From positions 50,052,166 through 50,116,165 of the forward strand of contig OX439044.1 in NCBI GenBank assembly GCA_949317995.1: 64,000 bases of DNA. The letters are read 5' to 3'. Origin of the DNA: Acholoe squamosa. Its lineage: Eukaryota; Annelida; Polychaeta; Phyllodocida; Polynoidae. The notes under the pieces are model-generated. The model worked only from the letters and a program-made list of their open reading frames with translations, ran no database searches and was not told the DNA's origin. Each line of letters begins with the position of its first letter. Position 1 is the first letter of the stretch. Both the position numbers and the translations under genes were made by a program. This document shows, piece after piece, positions 1 through 64,000 of this stretch.

Positions 1-1
1 C

Positions 2-243
2 CATGTGATCACCACCATTGCTATTCCTGGTGATCTTGCGCTATAGCGATGTCGTGTTCCATCTAGCGACATGTGTGAGCCACTTCACACAGGTTGACGA
101 GGAGTCACGGCAATTTGCTGGGCCCAGCAAATTGTTGTGAGTCCTCGTCAACCTGTGTGAAGTGGCTCACACATGTCGCTAGATGGAACACGACGTCGTT
201 ATAGCACAAGATCACCAGGAATAGCAATTGCTATGCCACATGA
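2..243. repeat. Near-perfect palindrome with ~120-bp arms
   Basis: The left arm reads inward to a centre at about 120-132 (CTGGGCCCAG). The right arm is its reverse complement with only a few mismatches and essentially no spacer. The outer ends diverge around positions 10-20 and 225-235. A partial copy of the inner arm (a CAATTTGCTGGG core) recurs near 330-345. It carries no coding capacity. It is most simply a MITE or foldback remnant of unknown family; an assembly hairpin artefact is possible but less likely because the arms differ at several positions. Confidence 0.85.
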
Positions 244-404
244 GTCTAACACACAGTGGCGAAAGATGACGGAATGAGTTATAACTCAAAAAGGAGTCAC
301 CATTGATGACCAATCATGGCGACAGATGACGACAATTTGCTGGGAATGAATAGGTTATGGCGGGTAATCTCTCTGACGTGGCATATGGAGACCTATCTGT
401 ACAA

Positions 405-1095
405 TAATGTATTTTCAAATCGATTAAACAATATATGTGCATAAGGAGTTGATGGCTCCTTTATTGGAAACTAACTGAATAAGTGAAATCCAATTTGGCT
501 TTATGCCAAGGCGCTCCACAAGTGATACAGTGTATGAACTTCTACAAAAGTTATTTGAGGCTAGAAATAGAGGCAGTTTTTCAGCTATAGTATTTGTAGA
601 TTTAAAAAAAGGCTTTTGATACGGTACATCACATTAGGCTTCGGTCACAATTGTCCAGATTCGGTTGTAAAGATTTAAGTTTAAAATGGTTTAAAACATA
701 CCTGAACAATAAACAGCAAATAACAGTTGCTAACTCAACTAAGTCTCGACTCAGCTGCTCTGCCTATTACCTGTGGAGTGCCTCAGGGCTCGGTATTAGG
801 CCCTTTTATGTCTGTTGTTTATATAAATGACATAATTACCAGTATCGAAAAATCTGATTATTTTCTTTATGCTGATCATTTACACAGGATAGAGGCATGG
901 TGTTCTGCAAATAAGCTGACTGTTAATGCCCTAAAAACACATGTTCTGTGGTGTTACGCAATTAGGTCTCAACCTAGTTAGTGCTTGCACTGGATGGTTA
1001 AACATTAAAAAAGGATGAGTCTTGTTATTACTTAGGTGTGATAATTGATTTTGATTTATCCTTTAGAGATCATTGTAAAAAAATAGATAACATTG
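405..1095 (+). pseudogene. LINE (non-LTR) reverse transcriptase fragment
   Basis: Translating across frames gives successive non-LTR RT motifs. These are a QFGF-x-P-x-RST block at ~490-520, a VFVDLKK/FDTV block at ~590-630 (motif A), a WFKTYLNN block at ~690, GVPQGSVLGP then YINDI at ~775-830 (motif B), and LYADH at ~865-880 in place of the usual YADD (motif C). A YLGVIID-like block follows at ~1030-1055. Several frameshifts and stops separate the blocks, and the 5' part, endonuclease and 3' tail are absent. The motif set fits CR1/Jockey-type LINEs. It is a dead fragment. Confidence 0.8.
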
Positions 1096-1100
1096 CATAA

Positions 1101-1105
<5 letters not shown>

Positions 1106-1154
<49 letters not shown>
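1106..1154. repeat. (TA)n microsatellite
   Basis: About 24 uninterrupted TA units directly downstream of the LINE fragment. Confidence 0.97.
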
Positions 1155-1157
<3 letters not shown>

Positions 1158-1359
1158 CTGTAAAATTAAGAAGTATGTTGATATGGCAACATCTATGTAT
1201 ACACGTTTATCCTCGTTGTATAATGGATTGTGGACCAAAAACCCTATTGGTTCATCTTGAGGTTCATCAGAACAATTGATTGAGTTTATGTCTAAGCATA
1301 CGACTCCCCCAGGATATACATGTAGATGAATTGCAAGAATGGGTAGTGTGTGACTGGCC

Positions 1360-2350
1360 ACCCCCCTCTACCCCCCCCCCCATGAAACTAGGCTACCTTG
1401 TGTCTTCACTGCTGATTTCTAAAGAGAACATGAGGGATAGGTATTCAAAAGGGTAGGTAGCAAGGGGGATAGATAGTATGAGCAATAAGCAGTTTGGGGC
1501 ATAGGCACAGAGAGTACCTTGTAAGATGAGCAAACATAAAAGAAAGAAAACATGGGTGCTAGGGACCAATATGCAAGTCAAATATGAGGGATGTACACAG
1601 TTGGGGGATAGACACAATGAGGGATAGGCAGGCTTTATGATAGGTATTATGAGGGATAGGTAATATCAAAATAGTACATATGATAAGCAATGTACTGTTC
1701 ACCCTGAGGGCTTAAATAAACGGATGAACAATGCAGTTCAAACATAAGGGTCTGAGGGATAGTCACCATGAGGGATAGGTAAAATGAATGATAGGCAGGT
1801 TGAGGATAGGTAGACTAAAGGTAAGAAGGAACAGATAAGCTAAAGTAAGGTGAGAGGTAAGCATTAGAAGCCAAGCATTTTAAGAGATAACTAGATTTAA
1901 CTCTAGATTTTTTAGATTGAAGTGATCTGCAGGATGAGTGATAGGTACACTAACTGATATGCTGTATGTAGGATAGGCAGAACAATGCACGGACACAGTG
2001 CTTGTCAGATTGAGAGATAGGCATCATTTGTGTATGTGGGTTGAGGTACTAACTTTGATTGAGATGTTATATCTTTTAAAGATTTCCAATCATTTTCAAT
2101 ATCACTTTAGTATATTTTTTTAAATATTTCCCCCATCAAACCTCAATTTTAGGTACTTTTGGTCAAAGTCTGAGAATAAAGACTATCATTTTTGGATTTA
2201 GCAGGATTTTCTGGTTTAGGTGGTACCTTCGCTTCATTTGATATCCATCCCATAATGATACATGATAGCTCCATAATCCCCCCTTATCCTACATAGGCCC
2301 AATAATAGCTTACTTTCAGGGGGAGTGGGGGGTTGGCCTTCACTATGGGA
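1360..2350. repeat. Single-arm diverged copy of the GAGGGATAGG foldback family
   Basis: The left edge has a C-rich CCCCCTCTACCCC tract and the right edge has GGCCTTCACTATGGGACT. Both match the ends of the foldback at 36119-38232. Between them the short word GAGGGATAGG(T) recurs many times with variable spacing. The last ~300 bp (2040-2345) align by eye with 37920-38230. This copy has only one arm orientation, so it is not itself a foldback. Confidence 0.75.
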
Positions 2351-3710
2351 CTGTATGAGTAACCTATCCTAAACTGTACCATCCCTGCCTTGAAGAAAGG
2401 AGTAATAGATCATTATTAGTGAAAATGTATCAGTTATCCAAAAATAAAAATATGACTGTAGCGCAAGTGAGATTGTTAAGAGGTAATGTTATAGTTAAAA
2501 AAAAAGGTCAATAGACCTACTATATAGTATTATTGCCATAGCCCTCTATACCAGGGTATGTTGGTTATTATGAAATAGACAAAATGGGGATGTGCAACAC
2601 AGTGAGACTGTTTTAGATCATAAGTGGAGGATTAATGTCTAGTACTGAATATCACTTCCTAAGATGGGTGTACTTAAAGGCTGCATAGTTGATTAAGGCC
2701 CCCTTTCCAATACAGATTCATTCATTGAGTTATCAGAGTTGTATAATTGTATTAATTGAAAAGTATATAGTCCTGTTGCTCAGGGGAACTTTATTCTTAC
2801 ACAACTCTGAGACTGACCTAATTGTATAATCACCAAATGCCTATTGTTACATAATATGTTGATTTTGATCACTATGAAAAGCCTCTGTGTAACGATTTTG
2901 CTAATCAAACCCTTCAACTGTCAACCTTCAACTTTATGTGCTCCAAACATAAACCAGGAAGACCGTAGGTTATCTTAAATTAATGAACCTTAGTCAGAGG
3001 CTATCCATTCGGATCAAGATCTATATCAAAGCCAAGGACCCTAAACCTGACGGGTACTTAAACTATGATATACATTTCGCATGACCTCACTTCAGCAATC
3101 TCCTAACATCGTTATATGTAAAGCGCCCAGCCATCAGTGCCATCCTTAAAAAAGATTTAATTGCAAACAAGAAGTATTTCACTTCAGACACTTTCCAAGC
3201 TTGTAGTTTAGTGAATCACAACTCTTTTTAGCCAGTGCAAAAGTAGGGGATACATTTAGGACTTCACATCCTGCAGAGCAAAAGGATGGGAGGTAATTGA
3301 TATAGGCAGGCATGAGTGCAGCCAGAGATGAATTCATTTCTGTTTAGAAACACTCAAAGAGATGGGACACGCAATACACAGATGAAATAAGCTCAACAGT
3401 AATTGTATACCCTTGCCCATCATATTAGTACTGACAGTCAACAGATATAAAACATTATAGCTGAGGGTTAACACATATGCCAGTTATAGGTAAATGCTCA
3501 ATGGCATTTAATTACTGCTTTAATGATATTCAGACTATCCTTAAATTAATTATCACTGATATACATAAAGACTGGAACAATGAAGCATACATCATAGAGC
3601 ACCTCCGCTTCACTGTCAATTAAATGCTCCCAGATCTGGTAGCTGCTCAGAGTCAATCGCATTGCTGCAGATGCCCAAGCACCAGTTGAAAGGTGTTCCG
3701 CCTCTGGTGT
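2351..3710. other. Unassigned A+T-rich DNA
   Basis: No recognised gene. The last ~130 bases (3590-3716, minus strand) are open in more than one frame and form the flank into which the Polinton-like element inserted. They could belong to an older transposon or a host exon; nothing recognisable supports either. Confidence 0.4.
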
Positions 3711-3716
3711 GGAGTC
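3711..3716. repeat. Left 6-bp target site duplication (GGAGTC)
   Basis: GGAGTC precedes the left terminal inverted repeat. GCAGTC follows the right one at 12171-12176, a single mismatch. Six-base duplications are typical of Maverick/Polinton insertions. Confidence 0.65.
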
Positions 3717-4135
3717 AGTAGTATATAGGGGCAAATTCAGTGCATAGGAACAGCTACTGAAATCAATATGACCTACTTACAAACCAGAAGTGACCTAGTT
3801 TTGAAACTGGAAGTGACCATATATGGGCATGTGACCTGCTTTCTCGAGCTGTGATTGGCTGAGAGATAATTTATGCAAATTTTGTTGTTGCCATGACCAC
3901 GCCCATGACCATATATGGGCATGTGACATATTTTCTTTCTCACTGTAGTATAAACAAATGGTAGGGAACATTTATTATTAACAGGGGGGTGAGTAGGTAG
4001 GTTGGTAGGGGTAGGTAGAGTAGGTAAGTTTATATAGGGTGTGTGTGTGTTATACGGTGTTAATCGGTGCCCGCCACCCCATAGCCTACCCTACCCTACC
4101 TTACCCTATTTTAGCTACCTTCCTACCTAACCTAT
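3717..4135. repeat. Left terminal inverted repeat of the Polinton-like element
   Basis: It is the reverse complement of 11705-12170 with moderate divergence. Shared landmarks are AGTAGTATATAGGGGCAAA at the tip, two copies of CCATATATGGGCATG, an ATTGGCTGAGAGATAATT block, TTTATTATTAACA, GGTAGG-rich tracts, and a TTTATATAGGGTGTG block that may act as a TATA-type promoter. The inner limit is approximate. Confidence 0.85.
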
Positions 4136-4176
4136 TCTGTTCTATCCAGTAACCAGCATGTTTTTTTTGTCCCCTA

Positions 4177-4200
4177 CATTATAACATTCTCCCACCGCAA
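4177..4200 (-). repeat. Copy of the dispersed GTGGGAGAATGTTATGA-type motif
   Basis: On the minus strand this reads as a close copy of the motif at 10531 and 10840 (plus) and 11646 (minus). It lies just inside the left inverted repeat. The 3' context AAAAATAAATGACC is also shared with 11672-11686, showing that a longer block was duplicated. Confidence 0.75.
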
Positions 4201-4810
4201 TGTTACAAAAATAAATGACCCTATCAACATGTTCCAATTAACCCTTTTACATGCTGCTCCCTACCATAGCATGTGTACCCTTATCATAACATTTCCCCCC
4301 CTACCACCACCACCACCACCGCCACCGTCGCACACCCATTGCTGCTCACTGGTTCCTGGATAGATAAACAAACAATTTATGTAGGGTAGGGTATGGGGTG
4401 AGGGACATCCCAGTAACGACACATGCAATGACTGATACGCCCTATTAATAGGGACAACATGGAGAAGAAAAAGATTAATATAGATGTTAATACACTCAAG
4501 CATGAAGAGTTACATGTCAAATGCAGACATCATTCGACAAATTTCCACTTTTTACACACAAGATTTCCCTTATTTTAGCAAAAATTTACCTAAATGTTAC
4601 AAAAATTCTACTTTTTACACACAAGATTTCATCTTGAAACATGGTTTTAACCTATATATTTCTTTCACAAAATGAAAGAAATGTAACATTTTACGGAAAT
4701 GTTACAAAATTTTACAAATTTAGCAAAATGTTATGGAAATTTTACGAAAAAAACTTTACACACAAGATTTCGCTGTGTGCAACAGAGAAAAGAGAGTTTT
4801 TTTTTTCTTT

Positions 4811-5215
4811 TTAGATGTCCAAGGGTAAACTGCTTACACCGTCTTGACACATGCGTCTTTTGATATACTGATAACTTAATCCCTGTTTGTTCTGCAAATA
4901 AGAACTGACTTGATGGTTTACCACTTTGAACCCTTTGTTGGTCACCATACGGCTTTTTTCGGTTTGCAAAACCTTTTTGTAGTCTTCAGCTGTAAATTCA
5001 TTTTGTTTATGAATTACTCCTTGTAGCTCATTTTTTTAATGGTAAAATTTAACGACAGGCATTAATCCTGGAACACTAGTATCATTGAAAGTGGTGTTGT
5101 CTTTTCATCCTTTGGTTGTTGTATCCTATATGTGACATTGTGTTACACGTTTTGGATGATTATACCATGTTCCTGGTAAAGTAGGTTTATGAATTAATCC
5201 TAATGTGAGTGAGCA
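4811..5215 (-). pseudogene. Coding remnant, possibly the C-terminal tail of a Polinton-type PolB
   Basis: Read on the minus strand, one frame is conserved for ~130 codons with two or three internal stops and ends at TAA (4811-4813). Its last ~45 residues contain a DYKKVL block, an NHQVSSYLQNK block and a KRR-x5-DG ending. This layout resembles the conserved tail of Polinton/adintovirus polymerases (DY..CL, H..T..NK..LS, KR..L.DG), but the match is from memory and weak. A capsid or unrelated origin is possible. The frame itself is well supported because it stays protein-like far beyond chance. It lies immediately inside the left inverted repeat. Confidence 0.4.
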
Positions 5216-5275
5216 GTGTAGAAGCCTACAGGTTTAATTGCAGCTAACTTTTGCTAAATTTTTTAAGGGATTTCC

Positions 5276-5590
5276 ACCAATGTACAGTGAAGTAGTTTTA
5301 AAAGTAGATGCAAATAAAGTTCCAAAGGTCTGTATGTTGAATCCTTGATGTTAAATCCTGGAATAAGTACAAGGTAGTAGTAGATACAGTATATGGACAG
5401 TCAGAGAGCTTGCTATGTAGAGTGGAGAATTTCCTCCAATGTACAGTGAAGAAGTACAAAAAGTAGATGCAAATTAAGTTCCAAAGGTCTGTATGTTGTA
5501 TCCTTGTTGTTAAATCCTGGATTAAGTACAAGGTAGTAGATACAGTATAAGGGTGGTCCGAGAGCTTGCTGTGTAGAGTGGAAAGTAAGT
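5276..5590. repeat. Tandem duplication, two ~155-bp units
   Basis: Unit 1 (5276-5432) and unit 2 (5433-5590) both start TCCAATGTACAGTGAAG and end AGAGCTTGCTRTGTAGAGTGG. A further shortened echo (GAGCTTGGTGTGTAGAGTGG) occurs at ~5598-5620. The repeat is internal to the Polinton-like element. Confidence 0.85.
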
Positions 5591-5591
5591 A

Positions 5592-5896
5592 ATGAGAAGA
5601 GCTTGGTGTGTAGAGTGGAGAGTCAGTGTGAGAAGAGCTTCCAGGAAACGACACGCTTTGATTAAATACAGGCTTGGTCACGTGGTGATCAAAACCTATG
5701 TGACTGGTCATGTCACAAAGAATGTGTATAGTGGAGCATTACAAGGACTCACCAACAGATGTGTTACCTTTCAGTGTGTGGAAGCTTGGGTAGTTGAGGC
5801 TGAAAAACAGAAGATTGATATTAGTACATATGTAGCAAGTAGAGCATTATTTAGCATTATGGAAGAGGCACCTCCCTGTCCATTCACCAGGACGTA

Positions 5897-5897
<1 letters not shown>
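5592..5897 (+). CDS. Unassigned 101-aa ORF inside the Polinton-like element
   Basis: Open from ATG 5592 to TAG 5897, basic at the N-terminus and Cys/Val-rich in the middle. I do not recognise it. The first ~25 codons arise from the neighbouring duplicated repeat, so a genuine start (if any) would be further in. It ends directly before a GAT microsatellite. It may be a fragment of an element gene or simply chance. Confidence 0.2.

Positions 5898-5930
<33 letters not shown>
5896..5930. repeat. (GAT)n microsatellite
   Basis: About eleven GAT/ATG units in a row. Confidence 0.95.
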
Positions 5931-5931
<1 letters not shown>

Positions 5932-6054
5932 CAAAACAATGGGAAATTCATTTATTTGTATGCAAGCAACCCCAAGCCAACAGATGGTGCCTAGAAACAG
6001 GTCCTTAAAAAGGCACACTAAAAATAAAAGAATTATTGGCTCAAGATTGGCAAG

Positions 6055-7190
6055 TTATTTTATGCGGAATGAACATGGGATTCCTGCAGGTATCAAGGTA
6101 ATGATGACATAGAGCAAATACTTACGGGGAGCTAGCACATAGTCACAGAGATTGAAATCAGCATGGTGTGACGGTGAGACCTCTATCTCCGAGCTGTCCA
6201 TATCTACGTATGAACCTTGGTTATAGCCGGAATTGATGGGGGAATAGCCACTCATTATGTTTAGGAGTGGACCCCCAGGAGCTGATGATGAGGCTGTAAG
6301 CCGGGCCAAGACGGGTGAACCAGCAAAGATGGTCCGTAGCAATGGTGCAGTGGAGGATGTTGACAGCTGACCGGAAGAACTGGTGACCAGAGGCTAGTAC
6401 ACAGTAGTTGGTGTCAATGACAGGGCAGGAGCCAACATAAAAGAAGGAGAGAAGGCTCGGCTGCGATTAGCCCCCAATTGAAGGCCTACATGAGAAGGAC
6501 CCGGCTGAGGTGATGGAACGCGTGCACTGGAGGGTCCAGCTTGAGGTGAAAACTGCGACCGGATAGGCTCATCAGAAGTAGGCGCCAGAGGCACGCTAGC
6601 GCTGGACACAGGGCAAGTGCCGCCGTGCCCCCCTGAATATAAAGGAATTGGGCGTGGGGGCACGGTGGCTACCCCTGTGGTGCACCTGGGGTAAAAGCTG
6701 GAAGACACAACGGTTGGGGCACTGCTGGACATTTGATATAAGCAGAGCCTATGAGACCGAGCAGTGCATAGGGTACTGCGAATTCTGGTACCCGTGTTAA
6801 AATAATCTCCATGTTATAGGCGCACCTTTATGGCAGTGTTGGTGGTATAGCCACAGTGCTGGATCAGTGCAGCCTGGACAGTGCTAAGGTTCGGTTGGAC
6901 GGCAGGTATAGTGTGGGTGTCATTGTAGCAGGTTGATCGCAGGTCTTGGGGTACAACCAGGTAGAGTTGCCCCGGGGGCAAATTGTCGATGGCAAAGGCA
7001 ATGACACGACCACTGGAAGGCACCACTAAGTAGTCCTACATTTTCGACCTGCTGTGGAGCTTTGAATGACATGGGAATAAGTAGAGAGTGGGAGATAAGA
7101 ATTAAAAGGTTATATCTAAACGACCTTTGGTGAAATGTACACCAGAATATAAAATCCTGGTCCCAACAATCTAAGTGACAGCTCATCTGA
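6055..7190 (-). pseudogene. Frameshifted minus-strand ORF series, Ser/Pro-rich, unassigned
   Basis: Three adjacent minus-strand stretches look protein-like. The first, ~7110-6814, spans a frameshift near 7030: the reading passes from one frame to an overlapping one and gives an IDNLPPGQLYLVVP block. The second is 6732-6394, strongly Ser/Pro-rich with PGPS-type repeats. The third is 6342-6055, acidic then hydrophobic. Reading order on the minus strand suggests one decayed gene with a disordered tail. No family recognised. The strand is opposite to the envelope-like remnant that follows, consistent with divergent transcription inside one element. Confidence 0.35.
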
Positions 7191-7331
7191 TAAGTAACCA
7201 GCAGATTGAGACATTGAGATATATGTTAACACTGATTCTGATAGTAAAGAGGTGATAACTATCCTGAAAGGGGCCAGCTGTATATGTGAGCAGGGAAGCC
7301 AGGCACAAATATAGGGGGGCCAAAGCCTCCA

Positions 7332-9557
7332 ATGGCACCAGATGGCTATGGGGGAAATGGCAGGTTCAGAACCATCACTTGCATCACATGCATCATATGG
7401 TTTCTGCTGTGGCAGTGCCCTGGTAGGGCAGTGGACATGGGTTTTGATATTAAGGATAGGATCGATTTAGGGGTAGTAATGAAGCCAGGAAGAATTATTA
7501 GTATAGTAGATTCGGATCATGTGTCCCAGGAGTTTGTATGAGAACTTAACCAAAAATGTTGTCCCCCACAAAGTGTCAGCATGTATAATGAATGCATATG
7601 AACAATTAATGCTATAACTGAACAATCTAATACTTTAGGCGTATACCCCGAGATATGCGAGATAATAAAACTTAATGAAGAATGATTGGACCCGGCTAAC
7701 CAGGAAATGTTTTCTCAGAATTCACCTACCACATATTTGAAATTGCTAAGACAATAGATGTAGAGGCAGTTGGAGAAAAAATTAACATCATGAACGGGAC
7801 ACAGAGTAAAATTTATAAAATGCTAAGAGAGCTCGCCACAAAGGGGGACGAAAATTTAAAGAAAGTGCAGATTGAGCTGGATAAAGCCCTACCACAACAG
7901 AGGGTACTGTTCACAGCACAGGTGGAAATATCAAAATTCCAGGGGTATCTAGAAGACCGTATCAATCAGAACACTGACGCCTTGTTCGACATGTCTATAT
8001 TTCAGTCATATATCAACGTTGTGTTAAGAAACAAACTGGATATGCCCTCCACTTTTTACTTTTTCCCTTTTTCCTTTTTTCCCTTTTCACTTTTTTTTAC
8101 TTTTTTCATAAACAAGATACAAAGAACAACTAAACTGGTTGGGGAAATAAGAGAAGCTATTAAACACAAACTTTCACCAAGACTCTCACCAAAAAAACAT
8201 TCAAAAGATGGTGGAACAAGCAGCCCTATACCTAAATAAGAATTACCCAAAATACTCAGTGACCTTCATAGAGCCAGATTACTATTAAGAGAATGCCATA
8301 GTTACATGCTACCAGGATAGAGGAAAAAACATATTTAAAAGTGTCCCAGTGATGAATGGTGAACACATTTTTAGTGTGCATCAGGTGGTGACTTTCCCAG
8401 TACCAATTAGAATTAAGGGCAAACAGGCGGATGGTAGCATGATAGCAGGATTACCAAATTAAATCGCTATATCCATGTCAGGGACATTAATACATCACCA
8501 CACCAGTGGTCACATGGTCAAGCTGCATTGGAAAAACGTAGAAATTATGAAAAGTGTGTGAAAAATCATGTATAGCTGCACTCATCAGGAACTACCAGTC
8601 AGCAATCCAGACACTATGTGACATACAATACGTCGTACGTCCCATTTTTCTGTCAATGGCAATGGCAGTGGGAGATAACAAGGTGTTAATCATGGGACCA
8701 GAAGTAGAAGGGCAACTCTTGTGTGGGTCGCAACCCCCACAAATCATCACCATCCATCACTGCAGTGTAATAGAAGTGGGGTGCCTTTCTCATGGCGGGT
8801 TCCTGGATGCCATATAGTCTAAAAGGGTGTGCTAAAAAGGTATTAAAAACCAAGGTCCATTTCTTAACAAATGAACTGTTGAAAATGGGAAAGTTAGATC
8901 ATGAATGGGTGGCAGCAATGATTAACAGCAGGGAAGTGGCGACACTTAAACAGGTTTTAGCTGCCAGCCAACGTTAGGGACATATTAGAGCAGAAGGCAC
9001 TGGAAACTAACCACACTGTGAGGGTGAAAATGACATTATTGTGTGCAGGGATGGAAGATGGTCTACTAACTGTAGAGGATGGGTTAGGACAGATTCAGCT
9101 GCAATCATTGGCTTGCATGACAGCTGCTGGCGAGTATGTTCAGTGCCTCATACTGATACTATTGGTATACTTAGGATGCAAGAGGCAACATACTTCGGGA
9201 GAACTGGCTATACCAGTGAGCCTACCAGACACTCTCAAGGTATCCAGAACTATGGCACAGGAGTTGGATAGGATAAATGGAGTAGTAATAGCCAGACTGT
9301 TGAGGTACTCTGGAGGACTGGCGTCCATTGTTCCCCATGATATACCCGCTTTATCGGCAGCAGGTTGGTCGGCAATAGGGGCAAATCCCATTATGGTCCA
9401 CCCGCTGGATATTGCAGGTGGACACTTCAGGGCAAGGCAGCAGATGGGTAGGCCATTTTGCAGTGCAGCTGCCAGAATACAGACAAGGCCACTGCCTAAA
9501 GTGCCGGAGGGCGATGATTCTGAGATATATATTGAAGTGGCGGAGCCCGGTGATTAG
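7332..9557 (+). pseudogene. Envelope-glycoprotein-like remnant with multiple breaks
   Basis: The frame opens at ATG 7332 with a hydrophobic signal-like segment (codons ~15-35, ITCIIWFLLW core). It continues in pieces over 7332-7541, 7790-8060, 8200-8530, 8554-8817 and 9018-9557, separated by stops and frameshifts. A T/C-rich tract (8062-8105) interrupts it. The middle contains spaced cysteines and a mostly helical segment. The piece at 8640-8810 has the Cys-spaced layout seen in baculovirus F / errantivirus-type fusion proteins. Near 9140-9180 is a short LILILLVYL hydrophobic run, and the end is acidic. This is an inference from layout, not a firm family match. The locus cannot make a full-length product. 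Confidence 0.35.
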
Positions 9558-10530
9558 TAATATTGCCTAAGTCATTACAACCACTGAGTGGGGTGCTAAG
9601 GATACAACAAGCAGCACCAGTGGGCTGCTAACATTGCTCAGGAAAATTATGAAACACTAAGTGGGGTGCAAGGGATACGTCAAGCACCACTAGTGGCAGG
9701 TGGTAGAAATATGTGTGGACGCAGGAACTGTATATGATGCTGACAACCTCTAAGGTTAAGGCGCACTGTGACTGAAATCCAACATGGAGGCAGAAATGTA
9801 GAAAGACATTAAATCTGGGCAAATAACACATGTGAAAGTATGCACAATGATATAGGAAAACGATATACACTTAGTAATAGTTTAGATATAAAGGTGACGG
9901 TAGGGTGAATACTATGACATGACAACCATACAGTGGGGCTAAATATCCACCTAAGAAGGAGTGCTGTAGTGAGTATGCATATGGGTTATATAATACCCTT
10001 GGAACACTGAGTGAAGTGGACATATTGTGAACCAGAAAATCATAATGTTTATGCACCTGCTGTAGATAAGGATGATAACCGACCATGGCGGTAAGTGGTA
10101 TGACTCTGTCTGGCCAGGGGACACTAAACATTATATGTTAACTCCATACCTCACAAGGGAGGCTGTGTGGAACCATCGTAAAGAGCATATTAGATAAGCA
10201 TTTTGGCAGATTCAGACAGAGAAATACGGTAAACTATAGATATTGATAACATACTACCAGATAGAGTGTAGCCATTGATATTGGATGTAAGCATTACAGT
10301 GGGGTGGTATTTTAACCTCACTTATACAGTGGGGTATTGCTAGCTGCTTTTTTGTATTACCGCTGATGACATGGGTAGAAAGGATTGGACCATTACCCCT
10401 TCAATATGGTAACACAGTAGAAAGGAGGGGTAAAAGTGGGGACTCAAACCTGGACAGATATGGTGGAACATATGCCACAGGTGGCGTGACAGTTTTTACC
10501 ATGTTGATAGGGTCATTTATTTTTTTACTT

Positions 10531-10553
10531 TGTGGTGGGAGAATGTTATGATG
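10531..10553 (+). repeat. Dispersed motif copy, GTGGTGGGAGAATGTTATGA core
   Basis: The same ~23 bp recurs at 10840-10862 (plus), 11646-11669 (minus) and 4177-4200 (minus). Only a short stretch around the core is shared between the two plus-strand copies. Confidence 0.8.
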
Positions 10554-10839
10554 TATTGTAGCATTGTATATGAACCAGTTCAACAACTGGTGCCCATGAG
10601 TTACAATCATCAAAGCGTTGTAGTGTATCATCTTAATGCATAGAAACTATAGTATAACATGCGCAATGAAAAAAAAAATTTACTTTTTGCATGAAAAATA
10701 GACAGTGTGGTAAAGAGAGTGTTATCATGAGTGAGTGAAAGCCAACACATTTACGCCTGGTTAGACGCGTGGTTGGTTGAGGGGAGGGGAAAAAAGGGGG
10801 GTTGTGGGACCAGTGTCCACTGGTTGTTGTTGTGGGGGT

Positions 10840-10862
10840 TGTGGTGGGAGAATGTTATGATG
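10840..10862 (+). repeat. Dispersed motif copy, GTGGTGGGAGAATGTTATGA core
   Basis: Identical over the core with the copy at 10531, ~300 bp apart. The flanks differ. Confidence 0.8.
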
Positions 10863-11485
10863 AGTGGGACTATAGGTAAGGATGAAATCCACACTTGTCT
10901 TTTGATCCTGGAGGACAGATGGCAATGGCAGTGGTGTAGCATGCAAACAGGGTGGGGTGTAAACTACTAGTTTTCAAAATGTTGGTGGGAATATTTTTTT
11001 GTGCCATGTAAAATGATGTTTAGTGACAAGGACATTTTCTTTTTCAAAAAATGGTGAGCGAAAGAAATGTAAATTTAACCTGCGGAAAAGTACTTGACAG
11101 TGAAAATAGCAAGTGTTGTTTTTATCAACGCTTCTACCAAAGTGGGATCAAAGTGGGATCAATTTCCACCCTTTGGACTTTGTTTTTGAAACAAAGTTTT
11201 CTGCCTTTCGTGCGTGAAAGAGATTGAGGACGCGCAGGGTATGGCGTGACATCTCATAATGTGCATTACAACATTATGAGTAAGCTCAATCCCTGCTACC
11301 TGCCAATTTTTACTATTTTGTGATCAGTTTTTTTTTGATGGACAAAAGGAGTGTTTGCCATTCTTTGTCAAAGGTGCAGTGTTGTTTTGAAGGAAACACT
11401 CTCTAAAATTTAAATTGGGAGGAATAAATGCGGGGGGTAATACATACTGAGGAAAAGGACCTAAGATTTAAAGGTAAACTAGGCT

Positions 11486-11555
11486 AAAGTAGGTAGGTAG
11501 GTAGGTAGGTAGGTAGGTAGGTAGGGAGGGAGGTAGGTAGGTAAGTAGGTAATTA
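11486..11555. repeat. (TAGG)n tetranucleotide tract
   Basis: Roughly twelve consecutive GTAG/TAGG units with a few substitutions. Shorter tracts of the same word occur at 11705-11725 and, inverted, at 11850-11905. They also occur in the left inverted repeat at ~3990-4025. Confidence 0.9.
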
Positions 11556-11645
11556 GGTCAAATGGTGCCTCTAAAAACTCTCAAGCACAAACTAAAGTTA
11601 ACACATTGCCATATGCAAAATGGATTAGAAAAAAAGTGTTAACTT

Positions 11646-11669
11646 CATCATAACATTCTCCCATCACAA
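11646..11669 (-). repeat. Inverted copy of the dispersed motif
   Basis: On the minus strand it matches the 10531/10840 motif with one or two changes. The downstream AAAAATAAATAACC matches the context at 4200-4216. Confidence 0.75.
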
Positions 11670-11704
11670 CGTAAAAATAAATAACCAAAGGTAAACTAGG
11701 CTAA

Positions 11705-12170
11705 AGCAGGTAGGTAGGTAGGTAAAATAGGGTAAGGTAGGGTAGGGTAGGTTAGGGTAGGCTATGGGGTAGGGGACACTCCTTAAGTATTTTGTGGGGA
11801 AATGCCGCACACGTGCGTGTATAACACGCGCACACCCTATATAAACCTACCTACCCTACATACCCCTACCTACCCCTACCTACCTACCTATCTACCTACC
11901 CACCCCTGTGTTGTTAATAATAAACGCTCCCTACCATTTGTTTATACTTCAGTGAGGTCACATGCCCATATATGGTCAAGGGCGTGGTCATGACAACAAT
12001 AAAATTTGCATAAATTATCTCTCAGCCAATCAGAGCTTGAGAAAAAACTAGGTCCCATGCCCATATATGGTCACTTCCGGTGTCAAAACTAGGTCACTTC
12101 TGGTTCCTAAGTAGGTTAAATCTTTTTCAGTAGCTGCTCCTATGCGCTGAGTTTGCCCCTATATACTACT
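11705..12170. repeat. Right terminal inverted repeat of the Polinton-like element
   Basis: Reverse complement of 3717-4135, ending CCTATATACTACT at 12170, followed by GCAGTC (12171-12176). Confidence 0.85.
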
Positions 12171-12176
12171 GCAGTC

Positions 12177-13415
12177 CAATGTAGTTGGTCCACACTGCCG
12201 TGAGCTGCTTGGCAAGTTGCTCCTTCTGCATTATTAGCATTGTAAGAGGAGACATTATTTCTCCTTGTATTATACTGCGATATGTTTGTGAGTTAATTTC
12301 ATAGTCTTCACAAAGTGTCACGTAACAATAGAGAGGTGGCAGCCATTTTTGCAAGGTAATACAATAGCATCTGTCTCTGCGACTAAAGGTTCTACGTTGT
12401 TCCTTCTATGACAGTTTTGGTATGACCAGAAAGCCTCGGTATGTTTAGAAATGGCCTCTTGGCTATTGTGGATAGAAATTACTTTAATGCTTGATGGCAT
12501 TTCTGGTCAATCTCGTTCTCTACTATACACATGATGGGTAAGGAAACCTTGTAACAGATATCGCGATTTATTTTGATATATTACTAAGACTAATTTGAGC
12601 ACTAAACTTCAAAGTAGAAAAGTTGCTGGATCATTTTATGACTATATCTTTTCAGCAGTGTACAATAGAAGATTTCATGACACAATCAATCAAGTAAATT
12701 GGACGGATCTAAAAGTGTATAATCATAATCTCCACTTAATGTGGGGATCTAATAGACACACATCTATCTATAGGTAATTGTATGAACCAATTGGGAGCAC
12801 TTATGCATGAACCACAGTCCAGCTAGTCATAGCCCCCCCCCCTCCCACATAGATGATCCCTGGCTCGCTGAGGAGCTCTTGAGAATCATGTATCAGGTCT
12901 ATAATCAATAATGATCGAGGAAAGTACGGTTATAAATAATGAATGGCAATTCTACCTCGTGTTATGCAGACTATTTCCACCTAAATCCATGTCTACACAA
13001 GAAATATTCAGACATAAGTGAACTATGGATCAAAACCTTGGGATCACAGGTAGAATAGGTTTTCTATTAGAGGTGTACGAATACAAAAGCACACCACAGT
13101 GAACTACTTTTCATCCAGTCTGCCAGCAAGCTACCCTACTATTTTACAGTAGCTTAAAACACAGATAGGTCCTGCGCAGCAACTTCTAATCTGCCTTCTA
13201 AGCCAACGCTACCCTCTCATTAGGCCAATTGCTGGATAGTAGTGCCATGGATGTCCTTGGTGGCCCCCTGGAGATTACACCCCAGAGCTAAAGGCCACTG
13301 CCATAAATTAGACTCCTAATAAGCTTGGGGCTTATAAACATCCTTATGAAATGATCCTTATGGCAAACTCTCACTACTCTTTATGCCCTGGCAGGTGATG
13401 CTTTTTCCTGGTTGG
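12177..13415. other. Unassigned flank
   Basis: No recognised gene. The first ~180 bp on the minus strand (12354-12171) are open and protein-like. They could be the upstream half of a frame that continues at 3710-3590 across the Polinton-like insertion. Remaining sequence shows only short chance ORFs and a C-run at ~12832. Confidence 0.4.
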
Positions 13416-13530
13416 CTAGGAGGCCATTTCTTAACACGACTGCACCCTCCGAATCATACCAACATTCCTCTAGGAATAGCATTGATTTTTCAAGTTGTAG
13501 GACTGTGCATTAAGAAATGACCTCTTGTGG
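13416..13530. repeat. MITE copy, AGGAGGCCATTTCTTAA family
   Basis: Terminal inverted repeats AGGAGGCCATTTCTTAACAC and GTGCATTAAGAAATGACCTC enclose ~70 bp. Relatives are at 48544-48645 and 62091-62360. Confidence 0.7.
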
Positions 13531-14365
13531 TACATGGAGGCTGTTTGTTACCAGTGTTTTCTTACATTATCCGTAGGTAAGTACTGTAAGCAGTGTTGGG
13601 AAAGATCACAAGTGCCCTATCTTGATCGAAGAGTGTGGTTTTATCAGTCTATTTATAACGGCCATTGGGGCAGCTCATGCTCCCATTTCCCAACCTAAAG
13701 CTGCGTGTGTAACCTGTACATCCTTGATGAGGCCTCCTCTTGTAGCTCTAGGTGTTACTAAAATGACAGCTACTATTGATTTAAGAATAGGGCCCCATAA
13801 AATGAAATCATTAGCCAGTGCCTGTGTCTGCCTTGCCAGCTTGTGGTCTAGAGGTAGATTAGGTTTAAGCCCTAGAGGCTTCTTGAGTTTCAGCAGTGGG
13901 TGGCTATAATGTAATAATATTTCTGACAAGGACTATTCATTTAAGTAGATGATTAGGCATCCATCTGTTGTAAATGGTACTGAATTCGGGACAATTTTGT
14001 AGAAAGTAGGCTGGGTATATTGGATATAGTTTGTGGTATTTTGACAATCAGCACAATCACCACGTTAATACTAGAGAGACAGTCTAAGGGGGAAGCAGAG
14101 ATAGACATCATTGAGACGGAGACAGGGGAGATCAGCAGCCAGGACGAAGGAGAAATAACAGGAATTACATACATAGACAGGCAGACAGACAGACAAACAA
14201 AATAATTAATTTTACTTTACACATCAAAGGCATACCGCTTCTGGAAGTCTATTTTTATATGAAATAGTCCTTCGTCCTTCAACAGTTACAAGGTGATATC
14301 ATACATGTACAGATACTTCTCCTAATATCTATCTCTATTTATATCTGTGACAATGCTAGATAACA
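13531..14365. other. Unassigned DNA
   Basis: Open frames on both strands at 13622-13929, but neither is recognised and they overlap antiparallel. A short CAGACAGACAGA run lies at ~14178-14195. Confidence 0.35.
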
Positions 14366-14515
14366 GGTGGATCTATGTTTACAGTTGAGCAGTTTTGAGT
14401 ATAATGCCCCCAGTATTATAGCTAAAATACATCTGGTGCTAGGGCTATCAATCAATGCATACCTCGCAAACCAATGTTTGCAGTACAATGGTTTCACGAG
14501 GTTTATTGCCATCCC
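14366..14515 (+). repeat. Dispersed repeat copy (partner inverted at 42495-42625)
   Basis: Shared landmarks are GTGGATCTATGTT, a CTGGTGCTAGGGCTAT block, and AAACCAATGTTTGCAGT. In both places a long simple repeat follows within ~20-100 bp (CT here, GAA/TTC there). Confidence 0.75.
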
Positions 14516-14534
14516 ACTTCTATCCCAGTTGCTC

Positions 14535-14544
14535 GCTCTCTCTC

Positions 14545-14618
<74 letters not shown>
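14535..14618. repeat. (CT)n microsatellite
   Basis: About 40 CT units with a single CCC interruption near 14553. Ser-Leu ORFs over it are artefacts. Confidence 0.97.
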
Positions 14619-14621
<3 letters not shown>

Positions 14622-14753
14622 CCCCATGCCTCTTTCCCACTAGCCCTGCTCTTTCCTACTGTCTGCTCAACTGTCCTCTCCTCACCATCCCCAACTTCGT
14701 CCCAATGATCCCCTTGCTTAATCAAACCTTCCCATCTACTTCTTACTATTCCC

Positions 14754-15113
14754 CTGTACAACCACTATCTGTGTAAAGAACCACAATCTGTAGTACTACA
14801 GTTAGAGGCTGACCATCCAACCACTATCTGTGTAAAAGTAACGCTATCTGTATCAAATTCAGTGTGCCAAACAGCTGTTATTGATAGCAAAGACACATGA
14901 GATTCCAACCTACATTAAGTTTATCAATATTGCTTGTTTGCCTTAACATATTATTGGAAAAGTTTCTAAAGATAGCATTAATTTACACAGATAGTGGTTG
15001 GATGGTTGATACAGATAATGTTCATTTTTATACAGATAGTGGTTGGATGGTCAACCTCTATGTGTAGTACTTCAGATACCGGTCATTTACACAGATAGTG
15101 CTTGTACAGCCCC
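14754..15113. repeat. MITE with ~120-bp inverted ends
   Basis: Left CTGTACAACCACTATCTGTG and right CACAGATAGTGCTTGTACAG form inverted ends that stay alignable for ~120 bp. ACACAGATAGTGGTTGGATG recurs inside the right arm. It has no coding potential. Confidence 0.8.
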
Positions 15114-15744
15114 TTATACCCTTCAACACTACAGTTTGGAGCAGGCCGGATGGAGGTGGTGCCTTATGGGTGTCTGTCACCTGTCATCCCGCCGCCAGCC
15201 CAGTGTACATCATCCTGCCCTTCTACTCTCAGCGGCATTTTTCCCACAGCACCCAGCGGTCCTGCCGCAAGCTAGCACTGGCCGCCGATACATAATTTGA
15301 TTTAAGCATTCATTACGCCGGCTAACGGGTAATTATTTTGCCCCCCCCCCCCCGATGGAATTACCTGACATGTGGTGGGTTGGTCGGACGATTACCTGCG
15401 TGGCGGGAATTTGAGCTGGTCGCGGTGGTGGAAGGCTATGCTGGTGGGCACCGAGACAGAATTAAATAGGGTTAGTATGGAAGCTTATTCGGCTCATGAA
15501 CATGAGGAACAGTGTGGAATTGGAGGGTGAGGGAGCCATGGACAACTCTGAGCTGGGGGTGGGAGAAGGGAATGGGACGTTCATGTTCAAAGATGGCATA
15601 AAACATATCAATCAAACCGTTGACATGTTATGGAATTGCGTTTAACACTTATGGAATTGCGTTTTCTTCTTACAATGCTGAGGTATATAACGATATACAC
15701 TACATATCAATTCATTTGGATGACATGAGATATTCTTAGTAAGA

Positions 15745-15748
<4 letters not shown>
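15114..15748. other. Unassigned DNA
   Basis: More G+C-rich around 15130-15300 and open in two frames, but without a recognisable product. A C-run is at ~15341. The word ATGGAATTGCGTTT occurs twice at 15629-15665. Confidence 0.35.
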
Positions 15749-15798
<50 letters not shown>

Positions 15799-15814
15799 GG
15801 GACTATATACTCCC

Positions 15815-15853
<39 letters not shown>
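15749..15853. repeat. (TA)n tracts flanking a GGGACTATATACTCCC block
   Basis: Two TA runs separated by the unique block at 15797-15817. The same block with a shorter TA run is at 19747-19779. Confidence 0.95.
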
Positions 15854-15858
<5 letters not shown>

Positions 15859-16069
15859 TGAGTGATACGTTGGTACTACTTTACCCTTGGTGCATGGGTT
15901 TCTATGACGTCACACATAACATTTCCTCCAGTATATAAACTCCAGCAGTTGAACTAACGGTAAATTGGCTTCGTATACTCGGACAGCATACACCAGGCTG
16001 GGTGGTGCTGGAAATTTAAAACTGGTTTTTCAGTTTGGTCGAGTTAATAGGGTATATACCCTGACATTA

Positions 16070-16984
16070 TGGGTAGGAAAGGAGTTTCTGGTGGTGGACC
16101 AAGGTCTAATGCTTCTGGGGTTACATTGGATTCAGCCGTTGACCAGACGATCGGAGAGCTAGAGGAAAAAGCAGTATGGAAAAGCAGTTGGCTGATATCA
16201 AGTTCCTATTGGAAGGACAGGCGTTAAACCGTGCATCTACTACAGCAGCGGGTGGCAAGGCTAGGACGGATCGTACACATGCTGATGTTTGTAAACATTC
16301 TTCTAGTGATGCAGTAACCAAGCAACGGGGGCGTGGCCGACAACGGACTACCGCGGGCTCCATAGCGACAGGAAAACGCGGCGCCATCTTGGATCCACGA
16401 GCCGGTCTTCTTCTTACCGTAGCATTTCGTCTAATTCCTCCACATCTACAGGTTCAATCTCCTCTAGGAATGGTCGTCGTCATGCACATAGAGCTAGAGT
16501 ATGTTCGATCAAAAGAATTTTCTTAAGAAGGGTGAGAAACTCGATAGCATTGAGAAATTACTGTTGGTTAACGTAAGAATGATATAACAGTTGATAGAGG
16601 AGGGGGAGGATGTCTTCGATGTAGTAAAACACATAGAGATGTTGGTGGAAAAATCCTCAACCAAGATATATACTTTCAAAGCCCTAGTGGCATACGATTC
16701 ATCTGTTAAAAAACAGGGCTAATTCTGATGGTGTAGAGTCATTCAGTGATGTAAGGAGCGAAGATATTCTTAGGCATCTATCCTATGATGGGATGGTTCA
16801 GGCCAAGAAGGCGGGTGTAGTCAAGCCTAAAAGTTTCAAATCCAAACAATCCAATCACACTTGCTATGCGTTTAACATGGCCGAGGGGTGTAAGGAGGAC
16901 CCATGTAGATATCGACATGCCTGTGATGTTTGTGGTTTGTCTAACCATGGCAAGGATAAATGCCAGGAGAATAAGAAGGATTAG
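16070..16984 (+). pseudogene. Gag-like gene of the YR retroelement
   Basis: Starts at a short MGRKG ORF (~16070), shifts frame, and carries a QLADIKFLLEGQ heptad-like segment (from ~16180). It ends at 16984 with a Cys/His block (16860-16975) of the form C-x8-C-x4-C-x3-H followed by C-x2-C-x4-H-x4-C. That combination is common in DIRS/Ngaro Gags. Compared with the minus-strand copy at 60880-61172, this copy lacks ~40 codons after the first ~15. Confidence 0.7.
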
Positions 16985-17008
16985 GATTTTGTTCTTAGGC
17001 AGGGTCCT

Positions 17009-18246
17009 ATGTTAGAGTCTGATGTATTGGTGCCTGGTTTTAATATAGTACATGAGGTAGATCCTCCTGAGCCCCCCGTTCCTATCATTTTGGGTGAAAA
17101 TAATAAAAATGATGTTAATGTGTCTTGTGTGGATGATAAGAATCTTTTTATACCCATAGTGGCCCAGTACAGGGCGAGGTTGAACCACTGTTTACGGTGG
17201 AGTGTTTTAATAGACCCAGCATCAGGGTTTATGATAGTTGTGTCAATGGTATTTGCAGTTGTGAGCATTTTATTTATGGTCGAAAAGCTCAAATTTTACC
17301 TTGCAGACTAGCTAGTTTTCTGAGACAGTCAGATATTGTTAGTATTAACCAGATAGATTCAGATTTTCTATGGTGTGGTTTTACTGAGGGGTTCAAAATA
17401 GTTGACCCATGTTGTGATACAGCATATGACTGTAAAAATTATAAATCTATTGTAGAAGGTAAATTTTATGGCGAAATGTGTGATATTATCAAGGACAAGC
17501 TGTCCCAGGGCTTGGTCACGAATACAGCCTATAAACCTAAGTGTATTCACTCTCTAGGTGGTGTAGAAAAGTCTAATGGTAAATTAAGACCTATCATGGA
17601 TTGTAGCATGCCAGCAGATATCTCTATTAACAATTATATGGAAACTACATCAAAAAGTTTCTCTTATAACTCTATAAATACGGTAACATGTCAGTTGGAT
17701 AAGAATGACTATATGAGCGTGGTTGATTTAAAATCTGCCTATAGAAGTATCAATGTATATGGTCCACATATAGGTTACCAGGGTTTCAGATGGGATTTCA
17801 GTAATGGAGAAGAATCTTTTGAGAGCAACTGCTTGACCTTTGGTCTGAAATGTGCCCCGTATATCTTCAATAGATTATCTGATTTTTTAACTGTGGTAGC
17901 TAAGTTCTATGGTGTTGATAGGATAGTTAATTATTTGGACGATCTTATTGTCATTGCTAAAACTGAGGAGGAGTGTTTACGTAAGAGGAATATCCTTATT
18001 GAATGTATGGAGTACATGGGTTTCATTGTCTCGATGGAAAAGGTAACTGAACCTAGCCAGATATGTGTATTCCTCGGTATAACTTTTGATTCCACTAGTA
18101 TGGAGCTGTCTTTACCTCAGAAGAAATTAGATAAAATGAGTCTGGCCCTGGATGAATGTTTAGAGAGGAAGTTTTGTATCAAAAAAAATCCTCCAAAAAA
18201 TTGGTGGCTTAATGTCTTTCTGTTCACAAGTAGTATGTGGTGGTAG
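17009..18246 (+). pseudogene. Reverse transcriptase of the YR retroelement
   Basis: A long frame (17197-18246) contains VVDLKSAYRS at ~17720 (motif A) and LTFGLKCAPYIFNRL at ~17835 (motif B). It also contains the catalytic NYLDDLIVIA at ~17930-17960 (motif C) and FLGITF at ~18070. The N-terminal part is in an overlapping frame (17009-17311), so a frameshift sits near 17200-17300. The 3' end runs out of frame before the RNase H. Catalytic aspartates are present, but the gene is split. Confidence 0.85.
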
Positions 18247-18249
18247 GAC

Positions 18250-18603
18250 TTACCGGCATTGATATAGACCCAATGCCGGGTCTTTGTGGCCATTTTACCC
18301 TTGCTCCTAGTTTGGATAATCTCAAGATTCATCATAGAAATATTAATGTATATGAGCTCTACCTGGTAATGGTGGGTTTGAAGTGATGGTTAAAGAAATT
18401 TAGTAATACTAGAGTCCACTGTATCACTGACAACATGCAGGTGTTGGCCATGTTAAATACTGGTAGATCCAAGAATAAATTGTGCATGGGGTGGTTACGT
18501 GAGTTATGTTTTATCCATAATATTGAAATATATTCTACATATATTAGATCAGAGGATAATATCTTAGCTGACCATTTGTCTAGACTAAATTATAGAGGTG
18601 TCC
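18250..18603 (+). pseudogene. RNase H domain of the YR retroelement
   Basis: After a break at 18246 the reading continues with an NVYELYLVMVGLK block, a stop at ~18384, then ITDNMQVLAML (~18425-18460) and ILADHLSRL (~18560-18590). These are the usual E, D and late-D regions of a retroelement RNase H. The in-frame TGA makes it non-functional. Confidence 0.7.
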
Positions 18604-18627
18604 CAAGGAAATGTAAAAATGTTTTGA

Positions 18628-19557
18628 GTGAATATAACATGTGTTGTTATGATTGCAGACCTCAAGAAGTTGGAGAGAAAAAGGAAAAAATTCTTGTATA
18701 GGGTTGTAGCTGAGGCCACTCGTAAGACTCGTAGGCAGCAGTTTACTAGGTACAAAAAAATTTGTAAAAAATTTAATTTTACACCTCTTCCTTGTTCTCC
18801 TTCTCAAGCTTCTTTATATTGTCTGTACCTATCTGATTTTGTGAAACATATTTCAGTCAGGAATTATTTGTCTGCTGTGTGGTATTACCAGAAATTAATA
18901 GGTTATACTGATTATAGTGGTAATTTTGTGGTAAAGAAAACCCTTGATGGTATAGAGAGGATGTGTAAGGGGTCTGGTAGTACAACCTATCCTCTGAGTC
19001 CTGGTAATATGGTTCAAATTAAATCTAGACTTAATTTGGACACTATAGAGGATATGGTATTTTGGTCTGCCATACTGTTATGTTACTGAGGTGTGTTCAG
19101 GATAGAACATGTAGTACATTCACCTCATAACTTCTTAAAGAAGAATGTTAGGGTTTCTTCTGATTGTATAGAGATTAAAGTTATTTCGTCTAAAACTGAC
19201 CAATTTGGCAAATCTTCTTATGTGGTGTATCTTAAAAGAGATGATAGTTCAGATTTGTGTCCAGCTAGATATATTAAGAAATGTGTAAAAGCCTGTAAGC
19301 ATAGCAGGTTTCTTTTTTTCATCCAGTCTAGACCGTTGAATTATAACTATGTGAATAGAAAGTTAAAATCTATTGCCCTTCAGTGTAGTTTGTCTAGTAG
19401 GATTTCAACTCACTCTCTTAGCATGGTGGTGCAACCTTATTGAAGGATGCAGGCCTAAGTGTTCAGGATATTATGAGGCGAGCCAATTGGTAATCTAATT
19501 TTATTTTTAAATATTTACATGAGTCTAAGGACAGCTTGCTAGCTTTAGATGTAATGA
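18628..19557 (+). pseudogene. Tyrosine recombinase of the YR retroelement
   Basis: The N-terminal SAM-like part is 18628-19089, ending in a stop (TGA 19087). The catalytic part is 19093-19443 with an FRI Arg box at ~19095. A frameshift at ~19423 disrupts the H-x-x-R box. The downstream frame restores HGGATLLKDAGLSVQDIM. A TAA after ANW (~19490) then precedes the KYLHES segment that holds the catalytic Tyr (~19512). At least three lesions are visible. This enzyme would replace the DDE integrase by inserting a circular DNA intermediate. Confidence 0.85.
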
Positions 19558-19746
19558 TTTAATGCTATACCTATTATGGAATGTTTTACATTGTGTTTGG
19601 TGGTTGTTGGCATGTATAGGATTGATATTGACAAAGTCAATTCTCACCAACCCAATGTCTTCTTATTTATTCCATATTTATTGTTATAATTATTGTAATG
19701 TTTCATTATTAATTATTACCGGTATACTCGATCAACACATTAACTT

Positions 19747-19810
19747 ATGGGACTATATACTCCCAGGTATATATATATAATTAATGAGTGATACGTTGAT
19801 ACTACTTTAC
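19747..19810 (+). repeat. Right direct repeat of the YR retroelement
   Basis: ATGGGACTATATACTCCCAGG, a short TA run, then AATTAATGAGTGATACGTTG and ACTACTTTAC. It matches 15797-15887 except for TA-run length and one substitution. Confidence 0.9.
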
Positions 19811-19812
19811 TC

Positions 19813-19881
19813 GGTGAGGTTAGCTGGAAATATTCACCCTCCCGCTGCACGGTCGGGCAAATATTTCCAGCAAACCTCACC
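19813..19881. repeat. Stable inverted repeat at the end of the YR retroelement
   Basis: GGTGAGGTTAGCTGGAAATATT pairs with the right arm (19859-19881) over ~21 bp with one mismatch. An inner CCCG/CGGG pair (19841/19854) extends it. It could be an end structure of the element or a separate small MITE. Confidence 0.8.
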
Positions 19882-20062
19882 CCGTCCTAGGTTAAACATA
19901 CATTAATAGCTTATTTTATTAGTACTGCTTCTAGATGTTACAGTGCAGGCTGTTGTGTACTTTTGTATGAAGTGGATGTTAATTCTACCCAACATACATA
20001 ACATTGTTCCTTAGGTTACCGAGTATACAAAAAAGCATGTTGGGAATTTTTTCTACCAGTAT

Positions 20063-20078
20063 GGTTGCCATGGCAACC
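20063..20078. promoter_or_regulatory. Palindromic X-box (RFX-type) site
   Basis: GGTTGCCATGGCAACC is a perfect palindrome and a full match to the RFX X-box consensus (GTNRCC, spacer, RGYAAC). It lies 137 bp upstream of the LTR element. CCTAGCAACA half-sites occur on the other side of the element at ~32682 and ~32703. The site match is clear; use in vivo is unknown. Confidence 0.5.
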
Positions 20079-20210
20079 ACTTTTCTTGACAAAACTAGGT
20101 AACATTGGGATTACCTCAGAATTGGCAAATAAAACAGTCAATTTATAGGGTTAAGCATTTCTATCCTTGAAATATCATCCCCTAGGTCTTCTCTTGTGCC
20201 AGAAATTATG

Positions 20211-20214
20211 CATG
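20211..20214. repeat. 4-bp target duplication (CATG), left
   Basis: CATG immediately precedes the 5' LTR. The matching CATG is at 32657-32660, immediately after the 3' LTR. Four to six bp is normal for Ty3/Gypsy integrases. Confidence 0.8.
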
Positions 20215-20354
20215 TGTGGTGGTCCCGCGTCATCTTCGAGGTACCTTCGTGGTCCTCGTGGGCGACGTCGAGAGCACCTCTATTACCCGACGCCTGGGGG
20301 CGCTGGAGTCCAGCGCCACGTCACCACTTGGTCACGTGGCCCTCGACTCCGGTG

Positions 20355-20393
20355 TATATAAGGCCGTTGTACGGCCTTCCTCAGGGTCAGTCC
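20355..20393 (+). promoter_or_regulatory. LTR core promoter: TATA box plus initiator
   Basis: TATATAA at 20355-20361 is followed 26 nt later by TCAGTCC (20387-20393), a full match to the metazoan initiator YYANWYY. That puts the transcription start near A20389. Between them AAGGCCGT/ACGGCCTT (20360-20378) forms a perfect palindrome. The same arrangement is repeated in the 3' LTR (+11974). Confidence 0.75.
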
Positions 20394-20423
20394 AGCCCCG
20401 ACTGACCATTGTGAGCAATGGTC
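20385..20423 (+). ncRNA. R-region hairpins at the 5' end of the genomic RNA
   Basis: Two mutually exclusive perfect stems. The first is GGTCAGTC with GACTGACC (20385-20407). The second is GACCATTG with CAATGGTC (20404-20423), whose loop is TGAG. They share GACC (20404-20407), so only one can form fully. A third stem, CCTCTGTGC/GCACAGAGG, follows at ~20455-20476. The TGAG loop matches the core of the loops in the leader of the extra ORF. Confidence 0.6.
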
Positions 20424-20597
20424 GGCGGCTGCCCGGCTACCATATTCTAATACTCCTCTGTGCTCCTGCACAGAGGGGGTTCATGTGGAATATTAACTCT
20501 AGGCACTAGAAGGCCTAGTGTCGAACCTGCAATAGAGTTCAAACTCTGCCACCTGTAACTGTGATCGAGAACGGCTGATGCCTATGTGTTATTAGAC

Positions 20598-20603
20598 AAT
20601 AAA
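20598..20603 (+). terminator. Polyadenylation signal AATAAA in the LTR
   Basis: AATAAA ~210 nt downstream of the inferred start. The functional copy for transcripts of the element would be the 3' LTR one at 32572-32577. Confidence 0.7.
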
Positions 20604-20683
20604 GTTTTAACTGGAACCTGAATAGTTGTTCTTCGTTGTTTATCGAAAGATTCGATATAACATCGAGGGGTAGAACACTACAC

Positions 20684-20701
20684 TGGTGCCGTGACCAGTT
20701 G
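20684..20701 (+). promoter_or_regulatory. Primer binding site
   Basis: TGGTGCCGTGACCAGTTG begins one base after the LTR. TGG at the start pairs with a tRNA 3' CCA end. I cannot name the tRNA with confidence. Confidence 0.8.
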
Positions 20702-20742
20702 TTAACTTTAGTCCGCATAGGTACTGCGAGCTTAAGTTCGAC

Positions 20743-23511
20743 ATGCAGGGTCACTTGGATGAAGATGATGACCCCAATCATCAACATCAAGTGACTGCAG
20801 GCCCTTTAGTGGATAGGAATGATCCACTAATTGGTGGTGGTTTGAACCACTCGCTGATATTAGGTCCATCGTCTGACCCGTTGGGCCTGTATCAAAGGAG
20901 CCGGCTACTCAATTGGCGAGTATCGACTCAACTCTCTCCGGCGGCTGAGAACTTCTTGAGGACACAGAGTTTGTCCTATGTAGAAAAATCAGCCTCGCCC
21001 GTGGGAACTCCAATGGGCCTTGGCAGTTGGTCCTTCGAGGGTCCCTCGCCCGTGTCGATACAAGGAAGTATTGACAGTGGCAGGGGACTCAAGGAGGAGT
21101 TGCTACAAGAGCAGCAACGCCAACTGCGCCAGGGTCGCCAACAGTTGGATGCTCTCGCGAGTAACACCATGAAAGCTCAGGAGAAGAGTACAGAAATAGA
21201 GCTGAAGTTGGAACAGCTTAGGCAGCAGGCGTTGGAGGCTTCGAACAAGACTCAGATCGCAAATAGAGAGCTTAGTGATCTTCAAGAGAAGGTCAAGCAG
21301 CTCTCTAGCGAAAAGGAGTCCTTGCTTGCAACGAAGTCAGAGATCGAGCGTAGTCGGTTGACAGCAATGGATTGTCAATCGCTAAAAGCAAAGATCGATC
21401 GCCTTGCTACAAGCCGCCGAGAATGTGTCGAGAGAGCTCGAAACGATTTTCGGGATGCCCAGCACGAGCAGACGTCCCTTAAACATAAGTTGAAACTACA
21501 AGAAGTAGAAAAGACTATGTTGGAGGAACAACTGCAAGAGTTGTGGCATAAGTTGAACCAACAATCAGCCGAGCATACTGAAGAGGTAGCTGAGCACCTA
21601 ACGGCTTATGAAAAGCAGGTGAAAGAGCTACGTCAGGAACGGGAATCGTTACTCTGTCAGATGCAAGCTGACGAGGATGCTCGAGCCAGGGACGAGGCAG
21701 AAATGCGTCGTCGCTGTGAGGAACGAATCGAACACGCAAACAAAATGGCGGAATATCAGGTCTTAATGGAACAAAAAGCGAGGCATGAGGCCGAGCTTAA
21801 TTCCTTGAAGTCTGAATCCCTAGTAGCCCAGTCACTGAAAGATCAGAAGGATTCGGACACTTTGGGAGCCATACGTGGTGAAATCGATGAGCTCCGACGA
21901 GAGATATTGTCTCGCAGAAAGGCTGATGAAGCCAGGGTGAATAAAGAAGTTCGTAATGAACTCGCACTCGAAGAACGTCTGAAGGAGCAGACGGAATCGA
22001 AATTGCGTACCGCTAGACTTCGAGATAAGCAACAAAGTAGTGAATGCAGCACTACTAGAGTTGCTACTCAAGGGGATCTAGTCGAAAACCCTGACTACAG
22101 AGAGTGGCTTGACCATGCCATGAAGGAGGCCAAGCAACTCTTTGCCATCAGCGAGCAACGAGATCTCTCGAAACCCGAACATGCCCGCCTGGAATTCCTA
22201 GTATCGGAATTAAGACAGGCGGAACGTTCAAAACAGCAAGCGGAGATAGATAGAATGGTGGGAGCAATCGACGACATCTCGAAAGTGGATTCGAGATCGC
22301 GCCGGACCCAACCAGTTCCTTCAATGCCGCGCACCGATGGTCTAAGTGAAGTGATCGGGCAGTTCTCGACCCCTATCACGTCCCAACAACATGTTGATCC
22401 GCCCAAATATAGGGATATCAGGTTCGAAGCTTCACGCCTGAGTGACGCCGAGTCTGGTAACCCCTGGGGGATGAATCACAGTCGTGCAGACACGACTATG
22501 AGAAACATGGGGATGGACCATCAAATACCTAGAAGAGGCACAACATTCGCCCTTGATCAGGTCAGGAGATCAAGCAGAATGTTTGAAAATACCTCGATCG
22601 GGCATGAACCAGCCCGAACTAGGTCAGTCGAGTGCCCTCCATTTACTTGGAAGGACGATTGGCTCCGTTGGTACCACAGATTCAATCACGTCCGTCGAGT
22701 AAATGTATGGACCTCGAGTATGGCATTAGCTCAACTCCTCATGTTACTCCAGAATGGCCCTGCAGCTGATACTGTGTGGCTATGGGAGGAGCATGGAGAT
22801 GGGACTTTGGAAGGACTGGTCGACATGGTAACGGAAGCCATGACTTCTAGCCTTCAAGACCCCATTGTTACAATGGAGAAGAGACGCCAAGGCAAGAACG
22901 AAAGCATTAGGGCCTATGGCTTTGCTTTGAGACGTCTTGCCGGCGATGCCTATCCAGGTGTGGACTTCTCGGTTGAATGGCTCATAACCAAAGTCAACCA
23001 GTTGTTCATAGGAGGATTGTATGACGTTGATTTACAACAAGACGTTCTTCGGGAGTGGCGTACTTACATGTCCCTAAAGGATCTCATGGACTTGGCAGAC
23101 GAGTTGTTGCGGAAAAGACAACTCCTGCCGAAGTTGGTGAATCCTACCTCGACAAATGCATTGTCGGCGTTGGCCGACGCCGCTTTGGTTGAGGAAGGAC
23201 AGGGTGAAGTCTCCTCATACTCGAAGCCCGGGGCGGGGAGTAAGACTAAGAAAGGTCAGAAATCCGCGAGTAAATCGAAAACACCAAACAAGGCCTCCAA
23301 ACCCAAGGTACAGGAGCAGACCTTCTCGCTGAGTCAATTGAAGAATTTACTCAGGGTTATCGAGGGGGGGGATGTCCCTGGTACTAGCTCGGAGAAGCCG
23401 AGTACCCCTCCGTCCGACGCCAAGTGTTGGAACTGCAAGAAGCAGGGGCATTTCGCACGAACTTGCCCCGAGCCGATTAAAGGACTACCACCTGACGCGA
23501 CGGAAAACTGA
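20743..23511 (+). CDS. gag: Gag polyprotein, 922 aa, coiled coil plus capsid plus zinc knuckle
   Basis: Opens at the first ATG after the PBS (20743), leaving only a ~60-nt leader past the LTR, and ends at TGA 23509. Residues ~1-110 are acidic then Ser/Pro/Gly-rich. Residues ~116-425 are a very long Gln/Glu/Arg/Leu heptad-rich coiled coil, unusual for Gypsy Gags (typically 300-500 aa in total). Residues ~630-790 form a helical capsid-like domain (W-rich start, then an RRQGKNESI-x-AYGFALRRLA block typical of retrotransposon Gag). A Lys/Ser-rich linker follows. A single CCHC knuckle, C-x2-C-x4-H-x4-C, lies at residues 895-908. No stop or frameshift, so the ORF is intact. The coiled coil probably drives particle assembly or binds a host partner (inference). 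Confidence 0.92.
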   Translation: MQGHLDEDDDPNHQHQVTAGPLVDRNDPLIGGGLNHSLILGPSSDPLGLYQRSRLLNWRVSTQLSPAAENFLRTQSLSYVEKSASPVGTPMGLGSWSFEGPSPVSIQGSIDSGRGLKEELLQEQQRQLRQGRQQLDALASNTMKAQEKSTEIELKLEQLRQQALEASNKTQIANRELSDLQEKVKQLSSEKESLLATKSEIERSRLTAMDCQSLKAKIDRLATSRRECVERARNDFRDAQHEQTSLKHKLKLQEVEKTMLEEQLQELWHKLNQQSAEHTEEVAEHLTAYEKQVKELRQERESLLCQMQADEDARARDEAEMRRRCEERIEHANKMAEYQVLMEQKARHEAELNSLKSESLVAQSLKDQKDSDTLGAIRGEIDELRREILSRRKADEARVNKEVRNELALEERLKEQTESKLRTARLRDKQQSSECSTTRVATQGDLVENPDYREWLDHAMKEAKQLFAISEQRDLSKPEHARLEFLVSELRQAERSKQQAEIDRMVGAIDDISKVDSRSRRTQPVPSMPRTDGLSEVIGQFSTPITSQQHVDPPKYRDIRFEASRLSDAESGNPWGMNHSRADTTMRNMGMDHQIPRRGTTFALDQVRRSSRMFENTSIGHEPARTRSVECPPFTWKDDWLRWYHRFNHVRRVNVWTSSMALAQLLMLLQNGPAADTVWLWEEHGDGTLEGLVDMVTEAMTSSLQDPIVTMEKRRQGKNESIRAYGFALRRLAGDAYPGVDFSVEWLITKVNQLFIGGLYDVDLQQDVLREWRTYMSLKDLMDLADELLRKRQLLPKLVNPTSTNALSALADAALVEEGQGEVSSYSKPGAGSKTKKGQKSASKSKTPNKASKPKVQEQTFSLSQLKNLLRVIEGGDVPGTSSEKPSTPPSDAKCWNCKKQGHFARTCPEPIKGLPPDATEN
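23496..23511 (+). promoter_or_regulatory. Gag-Pol overlap, candidate -1 frameshift window
   Basis: The pol frame is -1 relative to gag and is open only from 23496, after a TGA at 23493. A ribosome must therefore shift within 16 nt. The window contains GGAAAAC directly before the gag stop. This is close to, but not, a canonical X-XXY-YYZ slippery heptamer. The alternative is internal initiation; the first ~70 pol codons contain no strong ATG. Confidence 0.45.
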
Positions 23512-26500
23512 GGCGGGCGGCTCGACGTGGCAATCGAGCTGCCCGACCATCGAAAAGCCAAGGTATCAGCACCTCTGGCACTCCTGATCAGACGACAGTA
23601 GATTCGAGGGAACTAGGTAAGGTCCCGGTAGGGCCGTCCCAGCCCTTTACCACAGCGGCACCGGTTGATCACCGGTCGGGTTCCGAAGATGTCGGTGTAG
23701 AAAAAGCCTCAGTGGCCAAGGAACAGGGCGCTGGCAGCCCGAACTCCGAGGTCGAGGGTTCGACTGGATCGAAAGTGAAAGTCGACGCCGGGAGAGAAGC
23801 CCTGATGCGGCAGCTGGCCAGAGTCTGCGCAACAGAGCTTCCCTCAGATGATCCCTGTCTCTCTTTTCTGAAGAGGAGGGGGATCGATCTGAGTACTGAC
23901 GTAGGGTTGAGAATGCTAGCAGGAACCGCCCCCTTGTCGGGGAAACGATGGTACCTGTCTGCAGAGATTCGAGGGCGTTCTCTGGACTTCCTGATAGATA
24001 CTGGTGCCAGCCACACCATTGTCTCTCGAGAACTCGCGAAAACGTTAGTGGTGCCGTCAGATAATCTCTACGAGGGAATAACGGCGTGCACTGCGTCTGG
24101 AGCCGAAATGCGGACCTATGGTCGATTGGTTCTACCTCTTAAGGTCGCATCGACCCACTATGTGTTTAGCCCAATAGTGGCCGATGTGGCTGACGATGGC
24201 ATTCTGGGGCTCGACTTCGCGGCATTATACGGTATGATCCTGAACCCAAGAACGGGTCAATTGGTCATGACCGAGCCGGTAGAAGAGCACCATCAGTGTA
24301 AACTGAAGAGAGTGTCATCGATAGCCTCAGTAGCACAGACCACTAGGATACCTGCTAGACATCGGTGTGATGTCTTGGTAAAATCCGAAGGTCTGGAAAG
24401 AGACCGACAGGGCATAGTCGAACCCGACCTGAACACTCTGAGATGTTTCGGGTTGGTTGGTGAGGCTGCCCTTGTCAGCAATGTTCGTCGAACAGTGTTT
24501 CCCGTCTGTAATCCACTGAATCGAGACATTGTCCTGGAGAAAGGCCAGGTGGTCGGTACTATACAGTATGCTGACAGAAACGGTGAACTCTCGTCACCGG
24601 AGGTAGGATCCGTGATGATGCGTCTCGAGCAAGAAGCTGCAGACATCGAAACGGCAGAAATCGCGAGCACCCACACGGGGGAGCTCCCTACCTGGCTGTT
24701 AGACATGTATGGCGACACCCACCTGACCCAGCCAGAGGAAAGACTGAAGCTGTCCGCCTTACTACGTAAGCATGTGGATGTCTTTAAATCCCCAGATGAG
24801 CCGTTAGGGCGCACCGATCGATGTCTGCATAACATCGACACGGGTGACGCACAACCTATCCGAGTCCCTTATAGAAGGATTCCGCTCAGCAAGAAGGCTG
24901 CGGCGGATGAACAACTTAAGGAGATGTTGGATACGGGGGTGGTTAGGCCAAGTACTAGTCCCTGGTCCAGTCCCGTCCAGATGGTGACGAAGAAGGATGG
25001 GACCATGAGATTCTGCGTCGATTATCGATGTCTGAATGGAGTGACTAAGAAAAATGCTTACCCCCTCCCGCGCATCGACGAATCCTTAGATGCCCTAGGA
25101 GGAAACAAGTGGTTTAGTTGTCTCGATCTCCAATCTGGATATTGGCAGATCGGGATGAATCCCAACGACGTCGAGAAAACCGCTTTTTCCTACCAGAGGG
25201 GGCTCTACGAGTTCGATCGTATGGCGTTTGGTTTGTGTAACGCCCCCGCCACATTCGAGCGAATGATGGAGGAGATGTTGAGAGGTTTGCTAGGTAAAAG
25301 TTGCCTGGTTTACCTCGATGATATCATCGTCTTCGGCAAAACGACGGATGAAGCAATGGCGAATCTGGCAGAAGTCTTCAACAGGATTCGGGCGTGGGGA
25401 CTGAAGTTGAAACCTAAAAAATGTCAACTCTTTAGGACTTCAGTCGAGTACCTGGGCCGAATCGTGTCTGAACAGGGTATAGAAGCCAACCCGGGGAAAA
25501 TTAGCGATGTAATGACTTGGGCTAGGCCCACTACAGTGAAGGAAATCCGATCCTTCATTGGTTTTTGTTCCTACTACCGAGAGTTCATCCCGGGGTTTGC
25601 AGAACTCGTCAGTCCTTTGCAGGACTTAGTGATCCAAAAACCTAAAGGTAGTAGAGGTCGTTACGAGGCATTCGCGTGGACGGAGAAAGCCGAACATGCT
25701 TTTGTCGAGTTAAAACGAAGTTTCAGGGAGACACCTGTTCTTCGATTCCCCACACCCGACGGTCGTTTTATCTTGGACACTGATGCTAGCAACACAGCGA
25801 TTGGGGCTGTTCTATCCCAGGTGCAGGATGGAATGGAGGTCCCGATCTCATTTGCCAGCAACACTCTAAGTAAAACACAACGAAACTACTGCACTACCAA
25901 AAGGGAACTGTTGGCAGTTGTCGTGTACACCAGGAAGTTTAGACACTACCTTTATGGTGGTAACTTCACTATCCGCACTGATCATTCGTCTTTGAAATGG
26001 CTCCTAAATTTCAAAGAGGCTGAGGGAATGATGGGTAGGTGGCTGGCCCACCTTTCGGAGTTCGGTCTCGAAAACTCTAAGATCGAACATCGAAGTGGGG
26101 CCAAGCATCTAAACGCCGATGGCCTTAGTCGTATCCCTGTGCGGCTATGCCAGAGGTCGGATTGCACAGACTGCGGCAGTCATAATGCTGTTTTGGCAGC
26201 TGTAAGTGGTTTAGTAGACAGCCGGGTGGGTGTTGCATTTTGGTCTCTCGATGAACTCATTGATGCTCAGAAAGCGGACGCTGACATCAAACGAGTTGCT
26301 GAATGGCTAGTTAAGGGGGCTAAACCCACTAGGCCTGATGTATCGATCGAGAGCGCCGAGGTACGGAAATTAGTAGGGCAATGGCCTCTACTAACCTTCC
26401 GTGAAGGCTTGTTGTGTCGCTGGAAAGTCGAGGCGGGTCGAGCTAGGCGCACGATTCAAGTAGTTGTACCACGCCAACTGAGGGGTGAGGTACTCTCCTT

Positions 26501-26633
26501 TTGCCACGGACACCGAACAGCGGCACATTTTGGTCGTAAACGAACGCTCGAAAAGGTGAAAAGGAGATATTACTGGCCCGGTTCGACACTGTCCTACCTG
26601 TTGCCTGGTAAAGCCCGGCGAGGGCATGGGTAA
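23496..26633 (+). CDS. pol: Pol part 1: protease, reverse transcriptase, RNase H, N-terminal edge of integrase
   Basis: Open in one frame. The aspartic protease active site DTGA is at 23997-24008, with an ILGLDF flap-end block at ~24205. RT runs ~24850-25520 and contains FCVDYRCLN, DLQSGYWQI (motif A), FGLCNAPATFERMM (motif B) and the catalytic YLDD at 25311-25322. An FLGRIVS-type thumb follows (the sequence reads YLGRIVSEQG). RNase H (~25765-26130) has the DTDAS, E, D and D regions with TDHSSLKWL. After a linker comes the His half of the integrase zinc module (~26500-26520) and a YYWPG block (26568-26582). The frame then falls into garbage and stops at 26631. Catalytic residues of all three enzymes look intact. 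Translation depends on frameshift from gag. Confidence 0.9.
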   Translation, partial: RDGKLRRAARRGNRAARPSKSQGISTSGTPDQTTVDSRELGKVPVGPSQPFTTAAPVDHRSGSEDVGVEKASVAKEQGAGSPNSEVEGSTGSKVKVDAGREALMRQLARVCATELPSDDPCLSFLKRRGIDLSTDVGLRMLAGTAPLSGKRWYLSAEIRGRSLDFLIDTGASHTIVSRELAKTLVVPSDNLYEGITACTASGAEMRTYGRLVLPLKVASTHYVFSPIVADVADDGILGLDFAALYGMILNPRTGQLVMTEPVEEHHQCKLKRVSSIASVAQTTRIPARHRCDVLVKSEGLERDRQGIVEPDLNTLRCFGLVGEAALVSNVRRTVFPVCNPLNRDIVLEKGQVVGTIQYADRNGELSSPEVGSVMMRLEQEAADIETAEIASTHTGELPTWLLDMYGDTHLTQPEERLKLSALLRKHVDVFKSPDEPLGRTDRCLHNIDTGDAQPIRVPYRRIPLSKKAAADEQLKEMLDTGVVRPSTSPWSSPVQMVTKKDGTMRFCVDYRCLNGVTKKNAYPLPRIDESLDALGGNKWFSCLDLQSGYWQIGMNPNDVEKTAFSYQRGLYEFDRMAFGLCNAPATFERMMEEMLRGLLGKSCLVYLDDIIVFGKTTDEAMANLAEVFNRIRAWGLKLKPKKCQLFRTSVEYLGRIVSEQGIEANPGKISDVMTWARPTTVKEIRSFIGFCSYYREFIPGFAELVSPLQDLVIQKPKGSRGRYEAFAWTEKAEHAFVELKRSFRETPVLRFPTPDGRFILDTDASNTAIGAVLSQVQDGMEVPISFASNTLSKTQRNYCTTKRELLAVVVYTRKFRHYLYGGNFTIRTDHSSLKWLLNFKEAEGMMGRWLAHLSEFGLENSKIEHRSGAKHLNADGLSRIPVRLCQRSDCTDCGSHNAVLAAVSGLVDSRVGVAFWSLDELIDAQKADADIKRVAEWLVKGAKPTRPDVSIESAEVRKLVGQWPLLTFREGLLCRWKVEAGRARRTIQVVVPRQLRGEVLSFCHGHRTAAHFGRKRTLEKVKRRYYWPGSTLSYLLPGKARRGHG

Positions 26634-28182
26634 GTCTCCTCTGCACCAAGAGTTGTTCGGGGTGAGATTCGGGAGGATAGCTATGGATATCATCTCGGGA
26701 TTTGCACCCACGCCAAACAAGAATACTTGCATGTTAGTAATCCAAGATTACTTCACCAAGTATGTACGCGCTATTCCCCTACCAAATCACACGGCAGAGA
26801 CCTGTGCAGAGGCCTTCGTGGACGAATGGGTTTTGACCTTTGGAGTCCCGTTGCTTCTGCATTCCGACCAAGGTCGAGAATTCGAATCTCGACTCTTCTC
26901 TGAGATGTGTGAATATTTAACGATTGTAAAACAGAGAACCAATCCATACAGACCACAGAGTGATGGTCAGGTGGAAAGGTTCAATAGAACGTTGATTCAG
27001 AGTCTGACTATGTTGGTAGACAAACATATGGACGACTGGGATGAACAGGCTAAATATGTGGTGTCCGCATATAACAGCTCTGAGCACAGTTCTACTGGAT
27101 GCAGTCCAAATATGATGGTATTCGGGGAAGAAATTCTCATGCCAGCGGATGTGATTTTCGGCTCAATCGAGAACCCACTCGAAGTCCCTTGTTCCGTCAC
27201 CTTCGTGGAACAACTTCGTGACCGATTGAGGGAGAGTTATAGCATGGTAAGGGAAAACTTAGGTAAATCTGCGGAACGCCAGAAGGTCGGGTATGACTAT
27301 GGGCTAAAGCAGAGAAGATACTCAGTTGGTGAACAGGTGGTGAGGTACCACACCCCCCAGGCAGCTATGAAGCTTGCCCCCAACTGGGATGGGCCGTTCG
27401 TTGTAGATTCTGTCCTCTCTGAGTCGACATTATTACTTCGATCATCCCGCGGACGGTTGCAAAAGAGCAATGTTGATAGAGTGCGCCGGTGGTTGGGCGT
27501 AGAACTATCACAAACTGTCGAGTTGTTGCAACCACAACTTGATGATGATTCACCTTCTCGTAGGGCTACGAAAAGGGCTAAGTCTGTTTCTGGACAGGTC
27601 GAAATAGAGGTCGAAAGGTCGCGGCCGGAAGTCCAGTCTAAAGAACAAACTAAGCAGGGTCATCGAAAACGACAGCAAAAAGCTCGAAAACTGAGCGAGG
27701 TGGAGGTGTTGGATGCCAGTAAACCATCAAAGCGGCGCCGTGGTCGACCGGCCCGTCGAGATAAGTCGAAAACATCTAAACAGCCTTTGAAGGGATGTCG
27801 GAAGCCCGACCCCCCCTCGAAGGTGCGAACGACTGAACAAACTTCACATCGAAACGTTTCGATTGAAGTGAAAGATCAGTCACTCCAGTCCGGACCTATG
27901 ACTCGAGCGAGGCTTAAGCGCCAAGGCTCATCAAAGGAACGGTCAGCGAGTGTCGAGGATAAAAGGAAACCCAGAGCAAACACTCTGGCTCCTGCATCCA
28001 CACCGTCACAAGTGATGGGAGGCAGACGCCGACGGAAACGGGTTAATAGCCCGGTCGGCCCGGCCACATCAAAGGACGGCGGGCTAGGAGGGGGTGATAG
28101 TAACCCGCCCCGAGGCTCAACACTCGTTCCTGTAGTAAAGGTTAAAATCAGGAAAAGCCCTAGATTAAACCCTACTCAGTAA
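26560..28182 (+). pseudogene. Pol part 2: integrase core, GPY/F-like module and basic AT-hook tail, out of frame with part 1
   Basis: The frame is +1 relative to part 1, open from 26560, first ATG 26626. It begins with the Cys half of the zinc module (CPTC, codons at 26590 and 26599). The DDE core is intact: D at 26686, D at 26866, E at 26974, with 35 residues between the last two. A WDGPF module is at ~27385-27400. The last ~220 residues are a basic, disordered tail with a GRP AT-hook core in a run of Arg/Lys (27731-27765) and further Arg/Lys clusters. In related elements the two halves of the zinc module are separated by about ten residues after WPG; here only about three remain. A deletion of about 23 nt (2 mod 3) would explain both the shortening and the shift. 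This copy probably cannot make a normal integrase. Confidence 0.8.
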
Positions 28183-28660
28183 TCGATGTTTCGCACAATA
28201 CCAAGCAGCAGCTTTACTAACCTGTGTTTTTAATGAGACTTTAAAATAACGGGTGCCGTTCTTGAGTAAATCTGTCTGTGGACGTGAAGCCGACGGTGAA
28301 TAAAAAATTACACAACGAGAAGTCGTACGATTGCCTCTTAGTTTGAGACAAACTGATACTGGAAACATGGAGATTTGGAGCCTCTGATTTTATTGACTGT
28401 GAGGACGGGTTCCCAGCATAGGCTGGTGGATACTGCCCGAAGGGTAGATCCATATTGGAACCATTTTTTTAATCCCGGTAGTCTGATGAAGGAGGGGGTG
28501 CCCAGATTAATCCATGTTAATAGTGTTGGAACCCATAGACCGCATAGGAAATAACGGCATATGCAAACATTGCGACTGGAGAAGCAGAGCGTGACGGTGA
28601 GGGGAGAGTGAGTCGTTCTATTTTTTGAGCAATACCTTATTTGGTCATGGCGTGATGCGC
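28183..28660 (+). other. Post-pol spacer of the LTR element
   Basis: No coding frame. AATAAA at 28299-28304 could end a gag-pol-only transcript. Otherwise it is the upstream part of a probable internal promoter region. Confidence 0.5.
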
Positions 28661-28666
28661 GGTGGA

Positions 28667-28767
28667 CCAATAGGGTTCGCCCTCCTCGGTCACGTAGTCC
28701 CTTCCTCCAATCAGAGACGTGCGCCACAGGGATAAAAGGCCGCGTCGCCCACCACGGAGGTCACATC
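28667..28767 (+). promoter_or_regulatory. Candidate internal RNA polymerase II promoter for the extra ORF
   Basis: Two CCAAT boxes (28667-28671 and 28707-28711) lie upstream of GATAAAAGG (28731, TATA-like ATAAAAG 28732-28738). TCACATC at 28761-28767 is a full YYANWYY initiator 23 nt after the TATA-like box, giving a start near A28763. GGTCACGT (28689) also occurs 25 nt upstream of the LTR TATA box (20330), and AAGGCCG follows the TATA box in both. The repeated grammar suggests the internal promoter and LTR promoter share regulators or ancestry. Confidence 0.6.
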
Positions 28768-29076
28768 TGCGCCCTTCTCGTGAGAGTCGGACGCAGATAA
28801 GCTGGACTAAGCCTAGCTTATTCCAGCTGGTACGCCCCGTCTGGGGACTTCCTACCTGAGTGTAGGAGGTCTCCCCTGCCTAGTGTCGAGGGACACGACC
28901 TGTGTGAGCGCAGGTTCGTGTTCACTCGAGACTCCAGTCTTCGGTCCCTCGAGCCGCCTGAGTGCGGTTCGAGGTACATCGAAGACACCTTCGAGGCTTC
29001 GACCCGCCAGAGTGCGGATCGATAAACCTCGAAGATCCTCTTCGACGTCTCGTCCCGTCTGAGAACGGTTCGAGAC
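28765..29076 (+). ncRNA. Structured leader: serial hairpins with CTGAGT-type loops
   Basis: Read as RNA from the inferred start, consecutive stems form. They are: ATCTGCG/CGCAGAT (28765-28798); AGCTGGA+TAAGC with GCTTA+TCCAGCT (28800-28828); CCCC/GGGG (28835-28846); a 9-bp stem with loop CTGAGT (28847-28870); a long stem with TGAG at its tip (28883-28932); an 11-bp stem with one G-U and loop CTGAGT (28947-28974); an outer CTTCGAGG/CCTCGAAG plus inner stem with loop CAGAGT (28989-29034); and a 12-position stem with loop CTGAGA (29047-29076). Stem sequences differ while the loops stay nearly the same, which argues for selection on loop and structure. Some alternative pairings exist (for example 29030-29044). 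Confidence 0.7.
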
Positions 29077-29122
29077 CCGGAGTCTTCTCTCCCTGGTGGA
29101 ACCCGGCAGTTCAGGAAGAACC

Positions 29123-31594
29123 ATGGGGTCCTCGTCCGACGAGCAGTCAGGGTACAGCTCTTCGGCGAGCCACAAGTCGCAGAAGAAGAAGAAGAAGAAG
29201 AAGAAGTCCAAGAGGACCAGACCCGAGCAAGAGCTCGAGTCTACCTCGGCTAAAAGTGCAGCCCTTCTGAAGCAGATCGAGGATGCACAGAAAGCCTTGG
29301 CTGAGTCCCAGGAGCGGGAGAAGGAGCTCCGCCGGAAGGCGAAGGAGGCAGCTAAGCAGCAGAAGCGCGACTTGAAGGTCGCCATTGACTGGTATGTCTC
29401 GATGATCGAGAATGTTACGAATGCCTCAGACTCGTCGGGGGTGTCGCTGCCCGAGCGACAGCGGATTGGGTTCGCATGGCGCATCTTCAATCCAGGGCAG
29501 CAGTGTGCTTTCGAGAACTGCACACGTAAGGGGTTTCCCCCTCGCGTATACGCGACTGACGGCAGGTATGCTCGACACTTGGTTGAAGAGCATCGAGCCA
29601 TCCGTCCACAGTTCGGTTGTGTTAAGGTGGAAAAGACCATTCCATGTTATCAGGACCCTGATGACCCGACCTCTCCTCCTTTCGTGACCTCACGAAGGGG
29701 CTTGATGGCGCGTCATCTCAAGTCGTACAAGCAGCCCCATAAGTACAACGCCGAGGGCGCTATCCAGCTAGTGGAGACACTGGTTGGAAAGTGCGAACGG
29801 AATGAGAAGACAGGCGCGCCGACTAGACACTGGATGCGGATGGCCCCCGCACCCCCGTCTACGAAGCGCCTGTATATCAGACCGGAGCTGATGCCCGCTT
29901 TCTACGGTGCCTACCCCGAGTTCAGGGTAGAGCAACGGAAGAAGCGGGAGGCCAGTCGTCCTCGGGACCCAGGACCTACAGCCTCTACGAGTGGGAACAA
30001 GAGGCCCCACTCTACAGAAGCTGGAAAGTCTGCCGGTTCGACTGAACCTAAGAAGCCTAAGCCGCAGGCTGCTCCCTCGAAGCCCGAAAAGGCATCGAAA
30101 GCCGCCCCGGCCCCGGCTCCTAAAAAGTCGAAGACTGCTTCGACCGGTTCAGCCAAACCAAGCACCAGTGGTGCTAAAACTGGAGGCAAGACGGTGGAAA
30201 CCCGGAGTGGTCGTGATCGACAACCCAAGGTGACCACCAACTCGTCTCCTGTCAAGCCCCCTACAGCGGCAGAGGGCAGCACCCCAGCTGCCACGCCGCG
30301 TGTCCACGTAGGAAGCGCGACATTGACCTCAGCAGCAGGAGCTAGCTTCTCCAACGTCGTGACAGGCGCCGACACCCCGACAGCAACCTTGCGTTGGGAA
30401 TTGGCACAGCCTGCATACGGCGATGGCGTCGAATGTGGGGTCCCGAAGACGTTCGTGGAACGTTGTAAGGGACTTCTACAGATGACAGGCAGCCCCGCTA
30501 TCGACAAGTTCGGTGAGGCATTCCGTGAGGAAGCGAGTGCCTACTTGTTCGGCCTGTTTGATAGAACAAACATGGCCATCCGTAACGAGCTCCTTCCGGC
30601 TCTTAGGAATGAGGCGCGCCAGACCGTTCAGATGGAGATGGACTCTCGTCTGACCGACGTCCGAACGCGTCTCAATAACTTTGAGGCACAGGCCCAATAT
30701 GATATTACCAAGAGGGACAGTATCATAGAAGGCTGGGAGGAAATCGACCGCAAATTCTTTAGAGTCTTCGGGGTCCAACTCTCGGAATGGATGAGGGACA
30801 AACACCATGGCGTCCGAACCCTGAAGCCCGTTCGAACCGAGCCCTCTCGCGAAGCGCAGAGGTACCTCGTCGAGGGTGGAGAGATTCCTGACGTCAGGAC
30901 GCTGGCGGCTCAGACGAATCCTTTGAGAGAATTGTCTCCAAAGATTGACAGTCTGAGCTCGGCTATGACGATGTTGGGCCGAGAGCAGGTGGTGCAGGAC
31001 AAGCCTGACACCCCGGGTAGGTCTCTCGGTGCCTCCGTCTACCCGCCAGCAGCCCCGTCTTCCTCCTCGGTTCCCTTGATAACCCTCTCGGGAACCACCG
31101 AGCCTACGCCGCCACCGGTCCAGAGAATGGTGTCACCGAGGATCCATCCGGATCTTCAGGGCATCACTCCCCTGGCCCCGGCGAACGTAGCCGTCTGTCC
31201 GGACCTGTCGGCTTCCGCCCAAGCAGTAGAACCTGCCGAGGTGGAACAGTCGATGGATATAGACGGGGACGTCGATGTCGTCGATCATTCTCCAAAGCCT
31301 CCCCCTGACCAGGGAGACAAGGACGACCGTGAAGGTCAGGAGAGCGACGACGACGACGGAAGCGACTCAGCAGACTCGACCGTTCTCCACTCAGATGCTG
31401 AGGGGGACTCCCGGGATGCACCCGAGACCTCTAACGAGGCTTGGAGTACGACAATGGACCGCGAGGCCCCATTGCCGGAGTCGCCGACGTTTTCGGGCCA
31501 GCTAGCCGCCAGCGCTCCACATGGAGAGGAGCGCACTGACGGAGAGCAGGCCGAAATCGACGCCGCTACAGGGTCCATCTCGGAGGATCAGTAG
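29123..31594 (+). CDS. Extra retrotransposon ORF, 823 aa, with C2H2-like Cys/His clusters, unknown function
   Basis: ATG 29123 sits in a strong context (ACCATGG). An in-frame GTG at 29096 is not needed. Residues ~18-30 are a Lys run from an AAG repeat, and ~35-85 a charged coiled coil. Two zinc-finger-like clusters follow: C128-x4-C133-x18-H152-x4-H157 and C166-x8-C175-x22-H198-x7-H206. Both have aromatic/Leu spacing before the first His but longer loops than classical C2H2 fingers. Residues ~275-400 are Lys/Pro/Ala-rich and disordered, ~437-560 predicted helical, and ~700-823 Pro/Ser then strongly acidic (an Asp run). No signal peptide or membrane segment. No stops across 824 codons, in a young element, implies a maintained gene. 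It could bind the leader hairpins, DNA or Gag, but nothing in the sequence proves a role. Confidence 0.85.
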   Translation: MGSSSDEQSGYSSSASHKSQKKKKKKKKSKRTRPEQELESTSAKSAALLKQIEDAQKALAESQEREKELRRKAKEAAKQQKRDLKVAIDWYVSMIENVTNASDSSGVSLPERQRIGFAWRIFNPGQQCAFENCTRKGFPPRVYATDGRYARHLVEEHRAIRPQFGCVKVEKTIPCYQDPDDPTSPPFVTSRRGLMARHLKSYKQPHKYNAEGAIQLVETLVGKCERNEKTGAPTRHWMRMAPAPPSTKRLYIRPELMPAFYGAYPEFRVEQRKKREASRPRDPGPTASTSGNKRPHSTEAGKSAGSTEPKKPKPQAAPSKPEKASKAAPAPAPKKSKTASTGSAKPSTSGAKTGGKTVETRSGRDRQPKVTTNSSPVKPPTAAEGSTPAATPRVHVGSATLTSAAGASFSNVVTGADTPTATLRWELAQPAYGDGVECGVPKTFVERCKGLLQMTGSPAIDKFGEAFREEASAYLFGLFDRTNMAIRNELLPALRNEARQTVQMEMDSRLTDVRTRLNNFEAQAQYDITKRDSIIEGWEEIDRKFFRVFGVQLSEWMRDKHHGVRTLKPVRTEPSREAQRYLVEGGEIPDVRTLAAQTNPLRELSPKIDSLSSAMTMLGREQVVQDKPDTPGRSLGASVYPPAAPSSSSVPLITLSGTTEPTPPPVQRMVSPRIHPDLQGITPLAPANVAVCPDLSASAQAVEPAEVEQSMDIDGDVDVVDHSPKPPPDQGDKDDREGQESDDDDGSDSADSTVLHSDAEGDSRDAPETSNEAWSTTMDREAPLPESPTFSGQLAASAPHGEERTDGEQAEIDAATGSISEDQ

Positions 31595-32129
31595 TATGAA
31601 ACTACTGCTCCTCCTCGTCAGTCTGGATCGCTGACATCGAACAGAGTCTCGATGTCAGCACGGAACCCCCGGGAACTCGTTCCCGGACGACGGTGTACCC
31701 TCCACGAGTGGGGGTACCTTTCCTGTCCCCGGACCTCCCTGCGAAGCTGTGTGGATCTGACGCCACCTTGGTCTTAGGGCCCGGTGGTGCCACACATCCT
31801 CGGCCTCACGGTCGAAGGACCATCATAGTAGTATGGTACGCTATCGATGGGCTTCCTACGCTGGAAGGAGCTTCTCAACGAGACAGGGAGGAAACGACAC
31901 GACCCCGGTTGCCATACCTGGTCGTGCCTCCCTCGGATCGACCAGGAGCAGGTCGTGAAGCAGTGTTTCGACACTGGTCTCCTACGTTGGATGGAGCAAC
32001 GCCTTATAATTTAACTGTGATAATAATTTTTTTCTACAGTACAGTAGAAACTATATTTCTATATATTCCTCTACTGTTTCTGTCGACTGTGTCGACGGAT
32101 CCAGTAGTTCATATTATTATCTAATTGTT
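31595..32129 (+). ncRNA. Structured 3' region after the extra ORF
   Basis: Strong stems: GCTGACATCGA with TCGATGTCAGC (31630-31659, 11 bp, loop ACAGAGTC); CCGGGAA/TTCCCGG (31669-31686); GTACCC/GGGTAC (31695-31717); CACGACC/GGTCGTG or CTGGTCG/CGACCAG (31898-31945, alternatives); and CAGTGT-TTCG-ACACTG (31961-31976), a TTCG tetraloop hairpin. The first loop again contains CAGAGT. Not coding, despite a 143-aa chance frame. Confidence 0.55.
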
Positions 32130-32188
32130 TAGACTGATCCGGGATCTCTGAATTTTCAGAGACCTCGTTTCAGTCTAGTGGGGGGTGG
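32130..32188 (+). promoter_or_regulatory. Hairpin and polypurine tract before the 3' LTR
   Basis: TAGACTGA (32130) pairs with TCAGTCTA (32170-32177), enclosing TCTCTGA/TCAGAGA. GTGGGGGGTGG (32178-32188) follows directly and abuts the LTR. The G-rich run is the likely plus-strand primer, though T residues interrupt it. Confidence 0.65.
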
Positions 32189-32656
32189 TGTGGTGGTCCC
32201 GCGTCATCTTCGAGGTACCTTCGTGGTCCTCGTGGGCGACGTCGAGAGCACCTCTATTACCCGACGCCTGGGGGCGCTGGAGTCCAGCGCCACGTCACCA
32301 CTTGGTCACGTGGCCCTCGACTCCGGTGTATATAAGGCCGTTGTACGGCCTTCCTCAGGGTCAGTCCAGCCCCGACTGACCATTGTGAGCAATGGTCGGC
32401 GGCTGCCCGGCTACCATATTCTAATACTCCTCTGTGCTCCTGCACAGAGGGGGTTCATGTGGAATATTAACTCTAGGCACTAGAAGGCCTAGTGTCGAAC
32501 CTGCAATAGAGTTCAAACTCTGCCACCTGTAACTGTGATCGAGAACGGCTGATGCCTATGTGTTATTAGACAATAAAGTTTTAACTGGAACCTGAATAGT
32601 TGTTCTTCGTTGTTTATCGAAAGATTCGATATAACATCGAGGGGTAGAACACTACA
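32189..32656 (+). repeat. 3' LTR (468 bp)
   Basis: Same length and, by eye, same sequence as 20215-20682. AATAAA at 32572-32577. Followed by the CATG duplication. Confidence 0.95.
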
Positions 32657-32660
32657 CATG

Positions 32661-34044
32661 CAATACCAGCAGGGCCTAGCAACAGCGGTCTATTATGATT
32701 TTCCCTAGCAACAGGCTTATAACATTGGTTAAATACTACAGGCTGACTGGTAGATGATCTTCTATTGATAATCTCAAATAACTCTGGATCATACTAGGAG
32801 AAGTAAATGCAAAAAAGAAAACCCTTTGGGTCAAATTCAGAGAAAGTACACAAAACAGGGGGAAAACAGTGGTTAATGATATAAAGCTAACCTAATCTTG
32901 TCTTTCCTGGTCTCATTTAAGAGATGGCATGGTGTTTACTTTCATTTTATGACCTACTGTGAAAATACCTTAACTATAGAAACGAATGCAAAAATTTTTT
33001 TTTAAAAAAATCATATTTTACGTCATCTTTAATGACCTTCTATTGATTCATCTACAAGTATCATTGAATATATAAAGGACATCTATACAATCATTCTAAA
33101 ATAAGGAAAATCAGGGTCATGGTTGAAATGAAAAGTTACAATTTTTTCAATAATTTTACTTTTCCCTTAACTATAGGGCCCTGTGGCCACTCAGACATCT
33201 TAACCTTATGTTTGATATAGGTATAATGATAGGAAAGTAGCTGCAAATATGTGGGTAGAATAGTCAGTATGTGGTGTGAAACCTACTGCAAATATTGGGA
33301 TTAGTACTCATTTTCACCACCAGGTGGCTCCTGTGTATCATGTAGAATGAGGGGTAGTGAAAGTGGGAGGGGTTGATGTAACAGGGAAGCAGGACTGGGG
33401 GTAGGGTAAGGGGAGGTAGGATAGGGTATGGGGATAAGGTAGGGGAAAGACAGTAGAGAGGAAATGGAAAAGGGGAGGGGTGGGATAATAGGGAAGAGGG
33501 GGTGCTTGGATGAGGGAGGGGAATAGGAGGATGGCAGGGATAGAGAGGAGGAGGGGAAAGTGGGGCAAGGGAGACAGGTCGAGAGAGGTAGGGAAAGGTG
33601 GAATGAGGTAATGGAATGGTAAAGGTGAAGGGGGAAGAAAAAGAAATCTGTACATAGGGCCTATAATGTATAGATCTGTGCATATTCCAGAATACTTTTG
33701 AGTGTGGATATGGGCCTTTGAACCTCTTGGCCTGTCCTGAGACCACTACAAATCTCCCTTCTTGTACAACATTACATTTTATCCTTAGCACAGAGGGGGC
33801 TTCATGCCATCCAAATCACAGAGAATGAATGTGGGCATCCCATGAATGAACCAAGACCAGTTATACCATGGTTTTCACATTTCAGAACAATTTTGGGTGC
33901 CCAAACTGGATATTGTGAGTGCTTTTATCACATGATAGAGGCACTAAGAGTTGCCCCTTGAATATTGACAGTGTTCTTTTTCTGTACTTTTCGTATATGT
34001 GATAGCAGCTCAGGTTTAGCTTTGACAGTGGTTCATACAGGAAA
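32661..34044. other. Unassigned DNA with a G/A-rich tract
   Basis: No gene recognised. 33340-33645 is strongly purine-rich on the plus strand, with many GGG and GGGG runs, so it could form G-quadruplexes. The Pro/Leu-rich minus-strand frames across it are compositional artefacts. Confidence 0.5.
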
Positions 34045-34126
34045 AGCTCAGAATGGGTGGGACTAGAACCCGGGATATTCTGATCCAAAGTGCTTCATGC
34101 TATCCATTAGGCTACTGGGCTGGAAA
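34045..34126 (-). repeat. tRNA-derived SINE head or tRNA pseudogene
   Basis: On the minus strand an A box (TAGCCTAATGGATA, 34114-34101) and a B box (GGTTCTAGTCC, 34070-34060) are correctly spaced (30 nt). The order resembles tRNA-Arg/Gln genes. The anticodon stem does not pair well, the acceptor stem is not evident and there is no discriminating CCA end. It is therefore a SINE head or pseudogene rather than a working tRNA. The SINE body probably continues toward lower coordinates. Confidence 0.6.
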
Positions 34127-34279
34127 ATGGTGCTGGGTTAGATGAGTCTTATGTCTGGGACCCTCAATGGACGGCATGTTTATGTTTGTATGGCAATGAA
34201 TGCAGAATGTATTCTGATGCATTCTAATGAATCCTAAAGCTGCAGACCGTGGTATAAATTCAATGTGTGCATGTGTGCT

Positions 34280-34337
34280 TTTTAGGTACTTGATAGAGGC
34301 ACTCGGCTCCACTTTAAGCCTCTATAAGTACCTAAAA
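34280..34337. other. Isolated 20-bp hairpin
   Basis: TTTTAGGTACTTGATAGAGGC pairs with the arm at 34318-34337 with one mismatch; the loop is 17 nt. The size is compatible with a pre-miRNA-like hairpin or a tiny MITE. Confidence 0.5.
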
Positions 34338-35529
34338 GGCAAATTTGTTAGAGAAACAACATTCTTGCCAGATATATAACATCTGCTTGGAGAGTGAAAA
34401 TGAGTGATTCATGATGGGATACCTAGATCTGTTAGCTGCAATCCTATTTGTTGACAGCCAGAGTTGTCATGGTGTGCCTCAGTTGAATGCAAAGTCAAAA
34501 GTAGCAATCCAGAAAGGACAGTCACCAACCGTTCTACTCTAGACATAGAGAATAAGACAGGGGTTGGAAGGGTACTGACCCATTTGTAAAGACTGAAAAT
34601 GTTGTAATAGGTGGTACAATACCTATGTCCCTGCAGCTGGTGTTTATCAAACCAAACCTGACTAATCTTTGAGGTATCCAAGAGAGTTTCTGCCCTCCCC
34701 AACCCCCATTATTAAATCTAAAGGAAAGAAAAACAGCCTATTTCCATGATACCTTCTTTTGGGAGACTTTATATTGAATAAAAATATTCAGGAGCACATC
34801 TACTAGTGTAAGGGCCCACAGTAAGCTTCTATGGTGCCATCTATGACATCACAATAAACTAATTACATCCCAATGGTGACTGAGCAGCACTAAATATCTA
34901 CAGATAAATGCTGATGATTTTAAATAGTTTTCTTTAAAATATCTGAAGATTCACTTTGGTCATAAGCACCAACTTGCCCACTAAGTTACATTACACAATG
35001 ATATTGTAATGATATTGCACACATTATCCTTTTCAAACACAATAATGGTTTAAAACAACATGCAATGCCTAAGTAATGCAGAAAATGATGCATTTGGTGT
35101 ATTGCGACATCGTAGAAGACAGCAAAGAAGCTCCCTGCTTTCCCATACAATAGCATATATGACCATAAGTAAGCCTACATCTTTTCATCCAATGCAAAGT
35201 CTTCTAAAAGAGGGCATCATGAAATAGATTGCTCTTTTCCTTTAAGGGTACAGCTGGCCTCCACTTCTACACTCACCCCCTTTAAAATCAAGGTTAAGGT
35301 TGCCCTCTTACCCCCCATAGGCAATATCTATAATCGATCACGATGTTTATCGGTTTGCCAATGGCACCCACATCTGCTAATGATGCAAGCCAAATTAAAT
35401 GGAAATGTTCTTCTTTACCCAATATTCATTCCGTAGTACACTTATAGCCAAAGAAATTCTAAATCAGGATTGAAACCCAATCTTGGAGTACAGTAGGACC
35501 TTGATAATCCAGCCCTGGATAATCTGACA
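34338..35529. other. Unassigned A+T-rich DNA
   Basis: Only short chance frames. Towards its end, CAGTAGGACCTTGATAATCC (~35489-35509) looks like a Tigger/pogo-type MITE terminus. A degraded GATAATCCGGGAGTTTTTAGATCCGG-like partner lies at ~36000, so the MITE below may be nested in it. Confidence 0.4.
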
Positions 35530-35937
35530 TACCGTACTGTCACGTTTAAGCGCCAGGTTTCAAATAAGCGCCTGTCTCATATCAGTGCTGGGTAGACATA
35601 CTATTTCAAGAAAATAAGCACCAGTCTTGTATAAGCACTGGGTGTGGGTGTCTTTATTGAGGTAGGGATGTCCCCGACATCCCCCCCTTTACTAAGGGCC
35701 TTGTTCACTGTGTGAGAATCTTTGTCACATGTGTGTCGCGGTCAGAGAGGGGCGGGGGGGGTGGCTTTCTGATTACACATAAGGTGTTAGAATCATTAAC
35801 TCTATAAAATATTATAGAATAGAACTGCTAAATCAATAACCGCCTGTCTCGAATAAGCGCCTGCCTTGAATGAGCGCCAGGGGTAATGGCCCTCTAAATT
35901 TATAAGTGCCGGGGCGCTTAAACCCGACAGTACGGTA
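35530..35937. repeat. MITE with TACCGTACTGTC inverted ends
   Basis: Left TACCGTACTGTC-x2-GTTTAAGCGCC and right GGCGCTTAAAC-x2-GACAGTACGGTA pair over ~25 bp. Inside, AATAAGCGCCTG and close variants recur four or more times. Confidence 0.85.
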
Positions 35938-36118
35938 CACAGGATCCGGCCAAGCTGAGGCTGGGATATTCCAATACCAATCTATTGTAATATGCTTTGA
36001 TAATCCGGGAGTTTTTAGATCCGGCCAATATTTGTCTGCAACAGGGGTGGCCATATCAAGAAGTTTCAATAGATAGGAGATGAAACTCAGAGCTTTACCT
36101 ATGGACACAGTGTAACAG

Positions 36119-38232
36119 CCCCCCCCCCCTCTACCCCCCCTTCAAAGTAGGCTCCCTTTTGTGTTCAGTATTGAGTCCTATGTAGGATAAGGGGGTTTAT
36201 AGAGATGTCAGGAATCTTTATCAGAGTGATATCAAATGGAAACAAGGGGCCACCTATACCAGAAAATCCTGCTGAATCCAAAATTTGTGGTCTTGATTCT
36301 CAAAATTTGGCCAGAGGTACCTAAAAATGAGGTTTGATGATGAGAATATTTTAAAAATGTACAAAAGTTATATTGAAAATGATTGGAACTTTTTATAGAT
36401 GCAACATGCTAATCAAAGTCAGTACCTCAATCTACATATCCCAATGTTTGCCTATCCGAACCTGACAAGTACTCTGCTTGCGTATGGCTCTACCTCTCCC
36501 ACATACTGCCTATCCCTTAGTGTGCCTATCACTCATACTACCTATCCCTTGAAACATCTAGAGTTTAATTAGGTTTTCTCTCAAATGGCTTAAAGGATTA
36601 AAGTTTACCCTTCACCTTTGTACCTAATTTTCTCTGTACATTTTTACCATTAGTCTACCTATCCTCAATCTGCCTATCATTCACTTTACCTATCCCTCAT
36701 AGTGACTATCCCCCAAATATGCACATCCCTCATATTTGACTGGCACATCTGTGATATTACCTAGCACCAATGTATCTTTTGAATATGCTCACCTTACAAG
36801 GTACCCTCTGTACCTATCTCTTAAACTGTTTATTACCTATCCTCCTTGATACCCATCCTCTTCAATACCTATCCCTCAAGCTCACTTTATAGCTTTCCTA
36901 CCTATCACAGCTTGATCAGCTGGGATAGCTCACATCCAACCTTCATTTTGATCTCTTAGTCAACCTATCCCCTAAGGAACAAATTTAACAGTCTACCTCA
37001 CACATACATCTACCTATTGCTCATGCTATATATCATTGAGGTTACCTATCCTTCAGGCTGCCTATCCTGCATTTTAGAAAAGCATGATAATTCAATGGCC
37101 TGAGGGATATGTAAGGTAAACATGAGTGATATGCAGACTTGAGGATAGGTACAATGAGCGATAGGTATATTTCACAAGGCATAGACTATAAGAGCTACTA
37201 TAAAGGTAGAAAGAATAGCATACAAGGTGAGAGATACATAGATAGCTGGTTAGGTAGGCAGAGGGCTATATACCATGAAGGGTAGGCAGCCTGAAGGATA
37301 GGTAACCTCAAGGATATATAGCATGAGTGATCAGTAGATGTATGCTTGAGGTAGACTGTTGGATTTGTTCTTTAGGGGATAGGTTGACTAAGAGATCATA
37401 ACAAAGGTTGGATGTGAGCTATCCCAGCTGATCAAGCTGTGATAGGCAGGAAAGCTATAAAGTGAGCTTGAGGGATAGGTATTGAAGAGGATGGGTAGCA
37501 AGGAGGATAGGTAATAAACAGTTTAAGAGATAGGTACAGAGGGTACCTTGTAGGGTGAGCATATTCAAAAGATACATTGGTGCTAGGTAATATCACAGAT
37601 GTGCCAGTCAAATATGAGGGATGTGCAGATTTGGGGGATAGTCACCATGAGGGATAGGTAAAGTGAATGATAGGCAGATTGAGGATAAGTAGACTAATGG
37701 TAAGAATGTACAGAGAAAATTAGGTACAAAGGTGAGGGGTAAACTTTAATCCTTTAAGCCATGTGAGGGAAAACATAATTAAACTCTAGATGTTTCAGGG
37801 GATAGGTAGTATGAGTGATAGGCACACTAAGGGATAGGCAGTATGTGGGAGAGGTAGAGCCATACGCAAGCAGAGTACTTGTCAGGTTCGGATAGGCAAA
37901 CATTGGGATATGTAGATTGAGGTACTGACTTTGATTAGCATGTTGCATCTATAAAAAGTTCCAATCATTTTCAATATAACTTTTGTACATTTTTAAAATA
38001 TTCTCATCATCAAACCTCATTTTTAGGTACCTCTGGCCAAATTTTGAGAATCAAGACCACAAATTTTGGATTCAGCAGGATTTTCTGGTATAGGTGGCCC
38101 CTTGTTTCCATTTGATATCACTCTGATAAAGATTCCTGACATCTCTATAAACCCCCTTATCCTACATAGGACTCAATACTGAACACAAAAGGGAGCCTAC
38201 TTTGAAGGGGGGGGTAGAGGGGGGTGGCTTGC
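36119..38232. mobile_element. Foldback element, ~950-bp inverted arms
   Basis: The left arm (36119-37070) and right arm (37278-38232) are near-identical reverse complements across their whole length. A ~207-bp spacer (37071-37277) separates them. Both ends carry a C/G-run with CTCTACCCC. The arms are packed with the word CTATCCCTCA (or GAGGGATAG), usually extended to TACCTATCCCTCA. It has no coding capacity and an unknown mobilising enzyme. A single-arm relative is at 1360-2350. Confidence 0.85.
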
Positions 38233-38649
38233 ACTATGGGACTCTATGGAGTAACATATCCTAGGGAACCTATACTATTCTTGGCCATATTATCAAGGTC
38301 TCACTGTACCAATCACTCACCAACACACTTAAGATTTTTTTAGAAAGTGGGTGGGAGTGGACTTTTTAAAATGTGTTTTTATGCATTTGGTTGGGTCATG
38401 GCATCCTATTAAATTTTGTGGTAACAGACTGTTGATGGTAAATGCTGTGTATTGAACATCATTGCATTACCAGTACTGGTAATTACTATTTATGCATAGG
38501 GACTGGTGGGGCAGGGTACCTATGATGGCCGGGGGTGGGGGGGTGGCCCTGGGGGGGGGGAGGCCCCGGGGAGGGGGGGCACTGAAAAGAACATGGGGCT
38601 CTTCAGGAAGGTCTCCACTGTCTAATCTGATCTCATCCTGTGTATTATG
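38233..38649. other. Unassigned, with a G-run-rich segment
   Basis: 38520-38582 contains several runs of 6-10 G and is G-quadruplex-prone; nothing else recognised. Confidence 0.5.
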
Positions 38650-39005
38650 TCAGTACAGGTAATGTATAGTATAAGAACAAATGCCTGCCAAATAGTTAAA
38701 TCGTTGGTATTTTAGCAAGTCTGAGCCCCCTCCATGGAATGGCTTTTACCCTTATAATCACATCACATGGTTTCTTAGGGTCTCTAGGGTTCCTATATGA
38801 ATCTTTTCGATCACTTTTATGAATTTATGATGAGGTTTTATTAGGAATCTAAAGGTCTGAATTTGGCTATATTTTCACTATATGAACGGACTTTGGACCC
38901 CCCATACAGGGGGGTCCAGGGGTCCAAAAAATTATTTTTTTGTGATTTTGTGTTTTTTTCTTTGGCCCAAATATATAGATTGAGCTGGTATCCCAAATCA
39001 TTTGA
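38650..39005. repeat. Dispersed repeat, copy 1
   Basis: Aligns by eye with 41110-41470. Shared blocks are CTGANCCCCTCC, TACCCTTATAA, TATTTTCACTATAT, TTGGACCCC, and ATAGATTGAGCTGGTA. A GGACCCCCC/GGGGGGTCC hairpin is at 38895-38920. Confidence 0.7.
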
Positions 39006-39659
39006 CAAAAAAATTGAATTAACATCCCCTAACATCAGAGACCTGACTACTGCTTTATGAATTTTACAGTTTTGATGAGTGTAACTTCTATGCTGTTGTT
39101 TCGGCAGTAAAAATTGTTAAAAAGATTCCCAACATACATTTCTGAATTTCTGAAATGATGGCCAACAACATAGGGTGTGTTGGATATAATTAACATTTAC
39201 TTCACACGAAGCCCAACATTAGGACACAACAGCCTCCATCATTAATTAAAAGTAACATTTTGAATGCCTTCAGTAGAAGGGGGGATAAATACACTTTTCC
39301 TCCATGGAAGTGGTCAAAAATATTCATTTCAGCCCCGGAAAGACCATTAAAAGTCATGATGTTGTGAATATTTTGGGCATGACCTGCCCTGGGGAGGGGG
39401 TCAGCCTAGCTAAAAGTACCGATAAATGAGGTTTATTTTAGGCACTTGCTCATATACAGTGTGTGGTTGTACTGCGATATTACATTAGAATGAGCTCAGA
39501 TTTGACTTCACATATCCATCCTGAAGTCCTGCTGTTTATTTTTTACCTTTTCTCCCCAAGGTCACCCCCCCCACCACTCACTTGTATACATAATGCAACA
39601 CAATATGGGATGTATGATTCAAGTAGGAATATCTTTTAAAATAAATTGAGCATGAATAC
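39006..39659. other. Unassigned A+T-rich DNA
   Basis: No recognisable gene or repeat. Confidence 0.4.
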
Positions 39660-40155
39660 ATCAGTTCTAGGAGATCCCCCCCTGGAATTCCCATCCTGGA
39701 AATTTCCAACCCAGAAGACCCCCCACCAACTACAGCTATTTATAGTACCCTCATACCTTGTGTATAGGGCACCCCTGCATGTAAGACACACCTAGAGTTT
39801 GTGAATATTTTTTTCTAAACAACGAAGTTCCAGAAGGCAGTAGTTAGCTTTAGCCATTCCAGACCCACCCCTTTTACTGTTGTATATCAATTTTGTTGTA
39901 GAAAAACGGCTCTAAACCCAATTCTTTACCATCCCTAACCCTAAACCTTTAACCCACCTTAACCCTAAACCTAATCCTATTTCTATTCCTATCCCTAACC
40001 CTATCTCTCTACCTAGTCTTAAAACTATCCCTCAACCTTTTCCTGTCCCTTTTCCCTATACTAACTGGGGGAGGGGGGTGTGGTGGTAATTTCTGGATGG
40101 GTAATTTCCTGAAGGGGAGATTTCCAGGGGGAACTTTCCGGGTGGAAGTTTTCCA
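39660..40155. repeat. Inverted CTGGAAATTTCC-type arms around telomere-like DNA
   Basis: Left arm 39670-39730 and right arm 40080-40155 both contain repeated GGAAATTNCC words in opposite orientation. They enclose 39900-40015, where CCCTAAC/CCTAAACC words recur as in degenerate TTAGGG telomere repeats. Confidence 0.6.
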
Positions 40156-41109
40156 GCACATCCAATTACAGTCAGAGCAAAGGGGTCCCAGAACAACTGT
40201 AGGTCTCCCATGTTTAGACTAAGACCCTACAGAAGGATGACTGCATATTGCTAGACCTTAGTGGCCCGGAGTGGCATGCAGGTAAAGAATACATGAGCCA
40301 CATGCACTAAACTAAGCTGGAGTATCCCAGATGACAGAATTATACCTACAGAAAACTGTGATACAGTTAGACTTAGTAGATTTACCCTAGAACAATCCAC
40401 CAACCTTAGGACTTGATGGTTAATGCCAGAGTTTAGATTGATATCTATTGAAAATGCTTAATGTGCAATAATGTATTTCTATAATCTAGGAAAAATCCTA
40501 TGAGTTCAGTGAGCAGTGGCATTGGAGCATTTCGTTAAACAATTCACACTGTCTGATGACCATCTAAATATTTCTAATCGACTTTCCCTTGACTAAATTT
40601 CAGATTTCAATTGTTTAGGCTATATATCAAGGGAATAATATATATGAGAATAAACTGATACTACTCTATTGAATCATCTGCAATGGAATATTTACCCTCC
40701 TTTTTCCATTCCCTCATTATGATCCTCCTGTCTTCTAGTGCCAAATGATATAATGATCTAAAATTATCAATATTATCAGAAATTGGCGAGTGGGGTAAGT
40801 AGAAAGAAGTAAAGTAAGTGGAACATTACAACCCTAATCCCTGCAACTTGACTTCCACATACGACCTTGTGTGAAAGTAAGGGGGGCTTCTAAAATATGG
40901 TATTACCCAATTAAATTGGTAGGGGCATATTGCTTATGGTAAATTGTGTTCACAGTATATCTTAGTATGACTGTCTTAACTGTTTGCATAGGAGTTGATA
41001 TTAGGGGGTTAAGGTATTAGGGGGGGGGTTACCTGCAGGCAGTTGGGGGTAAAAATTGAAGAGCAGGCCTTTGGAGAAATAAATGAAGCCTGATCTAAGC
41101 TCATCCTGA
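40156..41109. other. Unassigned DNA
   Basis: No gene recognised; a G-run lies at ~41020. Confidence 0.4.
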
Positions 41110-41470
41110 TGTAGTTGGTGCATTACAATCACTGGACTGTACATGAGCAAGTGTCTCAAATAAACCTGATATAAATATTTTAGCAATGCTGACCCCCTCC
41201 CCAGAGCAGGGCATACCCTTATAACCATGGCAATACGGCTTCTAATGGTCTCCCTAGGTGTCATATGACTACTTGTGATCAATGTCCATGGGCCCTTGAT
41301 GAGGATTCTAGGAGTCTCAATCTAGGCTCTATTTTCACTATATATCACCAAAAATTGGACCCCAGAGAGGGGGCAGGGGATGGCCAAAATATTGGGTTTT
41401 TTTTGTTATTTTCCATGTTTTTATGCCCAAATTCATAGATTGAGCTGGTAGCCAAAATTTTGGTTTCAAA
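41110..41470. repeat. Dispersed repeat, copy 2
   Basis: Same orientation and blocks as 38650-39005, ~70-75% similar by eye. Confidence 0.7.
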
Positions 41471-42494
41471 CAAGGGGCACGTCCTCTCCTTTTTAAAATC
41501 CAGGATCCGCCACTGGCTAGATCATATACCCGGTAGATTACAGTCATACCTGTTATTGTTACACCCACAACCCCAATTGTAACTCAGCTATAAATACCCC
41601 TGTAAGTAGGCAGTAGAACCACTTGAAACTACAGCACTATGCACGTCTAGTATGTACATTCATGCCTACACAAGGTAATACTGTATAGCAGGATAAAAAG
41701 CAGTCTGCTGTATATACATGGGTGGGCTGACAGTGTAGTATAAATTTTAAGTTTTTTGTTCAGTTTACCCATTTCAAAAGTCCTTAGTTATCACCGTTCT
41801 TTATGTATAATTTAGTGACATGTATGTCATAAAACCCCATTTAAATACATTCTTAGTACACTTCAGACCTTACTTCAGCTTCGCTAAACCATTTATCTTC
41901 ATTTGTGCAATATTCAGACGGCATAGGAGTTTCTGAGGCGATGGGTATGGGCTTGCTAATTCAATAATCCCTTCCTTAACAGGATTATGAAAAAAGTCGT
42001 AATATACAAGGCCGTTTGTATTCACAAGGGACCGAGGCCTGCCGACAGAGACCACATACCGATCTGTGCCCGTGGCTATCACCCAACCTCTATACCTCCC
42101 TACATTGCAGGCTACTGGCCATTCGTAAAACTATCACAGCTCCTCCAGTGTACTACCAGAATCAGACTCACCACCCCCATATCACTCCTACACACGTGCC
42201 CAGCATAAATCCCTGCTCCAGACTATGATTCCACCCTGGAGACTTGTTCTCAGTGGTTTAGGACATTTTATTCTTTCTCAGACAAGGAGTAGGGAGGACC
42301 ATCTAAACGGTGTAGTAGTTGCACAATTCATTATTATTCATATTACCTATGGGCCACTGTGTTTTATTATCATCATCATTTTAGACGTACCTGATTCTTG
42401 CACTATTTATACTTTATATTATATTCTCTGGTTTATGAAGACCTTCCATAGATGTGTATTACTTCTACTGTAAAAGTGGGGTGACAACGAACCT
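41471..42494. other. Unassigned DNA
   Basis: Several 70-80 codon frames at 41870-42470 on both strands. None recognised. They may be decayed coding DNA related to the ATPase locus downstream, but I cannot show this. Confidence 0.35.
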
Positions 42495-42625
42495 CATGAA
42501 AGCATTGCACTGCAAACATTGGTTTGCAAACGATCGGTATGCATTAATAGCCCTAGCACCAGATATAGCTTAGCTTTTATAGCGGGGCTTTATACTGGAA
42601 ATTGTTCAATTGTTAACATAGATCC
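42495..42625 (-). repeat. Dispersed repeat copy (partner at 14366-14515)
   Basis: The reverse complement carries GTGGATCTATGTTAACA, CTGGTGCTAGGGCTAT and AAACCAATGTTTGCAGT in the same order as the partner. Confidence 0.75.
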
Positions 42626-42714
42626 ACTGTGCATTCTCACAAGAATAAGTGTCTTCTAAAGTAAGAAGTACATTGTAAGGGTTGATATGTGCAGGCTAAG
42701 TAAGTAGGTTGGTA

Positions 42715-42845
42715 TGGAAGAAGAAGAAGAAGAAGAAGAAGAAGAAGAAGAAGAAGAAGAAGAAGAAGAAGAAGAAGAAGAAGAAGAAGAAGAAGAAGAA
42801 GAAGAAGAAGAAGAAGAAGAAGAAGAAGAAGAAGAAGAAGAAGAG
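42715..42845. repeat. (GAA)n microsatellite, ~43 units
   Basis: Uninterrupted GAA/AAG repeat; it encodes poly-Glu in one forward frame and poly-Leu in one reverse frame. It continues into a short GTA repeat at ~42865-42895. Confidence 0.97.
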
Positions 42846-42943
42846 GTAATACCACCAGGGAAAGTAGTAGTAGTAGTAGAAGTAGTAGATCTTCAGTATG
42901 GCCGGAAGCTGTCTTTAAAGAAAAGAAATTACTCCATTACTGT

Positions 42944-43321
42944 TTGATAACCACCCTCAGTACACCCACTCGTTGGGCATTTCATGAAAATAAAGGGTGT
43001 TCAAATATGGTGAGAGTAAGCGCTATGAAAGGATTCGATGAGAACATTGGTTATTTGGGGGTAACAGCCGCTCCCACTCGGTGGGTGCGCATGGTGGCCG
43101 ACGTGAACACGATCTGGAATCGTTTCGAAGTTACCTGTTATCCGGCGTATTACAATGTGACCGAATTGAAGAAGAAGGGAACATACTTCTTTAAAGATTA
43201 CATTCCAATTTGTATTTGCTACCACTGTGCTGTTACCCCTGATACCTTTTTGGATACAGTCATGTTAAAGAGAAGAAAAAGATTGCCCCCCTTTATTTTT
43301 TTTATGGATAAAATTGAGTGA
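42944..43321 (+). CDS. Unassigned ORF upstream of the packaging ATPase pseudogene
   Basis: The ~90 residues after position ~30 are protein-like: a GYLGVTAAPTRWVRMV block, Cys and aromatic residues, and a basic RRKRLPP end. It is in the same frame and on the same strand as the ATPase 180 bp downstream. The start is uncertain because the annotated beginning overlaps the end of the poly-Glu frame. It is probably a neighbour gene of the same viral-type element, with unknown function. Confidence 0.35.
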   Translation: MITTLSTPTRWAFHENKGCSNMVRVSAMKGFDENIGYLGVTAAPTRWVRMVADVNTIWNRFEVTCYPAYYNVTELKKKGTYFFKDYIPICICYHCAVTPDTFLDTVMLKRRKRLPPFIFFMDKIE

Positions 43322-43501
43322 AAAAAAATATATTGCAAAGAAGAAAAAAATATAAGAGACATTAAACGTAACAAGACAGAATAAAACTCTCTACCACTCT
43401 TTCCTGACAACCACTCATCACCAAACATTCGACTGAGAAACACCACGTCACCGTCACCGTGACTGTTACCACAACTACGACCCCATAACGAGCACTGAAA
43501 A

Positions 43502-44206
43502 ATGTCGAGTGGTAAAATCACACCCTTCACCGAAATAGATTCCGATCCCCGACTACAAGGACCCTTTAGTTGTATCATCAGTGGTCCTTCCGGTTGTGGA
43601 AAATGATGCTTGGTGAATCGATTTCTGAGCGACGTTAACAATTTGGTCACACCGCCGGTGGAAAAAATATTTTACCATTACGGCGAGTGGCAGCCCCTCT
43701 TTGAAAAAATGCAAAAAGACTACGGGGTGGAATTCAGAGAAGGTCTTCCCAGCAAAGAAGACATAGCGGAAGAATCATGGTCTACCCTTCGGCCACACAC
43801 TCTACTGATATTGGACGATCTGATGAGCAGTTCCAATTAGCAAGTGGTAGCCGAAATCTTCACCAAATATTCCCATCACTGGAACATGAGCATCATATAT
43901 ATCACTCAGAATCTATTCCAGAAATCGCCCGAATTTCGAACTATGAGTCTGAATGCTCACTACATGATCATTTTTAAGAACCCTCGCGACATGGGACAAA
44001 TAGGTGCTCTGTCTTCTTATGTGTTTCCCTCCAAGGCAGCGGCTCTCTCCAGTATATTTACCCATGAACTCAAGCAACCTCACTCATACCTGCTTCTGGA
44101 CTTCAAGCAGACAACACCGGATGACCTGAGAATATGCTCCTCCCTCATATCCATAGACGATCAGATCGTGTTCGTTCCACTAGACAAAAAGAGAAAGAGA
44201 AAGTAA
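43502..44206 (+). pseudogene. Viral-type packaging ATPase (FtsK/HerA, A32-like), two in-frame stops
   Basis: A single frame from ATG 43502 to TAA 44204 (235 codons), interrupted only by TGA 43604-43606 and TAG 43838-43840. Walker A (GPSGCGK) is followed directly by the first stop, where the Ser/Thr should be. Walker B is LLILDD at ~43803-43820. A sensor-type ITQNLF block lies at ~43899-43916, with FKNPRD at ~43972-43989. The C-terminus is LLLDFKQTTPDDLR, then a Lys/Arg-rich end. This layout is that of packaging ATPases of Polinton/adintovirus-type elements. In such elements it would pump DNA into a capsid. No partner capsid or integrase gene is visible, so it is an isolated remnant. Confidence 0.75.
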
Positions 44207-44209
44207 TGG

Positions 44210-46106
44210 CTACTCATTGACTCAAAAGACATTACGGCACCCTTAAACACTTGGCAAAGTGTTCCTATACCAACCTACTTCCTCAGCCTGCACATATCAA
44301 CCCTAACAATGTACTACTTGCTCCGCCTGCCCATTTCAACTCTAACAATATACTACTTACTAGGCCTGCCCATATTGTCAACAGGTAGTTACATGTCATG
44401 AAGTGAGGTTACAGGAGTCCAGACAATTCAGTTGATGATCCAGCTTTATTATATGATTGGCATGGGTTCTAAGGGGGAAGCTTGGTCAGCTTGGTCAGCT
44501 TGGTTTGAATATGTCATTGATAATTATAATACATAGAATAGTCCATTGACAATATCCACCCTTACTATACTACTTGCTCTGGCTGCCCAAGGGTATGTAA
44601 CCTGAAACAAACATTATTTGTTACTTAAGCCAGTCAGACACTTTATGTTGTCCCCTGATTCATCAGTAATGCACAGGGATCCATTGATGCAAAACTGATG
44701 CCTCCCAAATAGATGCATCCAGCCAATGATCTCTGACGGACCCTCGACTGAATCTCCCATGCATCAGATCAAGATCAGGAATGGACTTCCATCGGCTCCG
44801 GTTGAACACCCACTTTCTACTAACCCTGTGGGGTGTTTGAGAAGCCGGACATGATAATGAACATTAAATATCTGTTTCTAAAACTGTTAGATTCTAAACT
44901 TACAACTGCAACCATTATCATCTCTCACCAGTCATATAGTTATAGACACAGTAAAGTAAGGGTAATGCTTTAGAAACACATGCAGGTATAAGCCTTCAAT
45001 CACTATTAAAACTGCTATCATATCTCCTTATGACCGGTTGTAAACATTACCTGCTTCTGAAACACCCCACTGGTCTCACACAAACGTGTCAACATGCATT
45101 TGCATTAGTCAGATCATACTCTATATAAGAATGGATGTTCACAGCTTTATCAAGACATAAAGAGTCACCTGTACTATCAGAGGCCCTATAGATTTGTAAT
45201 TACAGATTACATAGCTTACTGTATATACATTGACTGTTCTGCCTCCCTTTGTCTGTTTTGCCAACAGCTCTCCATTTGTCTGAGGCACCATCAAAGATCT
45301 AATATGAATAGTTACTCTCTACACTCCCACTATCGCCCATTGAACCAAACATTCCTCCCATGTCTTCTAATTGTACCAGCAATTCTTTCTGCACAACACT
45401 GATGACTTTCTGCATGGAAGCAGCCTGGCGTGTAAGTGGCACAAATGAAACGATATCTAATTACCAGACCAAACGGGCTGCAGGCAGTGTGGATAAGGCT
45501 TGTTTTGTGCTTCCCTGAAACCATCTTCATCTGCCAATGCTAAATAGGCCTCGCCAGGCTGTAACTTTCAACACAGTCTCCCCATAGAACAACTACCCGC
45601 AGGGTAGTTCTGTCTGCCCTGTCACTTTACAAACCCCATCAGGGACCTGTTTCTCAAGTAAAATCCAATTTCATACTTTATACTGAGTTATTACTGGTAG
45701 GTTAAAGTTTGTTCCTGCTCTATCGGAACCTGCTCCACGAAGAACAATGTATATTGATTTTTAATATTAAAGATAAAAATATGAGATATTTGTTTCGTAA
45801 GTGGTAAAATCAGCCTTTCTGAGTGGCTCACTTAAATGAGTCCTGGCTAAGAAACAGACCCCAGAAGAATGTTGATTGAAGGGTACAGTCATAAAGACCA
45901 CACTTATAAAACCTGCTAATGGTGTTGAAGTGTGCACCTCACAGGCAAATACAAGCATGGCTCTCCCTATAGCAAGTGCCAGCCCAAAAAGATGTCTCCG
46001 TCATTCTCCGGGTTGGCTCCTGTAGACACTGAGTTAATTACACAGTTTCTCATTTTATCTTCACACTTCATCTGGCCTTAGTCAGTGTAAACAAATGTGA
46101 TATACA
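44210..46106. other. Unassigned DNA
   Basis: A repeated paragraph (AACCCTAACAATRTACTACTT) occurs at ~44300 and ~44343, and a TTGGTCAGC triplet array at ~44482-44505. No gene recognised. Confidence 0.4.
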
Positions 46107-46228
46107 GCCAGAGATGGGTGATTAAAGGCATTCCTACAGCCGAGAAAGATACTCTTGAAAGCATTGATCCAGTTCAATTGGATGTATTAAGTAATTTAAG
46201 CACAGACCCTATAATATACAAATTCGAG
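46107..46228 (+). other. Possible host exon
   Basis: An open stretch reads RWVIKGIPTAEKDTL and then a well-mixed sequence of ~25 more residues. It is bounded by AG acceptor candidates (46106, 46111) and a good donor, GAG/GTAAAT, at 46228/46229. Codon and residue mix look more like a real protein than the surrounding DNA. No domain recognised and no second exon found. Confidence 0.3.
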
Positions 46229-48543
46229 GTAAATGCTATTGAGTGTGTCTTTCTCTTTGGTTGTTCCACATACTGTTTATTCGCAAATCTCTCACTTTCT
46301 CATTCCCTCATGCACTTTCCCTCTGTTTTCCTCTATCCTCTCTCTGGGCCTTTTTTTGCACCTTTCTGTCAGGTATTCTGACACGATTGGTTTCTTATCT
46401 AAATGTACTAGTGAGTGGTATTTATTATACTATTATAGTATGAAAAACTCATGGCAGTTTGCTATTTTATTTTGTCGATTTGTCGTATCAGCCATAGTCT
46501 ATAGTTATGATATTATATAGGTGATATTTCTTATTCCAACTCCTGGTAGTGAGAAAATGGGTTTCTAATTAGATAAGAAAATTTGAACTGAAATGACAAC
46601 TTATGAGATCAAATCCAAGGGTGCCCATTAAGGCACCGTTGAATATGAATGGTATTAGGGGAAATGGTTGTTCACACAATCCTATGGTACCCACCATATG
46701 GTATACTTACATGCTTCAGTATATCCAGCATGTGAGGTACTTTGCAAACAGCTGTGAGCAGCTCCATACACAACTGTGAGCTGCTCAGGGGCATCATCAC
46801 CTTCTATTGTCTCACACCACATTCTGCCCTCCACACCCACCTCTCACAGCATGAATTATAGATGGGAGCCCCCAGCATTATTACAAACACTGGGGAGGTG
46901 GGGGTGGAGAGATGGGGCTATGGTAGTTGGTGGGGAGGTATGGAGGTGGTAAGCAAACCTCAGTCAGAGGCCAGCAGGGCCGCCATACCCTAACGGCTCA
47001 GCGTCATGTGAGCCAGTGTATACATGGCCAGGATGTTTAGTATAAATAAAACACAGCTACCACTGCCTTTATGACGAAGGAGGCCGGGGCAGGGTCTGAC
47101 ATTGAATCTCACCTAGACCCACATGTCCTGAATCCCATCCCTTATTAAATTAACCCACCGCCATAAGCGTCATTCTCACTGTTATTAAACCGCTTCACAA
47201 TAATTATATAGAAGGAATGGCGTTTCTTGATTGTAGGTCTGTGTTATAAAGGTAGGCTGCCCTTGAGACGTCCGCATACCCTGATGTCCACAGCCAATGA
47301 CCACCAAAAGAAAACAGGTTAATGTTGAATGAACACTGATATCTAGTTGATCAGCATTGATTTGACGAGTTGCTTTTGTTGGTTCAGCACCCTGCTGATC
47401 TTTGGTCTGACGTCTCAAGGTGTGGTAACATCATACATACCATGTATAATTATAATGAGGATCGACCCCTACCCTGTTGCCCTATAAGATCTACAAAAGT
47501 TGCGGCTGCCCCTTATGCACAAGGATTTAAACTATAAAAAAGTATATTAAAATGATCAAAATCATACGGCAAGTGTGCATTAATGGATGACCATTATAGG
47601 ATTTACCCGGGTTGCATTATTGACCAATCAGATAAGTCCCTCTATTCACTGCAGAATGTTTTGTGTACATTATGTAACACCTGGTACCGATCATGCTGGT
47701 TGTTATCAGTGCTTATCTCGCCCAGTGCCGGATCAAGCAATGGCAGACCCACTAGGCCTCAGTACTGAGCCCTATAGTGGCTAACAAAGTGATAATAAAG
47801 TGTTCATAATCACCTCCTTGTTGGTATACAACGTTTTTTACTACTACCGAATACCCACTTCCTCTGCTCCTTATCCAGGCTCGCTCCGTACTACCCTTCC
47901 TCCACCCCCTCCCCTCCCACGCCTACCCATTCCCAACCTCCTCCTTGTTCGGTTTGGTTTAATTGCATCGCTTGAGCTAATTTATTGTAATTGGGTTTGT
48001 AATTGCTGGTAGCTGGTTGGCGGCCGGATATATATAGTTAAGGTTGTTGACTGGGAGAATGACTGTGACAGATAGCTGTCTTGGTGCTGTGTGGTCGTCA
48101 TGGGGTATGTTAGAAATGGGCAACAGGTAGTTTCTAGTCTAATGAGGGCAGGTGGCAATATCTAGAGTGTATTCACAGGCAGGTATTTCGCAAGTTCCCA
48201 TGAACGCAAACAATCTGTATGACACAAACGGTCAGAGTATAGAAAAGAAACAAGCCATTGGAATCAGTTAGAATGATTGGGAGGGGGTATTTTTCAATAA
48301 TGCAAATTAACATTGATAACTGAGAAGAAATGCTCTCCTCTTTGCTTAGTAAACTGATCGAGGGATAGATAGAATGACCAATTGATACCCCTTGCTCTAT
48401 CCACTCTACCTCCCTGAAAAAAATATGCATGTCAGAGTAACAATTCTGTTCATATTACGGATCTGACATTGATTAAGTGGTAGCTGAAAGGGACTGGTTG
48501 AGGCAAGTATCCTTCTAGCCACATATAGCATAGTGATCTGTAT
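46229..48543. other. Unassigned DNA
   Basis: T/C-rich downstream of the possible exon (46240-46380), then mixed sequence. Nothing recognised. Confidence 0.35.
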
Positions 48544-48645
48544 AAGGAGGTTATTTCTTAAGTTACTATGACTGCACATAGTCTGTAAGACTGTTAACAG
48601 GTTAAGGGGTGCAATCCTAGCATCTTGAGAAATGAGCCCCTGCTT
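48544..48645. repeat. MITE copy, AGGAGGYYATTTCTTAA family (diverged)
   Basis: AAGGAGGTTATTTCTTAA with ACTATGACTGCACATAG at the left and CTTGAGAAATGAGCCCC at the right. Same family as 13416 and 62091. Confidence 0.55.
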
Positions 48646-51600
48646 GCATAGTTGGGCAGAGCTTAGATATACACGCCACGTCAGCCATTGAAATGTATGT
48701 AGAATTAAATAACTTGGTACGTCTTACTTGGTATCTAATTTAAGAACATGATTTCCTCCTAGGGACCTGCAGAAGTAATTCAATCCGAAACCTACCTTAA
48801 TGTATTCATGTTGACTGCACTTCTGCTAGCCCTGCAGGGAATAGGGGAGAACTGCAAGATCACATTCAATGGTTTTATTTATATGTTTAGTGCATTTGGA
48901 AGTGCCAAAGTCATGAATATTAAGGGTAGGACTATGATTTCCTTTAGGAAGTTGAAGAAGGCAAAAAGGGGAATATGAATTGTGAGCGAATGAATTTCAG
49001 AGCATCCCTGTCATATTGCTTGGAAGTACTGGGAGCCTGTACAATGTTGGTATAAACAGTACTGTATAAACAGCACAATGAATCACCATCATGTCTCTGT
49101 TCGGATAGTAATGACATTGTGGTGTTCTACTACTGAATGTTTCATTTACTTGAAATCCACTGGTCTGTAAGAATATCCCACAATAAAGAAATTCCTATAA
49201 GGCCACACTTTTCATTTTGTGCCCTGTTGACTGAAAGGATTGATATTGAATTCATGTGTATATGGGGATCTCTCAAGGGACTTATACTCTCAAGGAACAT
49301 AATGAGGGAATTTGATTGCATAGTTTAAGAAAGGATTATGATTTCGTTTTTATTATCGACAATTAATCACTGTGTAGAACGGAACTGTTGGGTATTCAAT
49401 AATGATAGGAAACTATTGCCTTGTCATCGGAATTCGCTTTAGGCTCTATAAAGATACTGAAACAATCCTCTTTGTTTGATTGCAGATAGATACAAACTGT
49501 GCTGACTGTATGTGTGAGATAAATGACTGAAGGGTATCCTTATTTAAGTGTTATACAGGCCAGTATTAAGTTGTGTGCCACCTTAGGGGCTCAAGGCACC
49601 TGTACCTACAAGAGCAGCTCACAGAGTTGCTCATAGACCAAAGTGAGCACATCTCCCATCAGAGGACACTAAAGGGATTGGTGACTGGCAGACACAGGGC
49701 TTTAACAGGATCTGGGTGCGCCAATGAGCCCTATCATTGCTGCTGAGAGTAAAGAAATTATCCCAAGAACAAAGCGATATTGGCTCTGGTGAGGAGACAG
49801 TTATGGCGATCTATGAAAGGGAAATGGGAAATTATTAGCAGTAAGGGGAAATAAGAAAAAGAGTTATACATTCCCAGTGGATGAGAGCATAAGGGGTGGT
49901 TGATTGTATCGTTTAGTGCACATTCTTTGATTCCTAAGTACACATTGGTGGCTCGGTATAATAATATCTATCTGTTTATAACCGCTGCCTAGTTCTGTAT
50001 AGGGAGGGTGAATGTGGCTGAATAATCAATCACATTAGGACATGTACAAGTCTGGTAAGTGTCCTCTAGATTATGTGTACATCTACTACGTACGTCACAG
50101 ATCGGATCTCTAAATGCAACGTCCTGATGAATGGTTCTCTTATACTCTCTAGCTTCCTTCTTCTTAGATGAAGAACAGATTCCGATACTTGGGATTTGTA
50201 AGTTGGCTGTGCAGGATGGCTAAGACCCATTATTATAGTTCAACTGCATATAATTAACCGCACTTTTACATATGGCAGGTCATAATAAGCCTCTTTTATG
50301 AGAGCCGTTGGTGTACATAGTCAGATTAAAACTGCAATCGATGTTATTCAAAATATATAAATAGCAAATTCTGTCGGGACTTGTCTATTTACCGGATGAA
50401 TCAGTACAGTCCTCATTCCACCCCCTTTCCCTGAAAGTAGTAAAGAAAATACACAGAGAAACGGCAACCCAGGCATATTGTCAGCCACATATATTCTCAT
50501 GTTGGTCAAGTAATGACCTACTGGGCTAAGTGTCACACTTTTGTGTTCCAGTTTTAACAAAAGGAATGAGTGCCAATGCTGACCACCAGGCCCCTTGACC
50601 TTCAAAGGCCAATTAGGACCTGACCCGGATGTGTAGAGGGGCTGGAAGGGTCGGGCTGAGATCGAGGGGCTGGGGAGGGGCTAACACCTATTCAGTGCTG
50701 TCAAGGCTGTCCCATAAGAGGGGAGACCCCATGTGCACGCCCGAGCTGCCACCGTGCCACCCACCCTTCCACACTGGAGTGGTATAATAGAGATTAAGTC
50801 CTTGAGAAGTGAATGAGGTGGACCTCCAGGGCCTCAGGAGCTGGGCCCATCCCTTGGCCTCCTCAATCACCCTCCCTGCCCAGTCAGACTGCCTACTACC
50901 TCCATCAGTGTGCAACCCCTCCACGGTGTGTGGAGGGGTGTGACTGTGGTAGCTCATACGAGCAGCTCACACACTTCAAGTGTTGCCAGATCCGCCTTAA
51001 TTTTTCCTTATATATAATGGTATGATTAGTGCACTGTCACGTTACACATGACTTTTGTATATTCCATAGATAACTAAGCGTGTTTCCTGCTAGGGTAAGT
51101 TTAGCCTTCCCCTACATTTTCGCTGGCCCTTTCCAAGCAACCACAGCTGTAATTGATCATATATATCTCCCCTCCCTTGATTCCTTTGCTGTCGGCATTA
51201 TGGTCTTGAGATTTATTAGAAACCTTGTTGTAGTTTGCGTTTCAATCAGGGTTATAACTCGTGATGCTATCGTAGGCCTATGTACCCACAGCTGTTGTAC
51301 AGAAACCTGTCTGTTTTATAGCATGATTGTTTGATAACAACATAGACTGGTATAAGAAACGAAAGTAAGGGCCTGCTATGATTACCGGTATATTGATTGT
51401 CCCATCAAGAGAAACTCCTGAAAAACTGACATAACTAGAAGGCATTTGCATAATAATTATTATTGAAATCATCACATTTATGTATATGCAGCTACAAAGG
51501 CTAATAGCATTCGGTATTTTCAAACGCAATTCATCGTATACCAAGTGGTAAGGAATAGATATTATAATAGATGTTTTGCCTCAATTCTTCGCCAACGCAT

Positions 51601-54439
51601 TTTAAGATTGATACTGGCTCTTTTTAGACAGATGCGTGATAAAAACACTGTTGAGAACAATAATATCCAGATGTGGCTCATAATGAAACAATACTTCGAA
51701 CTGAGAGGTGAGAAGGTGTCAGTGTAGGAATTTAACCATGTGGAACTGCCATCAATAGAAAACAAGTGGGCATTGTGCATTGAAGTACAGAAGACTCAGG
51801 GTAGGGATATTACCTGGTGGAGGTATTGGAACTTTACCAACTGTCCCTCTGATCTTATTATATGGTATTCACCTGAAGTAAGGCGTCTTAGAGTAAGGCG
51901 CGTTTTTTGCTCGTCTGGGTTAGGCTACATAAGAATATTGAGAGAAATCATCGAACGAAAAACCCCTTTCATAGTTGGCCCTATGTGGATTTTCCCATGA
52001 GCAACATAACACCTGAAACCACTTTTTTTCACAAGCTATAATTGTGGTTCTGCTCAGTTTCTTTCCCCATTCCCTTTGTGCCAGTTGGACAAAATAACAT
52101 CTTGTTCATCCATCTGCATGTGCTTTTAGAAATCTTATAAATTTGGAAATTTTGAATGAAAATTTAGATTAAAAATGGGATGACTGCTTCTTGGAAAACG
52201 ACACTAGCAGCCCGGCGGTATAGACCCATGAGGCACCCTAAGCCAAAAATTCATCCAACAAGTCCATTTTTAGATTAAACATTGTAACTTGAAACGATTG
52301 AGGAGATATTGTTCCTGTGCAGACAGTCAAGTTCAAAAAATTTCATTGCTTCTTAGCCGTTAGGCATCTTACTTCCGCAATTCCGAGGCGGCCATGCTCG
52401 TCATACATCAATACATCATTTATCAGATTATAAACGAGCTTATATGTTGCGCCAAGATCATGACATACAATCAAATGAGTAACTTATAATAACAATAGAG
52501 AGGCCTGTAAACTATAGATTGTAAATTAACAGTTCAGTCAGTGCCAAAAGACTGTGGTAACACCTGTACCATATAGCTCAGAAAATAAAGTAATGTGCAT
52601 CAATTCACAATACTAAATTTTATACTATTTCACGGTAATATAATCATCCAAAATAGATATACCCGAGTTCACACTACATTAATAGAGAAGCGTAGTACTC
52701 ATTATCCTAAACATATCATATCACCAGATTCATACACACTACTCAACATAGACAGTGTTGATACTATAATCAACACTCTCACATATACAAACCATAGGAC
52801 AACCGATCAGTGTATCATGCAAATGTAAACATACTGTATGTCAATTCATCAAATAAATGTATATACAGTCACACCAACCCAGTCAAGGCTTGCATTTAGC
52901 TTCCATTTACACACTGTAAAAAAATGTCGTTGAAATAATGAAGGATCTCTCGTCCCAAAGTTGCAAGAGATCCGTCGCTATTTTCACAGAGATGCAATTA
53001 TTTTCACAGATATTCCTTGTACCACTACACTGCCACCTGGAGCTTCTTGTAAAAGCTACTGTGGCTCCCTATTGTATAATCATGGTGGTTGACTGTCCAA
53101 ATTTTGCGAGGATACCATGTAGATTTAACAGTTAATTTTTTTACAGGGCATGAAAGAGACAAAACAGGAACATATAATTTTCCTCTACAATATGACTTGT
53201 AAACGTCCATTTTACTTGATATTCTGAACAGTATATTGGATATGATGTCAGTGGTAAGAACTGATGATCATATTTAAAGTATTTCTTTTTCATGGCACAT
53301 GCTGGCCTTGCAGAATGAGTCAAGCACTGTATCTTATGATGGATGAGACTGTAGATGATCCTTTATTCATTTCATAGACACTTTCTTTCAGATCCAGAGA
53401 GGGTGAGCAGACTGACATACTGATGATGCAGAGGGACCCAATACCATCTAATGACAGAGCACGCATGGATTCGGAGTATTCTTTCAGTTAGCTTCAGATC
53501 CAACATTCCATCTACAACAATTGTTCTCGCTGCAGATTTACATTTTGGGATCAGGGTGTATCAGATGTCAGACCCTCAGAGGTTCGTCTATTTTCAGAGG
53601 TTTAGAGGCCCCTCAAATTTAGACTTTAGTGCAGTTTCATATGTTGAGAAATGCCTTCACTTATAAAATGTTCAAGGGTCCTAAAATTTTCAAAGGTTTG
53701 ACCAACAACCAACTGACATCTCTGTATGATTATGCAATGATATGTCTCACTGGTTTTATCATTACCTTTTATATTGAATATCCGGCTCGGAAATACATAG
53801 TTGGCACACTGTGTACCCTCTATGTAAGGGAGGTCAATTATACTCCACGCTAACACAACTCCCTGTGAGGGGGAAATGCTACCACAACCCCTATGTATAC
53901 TGCAAAAAAGGTGTTTAAAAAATACACACCAAATTCTCTCAGCACCAGCACTTAAACACCTAAATGTTTAAGTGTTTAGCTTTTAGACACTTGTCTGTCA
54001 AACGCCCAAATGCTGATGTTTTTAAGTATTTAGTTTTTTGGGTTTTTTTAAACATTTATCTTAATTGCCAGGAAATAGACTGACAGTTACATTAAGCAAT
54101 GCGCAACTTCAATAGAAAACATATGATAACATCATAATGATAGCAAAATGAATATAAGTAAATAGACCCAATTCCTGTGCAGGCAAGAAAGGTTTCAGAC
54201 CAACATAGGACTCTTATACTAAAGTTGTTTATCACCATAAGTTATACTCAAAGATAAATCATGTTTCCATTACAAAGGGGCTATAGGTATATGGGTACTC
54301 AGCCAGTTTTTACGTTTGTATTTGAATTGTAATGCATTTGGCAGGAGCCTGATGGGGGGATCCAAATTATTCCACACCATCGCACCATAGTGCTCTATAG
54401 ACCTGTAGTAAACACCGCCATGTGAAGTAAGAAGTGTCA
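48646..54439. other. Long unassigned A+T-rich region
   Basis: No domain recognised in any frame. The most protein-like pieces are 51545-52000 and 53629-53853 (plus), each under 90 codons and without supporting splice sites. Near 53940-54055 the word TGTTTAA and its complement are frequent, as again at 56165-56300, just outside the LINE fragment. Confidence 0.35.
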
Positions 54440-56165
54440 TTACAGGTGCCTAGTATCTTCTAGTGCGAACATCTCTGTGATCTATATAAGAGGGGTCCAT
54501 TGACATTTTATACATAAAATTATATAAATGGTACATTCTAAGATCTTCCAGCTTGAGAGTATTTGTACACCAATGAATCCAATCAGTAGAAGTAATATGT
54601 GGTACTCTAAGGCAAATTTTGAGACACCTGTTTTGAGCAGTTTGTAAATCTTTTAACAAATCCTTGTTTGCTAACATAAATAATATATCTCCATAGTCGA
54701 AATAAGGTAGGACCATTGTTTTGAAAACTTTCAATGCAATATCCTGGGTCATAAAAGACTGTATACATACCAACATATATGTTTTGTGAGATATGGCTTT
54801 CAGCATCTGCCTAAAGTTAGACCCTCTATAGAACGGCACTGACCTCCCAGTCACAATTCAATCATCCATTATGCTCTATTTCCATCATATCAAACACAGA
54901 GAGTCAATACCTGAAAATTAGCTGTCATATTATGTGATTCATTAGAGGGCCACCCTCCAAGGGCTAAGACCTGACATGTCACCAATATTATGCTGGATCA
55001 TATACATCCAATGTCCCATACAGCTATTAGATTTTAAAAGAAATGTTCATAGCCATAGAGATAATCCATGCATTGTTACTAACACATATAACTGTTTCCT
55101 GAGTGGTAGTACACATAATAGGCAAAACCAGCTTTGAAAGTGTTGTGAGGTCTCAGAATTGCACGGATTATGGATGGGGGGGGGGGGCTATATGTAACAC
55201 AAGAGAGGCCAAATACTACAAAATGACAACAAATGGAATGTTTTTGGTAACTATGATCACCAGACCTGACCAATGAATGACATGTCCTTAGCTGAAAGTC
55301 TTCACTGAGTTATGAGTATTCACAAAATGTAATGCACATGGTCTTATCAACTAAGTCATACAGTTGGGAAATAATGTAAAATCTTCAAATAATTCTGGGC
55401 ACAAAAAGGTTAAGTGGGGGTCAAGAGTCACACCCAAATATTTGTAAGAAGGTACAACCTGTAGTTTCTCTTTGTTCAGTGTTAGTGACACATCAAGACC
55501 ATTTAGCTTCCTTTTAGCACATTACTTTTGTTTTTTTGGTATTGACTGTCAGCTTATTCTGTGAGCACCAGAGTCAAAACATGTCCAAACTATCTTGAAG
55601 TTTTAACTTAGTATTTGCAATTGTTGGTTCTGCATTGTAAATCACTGTGTCATTGACATAATTATAGCCTAACATTTGAGTTTTTGATACATTTTGAAAG
55701 ATCATTTACATACAAAATAAACATGAGCGGCCCAAGAATAGAGCCCTGAGGGACACTGCAGACCACCACATCCAGACTTGAAACTAACCCATTAACTTTA
55801 GTCTTTTGATTTTGCATTTCGGGGGGTCAAAAAAACGTTGATATAGTTTGAATTGCAACATTCAAGTTCCTAGCAATATCGTCAGTAAATTTTGTCACTG
55901 TTGTCATAGTAGAATAGCCTGGGTGAAAACCTCCCTGATTTACTGTGAGAATATTGTGATGACCAATGAATTTAAAGATATGAGTGTGCACCAACTTCTC
56001 AATCATTTTACAGGGTGTTGGGGTGAGAGCTATGGGTCTATAATTTTCAACATATTTGGCATCACCTGATTTGTATATAGTGACAATAGAGGCTACCTTA
56101 CATCATAGAGGAACCATGCCAGTTTGGAATGAAGAATTGAACATATCAGTAATTCCTGCAGGGAT
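54440..56165 (-). pseudogene. LINE reverse transcriptase fragment
   Basis: Read on the minus strand from ~56165 downwards. The blocks are a MFNSSFQTGMVP then NYRPIALTPT motif (~56050-56140), NQGGFHPGYST (~55905-55940), a CCTCAGGGCTCTATTCTTGG block coding the PQG-SILG motif (~55700-55720), a KLTVNTKKTK-like block (~55530), YKYLGVTLDPH (~55420-55450), and a C-terminal open segment 54854-54450. That segment has VLPYFDYGDI and LQTAQNRCLKICL blocks. Stops and frameshifts separate them; the last block is intact. It fits CR1/Jockey-type LINEs and is not obviously the same family as 405-1095. Confidence 0.85.
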
Positions 56166-56302
56166 AATGCTTGGTTAAACACTTCATAGTTAAATATGTT
56201 TAAAATTGAACACGTTTAGCCCAAAATAAGTGTTTAGAAAAGAGGGACAAGAAGGTGTTTAACCAAGTGTTTACGTCCTAAACACTGGTGTTTAATCCCC
56301 TG

Positions 56303-56700
56303 CAACTGTAGAAAGCTAACAGAGATGGCTATACATGTAGGTACTGACAGGAGGGTATTGGGAAAGGATAGGATTTGAGCTCTGTTAGAGGTGCTATTCT
56401 CAAAATGGAACTGACTGACCTCAGGGAATGAATTCTCTGTTGTTTTGCCAAAAGGTAATTGGTCATAGAAGTGGTTTGGGAGTGGTATCGGAACCATTTT
56501 ACCACTAGTACTGCAACTGTAGAAAGCTAACATAGGTGGCTATAGGTATTGTCAGGAGGATGTTGCGAAAGGATAGGATTTGAGCTCTGCCAGAGGTGCT
56601 ATTCCCAAAAGGGAACTTACTGGCCTCAGGGAATGAATTCTTCTTGTGTTGCCAAAGGGTAATTGGTCATAGAAGTGGTTCAGGAATGGTCCTAAATTGT
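56303..56700. repeat. Tandem duplication, two ~200-bp units
   Basis: Units at 56303-56511 and 56512-56700 both start TGCAACTGTAGAAAGCTAAC and share GGATAGGATTTGAGCTCTG and TAATTGGTCATAGAAGTGGT; ~85% similar by eye. Confidence 0.85.
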
Positions 56701-57339
56701 TAAATACTGACCAAGTAAGAACCAAATCCCGGCTAGTTCCTTCCTCTAATTTCCTGGCCTACCTACCATGGGATACATTCAGATGGAGCCAATCATTGAA
56801 CCAGTTCCCCCAACTTTTTGCAACACAGTCTGATTTAGAGGAAGTTAATTCCATTACAGTACAAGATGGGAATTGGCTTATCAAGGTGGAGAGTCACTGG
56901 GAACTTGAAGGTGAGTTAGCTAAAGTGAGAGTGCAAGTCCCAAACTTTTTATAACAGCCTCCAAGGTGCTACCATTGTTAGCTAAAGGTTACACTGACAT
57001 TAGGATTGATCCTTAAAATCCCCAATCTTTCAAAGTGCGCATGGAAGCACAGGTTCTCAGTATGCTTTGCTAAGATATGGAATATAATTAGTTGAAATTG
57101 TATCTTTAATAAATTTGAATGAGGTTCGGAGCATGGTTCGAAGTGACGTTGCAGTGGGATCCTTTTGATCCAGTGATGATTGGCTGAATGCCATTGACTC
57201 CTATTTAATTCAAAATCCATTATATGTAATCACATAATCAGTATGCCTAGAATTACACGCATTGTTATGGTACACCCTTTGCTGCAGTTAATCCCAGCTG
57301 AAAACATGCAACATAGCCTCACATCTTGGAGGTTGATGT

Positions 57340-57500
57340 CTACTTTTAGTGGAGCTGCCTAATTGGCTGACTTAATGAATAACTAATTAAAGACCTCCCC
57401 TGACAGCCATTTACAGCAACTGGTCTCTGTTCTCTGGAGGCCAATACACCTCAGGTGAGTAGATGATATCAAAGACCCATACCACCATACATGAGCTGTT
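57340..57500. repeat. Dispersed repeat, copy 1
   Basis: ATTGGCTGACTTAATGAATA then TAATTAAAGACCTCCCCTGA, ACTGGTCTCTGTT and ATCAAAGACC. The same order is at 60165-60310. Confidence 0.6.
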
Positions 57501-58290
57501 CCCACAGGACACAGTATCAAGTTAAAGGAGCCTTTTTGCAGTATGCCTTTCTCCGAGACTCCAATTGTAGAATTAACCCCCCTTTCTTACAAGGTTGACC
57601 AGATCAAAGACCCCTCTCTGATAAACCTGAAGGCCATTAGGTCCATATGCTGAACATTCAAGCTGAATCCTGACCCTGGGTCACCTGTTGCCACATGTTT
57701 TTTAAAACACATCAGTTGGTCACTGTATGCAATGTATTGATACAGTGTCCCACTCGGCCTTAATTAAACTTATCCTGGACATATTTTGTGCATGCTAGCC
57801 TTAGTTGCATAACCTTGGAAAAATATACAGAGCAATAGACCGAACCTGTTTCATTGCTTCTGGCCTGGTTGGATTCATGGGCTACTCGAATTTCCTCTGG
57901 AGAAAATGGCGGCTCCTATAGTCCCTAGTGGCATCTGATGTGATGTATCACTTTCCTGTTTGGATTCCGCTGTCTCCAGGGCCAAACATGAGGTAGGGTA
58001 GGAGGAGGTCCCAAGACGGCCAGTTAATACCTAGCATGTGGGCGCAATTCATGATGACTGGACTGGTCACCCCCAGGAGACCAGGCTTACCGACAGGTAC
58101 ATTACTAATTAGCTCCCCATTAGTCACTGCCATATGAATAATAATGCCATCATGCTTTTACCTTTAGGAAATGCAAAATTGAGTAGGCCAACTACCATTG
58201 ATAATTGGTCTAGCCTTCATGTGAGTGCCAAAGCATCCATGCACAGATCATTTTTTTGAAGCAGTACTTATGCTGCCTCATCAGTATATG

Positions 58291-58662
58291 CTCTGGAGGG
58301 TGTTGCTCCTATTGTAAAAAGAGCTGTGAGTATGTGCCCTCTTTTCTAAACAAGTCGTGCACTGCTTCACCTAAGTACTTGCACTCACAACATTAGTCTG
58401 AAAGGTAATCTGCCTTGTTTAAAATAGAGAGAGCTGCACTACCAGTTACCTACTCATGTCACACGCTCCATAGTTTATTATACTGACTGACTTCTCCCAA
58501 CTAGGTAACTACTCAAATCCCCCTTTTTTAGCACCATACTTGAATGACCACTTGTGAGCAACAAAAGGGACAAGTTATAGCTACATGAAAAGAAAGGACT
58601 GGAAATGAGGGCATTTTTAGCTAGCTCTTCCTTTTACTATAGGAGCAACACCCTCCTGATAG
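58291..58662. repeat. Inverted repeat, ~40-bp arms
   Basis: GGAGGGTGTTGCTCCTATTG (58296) and its inverted partner (58637-58656, AGGAGCAACACCCTCC) enclose ~290 bp. Likely a MITE. Confidence 0.7.
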
Positions 58663-59129
58663 TCTTAAGACTACCCTTTGACTTAATACTAAACTGATGG
58701 GTCTTTAGAAGCCCCAAGCCTGTGTCCATGTAGGCAGGAGGCTTACAGCACTACTGTCATGAAACACATCCCAAATTGGCAGGTGGAACTCTCCCTACAA
58801 CTAACCAGGAGGGTTTTGCAAAAATAGAAACGTGACCAAAAAGGAAAACATGAACGTTTTTGTATTGCTAAAAGATTGTTCGGGTAAGCATTTAGATGAA
58901 AAGTGCACGTTTTTTAACATTTCTGAAGGAGTTTTCTGTGCATTCTGTTGTACTTTCTTTGTCGATAGGCCTACTATGAAAATGAGTTAGGCCATACATG
59001 TTTTCCGCAGCACTCTCTGAAATGATTTACATACATAATTCCTCGTGTTTTTTTGGGGGCAAGACCCTTCTGGCCAAAGTCAGGTGTTTGTTAGAAGACT
59101 GCCACCTAAACTTGTCACTAGCCAGGCAC

Positions 59130-59740
59130 ACCACAACAGAAGGACGCAGTTGGCCACACATACACAAAGGGACCTCCTTTCTTTAATTAACCTGCGGGAT
59201 CGGCTGATGTATCATAGCCAGCTGCTACGGCCAAGAAAAAAAAGGTGTGTTTCCAGTAACATGGTTCAAAGAGCTAGGGTCGGTAGGGTTTTTTTTCCCT
59301 TTTTTTTTTTTTTTTAATTTTGTATGGATATGCCAGATTCTATCCTTTTTCGGTCGTAAAATGAAATGCAAATGAGAAATGAGAAAAAGTGTTAAAATAC
59401 GTATATGTGAACAGTTAAAAAGAGACCCAGAGAAAATGGATGAAAATCTAAGAAAAATATGAAAAAATCACGAAAAATAGCCAAAAAAATCATGAAAAAA
59501 TATGAAAAGAAAATCTTAAAAATTCTCAAAATAAAAAAAAGTTTAGGGTCGGCCCTGTTTTGCTAGGGTCGGTCGGGTTTCTGGAAACACACCTATATTT
59601 CTAGGCCTAATGATGTTAGAGAGGCAGCCACATTCAGGGCGCTGTTAGCTTACTGTCACCTTAGGCTGCTCATTAGGCTGGGAGAAGTGGCTAAGAAGCA
59701 GTGCCTCAGTCTAAGACATAGTGTTAGAGCTCTTCAATGC
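59130..59740. repeat. Dispersed repeat copy interrupted by a MITE (partner 61790-61990)
   Basis: Both copies contain CTGATG or CTGATT near a GATCGGCTG/GATAGGCTG block, then AATGATGTTAGARNGGCAGCC and TTAGGCTGNGAGAANTGGCTAAG. In this copy the 352-bp MITE sits between the two halves. Confidence 0.65.
59243..59594. repeat. MITE with AGGTGTGTTTCCAG ends
   Basis: Perfect 14-bp terminal inverted repeats (59243-59256, 59581-59594). Subterminal GCTAGGGTCGG words are in the same orientation at both sides. The interior is A+T-rich with many AAAAAT runs. Confidence 0.85.
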
Positions 59741-60164
59741 CGTTATAGCAGTATTAGGACAAGAGACATTCCTTAACAGCATGATATATATATACATATT
59801 CCAGCACTTGTTATTGTATAGCTAAAGGGGAAACAAGTGGCCTTAGAGTTAGATGAGCTAAAAAGAACTAAATCTTTAATAGTAATTTAGTCAAATCAAC
59901 AATCGCGGTGATCTCCATTTTTTTCCAATTTATGATGTTGTATATTATGTACTCTGGTAAAGCAATAATTGCTTTAATTGCAATAATTAAAAACATCAAA
60001 ACTAAGACCTTAATCAGTGCTTTCCCTGGTTGGCCTGTAACCTGAGAGTCGAATACCATCATAATTTTGAACTTGCTGTCCGATTGGGACCATGTTGGGA
60101 CATACAGTAGAGGGAAATCCAAAACTGAGAGCATTTCCGGAGCATGCATGTCATATCTGCCTTT

Positions 60165-60310
60165 AATAGGGTTACTTAATTGACCAACATCATTCATACC
60201 TGATTAAAGAGCTCCCCTGAATGTCATGAAAACTGGTCCCTGTTTCTTCTAATTGATGTACTACCAGTGAGCAGCTCCTATCAAAGACCAGCGGGCCATA
60301 CAGAGACCGC
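60165..60310. repeat. Dispersed repeat, copy 2
   Basis: Partner of 57340-57500. Confidence 0.6.
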
Positions 60311-60724
60311 TTGTTTTGGGGAGGAGCTGCTCTGTCTGTAGCTCTACTGGACACCAACCATCAGCTCCTGAGTTATGAAGATAGAGGAGTCTCTTCACCC
60401 CTCTACTCCCGCTTCTCTGTCATTGTGCACCCTGAGCAGCATGCTGTGGGCTAGGATGTGCTTGTTTTATTTGTAAAGTATTGTTAGGTTAGTACATGTG
60501 AATTATTGCTCAGCCATGGAGCTTATCAACCTCCTCTCGGGTGGCAATTGCTATCCTTGATTTTTAGTAACTCAAGTAAGGTATATATGTCTAGAGTTGG
60601 GAAATGTATGATAGCAGTGCCGGAGTGGCAGCTTCTGTATGCTATCAGCATGTATATGCACCAAGCACTGCCTTCTCTGAGCCCCTCAATGCAACATGTT
60701 AGCTGGCTCTGTGCTCCTTAATAA

Positions 60725-61382
60725 CTGAGATAGGAATTCCAACATGGCGTCGCGTCCTCTGGTTACTATGGAGCCCACGGTAGTCAGGTGATCGCTGTCG
60801 GCCACACCCCCTTTGCTTGGATACAGCGTCAATGGAAGACTGTTGACAAACATTGCCACATGCACGATCCTTTTTCGTCTAGCTGCTAGCCACTGTCGTA
60901 GTTCCTCGATTAAAAACCTGTCCCTCCAACAGACTCTTAATATCAGCCAACTGCTGTTCTATACAGGTAGTATGGTGTTCCAAGTCCACAATGGTCTGGT
61001 CAACAGGTGAATCTAATATATCCTCAGTAGCATTTGAGGTAGGTAGCGCCGGTCCAACCGTATTAGCACTCACACCGCTCAAAATCCTAGAATTGGCTCT
61101 GTTTTTTCCTTTCTTAGGAGATTGTTTGGTCTTGGGTCTAGACCCACTACCAGAAACTCCTTTCCTACCCATATTGCAGGTGTGGGTAACGTATTAACTC
61201 GACTAAACTGAAAAACAGTTTAAAATTTCCAGCACCACCCAGCGTGGTGTGTGCCGTCCGAGCATATGAAGCCAATTGACCATTAGTTCAACTGTTGGGG
61301 CTTACATACTGGAGGAAATGTTATGTGAGATGTCATAGGTATCCATGCACCCTGGTGAAAAGTAGAACCTTTGTATCACTCA
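60725..61382 (-). mobile_element. 5' fragment of the YR retroelement family, inverted
   Basis: On the minus strand it aligns with 15854-16395: AATTAATGAGTGATAC, ACATAACATTTCCTCCAGTA, CTGGGTGGTGCTGGAAATTT and CAGTTGGCTGATAT. The end near 60725-60835 matches the GGCCGACA and GGGCTCCATAG blocks of the plus copy at ~16335-16362. It lacks RT and recombinase, so it is 3'-truncated. A (TA)n tract abuts it exactly as in the other copy. Confidence 0.85.
60880..61172 (-). pseudogene. N-terminal Gag of the YR retroelement, 97 codons
   Basis: ATG at 61172 (minus). A basic MGRKGVSGSG start is followed by a Lys-rich segment and a heptad-like ending with QQLADIKSLLEGQ. It is intact over a stretch that is partly deleted in the copy at 16070. 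It stops early at TAG ~60880, so it is truncated. Confidence 0.7.

Positions 61383-61386
<4 letters not shown>

Positions 61387-61446
<60 letters not shown>
61387..61446. repeat. (TA)n microsatellite at the YR fragment end
   Basis: About 30 TA units. Confidence 0.97.
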
Positions 61447-61451
<5 letters not shown>

Positions 61452-61789
61452 GTATGCAATATATAAGAGGTGTGAAATCCATTGTTCTCCGTGCCCACTG
61501 TGGTTTAATTATTCATATGTATTGGAGAGATTTATAAAAACCTCTTCATGGATATTGAGGGTTAAGTATCATGCATCAACAAGTGCAATGGAAAGTAGAA
61601 TTTACCACATTTGAAGGTACAGGATTTGAGCATCAAATATTATGGTCACCTTCTGTGTGGCCAGGAGCGTCCAAAATGGGTGCCATTACCCTAGGCTACT
61701 CCCGTAATGAAAAAGAATCAAATTGTCAGGTCAAATGCACTGCACCATCCTGTAGTGCTTGCAGTCCGAGTGAAAACTGTTGCCAATCA

Positions 61790-61990
61790 CACTTTACTGG
61801 CAGGGTGCAGTTGACAGCACATACTGACCTCTTTTCCTTAGATGGCCTGCATGATAGGCTGATTTATACTAGCTTGCTCCTAATGATGTTAGAACGGCAG
61901 CCACAGTCAGTGTGATACCCCCTAAACTCATGTTATACTGCTTGTTAGGCTGAGAGAATTGGCTAAGTAGCGCTGCCCAAGTCCTTAATC
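61790..61990. repeat. Dispersed repeat copy (partner 59130-59740)
   Basis: Uninterrupted version of the repeat: the GATGTTAGAACGGCAGCC and GGCTGAGAGAATTGGCTAAG blocks are close together. Confidence 0.65.
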
Positions 61991-62090
61991 TTCTGGAGTG
62001 CCTGCTTTGTGCTGATCCCAGGTTTGACAAGATAGGCATTTGTTCACATGGGTAAATACTGTTTGGCCTACGAGTACATTGTATCGTAGG

Positions 62091-62360
62091 CCAGGAGGCC
62101 ATTTCTTAAGGTACTACGACTACATACCACCACTACGACTTGTGACCCCCAGGAATAGTGCAGGTGATCGTAGTCACTACACTATGACTGCTCTGTACGA
62201 TCACCACCTATGCAATAATTACATAAGTCTTGGTACAGCAGTCGTACTGGTGCAGACATTAGTACCCACTAATGCATGATTCTGTAATGGCCTTATTTTA
62301 AGGTATATCACTACGATTTGAAGTATGGCAGTCGTAGTGTGTTAGGAAATGGTCTCCTGG
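62091..62360. repeat. MITE, CCAGGAGGCCATTTCTTAA family, most complete copy
   Basis: CCAGGAGGCCATTTCTTAA at the left and TTAGGAAATGGTCTCCTGG at the right. CTACGACT and AGTCGTAG words recur through the interior in both orientations. Confidence 0.8.
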
Positions 62361-63070
62361 TTTCCCTTACAGCTACAAGTCACAATGCCTATAGATGTTT
62401 TAACTTCGCACTTCGCACTTGGTTAAACCAATTACTGTAATGTTTACTCACATGTACATTCTGAAACAATCCTCTAAATCCCTCCATTGTTCTGCCATGC
62501 ATATTTACCATGGATAATGCAATTTGAGGTTAGTTCCTTGAGCAAATGTTCAGAAATGCTTTCAAAGTTCCCACCGCCAGGAACTAGAGGTAGAAATCAT
62601 ATCACAACAAATCTCCTCTAACTTAGGGACCCAGACTGTAAGCAATGGGCCTTCACAGTAACCAGCTAAGGGACTTCCCCTTGCACATGCTCAGTGAGGC
62701 ACTACAGTCAAAACAAAAATGGTGGTGAATTCAAGAGAGTCAGGAAAGTTATAGATTCAACTTGGATTTTGACCAGCCAGTAAATTCAAGGTAGTCATTT
62801 ATCTGATTATACCAAGACCTAGTTTAGAATATGGAGATGACAACAATATAAACAGAGAAACTGAAAAGAGGGCCAGCCACACTTTACAGACTCCTTAACT
62901 GTCAGCCCCTTACCGAAACCAGAACCCAGAAAAGCTATTGTCTGGGTTCAGAACTACAACAAAGGTATGCAGAGGAGAACCAGTGTTTCTTGCATTCTTG
63001 CACAACAGCAGGTACATTTCAACTACTCTAGATCTACATCTACTGTAAGAAAATACAATGTTTAAAATAG
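62361..63070. other. Unassigned DNA
   Basis: Nothing recognised. Confidence 0.4.
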
Positions 63071-63781
63071 TATCTGGAGGTTAATTCAAAACATCCTGGG
63101 ATCGCAACCCCAGCGATCTTAGGAATTATTCTATTAAGCGATCTTAAGGTCAGACTGCTTTCACATTTCCTAGCCAGCACTAAGATCACATCGATCTTAT
63201 CCTCAGCCCTCCTACACTATTCCAAGAAGTACTGACTGGGCACAGGGGTAAGAGTCGCAAAATAAAGGAATAGCTGTGGAGTCACTCTTCTACACAACAG
63301 TGTTTATACCATCGTTCCCCGTCCCCATATGGGCTAACAAAAGAGCACAGGGTGCAGTTGACCCAGTACAGTATTCAAGAGTTGTTCCCATGAATGTATG
63401 ATTTATGTTTGCCTATTAGAAGCATTGTGCCCCCCAGGACAAAGAGAGAGAAGGGAAGAATTACTTACAGTGCACTTAACACATGAGTAGCCCTAAGAGC
63501 CCTCAAGGACACTCAGCAAACATCCTCCCTCCCCTCTATATTTATGCAGCAGGCTATTCACTCTTTCGATCAGGAGTAAACCACTGTGCAATTCTTTCAC
63601 TAAGATTGCAGTGATCTTAGTGCTGGAAAAGGAATAGTGAAGTGATCCCAGGACTTACTATTCCTGGCAGGCCTGCAACCACTGCATTAGATAGGGTAGA
63701 CCAGCCAGGTCTTATGATATGTCCCTACACTAAGATTGCTGGGGTTGCGATCCCAGGATGTTTTAAATTAAGCTCCAGATA
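63071..63781. repeat. 711-bp inverted-repeat element (TATCTGGAG ends)
   Basis: Ends TATCTGGAG and CTCCAGATA. The inverted repeat continues for ~50 bp, including ACATCCTGGGATCGCAACCC. An inner set of words around AAGATCNNNNNGATCTTA repeats in both orientations (63179-63202, 63602-63625). No ORF. Confidence 0.85.
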
Positions 63782-64000
63782 GGACCACCAGGATAATGAC
63801 AGTTGTTATTTCTTACAGAGCTTGTACCACCTGTGGTAAAATATCTATGTAGTATTTTTGATTGTCGTATAATCTCTCCTAAAATTGTTTAACATCCATG
63901 AAATATTATAAGTTAATTTTGTTTTCTTATACAGAGTTAACTCTACACCTTAGATAGGCAATGGTTACTACAAATCCACATTGAGGTCTCCACAGTGTTT

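Follow-up and report, generated by a model that had tools for sequence, protein, structure and literature searches.

A Ty3/gypsy retrotransposon of Acholoe squamosa carries a non-envelope accessory gene and a hairpin array that suggest a built-in control system

Little is understood of what accessory genes other than env do in LTR retrotransposons. Among retroviruses, the RRE of HIV-1 offers the virus-encoded protein Rev a landing pad of several sites on the RNA, and foamy virus Tas is encoded beside env. Closer to the locus described here is CERV of Cer1, a Ty3/gypsy element of C. elegans; CERV is an accessory, nuclear and lineage-specific protein with no retroviral homologue, possibly zinc-binding and self-associating, which is translated from a spliced mRNA, has its N-terminus in common with gag and contains a putative C4 finger as well as a domain resembling G proteins (PMC10309623, which also describes Rev). 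The plant LTR retrotransposon Grande carries gene23, an antisense gene with its own promoter that encodes a nuclear protein (PMC7264820). In bdelloid rotifers, LTR retrotransposons with a sense, non-env ORF3 behind pol have been reported (PMC5408684).

The window analyzed here, a 64,000-nt stretch of A. squamosa DNA, contains a Ty3/gypsy retrotransposon at 20215–32656 with the following features:

20215–20682 (+), 5' LTR, with GGTCACGT at 20330, TATAAGGCC at 20357, TCAGT at 20387 and AATAAA at 20598
20402–20425 (+), hairpin in the presumed R region, with the loop (G)TGAG(C) that is also the loop of array unit U2 (see below)
20684–20698 (+), candidate primer binding site read from the sequence, starting with TGG one base past the LTR; we take it to be the primer binding site from general knowledge
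20743–23511 (+), gag, 922 aa, with one CCHC zinc knuckle (PF00098)
23712–26633 (+), pol part 1 in frame 3: aspartic protease, reverse transcriptase, RNase H and the start of the integrase H2C2 domain
26626–28182 (+), pol part 2 in frame 1: integrase core (rve) and C-terminus
28183–28640 (+), non-coding spacer, GC 0.44
32178–32188 (+), candidate polypurine tract GTGGGGGGTGG, read from the sequence
32189–32656 (+), 3' LTR, identical to the 5' LTR and followed by CATG (32657–32660)

The pol domain order PR-RT-RNase H-IN places the element in Ty3/gypsy (Metaviridae), and it has the hallmarks of an LTR element: TG..CA LTRs, a short target duplication, a candidate primer binding site and a candidate polypurine tract. 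The LTR boundaries, 468 nt apart in each case, were fixed by TG..CA together with the duplicated 4-nt target CATG, found on the left at 20211–20214 as well as on the right; the R region was assigned from the TATA box and AATAAA. As stated in the first-pass annotation, the LTRs are identical (100% over 470 shared bases), and the element is recently inserted. The integrase frame switches at ~26,580–26,590, inside the zinc-binding domain; therefore either pol is broken in this copy or there is a sequence error at this point. The integrase does not read as intact here, which membership in Ty3/gypsy does not require, and the active family proposed in the first-pass annotation finds no support in this copy. 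The frame of pol part 1 extends without a stop from 23712 back into the end of gag. No further copies of the element were found within the window at E 1e-3, and related loci were found neither in the viral contig set (for the accessory ORF and for pol part 1) nor in the genome contig set.

Behind pol, the element continues with an extra gene and its surroundings:

28688–28741 (+), promoter-like stretch, with GGTCACGT at 28688, CCAAT at 28707 and ATAAAAGGCC at 28732
28840–29080 (+), array of five hairpins, U1–U5, whose stems show compensatory changes
29123–31594 (+), accessory ORF, 823 aa, sense, ATG context ACCATGG
29357–29977 (+), conserved zinc-finger domain of its product, residues 79–285, with two C2H2-like fingers
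30395–30922 (+), conserved helical domain, residues 425–600, with one predicted helix of ~90 residues
31223–31591 (+), acidic C-terminal tail, residues 701–823
31630–31659 (+), 11-bp hairpin right after the stop codon, its loop containing CAGAGT, the loop of U4

The ORF is complete from ATG 29123 to stop 31594, as first annotated; starting from an upstream GTG at 29096 it would encode 832 aa, and there are no ATG starts in 28656–29122. Its frame (843 codons) is the longest open frame of 28183–32187; in 500 first-order Markov sequences the longest frame averaged 173 codons and never exceeded 386. This length and the existence of seven relatives (P0001–P0007, overall identity 22–35%) rule out a chance or antisense frame. 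The codon usage correlates with that of gag and pol at r 0.73, the best antisense frame reaching 0.79, and so does not discriminate the frame. Judged from its sequence, the extra ORF encodes a real protein. A conserved, non-envelope accessory gene is supported by the relatives, by the absence of a membrane span (highest 19-residue Kyte-Doolittle mean 0.96, arguing against a transmembrane protein of the errantivirus type) and by the lack of a match to Pfam env; as to a signal peptide, inspection shows a hydrophilic N-terminus. The reading frame starts at an ATG of its own and, where a CERV-type common N-terminus was looked for, its product shows no similarity to the element's own Gag. An origin as a gag duplicate is likewise unsupported (BLASTP best E 0.93, hhalign probability 0.1%).

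A host gene captured not long ago, or a nested insertion, that rides along as a passenger without a role in the element would fit the GC content, which is higher in the leader (0.60) and the ORF (0.59) than in gag/pol (0.50–0.52), and the differing codon usage. However, no long repeats flank the segment, and in P0003 and P0006 the frame is lost after the finger domain, which resembles decayed copies of a multicopy family. We consider a passenger very improbable; the ORF would rather be a true accessory gene of the retrotransposon.

Both Cys/His clusters of the original annotation hold: C128 C133 H152 H157 and C166 C175 H198 H206 are invariant in all eight sequences, i.e., the protein and its seven relatives. 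In the element's own protein the spacings are C-x4-C-x18-H-x4-H and C-x8-C-x22-H-x7-H, longer than in the classical C2H2 finger, and Pfam zf-C2H2 gave no match at E 10 in any of the eight members. The N-terminus is basic, and the acidic tail is confirmed by composition (37 D/E vs 6 K/R in residues 701–823), being clear in three of the seven relatives. The parts are joined by low-complexity linkers. The helical domain, missing from P0003 and P0006, was also upheld, with residues 458–549 predicted as a single long helix, which may serve self-association. A coiled coil, which the first-pass annotation had listed, is not established: the protein has a weak heptad periodicity, its value being reached by 25 of 2000 shuffles, and five relatives put to the same test show no significant one. 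A Foldseek search of PDB and BFVD gave no hits at E 0.001; as the alignment was shallow, this does not imply a new fold. In the predicted model, the finger region bears a weak structural likeness to DNA-binding finger arrays.

Family searches gave no assignment. In Pfam, nothing was found at E 1 for the element's protein, and the best value over the eight members (E 0.13) is at chance level; the best NCBIfam (E 0.28) and PHROGs (0.061) values, for three of the eight members (the element's own, P0001 and P0005), are too weak, and two matches in a PDB sequence search (E 0.29 and 3.4) were taken as chance. The literature listings and passages covered, including passages of PMC8220671, PMC5035971 and PMC11963269, do not describe the protein, which is weak evidence of absence. 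A counter-defence factor that shields the element from host silencing, the second role considered in the first-pass annotation, would be no more than plausible for a strongly diverged protein with low-complexity linkers in a mobile element; given no significant family match in Pfam, NCBIfam and PHROGs, we regard this role as very unlikely.

The structured leader claimed for the gene stands and can now be resolved further. Its folding z of -4.5 is the strongest among eight segments tested, and it consists of five covarying hairpins with loops starting at 28856, 28904, 28958, 29008 and 29059 (spacing 48, 54, 50, and 51). The loops CTGAGT, GTGAGC, CTGAGT, CAGAGT and CTGAGA (U1–U5) have the core [T/A]GAG in common. 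In the stems 43 of 50 cells are paired, and the covariation value of 0.61, vs 0.29 in shuffles, was reached by none of 500. The folded 3' region is not established, since its z of -2.7 is no lower than what coding sequence can give (-1.3 to -2.8 in four controls), the 11-bp hairpin excepted. Rfam gave no match in the window. An origin of the leader from the LTR was rejected, as the exact 12-mer common to 20513 and 28878 is not significant.

The array might instead belong to Gag, with nucleocapsid binding its constant GAG loops in packaging or dimerisation; the extra protein would then have another role, structural or in host interaction. The CCHC knuckle of Gag and the like-looped hairpin in the presumed R region would agree with this. 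A packaging signal usually sits close to the 5' end, however, and some 8.5 kb separate the array from the presumed start, while the extra gene follows it directly. The initial nucleocapsid sites of HIV-1, at the labile [UUUU]:[GGAG] leader element (PMC7395439), offer a parallel, but that element is a helix and not a loop. Altogether we hold an assignment to Gag to be quite unlikely.

The gene was also thought to have its own promoter. The motifs are present, but motifs alone do not establish the promoter itself. In the window, GGTCACGT followed within 10–60 bases by [AT]AAGGCC occurs only in both LTRs and in the stretch before the ORF; a second CCAAT lies at 28667. Spliced expression may occur as well: in a crude scoring, the splice acceptor at 28715 is fair, the presumed gag leader offers no donor above 1.4 bits (20410, weak) and stronger donors lie within gag (best 22957, 4.5 bits).

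This arrangement underlies the main rival explanation, a transactivator like foamy virus Tas: the internal promoter would drive a DNA-binding protein. Its fingers would recognise a site common to this promoter and the LTR, its acidic tail would activate the two, and the hairpins would be a separate translation or RNA-stability element. The restriction of GGTCACGT plus the TATA-AAGGCC-like box to the LTRs and the pre-ORF stretch, the combination of fingers and acidic tail in one protein and the weak modelled likeness to DNA-binding finger arrays speak for it. Likened by description, a candidate internal promoter in front of a possible regulator gene, with a motif that the LTR also has, recalls foamy viruses; in bovine foamy virus, Tas binds the LTR as well as the internal promoter (PMC4929722). 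Unlike in foamy viruses, no env is seen in this element. On the other hand, LTR and leader show no significant overall similarity (P 0.07 or 0.34, depending on the scoring scheme), a host factor may be what binds GGTCACGT, only the minority of relatives mentioned have a clear acidic tail and the covarying hairpins are left unexplained. A transactivator of this kind is possible, yet unlikely.

Our preferred reading, held tentatively and at somewhat less than even confidence, is a nuclear accessory regulator made from its own transcript that acts on the element RNA via the hairpins, similar to CERV or Rev. A short mRNA would start at the internal promoter near 28,760. Its product, with basic N-terminus, two C2H2-like fingers and acidic tail, would be a nuclear nucleic-acid-binding protein, and the five [T/A]GAG-loop hairpins, expected in the accessory mRNA leader and the full-length RNA alike, could be a multi-site landing pad for this protein rather than for Gag. 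Binding might mark the element RNA for export, stability, packaging or translation, as CERV does in Cer1 RNA export and Rev in HIV; it might also give the protein feedback control over the mRNA that encodes it. The suggestion of an RNA/DNA-binding regulator is strengthened because the hairpin array was found, and the protein is plausibly nucleic-acid-binding; as the main reading, the regulator is still a proposal. More doubtful is the bolder version, in which a self-contained module of ~3 kb unites a private LTR-like promoter, the five-hairpin array and a new two-finger protein that reads the array in genomic RNA as well as in its own mRNA. Such a module would be a system of the Rev/RRE kind that evolved independently in a Ty3/gypsy retrotransposon.

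The likeness to Rev/RRE is one of analogy, in the idea of a multi-site RNA landing pad, and differs in that the hairpins here stand separately at regular intervals and all have one type of loop; no homology is known. CERV is likened by description, not sequence, as an accessory protein of a Ty3/gypsy element; unlike CERV, the present protein starts at a separate ATG behind pol and combines two C2H2-like fingers with an acidic tail. With Grande and the additional ORFs of other plant elements, the locus has in common a long region between pol and the 3' LTR that holds an extra gene, again by description and not sequence, but in contrast to the antisense gene23 the ORF here is sense (PMC7264820). 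The bdelloid ORF3s are GDSL esterases, DEDDy exonucleases or membrane proteins, unlike the protein found here (PMC5408684). Sense non-env ORF3s are already known, and this protein family and the hairpin array look like a new variation on the theme.

Taken together, the locus suggests a built-in control system for the element. As a conserved uncharacterised protein family and a well-supported candidate RNA target lie on the same DNA, the protein-RNA pair is directly testable. If the protein binds the hairpins, retrovirus-like RNA control would have arisen independently in an ordinary retrotransposon.

The accessory gene lies within a single LTR-bounded element:

20215-32656, Ty3/gypsy LTR retrotransposon

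Its LTRs are 468 nt long, start with TG and end with CA, and are 100% identical over their whole length, as the first-pass annotation had claimed. CATG flanks the element on both sides, and the insertion is recent. One base inside of the 5' LTR there is a primer-site candidate that starts with TGG; the 3' LTR is adjoined by a G-rich tract. The gag gene encodes 922 aa with a single CCHC knuckle, and pol contains protease, reverse transcriptase (RT), RNase H and integrase domains in the Ty3 order. Pol is split over two frames; part 1 stops at 26633 within the integrase zinc-binding domain, and the remainder lies in another frame. Comparison of the three frames placed the change between about 26,580 and 26,590, and within 26560-26640 the break falls between YYWPG (frame 3) and a CPTCC stretch (frame 1). 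Either pol is interrupted in this copy, which is then defective, or the integrase break is a sequence error.

The element, together with its neighbours, suggests a eukaryotic source. Other features were observed in the window. A second RT ORF (RVT_1, E 1.6e-18) followed by a 153-aa ORF, which we take to resemble a tyrosine-recombinase fragment although it lacks Pfam support, occupies 17197-19089 and is probably a degraded DIRS/Ngaro-type element. At 36120-38227 there is an inverted repeat with arms of 953 nt (97% complementary, 202 nt between them), probably a foldback or MITE-like element, because related stretches (73-77%) occur within 1420-2371. The left end of the window carries a near-perfect palindrome (17-228, 212 nt, 94%). 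A minus-strand ORF at 54450-54857, without a significant Pfam match, presumably resembles the C-terminal part of a non-LTR RT protein.

The complete long ORF that had been described behind pol was borne out by its length and by its relatives. It runs in sense over 823 codons (29123-31594) from an ATG in the context ACCATGG, and the open frame of 843 codons is far beyond chance (maximum 386 among 500 Markov sequences). In a set of 5.8 billion sequences, seven related proteins were found (P0001-P0007, 541-1024 aa), all unnamed ENA entries. The full window protein as query retrieved P0001, with scoring limited to the 7996 candidates sharing most words; its finger region alone retrieved P0001-P0003, and the finger region of P0002 retrieved P0004-P0007. 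Identity to the window protein was 22-35% overall and 26-46% in the finger domain. The alignment of all eight proteins contained 37 invariant positions. These include every one of the eight candidate ligands (C128, C133, H152, H157 and C166, C175, H198, H206), so that the two Cys/His clusters noted earlier recur in 8/8. At least four consecutive basic residues precede residue 75 in six of the eight; basic runs lie deeper in P0007, and P0001 has none. The acidic tail, also noted earlier, stands out in four of the proteins (that of the window, P0001, P0004, P0005); P0007 has a weak one, and P0002, P0003 and P0006 lack it. Similarity of P0003 and P0006 ends after the finger domain, a pattern that would fit frame-shifted copies. 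No useful-score family match was obtained in Pfam (eight members) or in NCBIfam and PHROGs (three of eight), and no relative was found in viral or genome contig collections for the ORF, or in viral contigs for pol part 1. In sequence and profile comparison, the protein had no resemblance to the element's own Gag. That the protein is a counter-defence factor seems improbable, and so, to the same degree, does a mere passenger gene.

The promoter motifs reported ahead of the ORF were found again: GGTCACGT and a TATA-AAGGCC-like box at 28688 and 28732, with two CCAAT boxes nearby. The same pair occurs in the LTR (20330, 20357), and within the window the two together are confined to both LTRs and the site before the ORF; beyond these motifs, LTR and leader had no significant similarity. 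A Tas-like protein, its fingers acting on DNA common to both promoters, is the chief rival to the RNA-based function that we prefer, albeit an unlikely one. No ATG start occurs between 28656 and 29122; an ATG-free 362-nt leader has a P of 0.009 in mononucleotide and 0.20 in first-order shuffles. Splicing may also be the source of the ORF mRNA.

The claim of a folded leader proved sound: with z -4.5 against first-order Markov sequences, 28761-29122 was the most structured among eight segments (others -1.3 to -3.2), because it contains a regular array of five hairpins (U1-U5). Their loops start at 28856, 28904, 28958, 29008 and 29059 and read, in order, CTGAGT, GTGAGC, CTGAGT, CAGAGT and CTGAGA. 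When the units, which we had cut in register with the loop, were aligned gap-free, stems paired in 43/50 cells (inner four pairs, 20/20), and both sides had changed in 8 of 10 stem pairs. The covariation score was 0.61 vs 0.29 +/- 0.08 in shuffles (reached by 0/500), and slid versions all scored at most 0.24; the count of further pair types was ordinary (reached by 64/500 shuffles). A constant loop on changing but matched stems looks like an RNA recognition site, whereas in a DNA site the stem letters would be expected to be kept. Binding of the array by Gag is rather doubtful. U5 (29041-29080) contains GGTTCGAGACC, which we take to match the tRNA B-box consensus, a likeness explained as well by its covarying stem. 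Rfam matched no family anywhere in the window.

The motif C[TA]GAG[TA], defined after inspecting the leader, occurs in four leader hairpins vs 0.025 expected (maximum 2 among 5000 Markov sequences). With a stricter stem score three remained (0/2000 controls), a number that, of the 180 letter permutations (the motif counted among them), none but the motif reached in the leader. Three more such hairpins lie outside the leader, at 20959, 26949 and 31630, vs 0.19 expected (3/3000 controls); 9/180 permutations, the motif included, reach this count, and the excess is therefore suggestive only. In the remainder of the window there is a single one, on the plus strand; the minus strand has none, and neither has the antisense strand of the element. 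The LTR carries a hairpin with the U2 loop, GTGAGC, in its presumed R region.

The gene and its protein family, the residues of the fingers and the array of hairpins were all directly observed. Going beyond these, we tentatively favor an accessory regulator that would be expressed from a short transcript of its own and work on element RNA via the array. The protein, presumably nuclear, would bind the array and thereby exert its effect. In this proposed action it comes closest to CERV of Cer1, with no membership claimed: CERV is a nuclear accessory protein needed for genomic RNA export, set apart by being spliced from gag's start, by another finger type and by a G-protein-like domain (PMC10309623). 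Grande encodes a nuclear protein with its own promoter, but its gene is antisense, in contrast to the sense ORF here (PMC7264820), and the ORF3s of bdelloids code either for enzymes or for membrane proteins (PMC5408684). Accessory ORFs that lie in sense and are not env are thus already known as a kind; judged from the literature and family libraries searched, this protein family and its hairpin array appear to represent a new form of it.
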